From Bolinopsis microptera (Eukaryota > Ctenophora > Tentaculata > Lobata > Bolinopsidae), in contig NC_087073.1 in NCBI RefSeq assembly GCF_026151205.1, positions 19,916,658 to 19,980,657 of the forward strand: DNA of 64,000 nt, read 5' to 3'. The notes beneath the pieces are model-generated. The model saw only the letters and a program-made list of their open reading frames with translations, searched no databases and was not told where the DNA came from. Shown one piece after another: positions 1 through 64,000 of this stretch (within the stretch, counting starts at the first letter, position 1; each line of letters opens with the position of its first letter). The translations under genes and the position numbers were made by a program.

Positions 1-24
1 TTATTATTTACTGTACTATTTCAG

Positions 25-3000
25 ATGATGAAGAGTCGATAGCACACGGTTCCATACACAATGGTGTATTTGAGGGCGTCATCAACTTTCAGAATGAAAC
101 TTATCACTTAGAACCCTCCCACAAATATTACGACTCCCCTGACAAACACTCTCTTATATACAGATTCAGTGATGTTAATATTACACCTCAGTAAGTTTAG
201 AACATGACTGCACGCTTTACTCTACAAAGAAATTGAGATATTGTCTGCAGTTCTTTGCTGAGTGCAGTGCCTTTTTTTAGTAGATCTTACTTTTGCTTTT
301 CGTTTGTTAAACCAAGTCATCTTTCAGTTATTAGATTATATATTCACATATATCTACACTATGAGAGTAGGCCCTGCCATCTCGATGTAATAAATCATCT
401 TTGTTTCAAGATTAATCAATGACTAATTTTCCAGGAATAATAAGTGTGGCGTAAAAGATGAACACGGCAGTTTTTATAATATTCCCCATGAGAGGTAAAT
501 GTTTTAATTTTTTTAAATACTTCTTAAGTACATTAATGATTTAAGTAATTACATCATAACTAATCATGATTATGAGAATGCCATGCCGTAAAACAGCGTA
601 ATCTTATCTGAATATTACGACTCCAACAAAATTTACGAATAAATCAGGCTAACAGAATATATCTTGAATGAATGCCAAATTGGCATTCTTGATAGATAAA
701 TTTCTTGAGTGTTGTATACAAATAACCAACAACAGCTCTAGCTCTTGATAATTATGCTAAAATATCGAATTTTACTTAGATAAATTGCTTATTTCTTCTT
801 AATCAAACCTATAATCCCAGCTAACAATAGTGCCAGTGGTTCAATACATATTGTTTCAGCATATTTAAGCACACAGATGGGAAGATAAAGTACCATAACA
901 ACAGGAAGAAAAGAGATTTATCAGAGAAAAGCACCAGATATTGCTCGCTCTACATGGCGGCTGATAACAAGTTTTTCCAGCAACACAGCGCTGGATTGTG
1001 AGTAATGTTGTTGTTAAAATCTGTTCAACTAGCGAAGTCATCAAGTCATCTTTACATCCAAAATACATTACAATCCAAAATACACGTACACGATCACATT
1101 TTATGTGGCAATGACTGCGATCTTAATATCGAAATTTTGCCTGATCTTTACTCTACTTTAAACTCTAAATGCCGTCCTTTGCAGTGCTCCGGCAATATTC
1201 AGCAAGTTGGGAACGTACGTGGAGCAAGTAAACGCTATTTACCACGAAACAGACTTTCCAACCTACAACCATCGAGTCAAATTCCTCATCCGGAAAGCTC
1301 ATGTTAGTAAATTCATTGTTGCTTCGTTTGGAATTTCCCAGTAAATTCTTAGATAAAATAACTAACGTTCTAATCAAACACACTTTTGAGTACATACTCC
1401 GTGTTTTTATTATATCATACCTGACTTCTAAATATTAGGATAAAGAAGCAGTATGAGTAGTTTCCTCGTTGTTGCACGGTAATTAACACGGTAATCGTCA
1501 CGGTAATCGTCAACAGACCAGTCTACACTTATACTATCTCGTGAGAGCCTAATTAGCAGATTACAAGATACGACGGTAGATTATACTACACATTATACTA
1601 CAGATTAAATTGTCATTCCTGCTCATTATCAAGCTATTGTAATATCATGAAGCGAGCTTATGTTATTATTGTTAGCCAAATTGATACAATGCCGACCGGC
1701 TATCAACCGGCTAAAGCTGAGTAATAAACTTAAGATAAGATGATGAGTGATTGATTAACAATACTCGAGTACTATTGTTGACGAACAGTTCAAATTTCAT
1801 GAGTTGATTTCGATCGGGGAACGCACAAAGAAAAAGAAAATAAGTATTTGTCTCACCTCGCAAATGATAATATCTCGGCCCCAAACTGACAGTAAACCTG
1901 TGCAGGTGTACGAGGATTCAGATAACGTGTACGACAGACACGAGTACGCAGTAGCCAAGTTCCTGGACCTATTCTCCACCAAGGACGAGGACCAGCTCAA
2001 CCCTGATGATTACTGTATCGCTTACATGTTCACCCACAGGGACTTTGAGGATGGTGTTCTCGGTGAGTGTAGTGTGTACTGTGTGTGTACTGACACTGTG
2101 TGTGCTGTGTGTACTGTGTGTACTGTGTATACTGTGTATACTGTGTGTGTACTGTGTGTGTACTGTGTGTGTACTGTGTGTGTACTGTGTGTGTAGTGTG
2201 TGTGTGTGTGTGTACTGTGTGTACTGTGTGTGTACTGTGCAGTGTGTACTGTGTGTACTGTGTGTACTGTGTGTAATGTGTGTGTACTGTGTGTTCTGTG
2301 TTTGTACTGTGTGTACTGTGTGTACTGTGTGTGTACTGTGTACTGTGTACTGTGTGTACTGTGTGTACTGTGTGTACTGTGTGTACTGCGTGTGTACTGC
2401 GTGTACTGTGTGTACTGTGTGTACTGTGTGTACTGTGTGTACTGCGTGTACTGTGTGTACTGTGTGTACTGTGTGTACTGTGTGTACTGTGTGTACTGTG
2501 TGTGTACTGTGTGTACTGAAACTGTGTGTGTACTAATGTTGTGGTTTTGACTTTTGAGTTTTTGATCTCTTAGTTAGTAGGGTTATTAGTGTGTTTGTTT
2601 ATTTGTAGTTTGACTAATGACTATTCAGAAATCAGATTGTAGTGAAACATTATTACTGTCAACTTTGTTTATTAGGTAGGATGATAATATTGATATCATT
2701 TAATTTTTATTAGTTCCCTATAATAAGTCTATTTTCAGGGCTAGCATGGGTAGCTTCATCTGGTAAAGATAGTGGTGGACTCTGTACTGACTGCAAAAAC
2801 TACGACTCGGTATGTTTAGTTAAATTAGGGTAAAAATAATCTCCTAACTCCTAGATACGCTGCTCTTGCTTCTTGTAATCTCCTAACTCCTAGATACGCT
2901 GCTCTTGATCTTGCTTCTTGTAATCTCCTAACTCCTAGTTACGCTGCTCTTGCTTCTTGTAATCTCCTAACTCCTAGTTACGCTGCTCTTACTTCTTGTA

Positions 3001-6000
3001 ATCTCCTAACTCCTAGTTACGCTGCTCTTGCTTCTTGTAATCTCCTAACTCCTAGATACGCTGCTCTTGCTTCTTGTAATCTCCTAGCTCCTAGATACGC
3101 TGCTCTTGCTTCTTGTAATCTCCTAACTCCTAGATACGCTGCTCTTGCTTCTTGTAATCTCCTAACTCCTAGTTACGCTGCTCTTGCTTCTTGTAATCTC
3201 CTAACTCCTAGTTACGCTGCTCTTGCTTCTTGTAATCTCCTAACTCCTGGATACGCTGCTCTTGCTTCTTGTAATCTCCTAACTCCTAGATACGCTGCTC
3301 TTGCTTCTTATAATCTCCTAACTCCTAGATACGCTGCTCTTGCTTCTTGTAATCTCCTAACTCCTAGATACGCTGCTCTTGCTTCTTGTAATCTCCTAAC
3401 CTCTAGATACGCTGCTCTTGCTTCTTGTAATCTCCTAACTCCTAGATACGCTGCTCTTGCTTCTTGTAATCTCCTAACTCCTAGTTACGCTGCTCTTGCT
3501 TCTTGTAATCTCCTAACTCCTAGTTACGCTGCTCTTGCTTCTTGTAATCTCCTAACTCCTGGATACGCTGCTCTTGCTTCTTGTAATCTCCTAACTCCTA
3601 GATACGCTGCTCTTGCTTCTTATAATCTCCTAACTCCTAGATACGCTGCTCTTGCTTCTTGTAATCTCCTAACTCCTAGATACGCTGCTCTTGCTTCTTG
3701 TAATCTCCTAACCTCTAGATACGCTGCTCTTGCTTCTTGTAATCTCCTAACTCCTAGATACGCTGCTCTTGCTTCTTGTAATCTCCTAACTCCTAGATAC
3801 GCTGCTCTTGCTTCTTGTAATCTCCTAACTCCTAGATACGCTGCTCTTGCTTCTTGTAATCTCCTAACTCCTAGATACGCTGCTCTTGCTTCTTGTAATC
3901 TCCTAACTCCTAGATACGCTGCTCTTACTTCTTGTAATCTCCTAACTCCTAGATACGCTGCTCTTGCTTCTTGTAATCTCCTAACTCATAGATACGCTGC
4001 TTTTGCTTCTTGTAATCTCCTAACTCCTAGATACGCTGCTCTTGCTTCTTGTAATCTCCTAACTCCTAGATACGCTGCTCTTGCTTCTTGTAATCTCCTA
4101 ACTCCTAGATACGCTGCTCTTGCTTCTTGTAATCTCCTAACTCCTAGATACGCTGCTCTTGCTTCTTGTAATCTCCTAACTCCTAGATACGCTGCTCTTG
4201 CTTCTTGTAATCTCCTAACTCCTAGATACGCTGCTCTTACTTCTTGTAATCTCCTAACTCCTAGATACGCTGCTCTTGCTTCTTGTAATCTCCTAACTCA
4301 TAGATACGCTGCTTTTGCTTCTTGTAATCTCCTAACTCCTAGATACGCTGCTCTTGCTTCTTGTAATCTCCTAACTCCTAGATACACTGCTCTTGCTTCT
4401 TGTAATCTCCTAACTCCTAGATACACTGCTCTTGCTTCTTGTAATCTCCTAACTCCTAGATACGCTGCTCTTGCTCTTTGTAATCTCCTAACTCCTTGAT
4501 ACGCTGCTCTTGCTTCTTATCCTTAATTAAATGTAGCTGTAACCACTGCTCACTTTCTCTCAGTTATTTATCAAGCTGTCAAGATAGTTCTACACAATGT
4601 CATGCATTTGAACGGTACTATCCGTGCTTGTTTACACTGCACACTCAACAACAATGAAACTTTACACACTCTGATACATCCAGATTATTAGTTTAAAGTT
4701 ATGAATTACGTTGGTGTGAGTTGCGTGTTGTATTTTAATCGGTTACATGTCGCACTTTGATTGTCTTAATAGCTCACGCCAGGTCATCATCATTCTAGAC
4801 TGCGTTATAAAATGGCATCTCGGGACAAGTATATTCAACTTTATAGATATTACGTGGGGCTCGTGTATAGGATTCTACAATACTACTGATCTAAAAATAG
4901 CCAAGCATCCCTATCATAAGTATGCCTTCGCGTTTTGACAGAATAGTATAAACAAAAGAGTATTTAAATGTACATACCAATTTTACAGTGTTCCTGTCGA
5001 GGAACTCTGTCTTTAATGGAAAACTGGTGATTTAATACACTTAATAATGGGAATAATAAATATAATTAGATGATGCCTGGTAGAAATGTGTTGACCAGGT
5101 ATTTGTTGTCAGCTCCCCTAGCTGCTCATGTCATTATTAAAGTATTGTAGGCAAAACGATATTATCCTGATCGCCAGGTCCAGAAGTACAGACTATTCAA
5201 ACGGTAAAATGAAATGTCCTGATTATTATAGAGGTACGGAGATATTTAAATACAATCATACCTCACATGGTGATCTCTAGTCCCCTACTACTATACAATA
5301 TACATTTTAATACAAAGTTAGGATATAATGCAGAATTACATTCCAACAACTCCACTACTACTACTACTTTAAATACAGGACACCTAGTTAATACCACTAG
5401 TTTCTAACATTTACTCTGAGCCACCCTGTATATTCTGATCTCAATCCTGGACCTATTTGGCAAGTCAGCTCCCAAAACCAAAACCAAAACCAAAACTAAA
5501 ACTAAAGTTCCTAACCTCCACTGTTTCAGATGAAGTCGCGGTGTTTGAACACTGGTATTGTAACCACAAGGAATGTTAAGGAGGTTCCTAACCTCCACTG
5601 TTTCAGATGAAGTCGCGGTGTTTGAACACTGGTATTGTAACCACAAGGAATGTTAAGGAGGTTCCTAACCTCCACTGTTTCAGATGAAGTCGCGGTGTTT
5701 GAACACTGGTATTGTAACCACAAGGAATGTTAAGGAGGTTCCAGCACTGCAGAGTTCCTAACCTCCACTGTTTCAGATGAAGTCGCGGTGTTTGAACACT
5801 GGTATTGTAACCACAAGGAATGTTAAGGAGGTTCCAGCACTGCAGAGTTATCTGACTTTTGGACACGAGCTCGGACATAACCTCGGCTCTCCTGTATGTT
5901 AAATGAATAATTAATTATCTAATATAACTGCTAATTAACTAATTAGACTATTGGATGATTGAGTGCTGAAGACTAAACATTTGTTATTAAGCATGTTATA

Positions 6001-9000
6001 TTCCCTCTGCGACCGTAACTTGATGCTGCATCCTCGAGACACAACTCACAAGTTGTATTTTTCTAATCAAATAAATTTAAAACACAATATGTGAGCTCCC
6101 CGTTGTTTGTGCGATTAGTGAGTAGTGAGTTAAAATAAGGGGTACAGTATTGAGCAGGAGGATCGTGTTACCAGCGCTAATAGAGTGTGTGTGAGAGGGG
6201 GTGTCACGTGTGTGTGAGAGGGTGTCACGTGTGTGTAGACTGTAGAGTGTGTGTGTGAGGGGGTGTCACGTGTGTGAGACTGTAGAGTGTGTGAGGGGGT
6301 GTCACGTGTGTGAGAGGGTGTCACGTGTGTGTGAGAAGGTAACTAGTTTTTTACAGGGCACAGTGTCCTGTGTGTCCCATGTTATTATGTATTGTTTAAA
6401 ACACTCACACCGGTTGTGGGCTGTGATGGGGTGTGAGTCATGCTGTGTACTTTACTGGATTTAAACGGGAAATTTAGGTTTATAGGATTGTCTGTGAAAG
6501 GTGGAAGCTGGAATTTGTTTCCTTAATTTCAAGGTATTTGTAACACTGTGTCTCAACCTGACGTCTCGTGTTTCACCACCTCTCAAACTGATGTTGTGGT
6601 GTTTTGTACACGACCCACCGTAAGTGACATGTTACGTAATAAGTAACTCCAGGAACAGCACATGAAGCAGCAAGTAACGCTGCTGTCCGTTGTGTAAAGT
6701 AGTGCTGCACTATCATGCTCCATCTCATTCTCTCCCTACGTCACGCGACTCAACATTATATCAGATGATAATCTTACTATTAGTAGGACTGTGACTTGTG
6801 TCAGTAGGTTGCATTACTCGAATATTCTACATTCTCTGACTGATTCGTCAGTAAGCCGGACGTGGCTGAGATTAGTTGTAACAATGATAAGTTGTACAGT
6901 GCTGATAAGTTATTGCCGGCATGATTAGAGAGAAAATTGCTAGTCGGAGATAACGCTTCAGTTCTTATAGTTGAGCTACCTGAACAACAAACCGAACCTC
7001 TTTAAGCTGAGTAACTCTACTTACCTCCCCCCTCTGTTTAACTCCCCCCCCCCCCCTTCTGTTTACCTCCCCCTTCTGTTTAACTCCCCCCCCCCCTCTG
7101 TTTAACTCCCCCCTCCCCCTCTGTTTAACTCCCCCGGCCCCCCTCTGTTTAACTCCCCCTCTGTTTAACCCCCCTCTGTTTAACCCCCCCCCTCTGTTTA
7201 ACTCCCCCCCTTCTGTTTACCCCCCCCCCCCCCGCTCTGCTTACCTCCCCCCTCTGTTTAACCCCCTCCTCTGTTTACCTCCCCCTCTGTTTAACTCCCC
7301 CCTCTGTTTAACTCCCCCTCTGTTTACCTCCCTCCCTCTGTTTAACTCCCCCTCTGTTTAACTCCCCCTCCTCTGTTTAACTCCCCCTCTACTTACCTCC
7401 CCCCTCTGTTTACCTCCCCCCTTCTGTTTACCTCCCCCTTCTGTTTAACTCCCCCCCCCTCTGTTTAACTCCCCCCTCCCCCTCTGTTTAACTCCCCCGG
7501 CCCCCCTCTGTTTAACTCCCCCTCTGTTTAACCCCCCTCTGTTTAACCCCCCCCCCCTCTGTTTAACTCCCCCCCCCCTTCTGTTTACCCCCCCCCCCCC
7601 GCTCTGCTTACCTCCCCCCTCTGTTTAACCCCCTCCTCTGTTTACCTCCCCCTCTGTTTAACTCCCCCCTCTGTTTAATTCCCCCTCTGTTTACCTCCCC
7701 CTCTGTTTAACTCCCCCTCCTCTGTTTAACTCCCCCTCTGTTTAACTCCCCCTCCTCTGTTTAACTCTCCCTCTGTTTAACTCCCCCTCCTCTGTTTAAC
7801 TCCCCCTCTGTTTAACTCCCCCTTCTATTTAACTCCCCCTCTGTTTTACTCCCCCGGCCCCCCTCTGTTTAACTCCCCCCTCCCCCTCTGTTTAACTCCC
7901 CCGGCCCCCCTCTGTTTAACTCCCCCTCTGTTTAACCCCCCTCTGTTTAACCCCCCCCCTCTGTTTAACTCCCCCCCTTCTGTTTACCCCCCCCCCCGCT
8001 CTGCTTACCTCCCCCCTCTGTTTAACTCCCCCTCTGTTTAACTCCCCCTTCTATTTAACTCCCCCTCTGTTTTACTCCCCCGGCCCCCCTCTGTTTAACT
8101 CCCCCCTCCCCCTCTGTTTAACTCCCCCGGCCCCCCTCTGTTTAACTCCCCCTCTGTTTAACTCCCCCCTCTGTTTAACTCCCCCTTCTATTTAACTCCC
8201 CCTCTGTTTTACTCCCCCGGCCCCCCTCTGTTTAACTCCCCCCTCCCCCTCTGTTTAACTCCCCCGGCCCCCCTCTGTTTAACTCCCCCCTCTGTTTAAC
8301 TCTCCCTCTGTTTAACTCCCCCTTCTAATTAACTCCCCCTCTGTTTTACTCCACCAGCCCCCCTCTGTTTAACTCCCCCCTCCCCCTCTGTTTAACTCCC
8401 CCGGCCCCCCTCTGTTTAACTCCCCCTCTGTTTAACCCCCCTCTGTTTAACCCCCCCCCCCCCTCTGTTTAACTCCCCCCCCTTCTGTTTACCCCCCCCC
8501 GCTCTGCTTACCTCCCCCCTCTGTTTAACCCCCTCCTCTGTTTACCTCCCCCTCTGTTTAACTCCCCCCTCTGTTTAACTCCCCCTCTGTTTTACTCCCC
8601 CAGCCCCCCTCTGTTTAACTCCCCCCTCCCCCTCTGTTTAACTCCCCCGGCCCCCCTCTGTTTAACTCCCCCTCTGTTTAACCCCCCTCTGTTTAACCCC
8701 CCCCCCTCTGTTTAACTCCCCCCCCTTCTGTTTACCCCCCCCCCCCCCCGCTCTGCTTACCTCCCCCCTCTGTTTAACCCCCTCCTCTGTTTACCTCCCC
8801 CTCTGTTTAACTCCCCCCTCTGTTTAACTCCCCCGGCCCCCCTCTGTTTAACTCCCCCTCTGTTTAACTCCCCCTCTGTTTAACCCCCCCTCTGTTTAAC
8901 TCCCCCCCTTCTGTTTACCCCCCCCCCTCTGTTTAACTCCCCCTCCTCTGTTTAACTCCCCCTCCTCTGTTTAACTCCCCCTCTGTTTAACTCCCCCCTC

Positions 9001-12000
9001 TGTTTAACTCCCCCTCTGTTTAACTCCCCCCTCTGTTTAACTCCCCCTCTGTTTAACTCCCCCTCCTCTGTTTAACTCCCCCTCTGTTTAACTCCCCCTT
9101 CTATTTAACTCCCCCTCTGTTTTACTCCCCCGGCCCCCCTCTGTTTAACTCCCCCTCTGTTTACCCCCCCCTACTTACCTCCCCCCTTTATTTCAGCACG
9201 ACCCCACATCCTGTGCACCTGGTAGTGGGTACAGAGGAGGCAACTACCTGATGTACCCTCACGCTAACACGGGCAACGAACCCAACAACGTGAAACTGTC
9301 TCCCTGTAGTACTGAGATAATGGGACCTATACTTTCTATTAGAGCCAGCTGTTTTGAGGGTGAGACAGCTGTTTTACTTATTGTTATCTTTGTAGTATAA
9401 TAAATGTTCTTATTCCGTGATATTATATAACTTAATGTTGAATGTTCGTCGATAATAAGTTATAATATAATGTTGTTTTTCTTCGTCATCGTTTCTCTCA
9501 TTATGATGACATTGTTATTAAAGATCTAGTGTAATATAACCGTTACATGTAATATGAAGGCGTGCAAGTGCATTATTATATGGGCAATTCCACGATAACA
9601 GTAACCAGTAACAAAATAATAAAGTTTGGAGGAGGTTTGGGAGAGATAGAAAATCTTTAAGATATTTGACCATATTTTCAGGGGCAAAAAACCGTTTGTT
9701 GATATCTAGCCTAGTTTAAAAACTGTAGCGCGTCAAAGTTGGCTTAAATTTAGTGTATCTTTAGTGTGAATATCCAGTTATTTTCCGAAAGATTTTAGGG
9801 AGCTTTATTAATCGTAGAATTCAATATTTTATCCTGTATATCAACCTAGTGGGCTTCAGATAGAAGGCCAGCCTAATTTTAAGGGCCAAATTTCTTTACT
9901 TTTTGAGTGTCTTATGATCAAATTTTTCCTCTTCGCGTATGAATAACGCTACCAAATAGTGAAAAATGTTTTACTGTGGCTACACTATAAGTCTGTTTGA
10001 TTCGTAACTCTCTCTCTAACAGCAACTTTAGTCATCTATAAAGGTCAGAAAATTTCATTCGTTTTTATTTGTCACACTGGAAGTGCAAAAAGTAGGGGTA
10101 GTGTGATTCACAGGTAGCGTAATTCACAGCTTGGTAGTGTAATTTACACAGTGGAAAATTAATAAAACAAGTGGTTTAAATGCTTTGTTGTGAAATAAAT
10201 TGTACTTTCAATGCTTCCAGGGCAATTCCAGGGACCTATTTTCAACAACTGCCTGAAAGTGTTGGTAATTTAATCGAAATTAGGGTTCCGCCAGGGCAAA
10301 ATGTGCCACTTTTATACCTTAAATCGCAAAAATAATGATTTTTAAATGGATTAGGACATCAAAATTGATTTGAAAGTGTTTTATAGTCATTGTTAGGTCT
10401 AAGAACACTTATTTGAGTAATTTAAAGGCTTATTTTCAGAAAATATCAGCAATTTGGGGCTAAAATTACCTTATTTTCTTGTCACGTAACTAAATTTTGC
10501 TCAAAAGAGCAGTGTTTTTGCCCCAAAAAATTCTAATTTTTATCAAAAACCATGTTTAGAGGTATCAAATTAAAGCTCTTGATGACCTCTTCACATTAAA
10601 AACACAAAGAAGTAGTTTAGAATTGATATAAGTGATAAAATGGTCTAAAAATGGATTCAAAAAGTTATAAATTTCGCCCAATTTCTGTCTAATCACGAAC
10701 CTTTGAGAGCTCATAAAAAAATCATGCCACAATATTACACTGTACATTTTTCTAGGATTACTCTAAATGTCCTATACTTACAGATAGATCAACTTATAGA
10801 TGCTTACCAAAGTTAATTTGCAACTTATTTTTGTAGTTTGTCCTAAAAAATGGCAAAAAATTGCCAAAAAATGCAATTTTTGACAAAAAATGAGGTAAAA
10901 TTAATATTTGAGGTCAAATATCCATTTAATCACTCTAAAAACCTTTTTAAACGTTATTTTGGGGCAAGATACCCCTAGAATACATGTTTTGTGGTATATC
11001 ATACCCCTTAGTCATGCCTATATCTTATGTCTACCTCGCATTGGCGCCCCGACCACTGTGGTATGGCAGTAGGGTGTAATCTACACCATTACCAGTATCT
11101 AATTGGACCGATTAGTAGTCAATTTAATTTAAAATCAGTAATAGTCAGTCTACTTCACCATTTTACAATAGCAGCAACCAAATCAAGAACAAGCAAACAT
11201 CAATACAACGCACAAACAGAGCAACTGGGCAGAGTGTGAGTTACACTACGTCCAAATGTGAATAACGTTTACTTCCTATATTGTCCCTGTACTACACACA
11301 TTCCACAAATTTATGTTAGGAAGGACATAGGAAGTTGAAAAAATGTGTACTTTATTGTGATCAAGCCTTATTGTAACTTCTGCTATTACACTGGGGCACG
11401 AATTGCAATTTTAAGGCAAGATTTCTAAAACACCAAATTATGCCTGTGAATAACGTCTACTTTTTAAAATGCTGCTCACATAAAAAGTATAAGAGATAGA
11501 CATTAAACTTTTGTTGCCACATCATCACAAACGTTTAAACTTCATTCTGACTTTATATTATCATGCTGCTAATGTTAGCCTACAATTAGCATGCAATTAA
11601 AAGCTAAATTTTGTGCAAAGCGTGAATTACACTACGTGGAATTGCCCATATGCAATTTACTCAAAGTTTCAATTTGACAAACTTAGGCATACAATAAGTT
11701 GTACGTGCTTATTATGATACTATGGACAATGACTCATACAGATAATATAGGGTAATATAGTGTGACTAAGAATAAGTCATATGTTTGAAACTATTATCTC
11801 ACTAGACAACGTGGACGGGTGCGGAAACTTTAAGAAAGACGAGGGAGAGGATTGTGACTGCGGGGACTCAGTTAATTGTGAGAAAGATAAGTGCTGCAAG
11901 ACCAACTGCAAGTGGACAAAGCCTGACTACACGTGCAGGTATTACAAACATGCCGTCCACATACATAACATACCATTCACATACATAACATACCATTCAC

Positions 12001-15000
12001 ACACGGATGTAATATGTACTAAGACTGAGAGTTGCTCCAGCGCAGGGCGACAAGTAATAACTTTAACCGAATAACATACTTCCTTAGTAACTGTTAACCA
12101 CATACATCCTACATACTTGTCAGTTGTCAGATAGAAGTTTTAGTGTGTGGTTAGATCGTAACAAGTATAGTCAGTAGACATGCAATACACTGTACAGTGT
12201 ACAAACTGTACGTGCAATGTACTGTACACAATGTACACAATGCACTTTACACATGTATATATATATAGGTAAATACTAAATAACCACTCCTCTCCCCTCA
12301 GTGCGATGGATGGGCCGTGTTGTAACGGTAACACGTGTATGCCCTACACTTCAGATGAACTTAACAGTAAACAGATCATGTGTTCTAACGGGACTGATTG
12401 CAAGAAGGAAATATTCTGTAAAGCTGGCACTTTCGAGTGTCCTGTCAGTAAGTTACTTTACTTTATTACACTTTACTAAGTTATATACTGCTTTACTTTC
12501 ATGTTTAGCTAGTACAGACTTGTTGGATCATGGAAACGCCTTGCTTTGGTAATTTATATTGCTATAACACATTAACACTGTCTCAATCATTTAGGACAAT
12601 TTACCACTCTGCAGACTTACAGTTTGGTTCGGTTATTATCTAGCTATTGCCTATAATTACAGTACATGACAAGAATAATTTATAATTATTATTGTAGATT
12701 TGACAAGCTACAGAGCATCACCCTTGTTCAAAATACAACTATAACACGAGATAATATCATATCATGATCTCACAGATGATCCGATATACTGGAAGGTGGA
12801 TGACAATAATGGACCTAACCCCTGGTGTAACAAGAAAACTGAACTTTGTTCAGAGGGAGAGTGTAAAATGTCAATATGCTCTAAAATAGCTGGAGCAAAT
12901 GCTGATACCCCCAGTTGTCAGGTTTGTTTAACGAATTTGGCTACTAGTGGGGCACGATGTAAAATTTATTCCACTCTGAAAAGAATTTTGTGTCATTTTC
13001 CAATTAGTGGAAAATTCCAGGGGGAATTTTACATAGGGAAATCAGTAACATTATGTTTATGAATCCATAATTTATTCCTTGATTCATTCTTACTACGCAA
13101 TTCATAATTTTATAACCTATCCTTATTAAGTCATCCGAATTCCTCGTAAAACCTTATTATCTCATTGCAGTGTTCTGAGGAGGAAAACAAGTGCAAGCTG
13201 TGCTGTCCTAAGGTAGTTGACGGTGAAACTCAGTGTTTAGTCGCATCTAACGAAACTTACTTCCCTGACCTTAAAAATGACCTTAACGATGATAACAGCA
13301 AACTTCTTCCAGGTTTTTATCGAACAGATAATTTGGCTTTTTCGACACTATGATCTGACACTATCTGACACTATTTGCTATTTTGATGTAGCTGTGCACT
13401 GTCACATTGAGTCATACAGCGTTATGGTAGTCCTAAAGAAAACGGTTGATTGTTTTTGTTGTTATTTAGACTCAGAAGGACCATTTTCTAATGCCATTCA
13501 TTAGACCATCATATTTACCTAGTATAGATAGAAGCAATCAGAATTATTGCTTGAAACAAACATTCCTTTCACCTTTGTCATGTTAGACGTAACTTCATTA
13601 GGAAATACCTTATATCATGTGAACCTGTAGTGCACATGTAAATGTCAATAAAGAGTACTGTGTAACGTACCTGTGTGTACTGTACCTGATTTGATGATTG
13701 ATAACATAAAGTTCTGACTTGTGTGATAACACGGCGATGACTTTTGCAGGGAGTGTATGTGGCGATGACATGGGTTACTGTGACATCATGTACATTTGTA
13801 GAATAGTGGACGCGGACGGACCTATAGCGAGCCTGGGAAACTACGTCTTCAATGGAGTTCTGTTTGATGCTGCTCAGAATCTAGCTCAGGAATATTGGTA
13901 TGATAAGTATTTGACATCCTTCAGCCTACTTTCCCTTATTGTTCACGGTTTATTGGAGAATTTATTTTGATAGAAATAAATTTTTCGGAACGATTCCATT
14001 GCGGATATGAATAGAAAGGTAACGTAACGTTATGTTCAAATCGTGCAAGCAAATGGAGCCTCTGTTGTTGTAGTGCCAAATGACAAAAGACAAAGATCGC
14101 GTGAAAATTGTGTATTTTTTGTAACGCGCGGACAAATTTGTCGTTATTAAACTGCACTCCTTTTCGCGTCTACTGTAGTATGTTGAAGACGCGACGACGC
14201 GACGCGACGATTCGAACGATTCGATTATATTCACGGGTCCGATTAAATTAATTTTTGCGCGTCAAATTAATATATAAGTTTGCTCGATCGTCTGATCTGC
14301 GAGGGTTTAACAACAAAGAAGGCGCGTTCTTTGTCTGCTTAAAAAGTTTAAAAATTATCATGTTTTATTTGAAATAGCTTGAAAATACGTAAGTTAAAGT
14401 AACCACCTGCACCCGACAATCAACATTATCGCGGCGATCTTCGTTCGCCCACTCAGTACCCATGATGATGTCTTCAGCTCGTAACACTGGTACTATTCAT
14501 CATATAATACGTTGTGTGTCCGTTTTACCCAAAAAGGGACGCAGTGTGTTGCAAGGTACTATTGAGTGATGTTAGCTCTCGTAACACGGTAATATGTTCA
14601 GGTACTACTGCGTGATGTTGGCAATTGGGATGATATGCTTTATGTCCGCATTTATTGCAGTCTGCAGTAAGACTGTCAAACCTCCGCCCTACCCTAGAGG
14701 AGGTAAGAAATCTACAAGATTAATACTGTGCTCCTATACCTTTAAATATGATGTTATGAACATTTCAAAATTGTGAAGCACTAAAGTTGAATCCTCAAAT
14801 TTGTGTAGTGTAATCTGAGAGATGCATTGCCCAACTTCCCAGTGGTTGGTGGAGATTACTTCCAACTGAATAGAGGCCGTTATATGCAGTGACATGGTAC
14901 GTTTCGGTTAAACTGGTAAATCTTTGGATGTGAGGTGTAATATATGATGACGTGAAAGCCCTGGTGTCATGCCTGTCCCAAATATTAGCTGATGTCGGAG

Positions 15001-15451
15001 GGGAGCGACGAAAGTTTCGTATCCCTCTGATAAATTCTCTCAGTGAAATTGAACGTTGCAGCCCTATGTAATATCCGCCAAATAGACTGTGCAGTATGTA
15101 AAGTTACAAAACCCTCGAGTTGAATATAGGAATGTACTCTAATTAATCCTCTCCTTTTATAGATCACAGTAACCTCCGCTGAAACACTGCTAATGTTCAG
15201 ATCTGCTAGATCCATTGTTCTGTACGCGCTGACTAACACAGTCAATATGCCTCATCTTTTGCATGAAGCCTGCCTGACCAAAACCGCTCGCGTGCATGAA
15301 CTGTGAGGCTGCTACAATTAATGGCATTTACATGATAGGACAAGTGATGAGAAGCTGACATACACTATTTCCCTCAGGTGAACGGATGAGTTACCCGGTT
15401 ACTTACAAAAACGTCAACTCAATCGAGATGAGGGCGACAGGGCACATGTAA
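25..15451 (+). CDS. ADAM10-like disintegrin metalloprotease, 5' partial
   Basis: Type I membrane sheddase of the ADAM10 branch (M12B). Fifteen exons keep phase throughout: 25-190, 435-494, 860-997, 1185-1302, 1906-2062, 2739-2809, 5777-5893, 9197-9359, 11806-11938, 12302-12447, 12776-12921, 13171-13312, 13750-13897, 14602-14702, 15378-15451. They give about 625 residues to a TAA. In order: late prodomain with a cysteine-switch-like Cys (exon 2), furin-type site RKKR (exon 3), catalytic domain, zinc motif [12 protein letters not shown] split between exons 7 and 8, Met-turn NYLMYPH, disintegrin domain ([15 protein letters not shown]), Cys-rich region with the ADAM10-like RIVDADGP, one transmembrane helix (exon 14), and a short tail ending in GHM as in ADAM10. 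All zinc ligands and the catalytic Glu are present, so it is probably active. The signal peptide and early prodomain lie upstream of the window. The exon 5 acceptor (1905) was chosen for phase and family length; an upstream choice would add residues. Introns 5, 6, 7 and 8 carry large repeats. Confidence 0.93.
2064..2530. repeat. TGTGTAC-type simple repeat in ADAM intron 5
   Basis: About 470 bp made of TGTGTACTG and TGTGTGTACTG variants, starting right after the exon 5 donor at 2063. It produces long Cys/Val/Leu/Tyr-rich open frames in all three forward frames. These are repeat artefacts, not genes. Confidence 0.95.
2837..4519. repeat. 39-bp minisatellite (about 43 copies) with 312-bp higher-order period
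   Basis: Tandem 39-bp units built around TAATCTCCTAACTCC, TACGCTGCTC and TTGCTTCTTG fill the start of ADAM intron 6. Variant units recur eight units apart: the TGGATACG variant at 3249 and 3561, and the CTCTTACTT variant at 3927 and 4239, each exactly 312 bp apart. This shows that blocks of eight units were duplicated. No coding content. Confidence 0.95.
4520..5470. other. intron 6 sequence, nothing recognised
   Basis: Unique AT-rich intron sequence. The 63-codon open frame at 4747-4938 has no family resemblance and no splice context, so I do not call it. Confidence 0.5.
5507..5850 (+). repeat. four tandem copies of a splice acceptor plus exon start
   Basis: A 77-bp segment starting GTTCCTAACCTCCACTG occurs at 5507, 5584, 5661 and 5754. 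The third interval is 93 bp because that copy also holds CCAGCACTGCAGA. Each copy includes a CTAAC branch-point-like site, the acceptor (AG ending at 5529, 5606, 5683, 5776) and the start of ADAM exon 7. Only the last copy reads on to the exon end and a donor at 5894. Splicing to any of the first three would run into an in-frame stop in the next copy. Confidence 0.93.
6180..6340. repeat. GT-rich minisatellite in ADAM intron 7
   Basis: Irregular tandem copies of GTGTCACGTGTGTGAGAG-like units. Open frames on both strands here follow the repeat and are not genes. Confidence 0.9.
6345..7020. other. ADAM intron 7, unique part
   Basis: Ordinary intron sequence between two minisatellites. No coding or structural signal seen. 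Confidence 0.5.
7021..9187. repeat. 2.1-kb polypyrimidine minisatellite (CTCTGTTTAACTCCCCC)
   Basis: Hundreds of variants of a 14-17 bp unit CTCTGTTTAACTCCCCC, with C runs of up to 16, fill the 3' half of ADAM intron 7. The plus strand is almost purine-poor throughout. Larger blocks also recur, for example the CCCGGCCCCCC variant spaced across the array. It runs directly into the 3' splice site of exon 8 (AG at 9196), so it serves as that acceptor's pyrimidine tract. The minus strand is G-run rich, giving G-quadruplex or triplex potential. Confidence 0.95.
9579..11650. mobile_element. non-autonomous DNA transposon-like element with TIRs (2.07 kb)
   Basis: Starts TGGGCAATTCCACG (9581) and ends CGTGGAATTGCCCA (11648), a perfect 14-bp terminal inverted repeat, with TA on both outer sides as in Tc1/mariner-type insertions. 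Subterminal motifs such as GTAATTCACA/GTGAATTAC recur near both ends. No transposase frame is visible; open frames at 10565-10747 (-) and 11027-11239 (+) have no recognisable domain. It lies inside ADAM intron 8. Confidence 0.65.
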
Positions 15452-15547
15452 ATTGTAACCCCGTCCTTGTTTCTTTCTGTGACATAAAGCAAGACTAATT
15501 GGATGACGAGCTGTGTTATTTATTCAGCTATCATGGAAAATATTGTA

Positions 15548-15553
15548 AATAAA
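15548..15553 (+). terminator. candidate poly(A) signal for the ADAM gene
   Basis: AATAAA about 97 bases after the ADAM stop codon. The position is typical for a short 3' UTR. Confidence 0.5.
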
Positions 15554-15559
15554 CAAGCC

Positions 15560-16720
15560 TGGATGAGGCACTCACGGGGAGATGAAGAAGATGATGATCG
15601 ACTCAATTATTGAACTGCCACGCAAGAACCTTAATTTGTAGTTCAGAATTTCTTTAATATTTTTAGCAGAATCTGCACATTCGTTGATTTTTATGTTACT
15701 GTATGTGTATTGTTTTATCGAGTTGTTGATCGTCTTTCTCGAACGATGCAACTCACCTGGTATGTGAAATGAGAAGGTCTCTGTAACACCTCTGTAACAC
15801 CTCTGTAACACTTTACGTAACACCTTGAGTACACGATATGCTGTTTTGTATGTAGCTTAATTGATGACCTTATTAAAACCCGATATAACGTATATATATA
15901 TGCACTATGCAGATTGCAGTTTAATCACCTTTGACAGGATTGGTCTATTCATGCACTTTTGCAATGTGCAACTCAGTGTCTCACATGTCATTAAAGCTAT
16001 TTTGCTGCTAAAATATTGTGAACACACAAACTTGCAGGAAGAGATTGTTACATTTCCATCTTGAATTTTGTGGCAGCTAGTATTTCGTGAAACTTTGATT
16101 GTGTTGTGTGTATGTAATTTGAATACGGTCGGAGCTTTATGTAAAATGCCAAGTTTGTTCGTAGGTGTAAGGGTTGTTTTGAGGACGTTAAAACGGTTTG
16201 AAAGGATTTAGTTTATATTTTAATGAAGATGATTTGCTTTATAAACTTATTTTTAGTTTCTACTTAATTGTGACCTTACGATTTAGATGATTAACCCCTT
16301 TCCATTGGGTACGCTTTCAGTTTATTCAGAAGCGAGAAAACAAATATCATTTGTTGAAATTAGAAATAATCGTACAATGCATTTATTCGTTACATTTGTC
16401 AAGACAACAGTGTTACGATCATGAAAATAGATTATTAAATTAAATCTTTAATTCTAAATTGCTGTCTGAACATATATAATATTTGATACAATCCAATTGA
16501 TTTGAAGCTTTGTCTTGCAATTTTATACATTTTAATATTTTCTTTAACCTCGCATCTAACAAAACAAACAATAGTAATAAAGTGGCTCAATGACCACTAA
16601 ATAGACCATTTATAGGCTTTTCCTCGAACTTTCTCACCGATCTAAATATCATCAATTCGTAAATCGAAAGCAAGAAACATCTCCCTCATAATTTTTCATC
16701 TGAAATATTTCTTTTACAGT
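15560..16720. other. intergenic, nothing recognised
   Basis: AT-rich sequence with a short CTCTGTAACAC triplication near 15780. Open frames here are under 85 codons and lack family resemblance. Confidence 0.5.
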
Positions 16721-16735
16721 ATTACACAACTGCTT

Positions 16736-16840
16736 GTATCACGTTGCGACCCCCACGGTCGTTTCACGATACAGGGGGAGCCGCGCACTTCGTGCGCGGC
16801 GGGTCATACAACGTATGACAAACAACTGCAAGCATTGTTC
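16736..16840 (+). other. GC-rich structured element with a perfect hairpin
   Basis: In an AT-rich setting, GCCGCGCAC and GTGCGCGGC (16780-16800) form a 9-bp perfect stem with a TTC loop. Outside it CCCCC (near 16751) can pair with GGGGG (near 16775), and ACGTTG can pair with CAACGT around 16741 and 16810. Flanks carry AACTGCTTG and AACTGCAAGC. It may be a structured RNA tail of the neighbouring retroelement or the end of a short interspersed element. The structure is seen; its function is not known. Confidence 0.4.
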
Positions 16841-16869
16841 ATATTATATACCTTAGTTCCCAAAAATTT

Positions 16870-18290
16870 GTGTGCCATTATATCTTTACTGGACTCCAGA
16901 AGTGCTGGGGATATCAGTACATGGTCCTTCCAAAAATGAAGTGGCCTCTTGCCATCTATGATATTCCGATCACAACAGTCACCAGATGGGAACAGAATAC
17001 CAATAGTTTCCTCAGAAAGTGGCTAGGGGTGGGGCACACTCTGAGTGGTCTTTGTCTGTTCAGTCAATCATCCAGTGTGGCCTTACCGGTGAGCAGCTTG
17101 ACAGATACATGGAAGATAGAGAAGTGTCGACTGTTGCAATCTTATCAGACATCTAAGGATGACCTGATTAAAGCAGTCCAGCCCCAAGTTCGTTCTGGTA
17201 GAGTTTGGATGCCTGAGACAGAACTGAAAGAGGCCAGAAGAGATTTGGTCTGTGAATCGGTACGAGGGATGTTGCAACCGCAAAAAAGAGTTGGCATCGG
17301 TTTTGGTGACTGGAAAAAACCTTGGGAGAGGATGGATGAGCGGGAAAGAGAGAGGGAGGTTATGCTGAGAGTGAAGGAGAACATTGAAAGAGAGAGGGAG
17401 GTGCAAGTAGGTTCTCTGGAGATGCAGAGCAGGTGGGATGAGTGGAGAGAGCTCGTAGTGAAGAAGTGAAGACGGATTTGAGCTGGCAAACACTTTTTAA
17501 GTATGGTGACTCACTTATTGGGTTCATGCTAAGTGCTGTGTACGGCACCCTCTTAACCCCCTCTATGGTTTCCAAGTGGAGTGAAGATGAGGATGGGAAG
17601 TGCAAGCTATGTGAGGAGAGGATGGGCAACATTCAGCACATTTTGGCTGGGTGTAAGGTGGCCCTTAGTCAAGGAATGTATAGATGGCGGCACGACAAGG
17701 TTCTGAAGCAGATCTCTGAACAGGTTGTCTTCCATTGTGATCGCCGAGTGAACAAGGCCGGCGATGGAAGACAGTTCATTGATTTTGTTCCTGCTGGGAG
17801 GAGGAAAGCAGGTACAGACGACCGGAAGGAGAGTTGTGGTTTTGGAATCCTGAGTGGGTATCGGGATTGCTGTCATACCTTGAGGGGCAGCTTAAGTTTC
17901 CCAGTGAAATTGTGTAAACACGGCTGAGGCCGGACCTTGTGATATTCTCAAGGTCGGCAAAGACAGTTATTTGGTGGGAGCTAACAGTACCATCTGAAGA
18001 GCGGATCGCTGAATCGCACGAGTACAAACTCTACCGATACAGCGGTCTGCAGGCTGAGATTCAGGCGAAAGGTTGGTGCTGTTATAATGCCGCAGTCGAA
18101 GTTGGAGCTAGGGGAGTGGTGGCGCAGAGTTTGGAGAGAGCTGCGAGGAGGATTGGTTTTAGGGGAAGAGAGCTGAAGAAGCTGGTACGGGACAGTAGGA
18201 AAGAGGCAGCCCACTGTTCCAGATGGATCTACTTGTTGTCGGGGAGGAAAGAGTGGGAGTTCCGGAAGGTTGGAGCTTGAGAGTTCACTA
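16870..18290 (+). pseudogene. decayed retrotransposon reverse-transcriptase C-terminal region
   Basis: Three forward-frame pieces of one protein: 16870-17466, about 17442-17927 and about 17930-18280, shifted in frame near 17450 and 17930. The first holds the post-RT segment WPLAIYDIPITTV...RKWLGVG seen in retroelement polyproteins of corals and fishes. The second holds a zinc-knuckle-like CKLCEERMGNIQHILAGC followed by GMYRWRHDKVL. The third has PDLVIFSRSAKTVIWWELTV, with Asp and Glu spaced as in a PD-(D/E)xK-type nuclease core, then SRWIYLLSGRKEW. Similar proteins are known from non-LTR-like elements; the family name is not certain. The RT core is missing and the copy is frameshifted, so it is a dead fragment. 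Confidence 0.75.
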
Positions 18291-18660
18291 TAACATAGAT
18301 AGAGGTACCATAAACGTTATCTCGTCGCCAATTGCGAGCTCTAACGGGTCTCCTCAAGTGACTCTCGGATCAGATGGTGGTTCAAGGGTGGACTGCTGGG
18401 GCGCCTGACAGGAAACCGTATTGCGATTAAAGCCTCGAAACGGTGTCAGGTTGGTAACTGATGATTCTGATCCATGCTCCTGTGAGTTTGCTGTTGTATC
18501 TCAACTCGCTAAACTGAGGCATCTCCGCATCTTGGGTGAATATGCGTACATCTTCATACTAAACCCAGGTGTGGCATGTGTCAGTGAATACGGGCGAGCG
18601 GATGCAATAGCGAAGGTGGTGTGGCAAGGCCTAAAAGACACAGTCAGATAGTTGTCAGCT
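18291..18660 (+). other. possible tail of the retroelement fragment
   Basis: The sequence keeps the higher GC content of the upstream retroelement fragment up to about 18650. The frame 18421-18651 (76 codons) has no family resemblance. It is probably element 3' sequence. Confidence 0.35.
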
Positions 18661-18896
18661 CGCTGACTGTAAGGGAGAAGGTATATCCGTATTTCGCTGC
18701 TACTGATGCAGTCCTTGATCTGGCAATCAAGGCTTCTCTGTTTTTCGTCTAACTATGTACCGTTGGGCTTGTGGAACCCGTAAGGGGACCATACATAGGT
18801 TTGAATGGTTTGTGCACCAAGAGGAGTGAGGGAATGAGGGTTGAAGAGAGAGAGCTAGAGAGTTGTTAGGGTGGTTAGGATCAGTAGGTGGAGAGA

Positions 18897-19232
18897 ATTT
18901 AAAACGAACAAAGCACAACCAAAGGAAGAACACGAGCATTTATATTAATGTAAGTTGATATGGTCTCTAACATTCACTAACACATGCTGCAGTGTCAGGT
19001 TTCATTTTACGGAGAGACTACCATTATTACAGCTTAATTATGTAATGATTTAGTTAGTTTAGTACTCATGTTATAGTGAGTTATTTAATTACTATTTACA
19101 ATTTAACTCGATTTATGTGGAACCGACCGGTATGGACTCTGGGGTTTGGGCAACTGAACTGGAAACTGCAGGATATCAATCTCTTTTTCCGATAAACGGA
19201 TCTTAACTCTAAGAAACCGAGTTGAGATTAAA
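18897..19232 (+). repeat. direct repeat, left copy (about 330 bp)
   Basis: This segment recurs in the same orientation at 23712-24034 with scattered substitutions and small indels. Shared landmarks are AACAAAGCACAACCAAAGG, CAGTGTCAGGTTTCATTTTA and AACGGATCTTAACTCTA. The two copies enclose the helicase gene and the MITE/LINE nest. They lack clear TG...CA ends, so calling them LTRs is not justified. Confidence 0.85.
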
Positions 19233-19504
19233 GTAATAATGCAATTTTTACACAAAATTATAAATATAATAAGCATACTAAGTCACTGCTATAGAATACA
19301 ACTGGTTCTCAAAAAAATTCCAGAACTTTATATATTATTGTGTTTTTATTCAATTTTATAGAATCGTCTAAAATTTTATTTGATGCTTAAATATAAAATC
19401 ACGTACATTTACTATTATTTGTATTATCACCAAGTGAACCGACTACAAACGAATAAACAGCAGTACAACATCAGGCTTCATACTTTTCAAATTTGTACCG
19501 TTTG

Positions 19505-19510
19505 TTTATT
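19505..19510 (-). terminator. candidate poly(A) signal for the NERD-helicase gene
   Basis: AATAAA on the minus strand, about 75 bases beyond the stop codon at 19585. Confidence 0.5.
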
Positions 19511-19584
19511 CATAAAATATTTGAATCATTAATTAATAAATTAATCTGGTTTAGTTAATAAATTGTATTTTAAAGTTTGAAGTG

Positions 19585-21801
19585 TTAATGATATCTTACT
19601 TCAACAGAATCTTTAAGGTTATCAAGTAGACTACACATACGAGGATAATCCTCAAGTATAGTAACTTTATCAGGAAACATTATTACTGTGCACTTAACTC
19701 GTGCTCGTGATATGGCAAGATATAAATGTTCTGAATCGAATGACAATTTTCCAGACCCTTCAATAACTGTCCCAGGTTCACAATCATATAACTGTTGTAG
19801 TGTTATAACTGCAGGCCATTCTTTTGAATATGTTGACTGGACATGGTATGGTGTAATATTATCCTTTGAAGATAATACCCAATCCACAATGGTTTTAACT
19901 AAAGTGTCTGTGACAGTACCCCAACGATTGTAAATAATACCCACATCATTACCATCTGTCCTATCATCAAAACATAATTCTTCAAATTCCTTGTCAAAAA
20001 TAGAATATATAAGTTCCTCGTTAAACTTTTTCAGAACATGAACGATAGTTTTTGGTCCATGTATGTAGTGCCCGGGGGCTTGTAAAATGGCGAAATCGTT
20101 TCTAAATGTTGAAACAAGGTTTCCCGGCTCCGGCTCAATGATATGTTCTCGAATGACTGACAATGATCTCGACAAATCGGAGGTGTTTCTCAAATTTTTT
20201 GATAGACTTACAAGCTGTGTAGATGATAATTCGTCGTTAAGAAGTCTGGCTAGTCTAGAGTCATGTTTTAACCTTTCCTCCTCATCAGCAAAATAAAGCG
20301 GATTTTGTAACGTGTCACATGAGATCCAAACATGACAAGAACATGACAGTTCTAACACTGCTTTAAATACATCATACTCTTTGACCATTTTTCCTTTTAC
20401 TTTATCCCACCTTAACACTGCTTGAATATCGTCGAAAAACACGTGAATTCCTTTTCCTTGAAATAAACGTATTAAGATTATTAGCGATGTATTATCGATG
20501 CCGTCGATATAGTTAGTTTCAGTATTAAAATCCTTAAGCATCATTATGACAACTTGTTTGTCATTAAGATAGCCTCTTATTTTACGCCAGATTTCATCAG
20601 CAGGTTTACCAATCATTTCTCTCTTAAAAATAGAAACGTGCTTAACACCTGCTTTTTCTAGCGGCATATGTAGATGCTCTGGGGATGTCATGACTTCATC
20701 AATGTAACACGTTTCACAGAATAAAACAATTTTGTTGTCTTCACTTGACAATGCTAGTTGTAGTATCTTAGCTAGTAGTACAACAGTTTTACCAGCTCCA
20801 GCGGGTCCATTGATCCACAAGAACTTCTCATTTGATTTTATCAAATCGTACTGTTGTTTAGTCAAGTTGTCTATTCCTAAAAAGTCCTTGACAATTGTGG
20901 GTGATGGAATGACGTCAGGGTTATTGCTCTTGAAGGTAAATCTTCCTGAACGCAGTTGCTCGCTGATTTTTACTATACACTTACCCAAACTACATTTGGA
21001 CTTATCACAAATGGTCTTGTCTGTACACCATATAGCTAATAATAAGTTCCTGACATTTTCATGTTTGGTGCGAAACTCAGGATGCAAAGGCTCATCCAAC
21101 ATTAGATCACTTACATTGTCTTTCCACCAATCACTGAAATCTTCCAAATCTTCTTTGAAAATTATTAATGAAAGTTTATCCCTGCTAAGCGGAAATTCTT
21201 TTTTGAATGCTTTTTGAAAGTTGGGGTAAACGGTAAACTGGAGAACTGTTAACCGTTTACAAAATCTTTTAACAAATTGTACCATCTTGTTCCTCTGGTC
21301 CAGTGATTTCTGGAACGTTTTGGCCAATGCTTGCGACTGTTGATCTTTGTTACACCCAGGGTCTGATTGATTCCCGATATGACCCATATTCTTCACTTCA
21401 ATAATTACAAAGCAGTTTGGTGCTATCACTACAAAGTCGCACTCGCCTTCTCTGTTAGTTGCTCTCTTCTTGCACTCTGTACATTTTCGTTTAACATGGG
21501 TTAAATCTCCCAGATAATATTGGAAATGAGTATATTCAAAACTATGAAGAACAATAAAATCTCCACCACTCAGTTTCTCCAAAGCTCTGTATACAATAAC
21601 CTCAGCCTCATAGTTGAGTTGCTGGTTTCTATCATTTTCAAAACTACATCCGGGCTGATCATCAGGGTAAAGGTCTACATACTTTTGTTGAGGAGCTCTG
21701 GGTAACATGATGGGATGTTTGTCTCCCGTTGAACAGTAGGTTTTAAATATCTCATATCCATTGCGCAGGTATTTCTCGTACTGTGTTTCTTTCCGGGTCA
21801 T
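19585..21801 (-). CDS. NERD-nuclease/superfamily 1 helicase fusion protein, intronless
   Basis: An uninterrupted 738-codon frame. Residues about 60-215 resemble a NERD (nuclease-related) domain: E66 in NYEAEVIVYRAL, D122 in GECDFVVIAPN and E135-x-K137 in FVIIEVKN make a PD-(D/E)xK-like set. A small CTEC motif (107-110) sits just before the Asp. Residues about 310-710 carry superfamily 1 (UvrD/Rep-like) helicase motifs in order: Walker A GPAGAGKT 332-339, Walker B FFDDIQ 455-460, a motif III-like VWISCDTLQNP 491-501, SKNLRNT 534-540, STYSKEWPAVI 656-666 and HLYLAISRARVKC 692-704. All key residues are kept, so an ATP-dependent nucleic-acid motor with an attached nuclease is likely. The fusion is best known in bacteria and archaea, often near defence genes; related proteins occur in some animals. 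No introns are needed and a poly(A) signal follows. The substrate and role are unknown; viral or transposon defence is only inference. The start is the ATG at 21801, the first in the frame. Confidence 0.85.
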   Translation of the reverse strand: MTRKETQYEKYLRNGYEIFKTYCSTGDKHPIMLPRAPQQKYVDLYPDDQPGCSFENDRNQQLNYEAEVIVYRALEKLSGGDFIVLHSFEYTHFQYYLGDLTHVKRKCTECKKRATNREGECDFVVIAPNCFVIIEVKNMGHIGNQSDPGCNKDQQSQALAKTFQKSLDQRNKMVQFVKRFCKRLTVLQFTVYPNFQKAFKKEFPLSRDKLSLIIFKEDLEDFSDWWKDNVSDLMLDEPLHPEFRTKHENVRNLLLAIWCTDKTICDKSKCSLGKCIVKISEQLRSGRFTFKSNNPDVIPSPTIVKDFLGIDNLTKQQYDLIKSNEKFLWINGPAGAGKTVVLLAKILQLALSSEDNKIVLFCETCYIDEVMTSPEHLHMPLEKAGVKHVSIFKREMIGKPADEIWRKIRGYLNDKQVVIMMLKDFNTETNYIDGIDNTSLIILIRLFQGKGIHVFFDDIQAVLRWDKVKGKMVKEYDVFKAVLELSCSCHVWISCDTLQNPLYFADEEERLKHDSRLARLLNDELSSTQLVSLSKNLRNTSDLSRSLSVIREHIIEPEPGNLVSTFRNDFAILQAPGHYIHGPKTIVHVLKKFNEELIYSIFDKEFEELCFDDRTDGNDVGIIYNRWGTVTDTLVKTIVDWVLSSKDNITPYHVQSTYSKEWPAVITLQQLYDCEPGTVIEGSGKLSFDSEHLYLAISRARVKCTVIMFPDKVTILEDYPRMCSLLDNLKDSVEVRYH

Positions 21802-21991
21802 AGCAATCTTCGCTGTAGTGTAAATGTTTTGTATATCAGTTTTAATTAACCTTGTCAGCTAAACAAATGTAAAATAATACCGAGGTTCTGACGCTATACT
21901 ACTAGGGGGTCGTTCACATATTACGTAATCCATTTTCGGAACATTTTTACCCCCCCCCCCCCTCTGTAATCAGTTTTACACAAGCTATTGT

Positions 21992-23224
21992 TTGTCTGGT
22001 GCCATGCCAAGTACACCCTTCCTCGCATTGAATCACCTTACTGACACCCCAGACACCATACTATTCCTGAGGGGCGAAGCAGCGAAGGGGGCAGCAAGGC
22101 TTCAAGCCTACGGCAGCCTCACTCTTGAAACTATCGCCCACGGCCACAGGAAGGGAACTATCAAAAACCACACCACAATCAACAAACAATTCATGGAGGA
22201 TCTCAACATACCACCTAGAGCCACAAGAGACCTCACAGCACCAACCATGATGCTGGGACGGCACTTCACCGTCACCACTCCTGGAACTAACAACACTGAA
22301 TACAGAACCGCACTCCAACACACCATCGACAACATTACCAGTGAAACGATCACCTGCTACACAGACGGGTCTCTATCAGACTCCGGAAGTGGGGCTGGGT
22401 ACATCATCACGACTGACAACAACAACACCACCCTGGAAGAGAGATCATTCAAGCTCCCTGATTATTGCACTGTCTACCAGACAGAGCTCACTGCAATCAT
22501 TGAAGCCTGCAAGTATCTCTCATCCTACACCAATTCACACATCATTATATGGTCTGATAGTCTCTCCTCCATACAAGCTATTTCCTCGCTCTCAACGAGG
22601 AGCAGAACTACTAGAGACTGTTATGACACCCTTAACGCACTCGGATCGAACAACACTCTAGAGATCCGATGGATCGCAGCCCATATTGGGTTGTGGGGAA
22701 ATGAAAAAGCGGATGAGCTGGCCAAGCTTGGCACGACCAGCGAACACGTTTTGAAATGTCCAATCCCTCAATCTTACATCAAACGACAAATCGACAACAA
22801 AGTCCACAGACTGAATCAGGATATCTGGTTAACGGATGGTCCTAGACACACCAAACTAACACTTGGCCAAAAGCACACCAAAATAATCAAAAATATAAAC
22901 ACGTCACTCATCAACAATAGACAAGACTATAGAACCGCAGTCCACCTAATCACGGGCCACTGTGGCTTAAACAAACACCTCCACACCATCCGCAAATCAA
23001 GCACCAGTGCTTGTCCCATGTGCGGAGACGGAGAGGAGACTGTCTCACACTTTCTTGGACAGTGCCCAGCTATTGCCCAACTAAGAGGTCAATACTTTCG
23101 GGACTATTACCTCTCGGTCAACGACATATTCGACAACCACCACATTACCACAATCGTCAACTTCACAAACCGCACCAAACGCTTAATAGTACCAGAAGAA
23201 CTGGATCAGACTGGCGTAACTTAG
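21992..23224 (+). CDS. LINE ORF2 C-terminal part: RNase H domain and zinc knuckle
   Basis: About 410 codons open from the insertion edge, so the start is a truncation and not a true start (the first ATG is at 22004). RNase H motifs appear in order: YTDGSLSDSGSGAGY, TELTAIIEA, WSDSLSSIQAI and AAHIGLWGNEKADELAK, giving the D-E-D-D catalytic set. A C-terminal knuckle CPMCGDGEETVSHFLGQC follows. This order (RT, RNase H, CCHC-like knuckle) is that of the I/R1/LOA-like LINE groups. The RT and endonuclease parts were lost. The knuckle-to-end segment is the source family of the decayed fragments inside the 35-51 kb array. Confidence 0.85.
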   Translation: MSGAMPSTPFLALNHLTDTPDTILFLRGEAAKGAARLQAYGSLTLETIAHGHRKGTIKNHTTINKQFMEDLNIPPRATRDLTAPTMMLGRHFTVTTPGTNNTEYRTALQHTIDNITSETITCYTDGSLSDSGSGAGYIITTDNNNTTLEERSFKLPDYCTVYQTELTAIIEACKYLSSYTNSHIIIWSDSLSSIQAISSLSTRSRTTRDCYDTLNALGSNNTLEIRWIAAHIGLWGNEKADELAKLGTTSEHVLKCPIPQSYIKRQIDNKVHRLNQDIWLTDGPRHTKLTLGQKHTKIIKNINTSLINNRQDYRTAVHLITGHCGLNKHLHTIRKSSTSACPMCGDGEETVSHFLGQCPAIAQLRGQYFRDYYLSVNDIFDNHHITTIVNFTNRTKRLIVPEELDQTGVT

Positions 23225-23453
23225 CGCATTAACACATTACATATGCAGCCTTGCCTAACTGATATATAAACTCATCTGGTACCAAAGCGCGGTATTCCCA
23301 TTCAGATCATTACCACCACCGTCCTCCACAATTCACACTGTTGTCCTCGACAAACCCCCCCTCATCCCAGAGGTAGGCAAAGCATCTTAATGCTATCCTC
23401 TAGTGGGCTTTCTATGCCCAGCCTCTCTTAAAAAAAAAAAAAAAAAAAAAAAA
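21992..23453 (+). mobile_element. 5'-truncated non-LTR retrotransposon (LINE) with poly(A) and TSD
   Basis: It ends in 24 A (23430-23453) and is flanked by GCTATTGT (21984-21991 and 23455-23462), a target-site duplication. Only the last 1.46 kb of the element is present, as expected for 5' truncation during target-primed reverse transcription. The copy is young: the frame is open over its whole coding length. Confidence 0.85.
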
Positions 23454-23711
23454 GGCTATTGTGTCAAAATTACACTAGCGTAATCATTTGGATACCCCCC
23501 CCCCCCCCTCCCCCTCAGCCGATGACGTAATATGTGAACGACCCCTAGGAGTTATAACCCATCAAGTATCAGTGCTTAGGATTTTAGCCGAAACTATTTT
23601 TTAAAGATGCAACCTGGTTTTGATAGAACTCCCGGATTTGCCACTTGCTAATCCCTAACGGTTAAGGGTTATTATACAAAGATGAACATCATTAAATTGA
23701 ATCGTTAAATT

Positions 23712-24034
23712 TAAAATGAACAAAGCACAACCAAAGGAAGAACACGAGCATTTATATTAATATAAGTTGATATGGTCTCTAACATTCATAAACACCTGGT
23801 GCAGTGTCAGGTTTCATTTTACGGAGAAACTATCGTTATTACAACTTACTTATGTAATGATTTAATTAGTGTAGTACTCATGTTATAGTGAGTCTTTAAG
23901 TGATCATAACAATTTACCTCGATTTATGTGGAACCGACTGGTCTGGGGCTTGGGCGACCGGACCGGAAAGTGCCGGATATCAATCTCTTTTTCCGTTAAA
24001 CGGATCTTAACTCTAGAAACCGAATTGAGAGTAA
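23712..24034 (+). repeat. direct repeat, right copy (about 330 bp)
   Basis: Partner of the repeat at 18897-19232, same orientation. It diverges in small indels, most clearly near the AACCGACTGGTC segment. Confidence 0.85.
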
Positions 24035-24500
24035 ATCGTTTTATGTAGAATTAAAGGTGCTAAAAGACAAAGAAGGACACATACAAATAAAGACAACTTT
24101 AACTGCATCTAAATAACTACCATTAAGTTATCATTAACTTTACAACGTAAGATAATGAAATAACACGAAGAAACATACCTCAGGAAGCACAGAGAGCACA
24201 AAGAGAAATGACAGAAAAGTTACACTCACTAATTATAAGTTATAACACGGCTCATCTCCAGGTATTACATAATTCACATTCCAGGACAACAACAGAACTA
24301 CTCTTCTTAGATCATGGTACTGGAATGTGCATGTGACGTGTACCTTTATATTGAGCACAATTTATTTGAGCCCGATAAATTTGGGCAGAAAATTTGAACT
24401 CATTTGGGCGACCGAAAATTTGGGCACAAATTCTTCGAAAAATGAACGATTTTCCACTAAAATTTCAGTTAGATATTTGCCTTAGTTCATTATTAATCCT
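24035..24500. other. AT-rich spacer, nothing recognised
   Basis: No gene seen. Motifs such as AAATTTGGGC recur here and again beyond the right arm of the neighbouring inverted repeat (28830-28880), so part of it may belong to that element. Confidence 0.4.
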
Positions 24501-25697
24501 GTATCTGGTCAAAACCTGGCACAACTTAGCGAGTTTAGAAGGTTTGAGATGTTATTTGTGCTCCCTAGGGTCTCTACTTCAAAAAAAATTTGGGTGGATA
24601 ATTTTTTATGTTTGTTTAAACCCGTGACCACGCCCTTTTTAAAGCGTGGGAAAATTTTCCCAAAATTATTGAAATTTGCCTATAATATTTGATGGGGGTC
24701 TCTAAATGGCTTGATATGATGCCATCAGTATTACTAGAACATAATAAAATAAAATTTGGGTAAATAAAAGTGTAGTGGCACCCTGACCACGCCCATTTAC
24801 ACAATTTTTGGCAAAAAATTCGGAAAATTCGAAGTTTTTTACTCTAGCAGCAGGGAGGTGTTTAGTTTGTATTTAAACTGCTGAATCAAGTTAAATAGGT
24901 TATATATGTAACTTAATTCAATTAATTGGGCATGTTGAGCCATTAGTTCAGCCTTGGGGAACCGCGCCCATATTTTATATTAGGTGCGTATGTGAGAAAT
25001 TTTTATCTCAGCTTCTGAAGGCCGTAGAAACTTAATTTTGGGCTTAAAATTACCGCAATATGTAAGTTTATATTGACACTATTAAGGTGCTGAAGCTCTC
25101 CAGGACTTACTTTTGGATAAAAATGAGAAAAACTGATATAATTTACTGAAGCGCATTAACCCATATTCACCCATGGGCCTTTTTTTAAAAAAACTTCCCT
25201 AGCAGCTAGGTTAAGTCAAGTAGGCACATCAATGTATAAATTTTTACTCGACACAGTGTCCTTCGTAAGGTCTAAAGGTCATTCTGGGCTAGAATAATTT
25301 TATTTTGGGTGCCCACTTTTATTAGTAGTCCAACCCTGTCCTAGCTGTGGTAAAATTTCTAAACTGCCCTCAGGCGCAAATATAAGATTTTTCTATCCAT
25401 CTCAGCTCCTGAATATTGTAGGACATTCAAAATAACCACAACAGCAGAATAGCCATATTTATATACATTATACAAGCTATGAAGCAGTACATGGGGTGCA
25501 TGAAGCAGTATGGGGTGCATAGTTTTTGAGATATTTATTTTTAAAACATGATTTTTAAATATATCTTGGGCTACCGCATTTATCTTGGGCTACCGAATTT
25601 ATGTACCAGCACTATCAGCTCATCTTAGAAATCACAAACAACCCGCCGGGCAGCTATCTCTAGTTAAGCTCATTTCAGTACCCGTTGACTATAATAT
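24501..25697 (+). repeat. left arm of a 4.1-kb inverted repeat
   Basis: About 1.2 kb that recurs inverted at 27399-28596. The outer edge GTATCTGGTCAAAACCTGG matches CCAGGTTTTGACCAGATAC (to 28596). The inner edge CAGTACCCGTTGACTATAA matches its complement near 27420. The left arm has a short tandem duplication of CCCGTTGACTATAATATA. Similarity resumes further in (25769-25800 against 27366-27397). Confidence 0.9.
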
Positions 25698-26066
25698 ACC
25701 CGTTGACTATAATATACATAAAACATTATCGATTTTTACAATCTACACACTATTTTCAACTCACCCTGCATGCCCACTTTTATGTCAGTACAACCTCCTA
25801 GCTCTTTCCACCGACCTCAATCTCATTAAGGAAACTCCAGCACTAGCTAACTGCAGCTCTAGCTATCTTCTGCTATTATCCTTTCCCTCCAATATTAGCT
25901 CTTTCCACTGACCTCAATCTCATCAAGTAAATTCCGGTTTTAGCAACCTTCAGTTATCTCTAGGCTCCAACTCTACCCTGTTGCTGCCCTCTTCAACTAA
26001 TTGTAGCTTCTAGCCTGTTAGCTATCACCAGTATCCTACAAATCTAAATTTTATAGCAACCTTTTG

Positions 26067-26113
26067 GAGGTCTTTCACATATTAAGTAATCATTTTTGGA
26101 ACATTTTTAAAGA
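26067..26113. mobile_element. relic of the GGGGTCGTTCACATATTACG MITE
   Basis: GGTCTTTCACATATTAAGTA followed by a TTTTTGGAACATTTTTA stretch repeats the left end and subterminal part of the MITE at 21905, with substitutions. No right end was seen. Confidence 0.55.
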
Positions 26114-26732
26114 GCTTTAATTGTAGGATGTTGATGCTATTACATGGATAGAGTAAATTGCAACAGTCGTTGCTGGAAAATGATAAAGTTACTTGAAGAA
26201 CACAAATGGATGGAGCAGGAAGTTATTGGCAGAAGAACTGGAATAGTAGGCTTCCAGTGGCAGCTGGATAGAGCAGAGGGTTAGAAACCGACCGGTCAAA
26301 GGTTTTGGCCACCGGACCGGAAAAGACAGGATGTTTCGGTTTGCCGCATTTTGCCGGACCGGAACCGGGTAATGTCGGCCAATCACTAAGATTCACACTC
26401 CCTGGCTCGTAGCCCGTAGGACTAACCCCTACAACTAGTATACGAGTATAGTGCCTTGGCACAGAGTGCAAGTGGGTTAGGGTTACTGAAAAGGATATAA
26501 GCATCTCAGGCCATCCCAATACCGGAAGAGAACTGGGGGTCACAATGGTGAACAATTGTGAAAATGGTGAAATTTTACAATGGAAACAAAATCATTCACT
26601 ATTTGTCACCATTTTACACGATTTTTCACCAAATTAGAATGAAGTTGAAGTCACTGGAAAGAGCTAGAATTGGAGGGAAAAGTAATATTAGGATAGGGCT
26701 GGAGGTAACTGTTAGTAGCTTCAGCGGCTGCA

Positions 26733-27339
26733 CGACTTCCAGGCCCCCCTATTATTATGGGTCAGATCATATGACGTATAATTAGTGATGTGATCCACCA
26801 TCTATGATTTACAGAACATGTGATTTGAGTCATTACAACAAGTCAGTAATGACTTGCTGCTCTTTAATAACTCTTAAGGGATATGCAGGGAGCAGCCTCA
26901 CCTCACTGTCCACAATGACTGACCCAAAGTAAGTCTTCTCGAAATAATTAACTATAGACATTAGCTTAGGCAAGTTTGTCTGTATATAGAACGTTATTTC
27001 AGAGAATACTTGCTCGACATCAGATCGGCTCACTCCCGTTGCATTTCTTTGGCACGTACGTCTGACATCCCTAGATACGAGAACCCCCCTTAGCTTTAGC
27101 AAGAGCTCCCGTCCCTTATGTGATATACGAGTCGAGCGGTCAAATCTTAAAGATCATGTTTACTTCTTAATGCACAGCTATGATACATACAGTGTTGACA
27201 TGTGAACTCTACCCTGTATCTCGCCCATTTCTAGGTCAGTTAAATTTTACCGATGGATCACATCACTAATTATACGTCACTGATTAGTGAAATGATCTGA
27301 TCTCCATGGGACCCCTAATAATGGGGGGACCTGGAAGTC
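26733..27339. repeat. inner inverted repeat (about 70-90 bp arms) around an open frame
   Basis: 26733-26801 and 27252-27339 are inverted copies: GACTTCCAGG against CCTGGAAGTC, and TAATTAGTGATGTGATCC against GGATCACATCACTAATTA. The right arm has extra bases (CTGATTAGTGAAAT). This nests inside the larger inverted repeat, so two foldback insertions or one compound element are possible. Confidence 0.8.
26833..27102 (-). pseudogene. possible MULE/FLYWCH-type transposase fragment
   Basis: An 89-codon frame enclosed by the inner inverted repeat. The segment LPKLMSIVNYFEKTYFGS looks like the stretch around a (N/D)YFExTYIG motif near the C-terminus of MULE-like transposases. That is the only resemblance and nothing else of a transposase is present. 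It may be a coincidental frame. Confidence 0.3.
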
Positions 27340-27398
27340 GGCCTCCTGCTTCAGCTGGACTTTGCTAGATGAGGTTGTACTGACATAAAAGTGGGCAT

Positions 27399-28596
27399 AT
27401 ATTATAGTCGACGGGTACTGAAATGAGCTTAACTAGAGATAGCTGCCCGGCGGGTTGTTTGTGATTACTAAGATGAGCTGATGAGTGATGGTGCTGGTTC
27501 ATAAATGCGGTAGTGTTGAACCTTTGTTGTATTTTTAAGCGCAAGATATACGTATTTAAAAATCATGTTTTAAAAATAAATATCTCAAAAACTATGCACT
27601 ATAGACCCCATACTGCTTCATAGCTTGTATATAAATATCAATATGGCCATTCTGCTGTAGTGGTTATCTTGAAAGTCCTACAATATTCAGGAGCTGAGAT
27701 GGATAGAAAAATCTTATATTTGCGCCTGAGGGCAATGTAGAAATTTTATTACCTAGGCCAGGGTTGGACTACTGAGTAAAGTGGGCACCCAAAATCAAAT
27801 TATTCTAGCCCAGAATGACCTTTAGACCTTACGAAGGACACTGTGTCGAGTAAAAATTTATACATTGATGTGCCTACTTGACTTAAGCTAGCTGCTAGGG
27901 AAGTTTTTTTTAAAAAAGGCCCATGGGTGAATATGGGTTAATGCGCTTCAGTAAATTATATCAGTTTTTCTCATTTTTATCCAAAAGTAAGTCCTGGAGA
28001 GCTTCAGCACCTTAATAGTGTCAATATAAACTTACATATTGCGGTAATTTTAAGCCCAAAATTAAGTTTCTACGGCCTTCAGAAGCTGAGATAAAAATTT
28101 CTCACATACGCGCCTAATATGAAATATGGGCGTGGTTCCCCAAGGCTGAACTAATGGCTCAACATGCCCAATTAATTGAATTAAGTTACTTATATAACCT
28201 ATTTAACTTGATTCAGCAGTCTAAATACAAACTAAACACCTCCCTGCTGCTAGAGTAAAAAACTTCGAATTTTCCGAATTTTCTGCCAAAAATTGTGTAA
28301 ATGGGCGTGGTCAGGGTACCACTACACTTTTATTTACCCAAATTTTATTTTATGATGTTCTAGTAATACCGATGGCATCATATCAAGCCATTTAGAGACC
28401 CCCATCAAATATTATAGGCAAATTTCAATAATTTTGGGAAAATTTTCCCACGCTTTAAAAAGGGCGTGGTCACGGGTTTAAACAAACATAAAAAATTATC
28501 CACCCAAATTTTTTTTGAAGTAGAGACCCTAGGGAGCACAAATAACATCTCAAACCTTCTAAACTCGCTAAGTTGTGCCAGGTTTTGACCAGATAC
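27399..28596 (-). repeat. right arm of the 4.1-kb inverted repeat
   Basis: Inverted partner of 24501-25697, nearly the same length (1198 against 1197 bp), with scattered substitutions. It carries no gene. The central part (25698-27398) lies between the arms. Confidence 0.9.
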
Positions 28597-28599
28597 TTT

Positions 28600-29550
28600 A
28601 TTATATTATTCCTTATTATTCCAGTCATTTTGCTTTCAATCCTTTTTACTTGGTCAAGCCATGAATGACAAATTAAAAAACTAAAATTTTAAATATTATT
28701 TCACTTGGATATGAAGAAAAAGCCATCTTTCTATAGATTTCAGGGCCACAGGCCAAATGCCAAAAGTTTGGTTAGCAAAAAATTTAGCAGACGGAAAAGA
28801 TTTATGCAATTAATTTGGTCTGCAAAAAATTTGGGCGAGAGGCCCGCTCAAATTTTTTGTTGCCCAAATTTTTGGGAATTAAGGTAGTCAGCCTAAACGC
28901 CTACCAATTCACGTGTGACATTGTAGGTTTATAACCTACCAGGACGAGCGCTGAGTCATGAGTTGGACTCGTCGACGCGGTCCTGATATTTGAAACAAAT
29001 ATTTTACGAGTATCACCTGTTAAGTGTGACATTCCCAGTTAATTGCAGTATTGTGTCCAATGAATTACTGTTCGAATAGCATATTTACAGGCTCTTACTA
29101 ATTCGCTCGCCCAAAACTTATCACGTGTCTTGGGTTTTCACTGTTTTGCAGCCGAACAAAACGGTCTTAAAGTTAAATAAACCCCAACCCTAACACCATA
29201 ACCCCGAAGCTATCCATAACTCTAACCCTAACCCGAGCTCTAAGCAATCGAATTCAAGATTTACTACTACTAGCCTGTCACGTGACCAAAATAGTTTTTT
29301 CCCATACCTCTCCCTAGGGAAGCATTTTACCCTAAGTCATGGGGGTGATTCGGAATCAGCATCCAAAAATACACCGGTCCTCACTACTTTCACAACCTCA
29401 GGGCCTTTTTTAAAATTTGGGCGAGCGATTTATTTTTAGTGGGAGCGATATTTACAACAAAAGCTAAAGGTGATTGATTAATGGCACTATTATAATTATA
29501 TATTAAGCATATTCTTCATCTTGCTTGGATTTTGGAAAATTGTGTACCAT
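28600..29550. other. repeat-rich intergenic DNA without a gene
   Basis: Contains the hairpin-like motif GTAGGTTTATAACCTACC at 28923, seen again at about 29801 and in part near 35890. A short TAACCCTAACCC stretch near 29220 is too brief to be telomeric. Confidence 0.5.
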
Positions 29551-29554
29551 TGTT

Positions 29555-29945
29555 ATCTAGAGAGTGTGAGCTTTTTCACAATACCAAATTTGTCATACCT
29601 TTTTGGAATGATCAATTAATTTCGCCTAGGTGCCATATTTGATGATGCGTTACTGGGCCGCGCTCAGCCTGTCATTCCGCCAAATCTGTTAATGAACATA
29701 ACACATAATAGCCTGGGGTCCTCAGGTAAATGATGCGCGGCTTTTGCCTTTGGAGCTTCAGTAATATTATATATAAGGCAAATGCAAAGTGTAAATGTTG
29801 TAGGTTTATAACCTACCAGGACGCGCGCCGAGTTGGACTCGTCGACGAACAAATATTTTACGAGTATTACCCGTTTATAGTTAATGTAAAATTCGCGTAA
29901 TTTGACGAAATTCGTTGATTTTTGTCGTATTATTCTGTCATATCT
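29555..29945 (+). repeat. interspersed direct repeat, copy 1
   Basis: Shares with 32230-32570, in the same order, TTTCGCCTAGGTGCCATATT, a GCGCGGCTTTTG segment and CGTAATTTGACGAAATTCGT. The copies are diverged and have different inserts. Family unknown. Confidence 0.7.
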
Positions 29946-30275
29946 CAAATTCGATCCTGATATGTATAACTATATAGATTATTGGAATCATGCTGAAAAT
30001 TTGTAAAGACCGTCCTTAATTGTTAATCGAACTTTCAAAAGTGTCCGGAAAGTTTGGTGGATGTCCGAGTTGATATGATTATATTGATGAATAATGGGGC
30101 AAAAGACGTTGCTTTGAGCTGTAACATAATGATTATAATTTGATATATGCCTCAAATTTTTCGGACAGCTTCCTTGGCCTTGTAAGTCTATCAGTGATCA
30201 GTAAGCGTACCAATTTTTATTGAAATTGGATTGAGGGAAGGTTACTCAATGTGCATTTGATATTTGTTTAAAGAA

Positions 30276-30604
30276 ATTTGACCAAAACCCATAATCATGG
30301 GTAGAGTGTACCGCTGCCAGTGTCTCTCTTTTCCAAACAAAAGGAAATGATATTAATTCGAGGAACAGTCCGCTAATGCAAATTGATACCGAGAATGAAA
30401 TCGGTCGCTCGCTTTTTCAAATCAATAAGCTTTATTACAATTCGTGAGCCGTGATCGAATGGAAAAAGCGAGCGACCGATTTCATTCTCGGTATCAATTT
30501 GCATTAGCGGACTGTTCCTCGAATTAATATCATTTCCTTTTGTTTGGAAAAGAGAGACACTGGCAGCGGTACACTCTACCCATGATTATGGGTTTTGGTC
30601 AAAT
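30276..30604. repeat. near-perfect palindrome, 143-bp arms and 43-bp loop
   Basis: 30276-30418 and 30462-30604 read as inverted copies with no mismatch that I can find. The arms begin ATTTGACCAAAACCC and end GGGTTTTGGTCAAAT. The centre is AATCAATAAGCTTTATTAC and flanking bases. There is no coding frame. It is either a very recent inverted duplication or an assembly or library foldback. Confidence 0.92.
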
Positions 30605-32229
30605 ATCATCTCTTTTTGATTATAATGTCAGGATAATTTACACAGCTAGTCGAAACTTCATTAACAAGGAGGTAATTTCGACGATTTCGAAATTCTGCCT
30701 TTGAAAACGTTTCCTTGTGTTTAGTTAGGTATATCTGTCGATAACCGACTGAATATGGCACTTTTTACTCATTCAAGTTGGCATTAAATTCATATATAAT
30801 GCCATTTAAATATCGTGGAAAGCAGAATATATTCGAAATCACGAATGAGCAAAATTCTCACCTTTCGCACGTGCAAACTTTGAGCGGACGTTGCGTGCGC
30901 ATACAATATTGAATCACCGTAAATTTTTGCATAGTGGTATTTAATATATAGTTTGATAAGCATGCAAAGTTTCAGAAGATTTCGAAAAGAACTTAAATCA
31001 CAACGGGACTCCAAAGTTGATAAAAATCATGAAAATCAAAATTTTTAGTGATTTTAGCTATTTTAAATCAATTTGGGCGTGTCCCCACGTGTGCAACTTT
31101 TCGATTTTTAACTTTAAAACTAGCCTATAACACAATTTATACCTTTAAGAAGCAAAATTGAGCTCCACAACCCAAGGGATAGCCCAACACCAGAGAATAC
31201 TAATTCACAACTTTTGTGTTTTTATAAAATTATTCTTCAAAAAAGCACTAACTTCAATAGCAAATATCTTTATGAAGGAGTAAGGTAGGAAACTTTTCTG
31301 GTAGATTTTTAGAATGCTTGAACAATTATCTAAGGTGAAAATGTCCTCAGATTTTGAATAAAATTACTCTTTAATGGTGTAAAATCGATTTGAAAAGTTG
31401 TTGTTTTGTCAAAAATCAAGTTTTAAAAACACTTAAATTGATGACGTCATCAAGTGATGATGATGATGATAAATTATTTTTCAATATAAAGTAAACTGAG
31501 GTATAAACGATTATCTTTAAAACCTGTGGTTCAAAATGACTGTATCTTTTATACTTTTGAATCTACGGACACTTAAATGTAGGCTACAATTGACTGCAAA
31601 AAGCGTCTATATATATATCTATCATATATATATATCTTCACGACAATCTGTTGTAAAACAGGGGTTCCAGAAAACCCACTTCCCGATACTCCTGAAACAT
31701 GAAATTTTTTTTACTGTCGACTTGGACAAGGTCTAGACGCCCTGCAAAGTTTCAGATCTCTAACTCAATTTTAACATGGTTTTTAAGGCACCTGAATATG
31801 GCGATTTTGGGTTTTTTACCTAATTTCGTATAACATGCTGGCGCGTATTTTGCGCAAATTTCTTAAAAACCTCCATATAACTATTTCTTATTCCTGTCAT
31901 CTTTAACATTGAATTAGAATGTTTTGAACTTAAATGTACCTGCTGAACTACTTTCGAAAAAGTCTTAATGCCTGGAAAACAATAAAGGGGATATAATAGT
32001 ATAGGGGGTAAATAGTATTGTGAATATAAGGGCGACGGTAATGCTTGCCAGCATTGTGATTTGTGCTGGCCGAAATTAGCGCTAAAAAACCATCCTACAG
32101 TCGGCACGAGCGGCTCACGTCAGTCAATGGCGCACTAGCTACCTATAATATTTCAGGTCATAGCCCTGCCACTATTAGGCGGTGCACGATAAAAATAAAC
32201 TTGCTCAGATTTTCAAAATTTTTGTACCA
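30605..32229. other. intergenic DNA without a recognised gene
   Basis: AT-rich, with a (TGA)n stretch at 31450 and a TATATA run at 31610-31635. All open frames are under 100 codons and unrecognised. Confidence 0.5.
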
Positions 32230-32570
32230 TAGTTTTCTAGAGACTGTGAGAATTTTCACAGTACCAAATTTATTATACCTTCTTGGAATGATCAGTGAAT
32301 TTCGCCTAGGTGCCATATTTGATGGTGCGTTAATTGACGATGTCAATTCATGGCAGCTCGGCGCGGCACAGTAGCGCATCTCGCCGATCGTCGCTATGAG
32401 AAGCCTCATTGAGTGCGCGGCGCGGCAAAGTAACGCATCGCGCTACAAATGGTGCGCGGCTTTTGGAGCAAAATTAGGTGTAACTGTAAAATGCAGTAAA
32501 AGTCGCGTAATTTGACGAAATTCGTTGATTTTTGTCGTATTATTTTGTCATATCTTCGGTTCCTGAACAT
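32230..32570 (+). repeat. interspersed direct repeat, copy 2
   Basis: Partner of 29555-29945. Next to it TGCTGGCCGAAAT...GCTAAAAAACCAT occurs at about 32065 and again at 32849, so the whole 32.0-32.9 kb stretch is built from repeated pieces. Confidence 0.7.
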
Positions 32571-33231
32571 GAATCATGCTGAAAATTTGTCAGGACCTTC
32601 CATTCATACTTAACTACCGAACCTAATTTAGTTGGGAGAGATTGGCCTTGATTAAGAGGTCTAAAAATGACAAAATAGGTATAAATTCGTTGATAACTCA
32701 AATTCTGACCATCGAAATTGCTCATATATATCAAACTAAATTAGGTTCAGTAGAATATAAATGTTTACAATTACGTAAGCTGACCAAATTTCAACAAAAT
32801 TGTTATATGGGAAGTATTATAACTTTTCGATTGTTTCCAAAATAATGTGCTGGCCGAAATAAGAGCTAAAAAACCATTCAATGGTCAGCGCGCGCGTCTT
32901 ATTGTCGATGGCGCACTGCCTACCACTATATTAATTGTAGGTGGTTGCAGCATCCCCCGTATGACTATGAGTTAGCATTTTATTACTAGTCTGGAACGAA
33001 CACTACTAAAACTAAAAGGCAGATGAAACGTTTTGACTCAATGAGGTTTTCCATTTGACCTTCCCGAGAAGAATCTTGAAGATAAAGTGTTTTTGCCATG
33101 TCTCAGCCAATGAAGACGTTCTCGGGTGTGCTTACCTGGGGACCCAGGCTAATAGTGTTCATAAATAAAAGCTGCGGTGGAATGACACTGACAGGCTGAG
33201 CACCGCCCAAACCCCAAGTTTATAGCATATA

Positions 33232-33256
33232 GGGGTCGTTCACATATTACGTACGC
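33232..33256. mobile_element. MITE terminal fragment
   Basis: GGGGTCGTTCACATATTACG is identical to the terminus of the MITE at 21905, flanked by TA-rich sequence. No matching second end was found nearby. Confidence 0.6.
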
Positions 33257-33699
33257 GTAATGGGAATTACGATTGGAAACCTTGCTTGACTATGGAAAAA
33301 GATCGAGAGGGAGACCCCGCTATCAGTATCAAAAGGCTGGATGGCCTGTGTACTCGAGGATGCTGCTAACTTTACAAGTGTTAACAACATCAGGCAAAAT
33401 GAAGTACTATACGTACAGATGACTATGAGTTAGCATTTAACCGTCAATTCAACCGAGTGCGGAGTGGAATGGAAGGACCTGTTACTGTTAGTGTTACGCG
33501 CGTCGTACAAGTACAACTGCAAGACTAAGAGATGTGTGTTCACTGTGTTGTGTGTGATTCAGGCCACTCCGACGACTAGGACTAGGATGTAGGAGGAGAC
33601 CTTTTCATGTAGTGTATGCACTATGCAGCACACTACCGCGTCATGAATAAATTCTCTTGCTTCTCTTCGCTAGATTTTTAAAAAAGCTACGCTACGACC

Positions 33700-33960
33700 T
33701 TGAAGGTGCAGAGATATTCGTACAAATATTTTTTGGAGTATATGTTTAACTCTAAAAGCTATCGCTAAGTCGTTGGGAACGGAGCACTCATCATTTTTAC
33801 GTGGCTCTAAGGCTCTTTTAGTCTGATCTTGCTTTGCGGAGTTAATCGATCATTCAACCAATGATCAACTATTGTCTGAAAAAGAAAGGTACCCGTCAAC
33901 CTGGATCCTCCAAGAAGAAATAAAGGCTCAGGATTGCCATATAATCATATACTGTATTAC
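33700..33960 (+). repeat. diverged direct duplication, copy 1
   Basis: TTGAAGGTGCAGAGATATT and then GCGGAGTTAATCGATCATTC recur in the same order at 34076-34400, with substitutions. No coding potential is shared. Confidence 0.65.
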
Positions 33961-34075
33961 TGAGGGAAGGATATTGAGTTGAGGGAAGGAATTACATCAT
34001 CCATCAATACCAGATACAGACTATGATCTGAATTTCCATAGCCAGCTCATACTATACTGTATACAGAACTAAGAG

Positions 34076-34400
34076 CTTGAAGGTGCAAAGATATTTACAG
34101 AAATCTTTTTGGAGTAATAGCTAACACTAAGCAGTGCGCTAATGACTTAGTCTTTAGCTTTAGGAACGTTACTGGGCGGCAGTCAGCCTGCCATTCCGCC
34201 ATGTCTTCAATCGTGTTTTATGAAGACTAAGACCTGAGATCCCCAGGTAATAGGAACGCAGCACTCACCATCTGTACGTGGATGTTTTGCGGAGTTAATC
34301 GATCATTCGACCAATGACCACTTTTTGCCTGAAATGAAAGCGACCCACCAACCTGTATCATCCAGGAAAAAAATACGATAGGCATATACGGATTGAGCAC
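34076..34400 (+). repeat. diverged direct duplication, copy 2
   Basis: Partner of 33700-33960. The 101-codon minus-strand frame at 34227-34532 overlaps it and shows no known domain, so it is not called. Confidence 0.65.
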
Positions 34401-35122
34401 TGAGTAGAGGGAGGGAGTTTGGGCAGACAGAGGGAAGCGAATGACACCATACGCCAATGCCATTGTCATGAGTGAGAGGCTATGATCTAAATCTTGTGAT
34501 GTGGCCGATAACGCGTGGTTTGTTGAAGCCATAGGAAGCTCAGCTTTTAGAACACCTCATTAATTCTCAGCTATGTTGAATTTTGATTGTCCTTCTCAGC
34601 TCTCGGTAAACATACTCAACCTGCATGATTAGGAGGATGCAGATTCTAAAAGGAATTGACTCATACTCATAAAGGGATTGGTAGACATAAGATGCTTCAA
34701 GTTCAGAACGACATGTTATCTTTAATTGCACATTTTCCTATGTATGTAACATCACTGTTATGTCCATTAAAATGATATTGATATTTATAAATCAATTCTC
34801 AAAAAAGGTCCTCGTCGATACTATTCAACCATTAATTCTTCCAGACATGTAGAATGTAGAATGTAGATACAAACAGTCAATGTTTCTGGTGGTTTTCCTA
34901 CAACTCACATCGTTGTCTCTGTGTAGTAGTAAGTTACAACAGCTGAGCTGATAATTTGCCTATCGCTGATAGAAAATAAGTTGATACAAGTAATTAACGA
35001 TGATACATATAGTTAGTTAGTATCGCTCATAACCGGTGCTAACTCAAACTGCAAAAGGGCGCAATGAAATAATAAAGTTTGATCTTAAAAATTTTATCAA
35101 TCTGCTTAAGAAAACACTTCCA

Positions 35123-35222
35123 NNNNNNNNNNNNNNNNNNNNNNNNNNNNNNNNNNNNNNNNNNNNNNNNNNNNNNNNNNNNNNNNNNNNNNNNNNNNNN
35201 NNNNNNNNNNNNNNNNNNNNNN
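35123..35222. other. assembly gap (100 N)
   Basis: Exactly 100 N, the usual placeholder for a gap of unknown size. Order across it depends on scaffolding. Confidence 0.99.
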
Positions 35223-35573
35223 TTATATGCATGTTTTAATAACAATAAATAGTTGGTTTTAGTAACAATAAATAGTAAGTTTTCGTAACAAAAAAAATGT
35301 AAAAATAAAAATAGTACGTTGAACTTAAAACTGTTCTGTATTGCGGTCGGCTGCTGCAATGTAATATATTGAGTGTGGAGTATTGAGACGCTTATATTAT
35401 ATGCTATTGTATAAAAAATGGATTTAAAGATCATTAGCTGGTATAAAAAAACGTCAAAGAAATGAAAAAAAATTCGGATTTTTGATGGTTTTGAATGCCT
35501 TCTAGCGTTCATATTAATGTCCGTTCATAATAATGTCCGTTCATTTAATGTCCGTCCAAATAAGGTCCGATAA

Positions 35574-35745
35574 GGTAAGTTGACAATAGTGGTAATATGT
35601 TGGTTGTCGAATATGTCGTTGACGGAGAGGTAGTAGTCCTGAAAGTACCGCCCCATCAACTGTAAAATGGCTGGATACTGCCCGAGGAAGTTTAAGCATG
35701 CACTCGGGTTTGATTTGCAAATAGTATGGAGGTGTTTGTCAACAT
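35574..35745 (-). mobile_element. LINE 3' remnant, array copy 1
   Basis: Minus-strand reading DKHLHTICKSNPSACLNFLG and DYYLSVNDIFDN matches the C-terminal end of the LINE ORF at 22960-23165, with the zinc-knuckle middle deleted. Confidence 0.85.
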
Positions 35746-36470
35746 TTATATACAACGTATGAACTATGAAGCAAAAAATGCCAAAAATGCCTTATTTTGG
35801 ATTTATTACCCAAAAACTGATTTTCGCCCAATTTTGCTAACTTCTGATAGAAACCTGTTAAAGACTTATAGATGCGCTTAAACGTTGATGGTTTATAACC
35901 TACCGAACCGCGTCGAGGAAACGGCAACAAAGCTTATAGTAAAACATCTTCCAAAATGTTTCCTTCTATTCTGATGATTTTCCGTTTATCAAATCATATT
36001 CTTTGGTCATACAAGAACAATTCAGTGAAAACAGTGAAATTTGGATTTCTTCAGATATAAAGGTTTCTTCAGATATTTAGCTTCCAGTACCTCGATGGTG
36101 ACTTATGTTATTCACTGATTGATCACTATCATGGTCAAAATTCATTCAAAGTTTCGGTCAAAGAAACGGCAGAGAAGCTTCTATTTAGTTAACTGAATAA
36201 ATCAAATATTATTCAAACAGATTTCAATTTTATACTGATTTTTGCCGCATTAATAATAAAAATACTGTGTTGAGTGTATATCTATCTTCAATTTAAATTG
36301 AGTTCAATCAAATCTAAAATTAATTTATAACTTTTGCTCTGATTAAATCTACAATTTATTTTGTTCCATTCATTGTCAATGTAATTAATAAATTTGATTT
36401 CGCTCATCAGCACTGATCGTCATTTTTTAAGAGCTCTCCTTGCACTCCCTGTTATTCCATCGTCTCTGCT

Positions 36471-36650
36471 CTAATCTACACCGTCATTTTTTTCACCTTC
36501 ATCTCCATCATCGTCTCCATTATTATCTCCTTCATCATTTCCGTTTCCATCGCTATCATTGTTCCCACCGTCATCCTCAATGGCTCGCTCGTATATGTTA
36601 TCAATGAGAACGAACAACCCAGCAACGTTCTCCTCTCCAGTTTCCCTGAT
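36471..36650 (-). pseudogene. carboxypeptidase last-exon copy, unit 1
   Basis: Duplicate of the terminal exon at 51665-51844, with an intact acceptor (CCAG before ATCAGGG) and stop. It has no upstream carboxypeptidase exons here. It lies about 340 bases downstream of glycosyltransferase copy 1 and could form part of its 3' UTR. Confidence 0.85.
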
Positions 36651-36989
36651 CTGGATATACAACTAACCATTATCCTGTACAGTGTACTTCTGAATTGTAA
36701 AATTAAATTATCCTAAAACATAACATAAAATCGGTAAGCTATAACATTAACATTAGTGCTATAAGATCAGTAACTGTAAGATAAAGAAAGCAAATATAAT
36801 TATAACGTTATGAAATTAATTTCTTCTAATATTTAAGATTAATTTGTGAATCCTAAAATTGCAGTATCTCTACAAATTTTTATATAAACAAACAAAATCC
36901 CGATTCACCATAAAGTCCAGGGGTGTAGGAAGCGGGGGGGGGGGGAGCAGGGGGGGGGGCATCGCAAACGACCATTCGTAACCTTTCAC

Positions 36990-38282
36990 TTAACATTTTT
37001 TCAAAATGGTGAAATGGAAAAAATCAGCGTATAATCTTTGGAGCACGCTTCTTTTCCTTGTGGTGATTTCTAAAATCACGTGACTTAACTTTTCCGCAGT
37101 TTTCTCCCAGCTGTTCCGTAGCCCGATCTCCCTGTTTGCCTCCCCAATCTCACTTATCAGCTTCTTATTTCCCGCTAACTTCTCAAACGCTTCCAGAATA
37201 GCTCCTGCGTCTCCTGGAGGTACTTTAAGTCCATTCACACCGTTTTCAATAAGCTCATCAGGTCCCCCTACCGCAGAAACGAGCATGCAGCAACCTGCCG
37301 CCATTCCCTCAATAACCACCAGTCCAAATGCCTCATACAGCGAGGGGACCACCATTATATCCGAGGCTGCCATATACTCAACTAACTCACTCATTGGCTT
37401 TGCCCCAAGGTAGTTGAACTGGGGGTACTCTTGTAGAAGGTGCTCTGAGGGAGACTTCTCGTATTCTCCGATAAGGCGAAAAGTGAGTGGTATATTTGTT
37501 TTACTGAGTGCCTCGAGTGCAAACTTTATTCCTTTCCCCGGAGAAAATCTCCCAACGTATAGAACGTTCATAACGCTGGAAGAAAAGTTTAACTTATTTC
37601 TGGAATGTTCCTTGTCTAGATGTTTGAACTTCTCGAGCTCAATGCCTGGAGTAATGTGAGTTGCTTTTGTTGCATTGGTTAGCTCTTGTTCATTTCTAAG
37701 TTGATGAACTATGCATGATGCTTTTTTGTTAATCTTTCGCTCCACCACCATTCTTTTTTCACCAATTTCTGTTATCTGTTCCGACTGGAACTTCAGGATT
37801 CCCAAAGAATGATGAACGTGTACTTGTGGTAGTCCTAATTTAAGCCCCACATACCCACTCAACCAGTAGTTGGTGAAAACAGCTTCAAATTCAGTAGGAT
37901 CGATCTGAGAGGTGAAGTTGTCGAGGTGATAATAGACAAGGTCTTTAAAGAGATGCTGCTGGGGCCCTGCCACAATGTACTGTAGTCTGAGGGTAGAGGA
38001 CAAGGTGACCATCCCAACTTGGTCCGGGCTTTCACTTCTTGTGAATACAGTTATGTTCAAGCCTAGGGTGGACAAATGTTTGCTTACTTCTCTTACGTAA
38101 GGGACTTGACCTCCTTTTCCATAACTGAGTCTTTCGAATGGGTTATCGGCCATGGAGATAATTGCAAGACTCACTGGCTTTCTTTCTCTCATGTATAATT
38201 CAGATACCAAAACCAAAGCGATGCTAGTGGCAAAAAACTTAAACAGAGTGAGAGAGTCTTTAGCTGCTGATATCGTTATCAT
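36990..38282 (-). CDS. GT4-family glycosyltransferase with N-terminal anchor, copy 1
   Basis: Single-exon 430-codon frame. It should move a sugar from a nucleotide donor to an unidentified acceptor. Residues 10-29 form a hydrophobic segment after a short Lys-containing start, so it is probably a type II membrane protein of the secretory pathway. The GT-B fold is marked by GKGGQVPYVREV 55-66 (donor/acceptor loop as in MshA and sucrose-phosphate synthase relatives), HHSLG 157-161, VGRFSPGKG 243-251, the E-x7-E pair in EAFGLVVIE (E317, E325) and SWEKTAEKL 391-399, a signature common in bacterial GT4 enzymes. All catalytic landmarks are kept. The absence of introns next to an 11-exon gene, and the bacterial style of sequence, suggest transfer followed by gain of an anchor; a search is needed to decide. 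It carries L39, L75 and V116, like copy 2. Confidence 0.9.
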   Translation of the reverse strand: MITISAAKDSLTLFKFFATSIALVLVSELYMRERKPVSLAIISMADNPFERLSYGKGGQVPYVREVSKHLSTLGLNITVFTRSESPDQVGMVTLSSTLRLQYIVAGPQQHLFKDLVYYHLDNFTSQIDPTEFEAVFTNYWLSGYVGLKLGLPQVHVHHSLGILKFQSEQITEIGEKRMVVERKINKKASCIVHQLRNEQELTNATKATHITPGIELEKFKHLDKEHSRNKLNFSSSVMNVLYVGRFSPGKGIKFALEALSKTNIPLTFRLIGEYEKSPSEHLLQEYPQFNYLGAKPMSELVEYMAASDIMVVPSLYEAFGLVVIEGMAAGCCMLVSAVGGPDELIENGVNGLKVPPGDAGAILEAFEKLAGNKKLISEIGEANREIGLRNSWEKTAEKLSHVILEITTRKRSVLQRLYADFFHFTILKKC

Positions 38283-38893
38283 ATTTTATTATCTTTAAGC
38301 CCCTGATATTGATATTATTAATAATAAGTGATGTGTCAATATATTATGAATAAAGTAGAACAGAGTGAACGACAATACGATAAAGATGGACATCATCAGT
38401 CCCAAGGACAAAACGATAAAACATAACTGACAACTGTGATGCGGCGGACACATAACACAACTCTAAACATTATAGAAAGAGCTTACAAAATTAAAAGGTA
38501 TCATATACAAAATACATTATATAATGAGGGAACTTAACGTTATCTTTTTTTAATTTCTTTAGAGAGGCTGGACCTGGTGGCTCACGAGAGGAAAGCATGA
38601 GAGTCGGAAGATTATACAATGAGGGATCTTAATGTGTTTTCTCATTAAAAACAGATAAGTACTTGTAATCTTTTTTATTCTTTGTTATAGAGGGTGGACC
38701 TGCAGTGGCCCACGAGAAGAAAGCAGGAGGGTCGGAACAGACGGGCCTTGACTCCTACGGATCGAGTCACGTAATATATGTTCAGAGATCATGAAAGTTT
38801 TCACGTCAGTCACGAGAGTTGTCATGTCATGTGTTTAGGAGTTGTGAGAAGGATCCGGTAAAAACTACTAATCTGGCATCATTAAGCGTTTGG

Positions 38894-39065
38894 TGTAAGT
38901 TGACAATAGTGGTAATATGTTGGTTGTCGAATATGTCGTTGACGGAGAGGTAGTAGTCATGAAAGTACTGCCCCATCAACTGTAAAATGGCTGGATACTG
39001 CCCGAGAAAGTTTAAGCATGCACTCGTGTTTGATTTGCAAATAGTATGGAGGTGTTTGTCCACAT
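38894..39065 (-). mobile_element. LINE 3' remnant, array copy 2
   Basis: Same decayed LINE C-terminal piece as in the other units. It reads CKSNTSACLNFLGQYPAILQ in place of the Cys-rich knuckle. It lies upstream of glycosyltransferase copy 1. Confidence 0.85.
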
Positions 39066-39895
39066 TTATATACAACGTAATAATATGAATAAAAATATGA
39101 AGCAACAAATGCCAAAAATGCCTTATTTTGGCTTTATTGCACAAAAACTGATTTTCGCCCAATTTTGCTAACTTCTGATACCTACTGATAGAAACCTGTT
39201 AAAGACTTCTAGATGCGCTTAAACCTACCGACCCGCGTCGAGGAAACGGCAGCAAAGCTTCTAGTAAAACATCTTCCAAAATGTTTCCTTCTATTCTGAT
39301 GATTTTCTGTTTATCAAATCATATTCTTTGGTAATTTTACTTTCAGTACCCCAATCGTGTCTTGTGCCATCCACAGTTAACTCATTGGTTGGTCATTCAA
39401 GAATAATTCAATGAAAACAGTGAAATTTGGGTCGAGGAAAGCTGAAATCTGAAAATTTCCTACCGGTAGGACACTTTCATAATTTTCCTTTCATCAAAGA
39501 TTTCTTCAGATACAAAGGTTTCTTCAAATATTTAGCTGATGGTGACTTATGTTATTCACTGATTAGTGATTGATCACTATCATGGTCAAAATTCATTCAA
39601 AATTTCGGTCAAAGAAACGGCAGAGAAGCTTTTATTTAGGTAACTGAATAAATCAAATATTTTTTAACAGATTTCAATTTTATACTGATTTTTGTCAAGT
39701 GCATATCTATCTTCAATTTAAATTGAGTTCAATCAAATCTAAAATTAATTTATAACTTTTGCTCTGATTAAATCTACAATTTATTTTGTTCCATTCATTG
39801 TCAATGTAATTAATAATTTCGATTTCGCTCATCAGCACTGATCGTCATTTTTCAAGAGCTCTCCTTGCACTCCCTGTTATTCCATCGTCTCTGCT

Positions 39896-40075
39896 CTAAT
39901 CTACACCGTCATTTTTTCCACCTTCATCTCCATCATCGTCTCCATTATTATCTCCTTCATCATTTCCGTTTCCATCGCTATCATTGTTCCCACCGTCATC
40001 CTCAATGGCTCGCTCGTATATGTTATCAATGAGAACGAACAACCCAGCAACGTTCTCCTCTCCAGTTTCCCTGAT
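39896..40075 (-). pseudogene. carboxypeptidase last-exon copy, unit 2
   Basis: Intact acceptor and stop. It differs from copies 1, 4 and 5 by Gly for Glu in the tail (DEGGKNDGVD), a change shared with copy 3. Confidence 0.85.
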
Positions 40076-41619
40076 CTGGATATACAACTAACCATTATCC
40101 TGTACAGTGTACTTCTGAATTGTAAAATTATATTATCCTAAAACATAACATAAAATCGGTAAGCTATAACATTAACATTAGTGCTATAAGATCAGTAACT
40201 GTAAGATAAAGAAAGCAAATATAATTATAACGTTATGAAATTAATTTCTTCTAATATTTAAGATTAATTTGTGAATCCTAAAATTGCAGTATCTCTACAA
40301 ATTTTTATATAAACAAACAAAATCCCGATTCACCATAAAGTCCAGGGGTGTAGGAAGCGGGGGGGGGGGGAGCAGGGGGGGGGGCATCGCAAACGACCAT
40401 TCGTAACCTTTCACTTAACATTTTTTCAAAATGGTGAAATGGAAAAAATCAGCGTATAATCTTTGGAGCACGCTTCTTTTCCTTGTGGTGATTTCTAAAA
40501 TCACGTGACTTAACTTTTCCGCAGTTTTCTCCCAGCTGTTCCGTAGCCCGATCTCCCTGTTTGCCTCCCCAATCTCACTTATCAGCTTCTTATTTCCCGC
40601 TAACTTCTCAAACGCTTCCAGAATAGCTCCTGCGTCTCCTGGAGGTACTTTAAGTCCATTCACACCGTTTTCAATAAGCTCATCAGGTCCCCCTACCGCA
40701 GAAACGAGCATGCAGCAACCTGCCGCCATTCCCTCAATAACCACCAGTCCAAATGCCTCATACAGCGAGGGGACCACCATTATATCCGAGGCTGCCATAT
40801 ACTCAACTAACTCACTCATTGGCTTTGCCCCAAGGTAGTTGAACTGGGGGTACTCTTGTAGAAGGTGCTCTGAGGGAGACTTCTCGTATTCTCCGATAAG
40901 GCGAAAAGTGAGCGGTATATTTGTTTTACTGAGTGCCTCGAGTGCAAACTTTATTCCTTTCCCCGGAGAAAATCTCCCAACGTATAGAACGTTCATAACG
41001 CTGGAAGAAAAGTTTAACTTATTTCTGGAATGTTCCTTGTCTAGATGTTTGAACTTCTCGAGCTCAATGCCTGGAGTAATGTGAGTTGCTTTTGTTGCAT
41101 TGGTTAGCTCTTGTTCATTTCTAAGTTGATGAACTATGCATGATGCTTTTTTGTTAATCTTTCGCTCCACCACCATTCTTTTTTCACCAATTTCTGTTAT
41201 CTGTTCCGACTGGAACTTCAGGATTCCCAAAGAATGATGAACGTGTACTTGTGGTAGTCCTAATTTAAGCCCCACATACCCACTTTTTTTGATTGAATAC
41301 GCCCAATGGGCGCTGGTCTGTACCGAAATATAAAAAACATACAATATAAAATTATAGAGAAACATAGAGAATAAAATTCTAGCAAGCCTCCGAAAACTAT
41401 TTAGCATTGTGTGTCGACGTAACTAGAAAATAGCATAAAAATATGAGTTGCAGTTCAGGTTCTGTTACTTTAACATTTACCAGTCTCAGCACTGAAAAAA
41501 ACACACTAAATAAGCTTTCAACGCGGTTCATTTATTAATTGTAAAAAGTGGTAAATCTACACACGGCAACTCCAGTCAGCACCAAATAACACTCAACATA
41601 CATCATACATTAACTCTTA

Positions 41620-42567
41620 TCAGGAGCTTTGGGACGTTTGAGATGATAAGGTTTTATCAGCCGTGCAGATCTTTCTGTCGCGTATGAAATAATGTTTATT
41701 TGAGTCTTTCTGGATCATCTGTTTCATCTCCTTAACAAGTTTACTATGCGCACGCTGTTCCTCTTTGGTTCGGTCCGGTCCCAAATAAACATGTTTGAAA
41801 GAGTCACTGTCTCTGAGGTTTCGTGCACGCATCAAAATCAAGTCTACCTCACTGGCACAACCAAATTCGACCTTGATAGGCCTATTCTTACCCGGTTCCT
41901 TCCTTCCGATTCTGTAGACCTCACCAGTGCGGAGCACGGGGAAAGCGTCAGTTCCGTAAAGTATGTCCTTGACAACTTTGTTGAGCTCAAAATCGGCTTC
42001 TTTATCACTTTCATGGCAACCGTAGATCATCAAGTACTTCGATCGTTTCTTCTCTTCATTTACAGTCCTGACGGCTTGTTTGATAGAGTTTTCTGTTAAA
42101 GGTTTCCCGCTAGGACGCTGAGCAGTGTTTTTCTTGACAACATCCGTCCAACTTTTCATTTCTGATTTAACTGTCTCCTGAACTGAATTCATCTGTCCTT
42201 GTTGAGTTTCAATAATTAGTTTCTGATCCGCTATTTTCTCCGATTTCATGACATCAATTTTCCCAGCAGCACTTTTACAAAGTTCAATATTCTTCTCCGC
42301 CAATTTCATTAAGCTGCCGATGATTTTGACGAGTGGATTTTTGTTAAGTTTCATTAAAGCGGTCTCAGTAAAGTCAGATCTACATGAAACATTGGCAACC
42401 TTGAATATTTTCTGAATTTCTGATGTCATCTCATGGTCCATCGCGTTGAGCCGGTCCACTGAAAAATCCATGCTACACAGTCGGCGCTGTTGAAAGTCGA
42501 CGTGGCGAGTAACACTTTCACTGATAACGATCACTGATAAGCGAGCTAAAAAACAGTGCAAATACAA
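41620..42567 (-). CDS. retrotransposon ORF1 protein (RRM-like nucleic-acid binding)
   Basis: 315-codon frame; the natural start may be Met33 (MDFSVDRL). Residues about 75-150 are heptad-like and charged, probably a coiled coil for trimer formation. Residues about 185-260 (KYLMIYGCHESDKEADFELN, VYRIGRKEPGKNRPIKVEF) resemble the RRM-like domain of L1/CR1-type ORF1 proteins. A basic C-terminal part with HVYLGPDRTKEEQRAHSKLV and IRDRKI follows, as in such gag-like proteins. The expected role is binding element RNA in a particle. The frame is complete, so this copy is young, but no ORF2 accompanies it. Confidence 0.8.
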   Translation of the reverse strand: MYLHCFLARLSVIVISESVTRHVDFQQRRLCSMDFSVDRLNAMDHEMTSEIQKIFKVANVSCRSDFTETALMKLNKNPLVKIIGSLMKLAEKNIELCKSAAGKIDVMKSEKIADQKLIIETQQGQMNSVQETVKSEMKSWTDVVKKNTAQRPSGKPLTENSIKQAVRTVNEEKKRSKYLMIYGCHESDKEADFELNKVVKDILYGTDAFPVLRTGEVYRIGRKEPGKNRPIKVEFGCASEVDLILMRARNLRDSDSFKHVYLGPDRTKEEQRAHSKLVKEMKQMIQKDSNKHYFIRDRKICTADKTLSSQTSQSS

Positions 42568-42747
42568 ATTGGTTTACTGCGAACTGAGTGCAAATACAAA
42601 TTGGTTTACTGCGAACTGAGTGCAAATACAAATTGGTTTACTGCGAACTGATACAAATTGGTTTACTGCGAACTGAAATTGGTTTACTGCGAACTGAATT
42701 GGTTTACTGCGAACTGAATTGGTTTACTGCGAACTGAATTGGTTTAC
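42555..42747. repeat. tandem ATTGGTTTACTGCGAACTGA monomers
   Basis: Seven or eight head-to-tail copies of a 20-32 bp unit; the outer units are shorter than the inner ones. They sit at the 5' end of the ORF1 retroelement, like promoter monomers of some LINEs, but a promoter role is inference. Confidence 0.9.
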
Positions 42748-43792
42748 ACTCAACCAGTAGTTGGTGAAAACAGCTTCAAATTCAGTAGGATCGATCTGAG
42801 AGGTGAAGTTGTCGAGGTGATAATAGACAAGGTCTTTAAAGAGATGCTGCTGGGGCCCTGCCACAATGTACTGTAGTCTGAGGGTAGAGGACAAGGTGAC
42901 CATCCCAACTTGGTCCGGGCTTTCACTTCTTGTGAATACAGTTATGTTCAAGCCTAGGGTGGACAAATGTTTGCTTACTTCTCTTACGTAAGGGACTTGA
43001 CCTCCTTTTCCATAACTGAGTCTTTCGAATGGGTTATCGGCCATGGAGATAATTGCAAGACTCACTGGCTTTCTTTCTCTCATGTATAATTCAGATACCA
43101 AAACCAAAGCGATGCTAGTGGCAAAAAACTTAAACAGAGTGAGAGAGTCTTTAGCTGCTGATATCGTTATCATATTTTATTATCTTTAAGCCCCTGATAT
43201 TGATATTATTAATAATAAGTGATGTGTCAATATATTATGAATAAAGTAGAACAGAGTGAACGACAATACGATAAAGATGGACATCATCAGTCCTAAGGAC
43301 AAAACGATAAAACATAACTGACAACTGTGATGCGGTGGACGCCGGACACATAACACAACTATAAACATTATAGAAAGAGCTTACAAAATTAAAAGGTATC
43401 ATATACAAAATACATTATACAATGAGGGAACTTAACGTTATCTTTTTTTAATTTTTTTAGAGAGGCTGGACCTGGTGGCTCACGAGAGGAAAGCATGAGA
43501 GTCGGAAGATTATACAATGAGGGATCTTAATGTGTTTTCTCATTAAAAACAGATAAGTACTTGTAATCTTTTTTATTCTTTGTTATAGAGGGTGGACCTG
43601 CAGTGGCCTACGAGAAGAAAGCAGGAGGGTCGGAACAGACGGGCCTTGACTCCTACGGATCGAGTCACGTAATATATGTTCAGAGATCATGAAAGTTTTC
43701 ACGTCAGTCACGAGAGTTGTCATGTCATGTGTTTAGGAGTTGTGAGAAGGATCCGGTAAAAACTACTAATCTGGCATCATTAAGCGTTTGGT

Positions 43793-43963
43793 GTAAGTTG
43801 ACAATAGTGGTAATATGTTGGTTGTCGAATATGTCGTTGACGGAGAGGTAGTAGTCATGAAAGTACTGCCCCATCAACTGTAAAATGGCTGGATACTGCC
43901 CGAGAAAATTAAGCATGCACTCGTGTTTGATTTGCAAATAGTATGGAGGTGTTTGTCCACATT
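43793..43963 (-). mobile_element. LINE 3' remnant, array copy 3
   Basis: As in the other units, but two bases are missing near 43906 (GAAAATTAAGC), which shifts the frame. This confirms it is not under coding constraint. Confidence 0.85.
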
Positions 43964-44804
43964 TATATACAACGTAATAATATGAATAAAAATATGAAGC
44001 AACAAATGCCAAAAATGCCTTATTTTGGATTTATTGCACAAAAACTGATTTTCGCCCAATTTTGCTAACTTCTGATAGAAACCTGTTAAAGACTTCTAGA
44101 TGCGCTTAAACGTTGTTGGTTTATAACCTACCGAACCGCGTCGAGGAAACGGCAGCAAAGCTTCTAGTAAAACATCTTCCAAAATGTTTCCTTCTATTCT
44201 GATGATTTTCTGTTTATCAAATCATATTCTTTGGTCATTTTACTTTCAGTACCCCAATCGTGTCTTGTGCCATCCACAGTTAACTCATTGGTTGGTCATT
44301 CAAGAATAATTCAATGAAAACAGTGAAATTTGGGTCGAGGAAAGCTGAAATCTGAAAATTTCCTACCGGTAGGACACTTTCATAATTTTCCTTTCATCAA
44401 AGATTTCTTCAGATACAAAGGTTTCTTCAAATATTTAGCTGATGGTGACTTATGTTATTCACTGATTAGTGATTGATCACTATCATGGTCAAAATTCATT
44501 CAAAATTTCGGTCAAAGAAACGGCAGAGAAGCTTCTATTTAGTTAACTGAATAAATCAAATATTTTTTAACATATTTCAATTTTATACTGATTTATGTCA
44601 AGTGCATATCTATCTTCAATTTAAATTGAGTTCAATCGAATCTAAAATTAATTTATAACTTTTGCTCTGATTAAATCTACAATTTATTTTGTTCCATTCA
44701 TTGTCAATGTAATTAATAATTTCGATTTCGCTCATCAGCACTGATCGTCATTTTTCAAGAGCTCTCCTTGCACTCCCTGTTATTGATATTCCATCGTCTC
44801 TGCT

Positions 44805-44984
44805 CTAATCTACACCGTCATTTTTTCCACCTTCATCTCCATCATCGTCTCCATTATTATCTCCTTCATCATTTCCGTTTCCATCGCTATCATTGTTCCC
44901 ACCGTCATCCTCAATGGCTCGCTCGTATATGTTATCAATGAGAACGAACAACCCAGCAACGTTCTCCTCTCCAGTTTCCCTGAT
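44805..44984 (-). pseudogene. carboxypeptidase last-exon copy, unit 3
   Basis: Intact acceptor and stop. The tail has DEGGKNDGVD, as in unit 2. Confidence 0.85.
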
Positions 44985-45304
44985 CTGGATATACAACTAA
45001 CCATTATCCTGTACAGTGTACTTCTGAATTGTAAAATTAAATTATCCTAAAACATAACATAAAATCGGTAAGCTATAACATTAACATTAGTGCTATAAGA
45101 TCAGTAACTGTAAGATAAAGAAAGCAAATATAATTATAACGTTATGAAATTAATTTCTTCTAATATTTAAGATTAATTTGTGAATCCTAAAATTGCAGTA
45201 TCTCTATAAATTTTTATATAAACAAACAAAATCCCGATTCACCATAAAGTCCAGGGGTGTAGGAAGCGGGGGGGCATCGCAAACGACCATTCGTAACCTT
45301 TCAC

Positions 45305-46597
45305 TTAACATTTTTTCAAAATGGTGAAATGGAAAAAATCAGCGTATAATCTTTGGAGCACGCTTCTTTTCCTTGTGGTGATTTCTAAAATCACGTGACT
45401 TAACTTTTCCGCAGTTTTCTCCCAGCTGTTCCGTAGCCCGATCTCCCTGTTTGCCTCCCCAATCTCACTTATCAGCTTCTTATTTCCCGCTAACTTCTCA
45501 AACGCTTCCAGAATAGCTCCTGCGTCTCCTGGAGGTACTTTAAGTCCATTCACACCGTTTTCAATAAGCTCATCAGGTCCCCCTACCGCAGAAACGAGCA
45601 TGCAGCAACCTGCCGCCATTCCCTCAATAACCACCAGTCCAAATGCCTCATACAGCGAGGGGACCACCATTATATCCGAGGCTGCCATATACTCAACTAA
45701 CTCACTCATTGGCTTTGCCCCAAGGTAGTTGAACTGGGGGTACTCTTGTAGAAGGTGCTCTGAGGGAGACTTCTCGTATTCTCCGATAAGGCGAAAAGTG
45801 AGCGGTATATTTGTTTTACTGAGTGCCTCGAGTGCAAACTTTATTCCTTTCCCCGGAGAAAATCTCCCAACGTATAGAACGTTCATAACGCTGGAAGAAA
45901 AGTTTAACTTATTTCTGGAATGTTCCTTGTCTAGATGTTTGAACTTCTCGAGCTCAATGCCTGGAGTAATGTGAGTTGCTTTTGTTGCATTGGTTAGCTC
46001 TTGTTCATTTCTAAGTTGATGAACTATGCATGATGCTTTTTTGTTAATCTTTCGCTCCACCACCATTCTTTTTTCACCAATTTCTGTTATCTGTTCCGAC
46101 TGGAACTTCAGGATTCCCAAAGAATGATGAACGTGTACTTGTGGTAGTCCTAATTTAAGCCCCACATACCCACTCAACCAGTAGTTGGTGAAAACAGCTT
46201 CAAATTCAGTCGGATCGATCTGAGAGGTGAAGTTGTCGAGGTGATAATAGAAAAGGTCTTTAAAGAGATGCTGCTGGGGCCCTGCCACAATGTACTGTAG
46301 TCTGAGGGTAGAGGACAAGGTGACCATCCCAACTTGGTCCGGGCTTTCACTTCTTGTGAATACAGTAATGTTGAAGCCTAGGGTGGACAAATGTTTGCTT
46401 ACTTCTCTTACGTAAGGGACTTGACCTCCTTTTCCATAACTGAGTCTTTCGAATGGGTTATCGGCCATGGAGATAATTGCAGGACTCACTGGCTTTCTTT
46501 CTCTCATGTATAATTCAGATACCAAAACCAAAGCGATGCTAGTGGCAAAAAACTTAAACAGAGTGAGAGAGTCTTTAGCTGCTGATATCGTTATCAT
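45305..46597 (-). CDS. GT4-family glycosyltransferase with N-terminal anchor, copy 3
   Basis: 430 codons, same domain plan and catalytic residues as copy 1. It differs at L39P, L75F and V116F, three changes shared with copy 4. The downstream G-run is short (GGGGGGG) where copies 1 and 2 have two long G-runs. This pairs copies 3 with 4 and 1 with 2. Probably functional. Confidence 0.9.
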   Translation of the reverse strand: MITISAAKDSLTLFKFFATSIALVLVSELYMRERKPVSPAIISMADNPFERLSYGKGGQVPYVREVSKHLSTLGFNITVFTRSESPDQVGMVTLSSTLRLQYIVAGPQQHLFKDLFYYHLDNFTSQIDPTEFEAVFTNYWLSGYVGLKLGLPQVHVHHSLGILKFQSEQITEIGEKRMVVERKINKKASCIVHQLRNEQELTNATKATHITPGIELEKFKHLDKEHSRNKLNFSSSVMNVLYVGRFSPGKGIKFALEALSKTNIPLTFRLIGEYEKSPSEHLLQEYPQFNYLGAKPMSELVEYMAASDIMVVPSLYEAFGLVVIEGMAAGCCMLVSAVGGPDELIENGVNGLKVPPGDAGAILEAFEKLAGNKKLISEIGEANREIGLRNSWEKTAEKLSHVILEITTRKRSVLQRLYADFFHFTILKKC

Positions 46598-47217
46598 ATT
46601 TTATTATCTTTAAGCCCCTGATATTGATATTATTAATAATAAGTGATGTGTCAATATATTATGAATAAAGTAGAACAGAGTGAACGACAATACGATAAAG
46701 ATGGACATCATCAGTCCTAAGGACAAAACGATAAAACATAACTGACAACTGTGATGCGGTGGACGCCGGACACATAACACAACTATAAACATTATAGAAA
46801 GAGCTTACAAAATTAAAAGGTATCATATACAAAATACATTATACAATGAGGGAACTTAACGTTATATTTTTTTAATTTCTTTAGAGAGGCTGGACCTGGT
46901 GGCTCACGAGAGGAAAGCATGAGAGTCGGAAGATTATACAATGAGGGATCCTAATGTGTTTTCTCATTAAAAACAGATAAGTACTTGTAATCTTTTTTAT
47001 TCTTTGTTATAGAGGGTGGACCTGCAGTGGCCCACGAGAAGAAAGCAGGAGGGTCGGAACAGACGGGCCTTGACTCCTACGGATCGAGTCACGTAATATA
47101 TGTTCAGAGATCATGAAAGTTTTCACGTCAGTCACGAGAGTTGTCATGTCATGTGTTTAGGAGTTGTGAGAAGGATCCGGTAAAAACTACTAATCTGGCA
47201 TCATTAAGCGTTTGGTG

Positions 47218-47390
47218 TAAGTTGACAATAGTGGTAATATGTTGGTTGTCGAATATGTCGTTGACGGAGAGGTAGTAGTCATGAAAGTACTGCCCCATCA
47301 ACTGTAAAATGGCTGGATATTGCCCGAGAAAGTTTAAGCATGCACTCGTGTTTGATTTGCAAATAGTATGGAGGTGTTTGTCCACATTTA
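47218..47390 (-). mobile_element. LINE 3' remnant, array copy 4
   Basis: Same remnant as in the other units, almost identical to copy 5. Confidence 0.85.
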
Positions 47391-48234
47391 TATACAACGT
47401 AATAATATGAATAAAAATATGAAGCAACAAATGCCAAAAATGCCTTATTTTGGATTTATTGCACAAAAACTGATTTTCGCCCAATTTTGCTAACTTCTGA
47501 TAGAAACCTGTTAAAGACTTCTAGATGCCGTTAAACGTTGTTGGTTTATAACCTACCGACCCGCGTCGAGGAAACGGCAGCAAAGCTTCTAGTAAAACAT
47601 CTTCCAAAATGTTTCCTTCTATTCTGATGATTTTCTATTTATCAAATCATATTCTTTGGTCATTTTACTTTCAGTACCCCAATCGTGTCTTGTGCCATCC
47701 ACAGTTAACTCATTGGTTGGTCATTCAAGAATAATTCAATGAAAACAGTGAAATTTGGGTCGAGGAAAGCTGAAATCTGAAAATTTCCTACCGGTAGGAC
47801 ACTTTCATAATTTTCCTTTCATCAAAGATTTCTTCAGATACAAAGGTTTCTTCAAATATTTAGCTGATGGTGACTTATGTTATTCACTGATTAGTGATTG
47901 ATCACTATCATGGTCAAAATTCATTCAAAATTTCGGTCAAAGAAACGGCAGAGAAGCTTCTATTTAGTTAACTGAATAAATCAAATATTTTTTAACAGAT
48001 TTCAATTGTATACTGATTTTTGTCAAGTGCATATCTAATCTATCTTCAATTTAAATTGAGTTCAATCGAATCTAAAATTAATTTATAACTTTTGCTCTGA
48101 TTAAATCTACAATTTATTTTGTTCCATTCATTGTCAATGTAATTAATAATTTCGATTTCGCTCATCAGCACTGATCGTCATTTTTCAAGAGCTCTCCTTG
48201 CACTCCCTGTTATTGATATTCCATCGTCTCTGCT

Positions 48235-48414
48235 CTAATCTACACCGTCATTTTTTTCACCTTCATCTCCATCATCGTCTCCATTATTATCTCCTTCATC
48301 ATTTCCGTTTCCATCGCTATCATTGTTCCCACCGTCATCCTCAATGGCTCGCTCGTATATGTTATCAATGAGAACGAACAACCCAGCAACGTTCTCCTCT
48401 CCAGTTTCCCTGAT
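48235..48414 (-). pseudogene. carboxypeptidase last-exon copy, unit 4
   Basis: Intact acceptor and stop. The tail reads DEGEKNDGVD, as in units 1 and 5. Confidence 0.85.
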
Positions 48415-48734
48415 CTGGATATACAACTAACCATTATCCTGTACAGTGTACTTCTGAATTGTAAAATTAAATTATCCTAAAACATAACATAAAATCGGTA
48501 AGCTATAACATTAACATTAGTGCTATAAGATCAGTAACTGTAAGATAAAGAAAGCAAATATAATTATAACGTTATGAAATTAATTTCTTCTAATATTTAA
48601 GATTAATTTGTGAATCCTAAAATTGCAGTATCTCTATAAATTTTTATATAAACAAACAAAATCCCGATTCACCATAAAGTCCAGGGGTGTAGGAAGCGGG
48701 GGGGCATCGCAAACGACCATTCGTAACCTTTCAC

Positions 48735-50027
48735 TTAACATTTTTTCAAAATGGTGAAATGGAAAAAATCAGCGTATAATCTTTGGAGCACGCTTCTTTT
48801 CCTTGTGGTGATTTCTAAAATCACGTGACTTAACTTTTCCGCAGTTTTCTCCCAGCTGTTCCGTAGCCCGATCTCCCTGTTTGCCTCCCCAATCTCACTT
48901 ATCAGCTTCTTATTTCCCGCTAACTTCTCAAACGCTTCCAGAATAGCTCCTGCGTCTCCTGGAGGTACTTTAAGTCCATTCACACCGTTTTCAATAAGCT
49001 CATCAGGTCCCCCTACCGCAGAAACGAGCATGCAGCAACCTGCCGCCATTCCCTCAATAACCACCAGTCCAAATGCCTCATACAGCGAGGGGACCACCAT
49101 TATATCCGAGGCTGCCATATACTCAACTAACTCACTCATTGGCTTTGCCCCAAGGTAGTTGAACTGGGGGTACTCTTGTAGAAGGTGCTCTGAGGGAGAC
49201 TTCTCGTATTCTCCGATAAGGCGAAAAGTGAGCGGTATATTTGTTTTACTGAGTGCCTCGAGTGCAAACTTTATTCCTTTCCCCGGAGAAAATCTCCCAA
49301 CGTATAGAACGTTCATAACGCTGGAAGAAAAGTTTAACTTATTTCTGGAATGTTCCTTGTCTAGATGTTTGAACTTCTCGAGCTCAATGCCTGGAGTAAT
49401 GTGAGTTGCTTTTGTTGCATTGGTTAGCTCTTGTTCATTTCTAAGTTGATGAACTATGCATGATGCTTTTTTGTTAATCTTTCGCTCCACCACCATTCTT
49501 TTTTCACCAATTTCTGTTATCTGTTCCGACTGGAACTTCAGGATTCCCAAAGAATGATGAACGTGTACTTGTGGTAGTCCTAATTTAAGCCCCACATACC
49601 CACTCAACCAGTAGTTGGTGAAAACAGCTTCAAATTCAGTCGGATCGATCTGAGAGGTGAAGTTGTCGAGGTGATAATAGAAAAGGTCTTTAAAGAGATG
49701 CTGCTGGGGCCCTGCCACAATGTACTGTAGTCTGAGGGTAGAGGACAAGGTGACCATCCCAACTTGGTCCGGGCTTTCACTTCTTGTGAATACAGTAATG
49801 TTGAAGCCTAGGGTGGACAAATGTTTGCTTACTTCTCTTACGTAAGGGACTTGACCTCCTTTTCCATAACTGAGTCTTTCGAATGGGTTATCGGCCATGG
49901 AGATAATTGCAGGACTCACTGGCTTTCTTTCTCTCATGTATAATTCAGATACCAAAACCAAAGCGATGCTAGTGGCAAAAAACTTAAACAGAGTGAGAGA
50001 GTCTTTAGCTGCTGATATCGTTATCAT
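48735..50027 (-). CDS. GT4-family glycosyltransferase with N-terminal anchor, copy 4
   Basis: 430 codons with a protein identical to copy 3 (P39, F75, F116). This is the copy nearest the carboxypeptidase gene: its ATG lies about 1.6 kb downstream of that gene's stop codon on the same strand. It may represent the original arrangement before tandem duplication. All GT4 motifs are intact. Confidence 0.9.
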   Translation of the reverse strand: MITISAAKDSLTLFKFFATSIALVLVSELYMRERKPVSPAIISMADNPFERLSYGKGGQVPYVREVSKHLSTLGFNITVFTRSESPDQVGMVTLSSTLRLQYIVAGPQQHLFKDLFYYHLDNFTSQIDPTEFEAVFTNYWLSGYVGLKLGLPQVHVHHSLGILKFQSEQITEIGEKRMVVERKINKKASCIVHQLRNEQELTNATKATHITPGIELEKFKHLDKEHSRNKLNFSSSVMNVLYVGRFSPGKGIKFALEALSKTNIPLTFRLIGEYEKSPSEHLLQEYPQFNYLGAKPMSELVEYMAASDIMVVPSLYEAFGLVVIEGMAAGCCMLVSAVGGPDELIENGVNGLKVPPGDAGAILEAFEKLAGNKKLISEIGEANREIGLRNSWEKTAEKLSHVILEITTRKRSVLQRLYADFFHFTILKKC

Positions 50028-50647
50028 ATTTTATTATCTTTAAGCCCCTGATATTGATATTATTAATAATAAGTGATGTGTCAATATATTATGAATAAAG
50101 TAGAACAGAGTGAACGACAATACGATAAAGATGGACATCATCAGTCCTAAGGACAAAACGATAAAACATAACTGACAACTGTGATGCGGTGGACGCCGGA
50201 CACATAACACAACTATAAACATTATAGAAAGAGCTTACAAAATTAAAAGGTATCATATACAAAATACATTATACAATGAGGGAACTTAACGTTATATTTT
50301 TTTAATTTCTTTAGAGAGGCTGGACCTGGTGGCTCACGAGAGGAAAGCATGAGAGTCGGAAGATTATACAATGAGGGATCCTAATGTGTTTTCTCATTAA
50401 AAACAGATAAGTACTTGTAATCTTTTTTATTCTTTGTTATAGAGGGTGGACCTGCAGTGGCCCACGAGAAGAAAGCAGGAGGGTCGGAACAGACGGGCCT
50501 TGACTCCTACGGATCGAGTCACGTAATATATGTTCAGAGATCATGAAAGTTTTCACGTCAGTCACGAGAGTTGTCATGTCATGTGTTTAGGAGTTGTGAG
50601 AAGGATCCGGTAAAAACTACTAATCTGGCATCATTAAGCGTTTGGTG

Positions 50648-50820
50648 TAAGTTGACAATAGTGGTAATATGTTGGTTGTCGAATATGTCGTTGACGGAGA
50701 GGTAGTAGTCATGAAAGTACTGCCCCATCAACTGTAAAATGGCTGGATATTGCCCGAGAAAGTTTAAGCATGCACTCGTGTTTGATTTGCAAATAGTATG
50801 GAGGTGTTTGTCCACATTTA
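50648..50820 (-). mobile_element. LINE 3' remnant, array copy 5
   Basis: Lies between the carboxypeptidase stop and glycosyltransferase copy 4. Because every unit has this remnant, the LINE inserted before the array expanded. Confidence 0.85.
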
Positions 50821-51542
50821 TATACAACGTAATAATATGAATAAAAATATGAAGCAACAAATGCCAAAAATGCCTTATTTTGGATTTATTGCACAAAAAC
50901 TGATTTTCGCCCAATTTTGCTAACTTCTGATAGAAACCTGTTAAAGACTTCTAGATGCGCTTAAACGTTGTTGGTTTATAACCTACCGAACCGCGTCGAG
51001 GAAACGGCAGCAAAGCTTCTAGTAAAACATCTTCCAAAATGTTTCCTTCTATTCTGATGATTTTCTGTTTATCAAATCATATTCTTTGGTCATTTTACTT
51101 TCAGTACCCCAATCGTGTCTTGTGCCATCCACAGTTAACTCATTGGTTGGTCATTCAAGAATAATTCAATGAAAACAGTGAAATTTGGGTCGAGGAAAGC
51201 TGAAATCTGAAAATTTCCTACCGGTAGGACACTTTCATAATTTTCCTTTCATCAAAGATTTCTTCAGATACAAAGGTTTCTTCAAATATTTAGCTGATGG
51301 TGACTTATGTTATTCACTGATTAGTGATTGATCACTATCATGGTCAAAATTCATTCAAAATTTCGGTCAAAGAAACGGCAGAGAAGCTTCTATTTAGTTA
51401 ACTGAATAAATCAAATATTTTTTAACAGATTTCAATTTTATACTGATTTTTGTCAAGTGCATATCTTATCTATCTTCAATTTAAATTGAGTTCAATCGAA
51501 TCTAAAATTAATTTATAACTTTTGCTCTGATTAAATCTACAA

Positions 51543-51548
51543 TTTATT
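51543..51548 (-). terminator. candidate poly(A) signal for the carboxypeptidase gene
   Basis: AATAAA on the minus strand, about 117 bases past the stop codon. It lies inside the repeated unit, so equivalent signals follow each last-exon copy. Confidence 0.5.
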
Positions 51549-51664
51549 TTGTTCCATTCATTGTCAATGTAATTAATAATTTCGATTTCGCTCATCAGCA
51601 CTGATCGTCATTTTTCAAGAGCTCTCCTTGCACTCCCTGTTATTGATATTCCATCGTCTCTGCT

Positions 51665-54600
51665 CTAATCTACACCGTCATTTTTTTCACCTTCATCTCC
51701 ATCATCGTCTCCATTATTATCTCCTTCATCATTTCCGTTTCCATCGCTATCATTGTTCCCACCGTCATCCTCAATGGCTCGCTCGTATATGTTATCAATG
51801 AGAACGAACAACCCAGCAACGTTCTCCTCTCCAGTTTCCCTGATCTGGATATACAACTAATCATTATCCTGTTCAGTGTACTTCTAACTAGGCAAGTAAT
51901 ATTTGAAAAATTTAAAGCACATATTTTGTATGAAAAAACACCACATCAATAACACAGTTATTGTTACTTTATACTTCTCCCTCAGAGGAAAGGTGAAATC
52001 TATTTGAAGGATTAAAGACACCGCAGGACTGAAAAAAGTGTGGCGGAAAAGATACGATGAGCGATGCCAGAGACCAGAATATAAATTTCCCATCGATATG
52101 TTTAACCTGATCTTTGGGGAGTAAGAAACCACAACTAATTTACCTGATCTTTGGGGAGTAAGAAACCATACTCGCTCTGACCATCTGGCCTCAGCTCGAA
52201 CCCGTAAGCATCAACCACTCCTAGTTTGTCGTAAACCCAATCAATACTGGACCCGCTCACCATGTACAAATCTACCGCCACTTGTATAACCTTGTAATCT
52301 TTCCCATGTACTCCTGTAAATTGTAATTGAGGAAAATTTGTTCGTTTATCGGAGAATGTAAAAAACTTTTAAAATTATTTTCCTTTCTGTGGCAAACAAG
52401 CAAACATGAACCGATCAATGGTTTACCTTATCGAAGCCTTTAAATGCTTAAATATAAGTGGTAAAACTCGATCATCGCCAGAGCTACACTTTGTTTTACC
52501 TTTTATAGCCTCCACAACACCTTTCCCCACCTTCATGTGGTGTTCATGGTGTGGGGGAGCTTCCTGGCTGTGTGCCCAGGGAACCAGGAACAGTTGAAGG
52601 TAAGCGTGGTACGAAACATACAAAACCAGCTTCCTGCCATGAAGATGGATTATAATCTTAGTATCTTGAGTGCTTATGTTTTTGGTGTTAGTTAGTTGGT
52701 TGATAGTTAAGCGATTGTTGTTTTCTGAATTCTAGCGTTGGTTTATAATTAATTTGCTTCAACTTTATACTAGACATGACCTTCTTCTTCGTAAGGGGGC
52801 TTACCCAGAACTTGATCAAATTGTCAGAATTAAATCAATAATTACCATACTTACTCCTTGTTTTTCTCGAGGTAGGTTTTCACAATATTGACACAAGGTT
52901 GATCCCAATATTCTTTTCCGGGAAATACGATCGTACAAGGGTTATCACTAACTCCTTTTTTGGAATCAAACTCTGCATCCCAATTTCTAAAATTTTAATT
53001 AGAGTAAAGGTTTCCTGATCATAGAAAGGGAGTCACAACTCAAACTAACCGTCAACTAAAAACACAAGGAAATATTCTCTGAACAAATGTTAAATTTGTC
53101 ATCACCTGTTGGGGTCCGCTCCCCAGCAGAAGTAATGTAAGCACCCTCCATACCACATACGCTTATTTTCTTCGCACCCTCCTACGTCAGTTCTTGTTTT
53201 TCTCCACATCCTGAAAATTCAGATTCAGAACGCAATGAACCTTGTTTAGAAGGTAGACTAAAAGAGGCATCATTTCTATTAATCTCACAATCAGTATTAT
53301 GAAAAGGTGATGGTTATTTATAAGTTTATAGTATGCAACTACCCATAACAAATCATCATTGTAAATTTATATTTATATACAAGCTATATTTATTATTTAT
53401 AGCTACAAATTTATATTTGTATACACTATATAAGCTAAATGGTATTACCATTGGTAATAAGCTTCACTTCTAACCTGTCGCAGACTTCAGTTTTCCACTG
53501 TAGTGCCCTTCCACTGTCACCATCACAGCTGAATACATACCCGTCAGGGTTGATAACCGGGGCTATTACTATTTGGTACCTGTCCAGTATAATATCAATC
53601 TGAAATAAGAGTTTACGTTTTACCGATCTTGCCATCATGCCCTACCACCTATATAAGATCCTATAACGGTCAAATTAGGTTTGTTGCTGGAGTGCAGTTT
53701 GAGTTAGAGCTATTTAAAAATTACGAACTTTACAAGTTCTCAATTTTACACTACATTGTACATACCGTGGCTTGTTGGCCTTTTTCTTCCTCCCCAAGCA
53801 TGGCATCCACAAAATACATCATTGTAGCTGATGATACCCATTCTCGAGAATGAATACCTCCGTCCAACCAGACCATTGGTTTTGAATCGGATAGTTTTGT
53901 GTTGGAAATATGGTTCGTTATACGAATCGCCTGTAATACAATGCATAAAGGTATATAATATAAGTATAATATAAGTTGAAAAGAGTAAGGTGTAAAGTTG
54001 CCTTCGAGCTCACAGTCATATCATTGCCACTATCTTTGATATGTATTTAGTTAAAGGATCTAAGTATTAAGAATCAAAATGTGATAATTATGTGAACCTT
54101 GATCTCTCGGTTTTCAAATGTTTTCCCCTCCAGAGAGAACACCTTGGCTTTATCTGAATGGGTTGCTGCTAGTGCTTCCAGTCTATCAACCATCTCTCTG
54201 AGGTGAAATCAATTGAACTGGATAGCTTAGTTTGAACCATTCAATATAGGGATGAGAATTAAGTTTTCATCGCGGCCGCCGGGATCATGGCCCTCAGAAA
54301 TATTATGTATAGTTTTTTAATTGAGCACAACTTACAAAAACTATCGTTTCAAAACGAGTCAATTCACTTCCCCTACATTATTTGCCAGACATATCATGTA
54401 AAGAAATTTGTCTACAAATAAGTATGTAATCTTACTGGTAAGAATGGTAATCATCGTGGAACGATTCGTCGATGGAAACACTGTCTGAACTCCTCCCAAG
54501 TTTAGAAATCTTTTCTTCTGCTTGTTGCTTCATGATTTTTCCGATATCATCATTCTGAATCTGGTTACGATTAGAAAATTATATCTATTATCTATAGATT

Positions 54601-55465
54601 AGAACTAATTTGAAATCCACTAAGCTTAAAACTCCTTAGATAAATCATTATATATCATCACTGAATTTATCATCGAGATTATAATTTTTCGCCTGATAAG
54701 ACGTTTAAAGATTCAAACCTTGAATTCAGCGTAGAATTTGTCCAGTGTCTCCAACACTGCACTCAGATGTTTTGGACCAACCATCAGGTCCATAATACCC
54801 CTCACTGGACACAAAACCAGGATATCTACTCTTCCTTTATTCTGGAGATGTTTAATTTCATCTACAATAACATCTGTTGAGGAACTGACTGTCACCCGCA
54901 ACACCTGAAATTAATCATATTGAGTTTGACAACAGATAGAATACCAACATCTTTACGTATCTAAAATCCTTACAATCCACGCGGCATCCAATTTGCGCTG
55001 AATGTGATGTTTATAATTGTCCAGTGGATCCAATCAAGCTTCTACGATGTCATGGACTAGTTTTACTGAAGACTGCTTTCAAGACTGATTCTAGTCTAAA
55101 ATAAACCAGTACTACAAGTATGATATAATCATTAATCATTAGGTATAGTCAAATGATAATATTGGATCCAATTGGATACCATGGAATGTTTTCTTAGGTT
55201 TCCTTGACTTTGAAGCTGCTTTACGGGGGCAACTGGGAATTATATGTACTACTAAATCAAATCTAACCTTGTAGTCGAGTCGAATGTGCAGCAAATTAAT
55301 TGGATTGGAATGTTTAAAACCCTGTAAATTTCATTGAGCAAATATGTTAGCTTCATTATTGGACCTTACCTTGAATTCGTCGTACTGAGCACATTCCACT
55401 AGCTGGACACATTGATAGCTGAGTACGATAAACAAAAGACCACGAAGTAACCTTGAAGTCACCAT
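51665..55465 (-). CDS. secreted M14A metallocarboxypeptidase, A-type (procarboxypeptidase)
   Basis: Eleven exons in phase, from 5': 55370-55465, 54719-54904, 54436-54560, 54098-54197, 53766-53930, 53475-53599, 53106-53210, 52855-52986, 52500-52633, 52144-52313, 51665-51844; 505 residues. It has a signal peptide (MVTSRLLRGLLFIVLSY), an activation propeptide (exon 2), then the catalytic domain. It removes C-terminal residues from peptides outside the cell. Zinc ligands are H and E of HSREW (exon 5) and H of YHAYLQ (exon 9). Substrate residues are WRKTR, DPNRNWD, the Tyr of VDLYMVSGSSIDW, and the catalytic Glu of GFELRP. Ile in SSIDW occupies the position that is Ile in carboxypeptidase A and Asp in B, so hydrophobic C-termini are expected. 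The last exon adds an unusual tail of about 35 Asp/Asn/Gly-rich residues. That exon is the nearest copy of the tandem array. Start: first ATG, followed by a good signal peptide. Confidence 0.93.
52106..52168 (-). repeat. duplicated 3' end of carboxypeptidase exon 10
   Basis: The 26-base segment beginning CCTGATCTTTGGGGAGTAAG occurs at 52106-52131 and 52143-52168. It repeats the last bases of exon 10, with its own possible donor, inside intron 10. Use of the outer copy would add an in-frame stop (GTAAATTAG) after DQ. Confidence 0.85.
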
Positions 55466-55469
55466 GTTT

Positions 55470-56870
55470 AACTATCAGCCGAAGATAAAGGCCAGAACTG
55501 GAAGGATACTGATACGAGTTGGGTGATCTTTACACGGTCAGATGTACGAGGTTTTACTGACCAAATAAATAGTTGCACCAGAGGGAAAGATAATGAACTA
55601 TAACATCACCATATGTCTATTCTACTTAATTCGGGTTCCTTGATTCGTTTTGGATCATGAGTATCAATATCATATGGACACTTCAAAACCTAAATCGAAT
55701 GTTTCGAAGTCAGAGATTGTTCGCGAAAATCAGGTTATATGGCATCACCTGTTTTACTTCATTAAAGGGCAGCCTATGTCGTAAAGGTGGCCTTGATTCC
55801 CAGTTTTTATGGGTACTAGGCAGACCATGGGCCAGAGAATAGGATTACGAACTTTAATTTACAAATTGAAAGTGAATGAGAGCGAAAATACGAACAGCTG
55901 ATTCCACGTTTATAGTTGTAAAATGGAGAAAAACTATTATGTTTCAAAAAGTCGTATCAGGAATGTTCCAGAAATGCAACTTATTATACCAGCACCAAGA
56001 ACAGAAAAGGTATTACAATTGTACAGCAGAGATAGTTTGAAAATGTAGATGTATCAATTGTTCCATTTCGATCGTTCACCAAGAACAAAAGCAGCCAGTG
56101 CTATAAAAGTGTGCCACCAATATACGATTAACCGTGGGAACTAAGTGAAAGAGGAAATTTCAAATTAACAGTTTATTTAACGAAATTCACAGTGTTTCAT
56201 ATCACAAATTGACATTTTACATACATTTTTATTCAATCGCGATCGTGGAAACAGAGTGACTATCACAATAAAACATATGACGTATGTAGAAATTAGCCAA
56301 TAATAAATAACTTTTCAATTTTCATTGATCGACTAGGGGGCATCGCCAATCACCACTTTCGACATTTATTTTGGGTAAAAAAGCATAAAATTAGAAAAAA
56401 TGGCGATGCCCTCAGTGATCGTTTAGCTTGATAATGATTGCATAAAGAAATATTTATCTTAGACCGTACACATGAAATGAATTAATGTTTACAGAATTAA
56501 CTCTTCGAATTTATATGTTACTTACATTTAAAATGATAAGCAGTATTGTTATTTCATATTACACCACATACTGTACAGTACAAACATAGTATTACCACTA
56601 TCTAATTTATAAAAGTTTATATGCGAACGTTTGAATTGTTTATCGCTTATATAATATAATATAACAATTTTACAGTAATTTTTTGCACTCGTCTAAAATT
56701 CAGGATTATTTAATAATTAGAACTGACACTATCTGTACAAAATTATGTCAAAATATTTATCAATCTCCAAACTTCCTATCAATCAAGAACAAGAGGAAGC
56801 CATGAATAAATTTTATTTTCACATTTATTTTCACATTTGAAGCTTGCTCAAATTGTCTACTTGACTAAGA
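55470..56870. other. intergenic region upstream of the carboxypeptidase gene
   Basis: No gene seen. It should hold the carboxypeptidase promoter just above 55465, but no convincing TATA box stands out. The open frame at 55657-55842 is unrecognised. Confidence 0.5.
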
Positions 56871-56883
56871 TCAAAGATGTCTA

Positions 56884-57026
56884 ACAACATTTGCTATAAC
56901 AACTGTTGCTATAACAACATTTGCTATAACAACAGCTGCTATAACAACAGTTGCTATAACAACTGTTGCTATAACAACTGTTGCTATAACAACTGTTGCT
57001 ATAACAACTGTTGCTATAACAACAGT
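56884..57026. repeat. 15-bp minisatellite (TGCTATAACAACTGT)
   Basis: Nine or ten tandem copies of TGCTATAACAAC plus a variable AGT, TGT or ATT. It makes a Cys/Tyr/Asn repeat frame that is not a gene. Confidence 0.93.
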
Positions 57027-57400
57027 ATATCTATATTCTGTCGGAGTACTCTACTCTATCGTTCCGGTCACTGCAACAGCGTTATTGAAGCTCAGGGAAG
57101 ATCTGTACATTTGGGTCCATGTCGTATTTTATCTCGAGGTAAACTGTTTGATAACTTGAGGGGCGCCCTTTCTCCTTCTGAGTTGATTTATTATGTTAGA
57201 GAATATACCAGGAATCTGGTTCTCTGACCAAGATCCACATTGAAGTGCAAAACAATTAATTTAATTTTAGAGCTACTGCATTAGAAATCTGACAAGGCAC
57301 CTCAGTTAGCAACGAATTTACCATATAACACATTGACTATAACTAAAGGGGCACCTCTAGAAGTAGGCTGCAATAAAAGAGACCAAACAACTTATTAAAA

Positions 57401-60400
57401 CTAACCCCTGAGGGATCCTGTTCGTCTAATAGGGGTGCTCTTGGTGGTTTGGAGAACTGGCTTAGATGTCCCGGGATTCATCGGTCCTGACTTGGGACCT
57501 GTTGAGAGGGACTTTACTTCTTGGGCTGAAATAGTTTCAACAGTTAAAACTTATTATTTCAATAGGTAGCACATCGATTTCGAACTTTGATCTGAAATCC
57601 TCCAATCTTTTGAACAATTGTTCTCCTTCTGATTAAATCAAAGTTTATCAAGTATTTTTCAAAACCTACTAATACAATTTGTTAACATTCATTGAAGCTT
57701 GAACAGAGCTGAAAAGTATCATTTCATTTGCACTCACGTTTCAGAGAAGCTTCCTTTGTAGCGACAGTTTATTAGATAGCTTTATTCAATAGCATAGCTC
57801 AGCCTCAATGGTGCGAAAAGCAGCACATATTAGGTGACATTCACAAAACATAACGAGTACACACGATATACGGCGGACACTGGACATCTAGTTCTGACTT
57901 ACGATTTGAAGTGCGAGATGCTGGCTTGACTGCGATAGCTTTAGAGCCTCGCTCTACTGGCCTACTGGCCGGTACGCTGCTAGATGATGGTCGACGAGTT
58001 TCTACTTTAGCTGCTGAGAACACTCACGGATCAGAATAATGTTTCTGTGTATTACCAGTACCACACCAGCCATATTATGTTAATGTAGCTTCCTCTATGT
58101 TTTTTTCAGATAAAGTCTCACCTTTGACATTGGTAGTTTTAGGGTTTGAGGCGGCGGCAGCAGCGTAAGTGGGGCGTGCAGTGGCGGGGCGGGACGTCGG
58201 GGCTGATTTCCTAGCTGGAGCAGTTCCCGGTCTTTGTGCCGGCCTCCTCTTAGGGGGGCCAGTCACTGGAGGTCCTTCAGAGGGGTATTAGATGTTACGG
58301 TTGATTTGTTGTATTGGGAAAAATTTCATTGAGGTCGGATCAAATTTAAAGGGGAAATCTTGATATCACTCATAATATGTTATTCTAGTATTCTATTAGT
58401 ATTGCATACTAAGAAAAATTGTAAAATGTTTGATCATGAGGACAGACCTGCATTGTGAACAGGACACGTGTTCTTTGCTCTAACTGCTGTAGCTTGTTGA
58501 GAAATAGCGTTCAAAATATCATCTTCATCATACTTTTTCGTCCGGAATGGCTTCTTTTTCTCTGAAATTTTAATACATGATGGCAAGATTATCATCTAAA
58601 AGTATGCACAATTTATTATTTTTTAAGAAAATCAAAGATCGAGGACAGGGCAAATATAGTAAAACACTTCTCTTCCCATGTAATTTCATGCGAATCAAAT
58701 GTAAACAGTAAATGTCTTAATAGTACAGACAAATCCGTCTGAAAAAATCGATCTGCTGACACACGAAGCTTTCAGAGGATTGTTGACGTTTTTGAGTCCC
58801 ATTAGGTGCCCTTTATGGCTGACCAACTTTTCCAAACTTTTCCACTTGTCTTAAGGCCACTTTTTGCCACTTTACCACTTTTTACAACCTTTCTTGTTTG
58901 TCAAATATCTTTAGTTGTGAACATCGTAAAAGGTTGCGGATCAATCGAGTGTGTTCATATTATCAGGAAGAAAAACTTTTGTTCAAACAATTTTTACGTC
59001 AGATAATAAGTTAATTGGATAATTATCAATTAACTAATTAGCAAAATTCTAAAAAAATTTTATTGGCTAAAAATGATCGGAATAGCTTGAAACACGGAGA
59101 AAAGTAGTTTTTAGAAATCATTTGAAAATTTTTCACTTACATTTTTTTTCGAGACTTCGTTTCAAGAATACTTATATCGCCAATATTTGTAGTTAGAGTT
59201 CAGTAAATCTCGGCAGATTTTAGTAATCAGGAATTACTAAGTGAAGAGGTCTGAAACTGAAAAACGTTAACCATACGATCGCGCGGCATTATAAGAGTTT
59301 CATAAACTAATTTTCACAGAAACTGCACCAATGGCACAGTCAAGATCGAAACGATAGCCTGCTGTACTGTCATTTTATTGATTTCAATGATGAATCAGTG
59401 GGGTTAAGATAATCACATTTGTAATAAATAAACATCTCTGTACCGTCAATTGTGCTAATCTAAACCAGCCTTGTATTACCAGACCTGTATTACCGGACCT
59501 GTATTACCAGCCCTGTATTACCAGACCTCTTCTTTTCCTCGACAATCAAACCAAGTTGTTCATATCGCATTTGGTGGGTGATGTAAGTAGTAATACATAT
59601 CGAGCTGTATTCAATCACAATACGACACAATGCAATACGTGTATATTATATTATGGCCCTTAATGAGGTAGGTATATGAAGCGTTCTATACCGTACACTT
59701 CTCGCTTCTCCCGTGAGAGGCCCAGTATGGAGAGGTTTTACAGTTTAGCACGAAAACGTCTACTTGGCCTCATGGCTCTTTCACAGCTCAAAGAAGGCAA
59801 GAAAAGACCAGAAAGCTTAAAATTTCAACTCGCTCTTTTCAATGCTCTTCGATCTGTCCCACATTAATCCTGAGCTGATCATCATGGCCCCGAATATCCT
59901 ACGGGAAGAACCTGTATTTTTACCTCACGACGTCCGGATTTCAAATCAACACCCTCAATAACATTAACAATCCTTCCTGATCAGGATCTGTCTCTATTAG
60001 CAATTTCCAAAATATCCTGACTCTCGTGGAGCATTTCACTGAATGAATTATTACTGGTTCTTTACTACCCCTTGCCCGTCACTGGTATCTACATCTTACC
60101 CTTGCCAGTATGTTACCCTTGCTGATTTTACGTTTAGCCGACCCTGACATATGGGGGTGATTTGAGGTAACCACCGATCCAGCATAGTAAATGAAGCGGT
60201 ATGCAGAACAATACAAAACAAGTCACAGTTGATGTTGGAAGGTGTATTTACAGTTTACACTTGCTTCCTGGACCTGGCTGTTCCTTAGTTTCCCTGATCT
60301 GTTCTTGCCTTCTTCGAACTGTAAATGTGCCATGAGGCCAAGTATACGTTTTCGTGATAAACTTTAAAACGTCTCTATACCGGGTTTCTCACATAAACCT

Positions 60401-63400
60401 CATTAGTCATCAAGAGCCATATAATATACACGTATTGTGTCGTAGTCTGATTGAATACAGCTCGATATGTATTAGTTTCAATACTTTCAACACTACTATA
60501 TAACAAATAATTTGAATGACAGGATGGATTACTGAGGGGCACCATGTTAAGGTGATTTAAGTGGGTCCCAATCCCAACCGACCATTCTTCTTTGTGTCAT
60601 GAATACTTGCTTCATCATCTCCTTTTAATAAAAATCACGGTGTCTTTATTGACTAAGCGCATTACTACTTACATCACCCACCAAATGCGATATGAACAAC
60701 TTGGTTTGATTGTCGAGGAAATGAAGAGGTCTGGTAATACAGGTAGGCTGGTTTAGATTAGCACAATTGACGGTACAGAGATGTTTATTTATTACAAATG
60801 TGACTATCTTAACCCCACTGATTCATCATTGAAATCAATAAAATGACAGTACAGCAGGCTATCGTTTCGATCTTGACTGTGCCATTGGTGCAGTTTCTGT
60901 GAAAATTAGTTTATGAAACTCTTATATCGCCGCGCGATCGTATGGTTAACGTTTTTCAGTTTCAGACCTCTTCACTTAGTAATTCCTGATTACTAAAATC
61001 TGCCGAGATTTACTGAACTCTAACTACAAATATTGGCGATATAAGTATTCTTGAAACGAAAAATTCAGTAAGTTTTTTTGAAAGGCATTTTTCTCCGTGT
61101 TTCATGCGATTTGATCACTTTTGGTGGAAAAAATATTTTGAATTTCGAAATTTTTTTCAAGTCTCGAAAAAAAATGTAAGTGAAAAATTTTCAAATGATT
61201 TCTAAAAACTACTTTTCTCCGTGTTTCAAGCTATTCCGATCATTTTTAGCCAATAAAATTTTTTTAGAATTTTGCTAATTAGTTAATTGATAATTATCCA
61301 ATTAACTTATTATCTGACGTAAAAATTGTTTGAACAAAAGTTTTTTTTCCTGATAATATAAACACACTCGATTGATCCGCAACCTTTTACGATGTTCACA
61401 ACTAAAGATATTTGACAAACAAGAAAGGTGGTAAAAAGTGGTAAAGTGGCAAAAAGTGGCCTTAAGACAAGTGGAAAAGTTTGGAAAAGTTGGTCAGCCA
61501 TACTGGGATACTGAAGGGAAAGGAAGCAGTTCTAACGAGCTCTTCTCAAACACAAGGATATATCTTGTGAACTTGGCTAGTATATTATATATATATGAAG
61601 CATTTGATATGGAGTTGCAGAGGGAGTTATATGCCTCGCCGGGCTAAAGTAGTGGATGACCTTGCTGTATGGCAAGTTAAACAAGGATCTGAAACTACTA
61701 GGTTCCGTACAGACTCAACTCTGCACCCGTGTCAATATTTTCATTATATGCAAGCCTCTTGATTTATAAAGGGCACCTAATGGGACTCAAAAACGTCAAA
61801 AATCCTCTGAAAGCTTCGTGTGTCAGCAGATGGATTTTTTCAGACGGATTTGTCTGTACTATAAATCGATCGGACATAAAAAGTGAAAAGATATTTGGTG
61901 AGAGATCAGTGGACACATTAAAGATATCTGGTCAGAAAACATTGGATTTATAAAAGATATATCTGGCGAAGGATCACAACATTCGTGAAAAACATCAAAT
62001 CACACAACTAACTCTGAGAAGACCGGAGTGTCCCGGACCATTTGTGAACTTTCTCATCTCTCGTCTGACCGTCCACTGAAACACGCCTCAAAGATGAAAC
62101 ATGGGTGGTAAATTCTTCCTATATTGGTTTATGTAGTAGTCGGATATCTTCAAAATATTGCAGAAATTCCAACTATTTAACTTACTTTTGTCCTGATGTC
62201 TTGCTTGGTCTCTCTCGTCCCATTCCATGTCTGTTTTTTCTGTGTGTGGTTTCGCTGAAATTGAAGACACGTCAGCTATTTATAATATGTAGATTAAAGT
62301 AAGTGTTAATTTTGACATTAGAAGTGTGTAACATTTATTATTTTTAGTTTAGTAGTCAGATAACGGATAAAACTAAAAAGTTGCAGTGCTGCGAACATGG
62401 GATAGCGGAACTTACAAATCACTTTTTGCAAATTGTTTCTTCTTCCATGATAGTCATATTCACCATCACTTGCCTTCCTAATAGCCTTCTTCGATGGTAA
62501 TACAATTGAGGCTGAAACGGTCAAGTTGTTACTTTGAAGGGTCAAAAGACAAAGTTTATTTCAAAGGTGAATCGTAGCGTAAAATAATAATTATTGCCAT
62601 AAAAAAGAAATACATTTTGGTTGATCAGACTCTATGTGGAATTGTAGATAAACACAGAATTGTGTGAACTAACCGGACTGTAGTTCTCCCATGTTGGGTA
62701 TCTGAATACCCCAAGCTAAAGGTTTAATTGCACTCTCGATAGCTTTAGTAAACACAGCTTCACGGACGTGACCCTCAGTAGGGAGGTTTAGACCCTTGGC
62801 TCGCTCCTCTTCAAACACATCGTCATCTTCTGAGATAAGGAGATAATCTTGTTACAGATAGATATAAATTAGCTGTATAACTTCATCTCATACAATCAAT
62901 GGAGAGTAAATAAATGCATAGGGAAAACAATCAAGATTTTAAAGAATCAACCGATGCAAAGGCCAAACAGAAAAAAACAGATGAAAGTTTTGAAACTGAC
63001 CTGACTTCATGCGTTGTTTAGTCGGTAGGGAAGGAGTGGAAGAGAGTGACTGTTTACCACTGGCAATACCAGAATCTGTCGACTCCCTCACTGATCCTTT
63101 TAGAATAGACCTGAAAACAAGAGAAATAAGTAACAAATTTGTAACAATAAAAGAAACATAAATGGACGATCCGCCAATCACGCTATTAGTATTCGTAGTA
63201 CATAAAATGTATGCGATGATAAAGAAATCATATTGTCCTAGATTTTAAGCTACCCCATCAAATAAACCTTGTATGTTGATCCTGTTCCATAATAACATCG
63301 GGGACTTTATCATAACTCGTTCCCAGTTCGTCCCCGTCGCTCGTCTCGTAATCCTCGTGATATCCAGACGATGTATCTGACACACCTTAACAAATCAACT

Positions 63401-64000
63401 TCAAGATCAAAATATTTTGGCGGCAAAGATTTTTGATCTAATTTTTCGGAAATAAAATAGAATCCAATGCTAATTGCTGACTTAAAAACGGCACAATCAC
63501 TGTACACTGTACATGGTACACTGTACAAACTACATAAAAAGTGGAATCTTTGACCAAAAGATAAAAGTCTTGGCTTGAAAATTTAAACTGACATGGAAGC
63601 CACTTTTTCGATAATTTTTGAAGAATAAAATTTAACAAAACACCCTCTTATACGAAGCTCTCGGACGCAGAAGTTTTGCTGACCTTTCTCCGAAGATGTG
63701 GATCGGTCTGAGTCTGAAGTGTGACCACTGCTGTTCATTGATCTCTTGCTACTCCGTGCTGGACCCTCTTTTTCTTCCTCTGATTTCTCGGCTTCAAAGG
63801 AATATCTCCTAGGAGCCAAGTTAAGAGTACTGTTGTTCGGAAGGGGTGTTTTCTCAGGTTTCATAACCACCTCCTCTCCCTCTGACAAGGGGTGCTCTGC
63901 TATTGCTCCTTCTTCGTCAGCCTCAGCTTCTTGTATTACTTCTAAATCTTCAATCTCCAAATCATCTTTTGGCTCGACCTCAATAGCTTTAGGAGGAGGA
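57401..64000 (-). CDS. unrecognised charged, probably disordered protein, 3' exons only
   Basis: Ten exons join in phase, from the window edge: 63684-64000 (continues beyond), 63268-63385, 63001-63110, 62674-62829, 62416-62511, 62186-62254, 58448-58561, 58122-58274, 57903-58013, 57401-57525, ending in TAG. Most boundaries are phase 1, so several exons could be skipped without frame loss. The protein is first acidic (EDLEVIQEAEADEEG), then Ser-rich, then has one possibly folded segment (GHVREAVFTKAIESAIKPL in the fourth exon), then Lys-rich (KKKPFRTKKYDEDDILNAIS), then a Pro/Ala/Arg/Ser-rich basic tail ending PIRRTGSLRG. Basic Pro/Ser tails of this kind occur in microtubule- or nucleic-acid-binding proteins, but I do not recognise the family and assign no function. 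The exon at 58122 has two in-frame acceptors 9 bases apart (start 58274 or 58265). Confidence 0.75.
58721..61861. mobile_element. 3.1-kb foldback element in an intron
   Basis: The left part from 58721 (TAGTACAGACAAATCCGTC) recurs inverted at the right, ending GACGGATTTGTCTGTACTA at 61861, with TA at the edges. Arms are about 1.2-1.6 kb. The right arm has an extra 270 bp (61500-61768) and an extra 100 bp (61050-61150). The centre lies near 59900-60280. No transposase is visible. It sits in the intron between the exons at 62186 and 58561 of the minus-strand gene. Confidence 0.85.

Follow-up and report, generated by a model that had tools for sequence, protein, structure and literature searches.

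In Saccharomyces cerevisiae, the CUP1 type 1 repeat combines a small gene with YHR054C, an exact match of the final 1 kb of RSC30 (PMC4232551). At the junction, the interior of the neighbouring gene is joined to an intergenic flank; the authors infer nonhomologous joining and then unequal crossover (PMC4232551). We analyzed a 64-kb window (64,000 nucleotides) that holds a comparable array. As in CUP1, each unit includes the end of a neighbouring gene, whose complete copy lies at one end of the array (PMC4232551). The architecture of the array matches that of the yeast CUP1 arrays. In contrast to CUP1, a single spliced exon from an intron-rich gene is the copied part here, one copy is broken and the array is truncated at its far edge. 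Moreover, the end opposite the complete neighbour does not show the single-copy flank that the amplified gene would have there in a CUP1-type array: the left edge is a segment truncated inside a LINE remnant.

The array occupies positions 35575-51885 with a period of 3.43 kb, as found by BLAST between units (E 0.0 to 7e-155). The identity across the 10 unit pairs is 96.9-99.7% over aligned bases. Thus, the five head-to-tail units of about 3.43 kb described in an earlier note on this DNA are real in this sequence, with corrected lengths of 3320, 4898, 3424, 3430 and 1239 bp for units 1 to 5; without its insert, unit 2 is 3432 bp. The natural repeat unit is the last exon, the LINE remnant and a GT4 glycosyltransferase gene, present as four full copies and a fifth that is truncated at the left edge. 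All segments lie on the minus strand in the order R-GT-R-GT-R-GT-R-GT-R. From the left, R1 (35575-36691) is the truncated fifth unit, in which an orphan last exon (36471-36650) is followed by a diverged 3′ region that stops inside the LINE remnant. Then come GT4 segment 1 (36692-38894; intact CDS 36990-38282), R2 (38895-40116; orphan last exon 39896-40075), the broken GT4 segment 2 (40117-43792; open pieces 42724-43173 and 40415-41284), R3 (43793-45025; orphan last exon 44805-44984), GT4 segment 3 (45026-47216; intact CDS 45305-46597, identical to copy 4), R4 (47217-48455; orphan last exon 48235-48414) and GT4 segment 4 (48456-50646; intact CDS 48735-50027, 430 amino acids). R5 (50647-51885) comprises the carboxypeptidase last exon, its 3′ UTR and the LINE remnant, and continues into the gene at the right. 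On the left, an AT-rich flank with short tandem repeats (F, 35223-35574) substitutes for the sequence past the LINE remnant of the other units; this flank has no second match within the 64-kb window. An Rfam screen gave 0 families at the gathering score, and an ARAGORN screen with the bacterial code gave 0 tRNA genes.

The neighbour is an M14 carboxypeptidase gene (51665-55465, minus strand) of about 12 exons, which starts at 55465 and has its last exon (51665-51844) in unit 5; the exon ends were picked by eye from the translation. The joined exons match PF00246 (E 9.1e-68), covering positions 3-285 of the 286 in the profile, and, slightly over its cut-off, the M14 propeptide PF02244. The Peptidase_M14 match reaches 10 residues into the last exon, which reads in frame after the penultimate exon. 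As the earlier note claimed, this terminal exon is found in each unit (5/5). Compared with the gene's own last exon, there are 0 differences in R4 (180/180 bases identical), 1 in R3, 1 in R2 and 0 in R1. The first AATAAA lies 617-630 bases past each GT4 stop, inside the copied carboxypeptidase 3′ region. The nearest AATAAA of every GT4 gene would be the copied carboxypeptidase one; with 77 AATAAA sites per 64 kb on the array strand, however, its proximity is unsurprising.

The best overall explanation, which we consider likely, is tandem duplication followed by homogenisation, truncation of the left edge and insertion into copy 2, with a GT4 enzyme that likely works. The start state would be a single GT4 gene directly downstream of the carboxypeptidase gene on the shared strand, with the LINE remnant between them. 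A single tandem duplication may then have fused the 3′ flank of GT4 with the carboxypeptidase gene inside its last intron, some 40 bases away from that gene's last exon. Because the junction lies inside this intron, each unit would carry a spare last exon and 3′ end, with the complete carboxypeptidase kept at the right end of the array. The number of full units would then have risen to four or more by unequal crossing-over and gene conversion, which would also have made the GT4 segments alike. Later, truncation would have cut the leftmost unit within its LINE remnant, and a later insertion would have broken the second GT4 copy. If the duplication had been a simple tandem one, the left edge should show a single-copy GT4 flank, and none was found there. 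This counts against the proposed history; therefore, a separate truncation must be assumed. As to homology at the founding junction, which a CUP1-type array would lack, the window shows the junction itself and the carboxypeptidase intron; it does not contain the other parent, the 3′ flank of a single-copy GT4. Amplification of this kind is an ordinary local event.

The divergence between units is a mosaic. Within its left 1 kb, unit 1 is 3.9-4.5% diverged from the other four units, and the divergence between units 1 and 2 is 4.1% there and 0.3% beyond it. In unit 1, the conserved stretch runs from column 1018 through the entire GT4 segment. Among GT4 segments, the divergence is 0 to 0.55%. Mismatches are clustered in unit pairs 1-2, 1-4 and 3-4 (0/2000 permutations each) but not in pairs 2-3 and 2-4 (611/2000 and 488/2000), these being the five pairs tested. 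In the GT4 segment, 8/8 two-to-two substitutions and the sole two-to-two indel separate units 1 and 2 from units 3 and 4. This mosaic supports unequal crossing-over or gene conversion; thus, the stepwise duplication or gene conversion suggested earlier gains support from both the splits and the clustered mismatches. In the R segments, the six two-sided differences do not all fit a single tree, and this counts against the proposed history. The states shared by units 1 and 2 (L39, L75, V116 and a G-rich stretch of 19 bases) and the identity of the unit 3 and 4 proteins (0 differences) were seen as previously described. The amplification had also been called recent. This description suits the GT4 segments; however, the divergence of the left 1 kb of unit 1 indicates an earlier first duplication than one would suppose from the GT4 identity.

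The array might instead be partly an assembly artefact, in which diploid haplotypes were laid head to tail and the true copy number is smaller; units 3 and 4 would most easily be alleles. False duplications are a known assembly problem (PMC9516828), and an assembly gap of 100 N (35123-35222) lies 352 bp from the array. In addition, units 3 and 4 differ at 0/2389 sites right of column 1088 (identity over 2.4 kb), a cut picked after the data were inspected. However, all 10 differences between these units fall within the first 1088 columns (0/2000 permutations as clustered), a pattern that alleles do not readily give. Furthermore, units 1, 2 and 5 carry unique marks, namely the truncation, the insert and the continuity with the gene. 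We therefore regard an artefact as unlikely, and units 3 and 4 as probably separate.

The LINE remnant bears on the ancestral order. As the earlier note had it, a remnant is present in each unit: all five units align with a LINE (RNase H, zf-RVT) at 21929-23229 on the plus strand, the 3′ end of which resembles the remnant. For example, positions 3-117 and 123-165 of unit 4 match 23163-23049 and 23013-22971 at 79% and 84%, inside the LINE ORF with the RNase H domain. At unit 4, where this was tested, the homology extends across the unit boundary (0/500 shuffles as high). In contrast, it is absent on the F side of unit 1, at the left edge of the array (149/500 shuffles as high). This difference points to the ancestral order carboxypeptidase, last exon, LINE remnant, GT4. 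When unit 1 was polarised against the LINE, three of its 5 private substitutions were derived in unit 1, 1 was derived in the others and 1 was undecided, numbers too small for a conclusion. In another conceivable history, the R segment was duplicated first and GT4 was placed between its copies afterwards, either transposed or carried in on a circle that integrated. Both array ends are indeed R, and R1 is 3.9-4.5% diverged over its left 1 kb, against at most 0.55% among the GT4 copies. However, the LINE homology spans both R and the region upstream of GT4, so that R and this region were one piece before amplification. Insertion of GT4 between two R copies was dropped for this reason, and we consider the R-first history very improbable.

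We give almost no credence to the idea that the spare exons are used, each of the five last exons being an equivalent splice target for carboxypeptidase transcripts and the GT4 genes falling in the resulting introns: all five copies do keep the acceptor AG and a stop-free frame with at most 1/180 bases different, even in unit 1 beside its diverged 3′ region, but unit 1 is conserved well beyond the exon and gene conversion explains the exon identity without use.

Under the tandem-duplication history, the break in GT4 copy 2 would be a later event. The earlier note counted a complete GT4 gene in four units; in fact 3/4 are complete, and the second is split by a retroelement-like insert of 1.46 kb (41285-42746, minus strand). 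The insert is flanked by a 4-base duplication and has a short A-run at its 3′ end, the combination of target-site duplication and 3′ A-run that marks a non-LTR retroelement. Its 5′ end carries 20- and 32-base tandem repeats, and it has one open frame of 317 codons (41623-42573), which may resemble ORF1 proteins. The single Pfam match of this frame (E 0.029) is weak and implausible, and its structure model was discarded (pLDDT 39.1). Thus, the insert is retroelement-like, and its class is putative and not proven. Selection for dosage, which had been proposed, finds no support: one GT4 copy is broken, and copies 1 and 4 differ only by 3 nonsynonymous changes (L39P, L75F and V116F) and 3 synonymous ones.

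The GT4 protein matches Pfam Glycos_transf_1 with 108.3 bits (cut-off 26.4), and its model has a GT-B fold (pLDDT 91.1). Across 37 alignment rows, H158, R177, R245, E317 and E325 are conserved, and E317 and E325 of the E-x7-E motif are invariant. The best solved structures for the model are MshA and Tll1590. By fold, the model is closest to MshA (PDB 3c48, 3c4q; E 1.4e-28, TM 0.77), the GT4 retaining enzyme of mycothiol synthesis, with 25-26% identity and a sequence match over residues 40-402; in contrast to MshA, the protein here has an extra N-terminal helix. The cut-off of the MshA equivalog TIGR03449 was not reached (145.7 versus 462.5 bits). Read by eye from the alignment, the inositol phosphate binders of MshA, which we take to be Lys78, Tyr110, Thr134 and Arg154, correspond to K113, Y139, S159 and R177. 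By sequence, the closest solved structure is that of Tll1590, a cyanobacterial sucrose-phosphate synthase (PDB 6kih; E 6.9e-40, TM 0.80, about 30% identity), and the cut-off of the sucrose-phosphate synthase model TIGR02472 was likewise not reached (65.3 versus 576 bits). His158, Glu331, Glu339, Arg249 and Arg178 of Tll1590 correspond to H158, E317, E325, R245 and R177, and Arg105 aligns by eye with K113 (PMC7264703). Arg253 of Tll1590 corresponds to Gly249, which counts against the explanation proposed above (PMC7264703). The enzyme is a divergent GT-B protein of the MshA/sucrose-phosphate-synthase-like kind, and its catalytic residues are conserved. Most likely, it is a working retaining glycosyltransferase held at the membrane by its N-terminal helix, which would use a nucleotide sugar, probably UDP-linked, as the donor and a phosphorylated small molecule as the acceptor.

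In a tree of 85 rows, in which this sequence is the sole eukaryotic row, GT4 has a long branch (3.93) beside 22 cyanobacterial rows (support only 84/45). This placement is suggestive of a bacterial affinity; horizontal transfer is unproven. The third-position GC of GT4 (0.46) is within the range of six carboxypeptidase stretches (0.38-0.49) and thus gives no sign of recent foreign DNA. A search for close viral relatives gave 25 pattern matches and 0 relatives. A giant-virus origin was set aside, the best viral structure match (Yasminevirus, E 3.4e-21) being weaker than the matches to bacterial enzymes. Invertebrate proteins carry the annotation D-inositol-3-phosphate glycosyltransferase-like. 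Among the papers listed in searches for an animal enzyme of this kind, none was recognised as dealing with this gene, although this does not prove absence. We tentatively raise the possibility, itself doubtful, that an animal lineage acquired a bacterial, cyanobacterial-type transferase of the MshA/sucrose-phosphate-synthase kind and added a membrane anchor, and that the gene is now amplifying in tandem, each copy with a carboxypeptidase 3′ end.

The locus is a local amplification that records its own history: the copied exon fixes a breakpoint, the LINE remnant fixes how the parts were originally ordered, and homogenisation inside the array shows in the mosaic pattern of differences. Its wider interest is an MshA/sucrose-phosphate-synthase-like transferase in what is probably an animal genome. 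If the acquisition is true, this would be an animal enzyme that links a UDP-sugar to a phosphorylated small acceptor.

When the window was compared against itself, a head-to-tail array of five units was observed at 35575-51885, as the earlier note had described. The units consist of an R segment (the last exon of a carboxypeptidase gene and a LINE remnant) and, in units 1 to 4, a segment bearing a GT4 glycosyltransferase gene. They start at 35575, 38895, 43793, 47217 and 50647 and are 3320, 4898, 3424, 3430 and 1239 bp long, respectively. Among the ten unit pairs, identity over aligned bases was lowest for units 1 and 5 (96.9%) and highest for units 3 and 4 (99.7%). A gap of 100 N lies near the array at 35123-35222, and the stretch between this gap and the truncated unit 1 (35223-35574, flank F) is AT-rich and has short tandem repeats at each end. 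Other repeats in the window are a tandem array of a 39-base unit at 2837-4520, in which one frame is open over 556 codons, an inverted repeat of about 1.2 kb (24501-25698 and 27398-28596; 93.6% identity) and two-piece inverted repeats at 58814-59486 and 60727-61502 (98-99% identity).

The same note had counted four complete GT4 genes. However, only three are intact (36990-38282, 45305-46597 and 48735-50027; 430 amino acids each), and the second is split by an insert at 41285-42746. A duplication of 4 bases flanks this insert, which also has an A-run and a single open frame of 317 codons; its 5' end bears tandem repeats of 20 and 32 bases. Its own internal repeats aside, the insert occurs once in the window. 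The sole Pfam match was weak and implausible (E 0.029), and the structure model of the frame had a pLDDT of 39. The insert might be an element with only its first protein.

An M14 carboxypeptidase gene on the minus strand adjoins the array on the right. Its joined exon translations matched PF00246 (E 9.1e-68), and the M14 propeptide match was barely above the cut-off (22.6 versus 22.1 bits). The last exon (51665-51844, minus strand) lies within unit 5. Its copies in units 4, 3, 2 and 1 differ from it at 0, 1, 1 and 0 of 180 bases, respectively, and every copy is preceded by CCAG and is open to the same stop. The nearest AATAAA 3' of the GT4 stops is 617-630 bases away, within the copied carboxypeptidase 3' region, and is the counterpart of that at 51548 in the carboxypeptidase gene; no ATTAAA occurs between the stops and the first AATAAA. 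Because the array strand carries 77 AATAAA in 64,000 bases (about 1 per 830), the position of this putative GT4 3' end signal is suggestive only. Two further features were observed in the window: a single open 757-codon frame at 19588-21858 (minus strand) that contains a NERD domain and weakly matches P-loop NTPases, and a disintegrin-like exon at 11766-12071 (plus strand) below the Pfam cut-off (23.9 versus 35.1 bits). This sub-threshold disintegrin match and the M14 gene with its propeptide are the grounds for regarding the genome as probably animal.

The LINE remnant follows the exon. Positions 3-117 and 123-165 of unit 4 are 79% and 84% identical to 3' sequence of a LINE ORF located at 21929-23221, and all five units align with this reference. 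A shuffle test was performed on units 4 and 1 only; units 2 and 5 read like unit 4 beside the boundary. In unit 4, the homology extends beyond the R segment into the region upstream of GT4 (score 45; 0 of 500 shuffles as high). In contrast, it does not continue from unit 1 into flank F (score 22; 149 of 500 as high). This difference argues that, prior to amplification, the exon was already continuous with the LINE remnant and the region upstream of GT4, and that unit 1 is the altered unit. The founding junction would have joined the last intron of the carboxypeptidase gene to the GT4 3' flank at 51885/51886.

Differences between units are distributed as a mosaic. Within the GT4 segment, units 1 and 2 are set apart from units 3 and 4 by 8 substitutions and 1 indel, and no two-to-two difference opposes this grouping. 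Of 3424 sites compared between units 3 and 4, 10 differ, and these all fall in the first 1088 columns. Between units 1 and 2, the differences number 33 in the 801 sites up to column 1017 and 8 in the 2466 past it; both cuts were chosen after the sites had been seen. When sites were permuted, the observed clustering was reached in 0 of 2000 runs for each of the pairs 1-2, 1-4 and 3-4, but 611 times in 2000 for pair 2-3 and 488 times in 2000 for pair 2-4. The six two-sided differences seen in the R segments give four groupings (1,2,3 versus 4,5, twice; 1,2 versus 3,4,5, twice; 2,3 versus the rest, once; 2,4 versus the rest, once). Because these groupings conflict, no single tree fits them, as would be expected from exchange among neighbouring units.

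The GT4 protein matched Pfam Glycos_transf_1 (108.3 bits; cut-off 26.4). Its model, folded with 36 bacterial relatives picked for diversity from 84 loci, had a pLDDT of 91.1, and the best solved-structure matches were MshA (E 1.4e-28) and the cyanobacterial Tll1590 (E 1.2e-27). In a by-eye reading of the sequence alignment, His158 and Glu331 of Tll1590, reported as essential in PMC7264703, correspond to H158 and E317. Among the other residues of Tll1590, Glu339, Arg249 and Arg178 correspond to E325, R245 and R177, Arg105 to K113, and Arg253 to G249, where the residue is not retained. Because the acceptor-phosphate residues are partly retained, we favor a phosphorylated compound as the predicted acceptor. 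An N-terminal helix (residues 7-34 in the model) is missing in the four bacterial proteins compared, and we infer that the GT4 protein may be anchored in a membrane.

A scan of 84,980 prokaryote genomes confirmed at least 522 relatives of the protein, of which the best 80 were kept. The best 20 of 84 loci by BLASTP score were cyanobacterial (29-35% identity), although the scan was biased by its query alignment, in which two of the four bacterial rows were cyanobacterial. In a tree of 85 rows, in which it was the sole eukaryotic sequence, the GT4 protein lies on a branch of 3.93 beside 22 cyanobacterial rows with support under the usual threshold (84/45), and it fails the chi-square test for composition. 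Horizontal transfer, old if real, is thus possible but unproven.

Selection for dosage, which had been proposed as a possibility, gains no support here: one of the four GT4 copies is broken, and the differences that set unit 1 apart from unit 4 (3 silent, 3 replacement) cannot separate constraint from neutrality. The architecture of the array is that of the yeast CUP1 type 1 array described in PMC4232551, where every repeat includes the last 1 kb of RSC30 and the full-length RSC30 is found at one array end. In multicellular eukaryotes, neighbours are often duplicated in part (PMC3449122). Therefore, the GT4 array represents an already known kind of arrangement.
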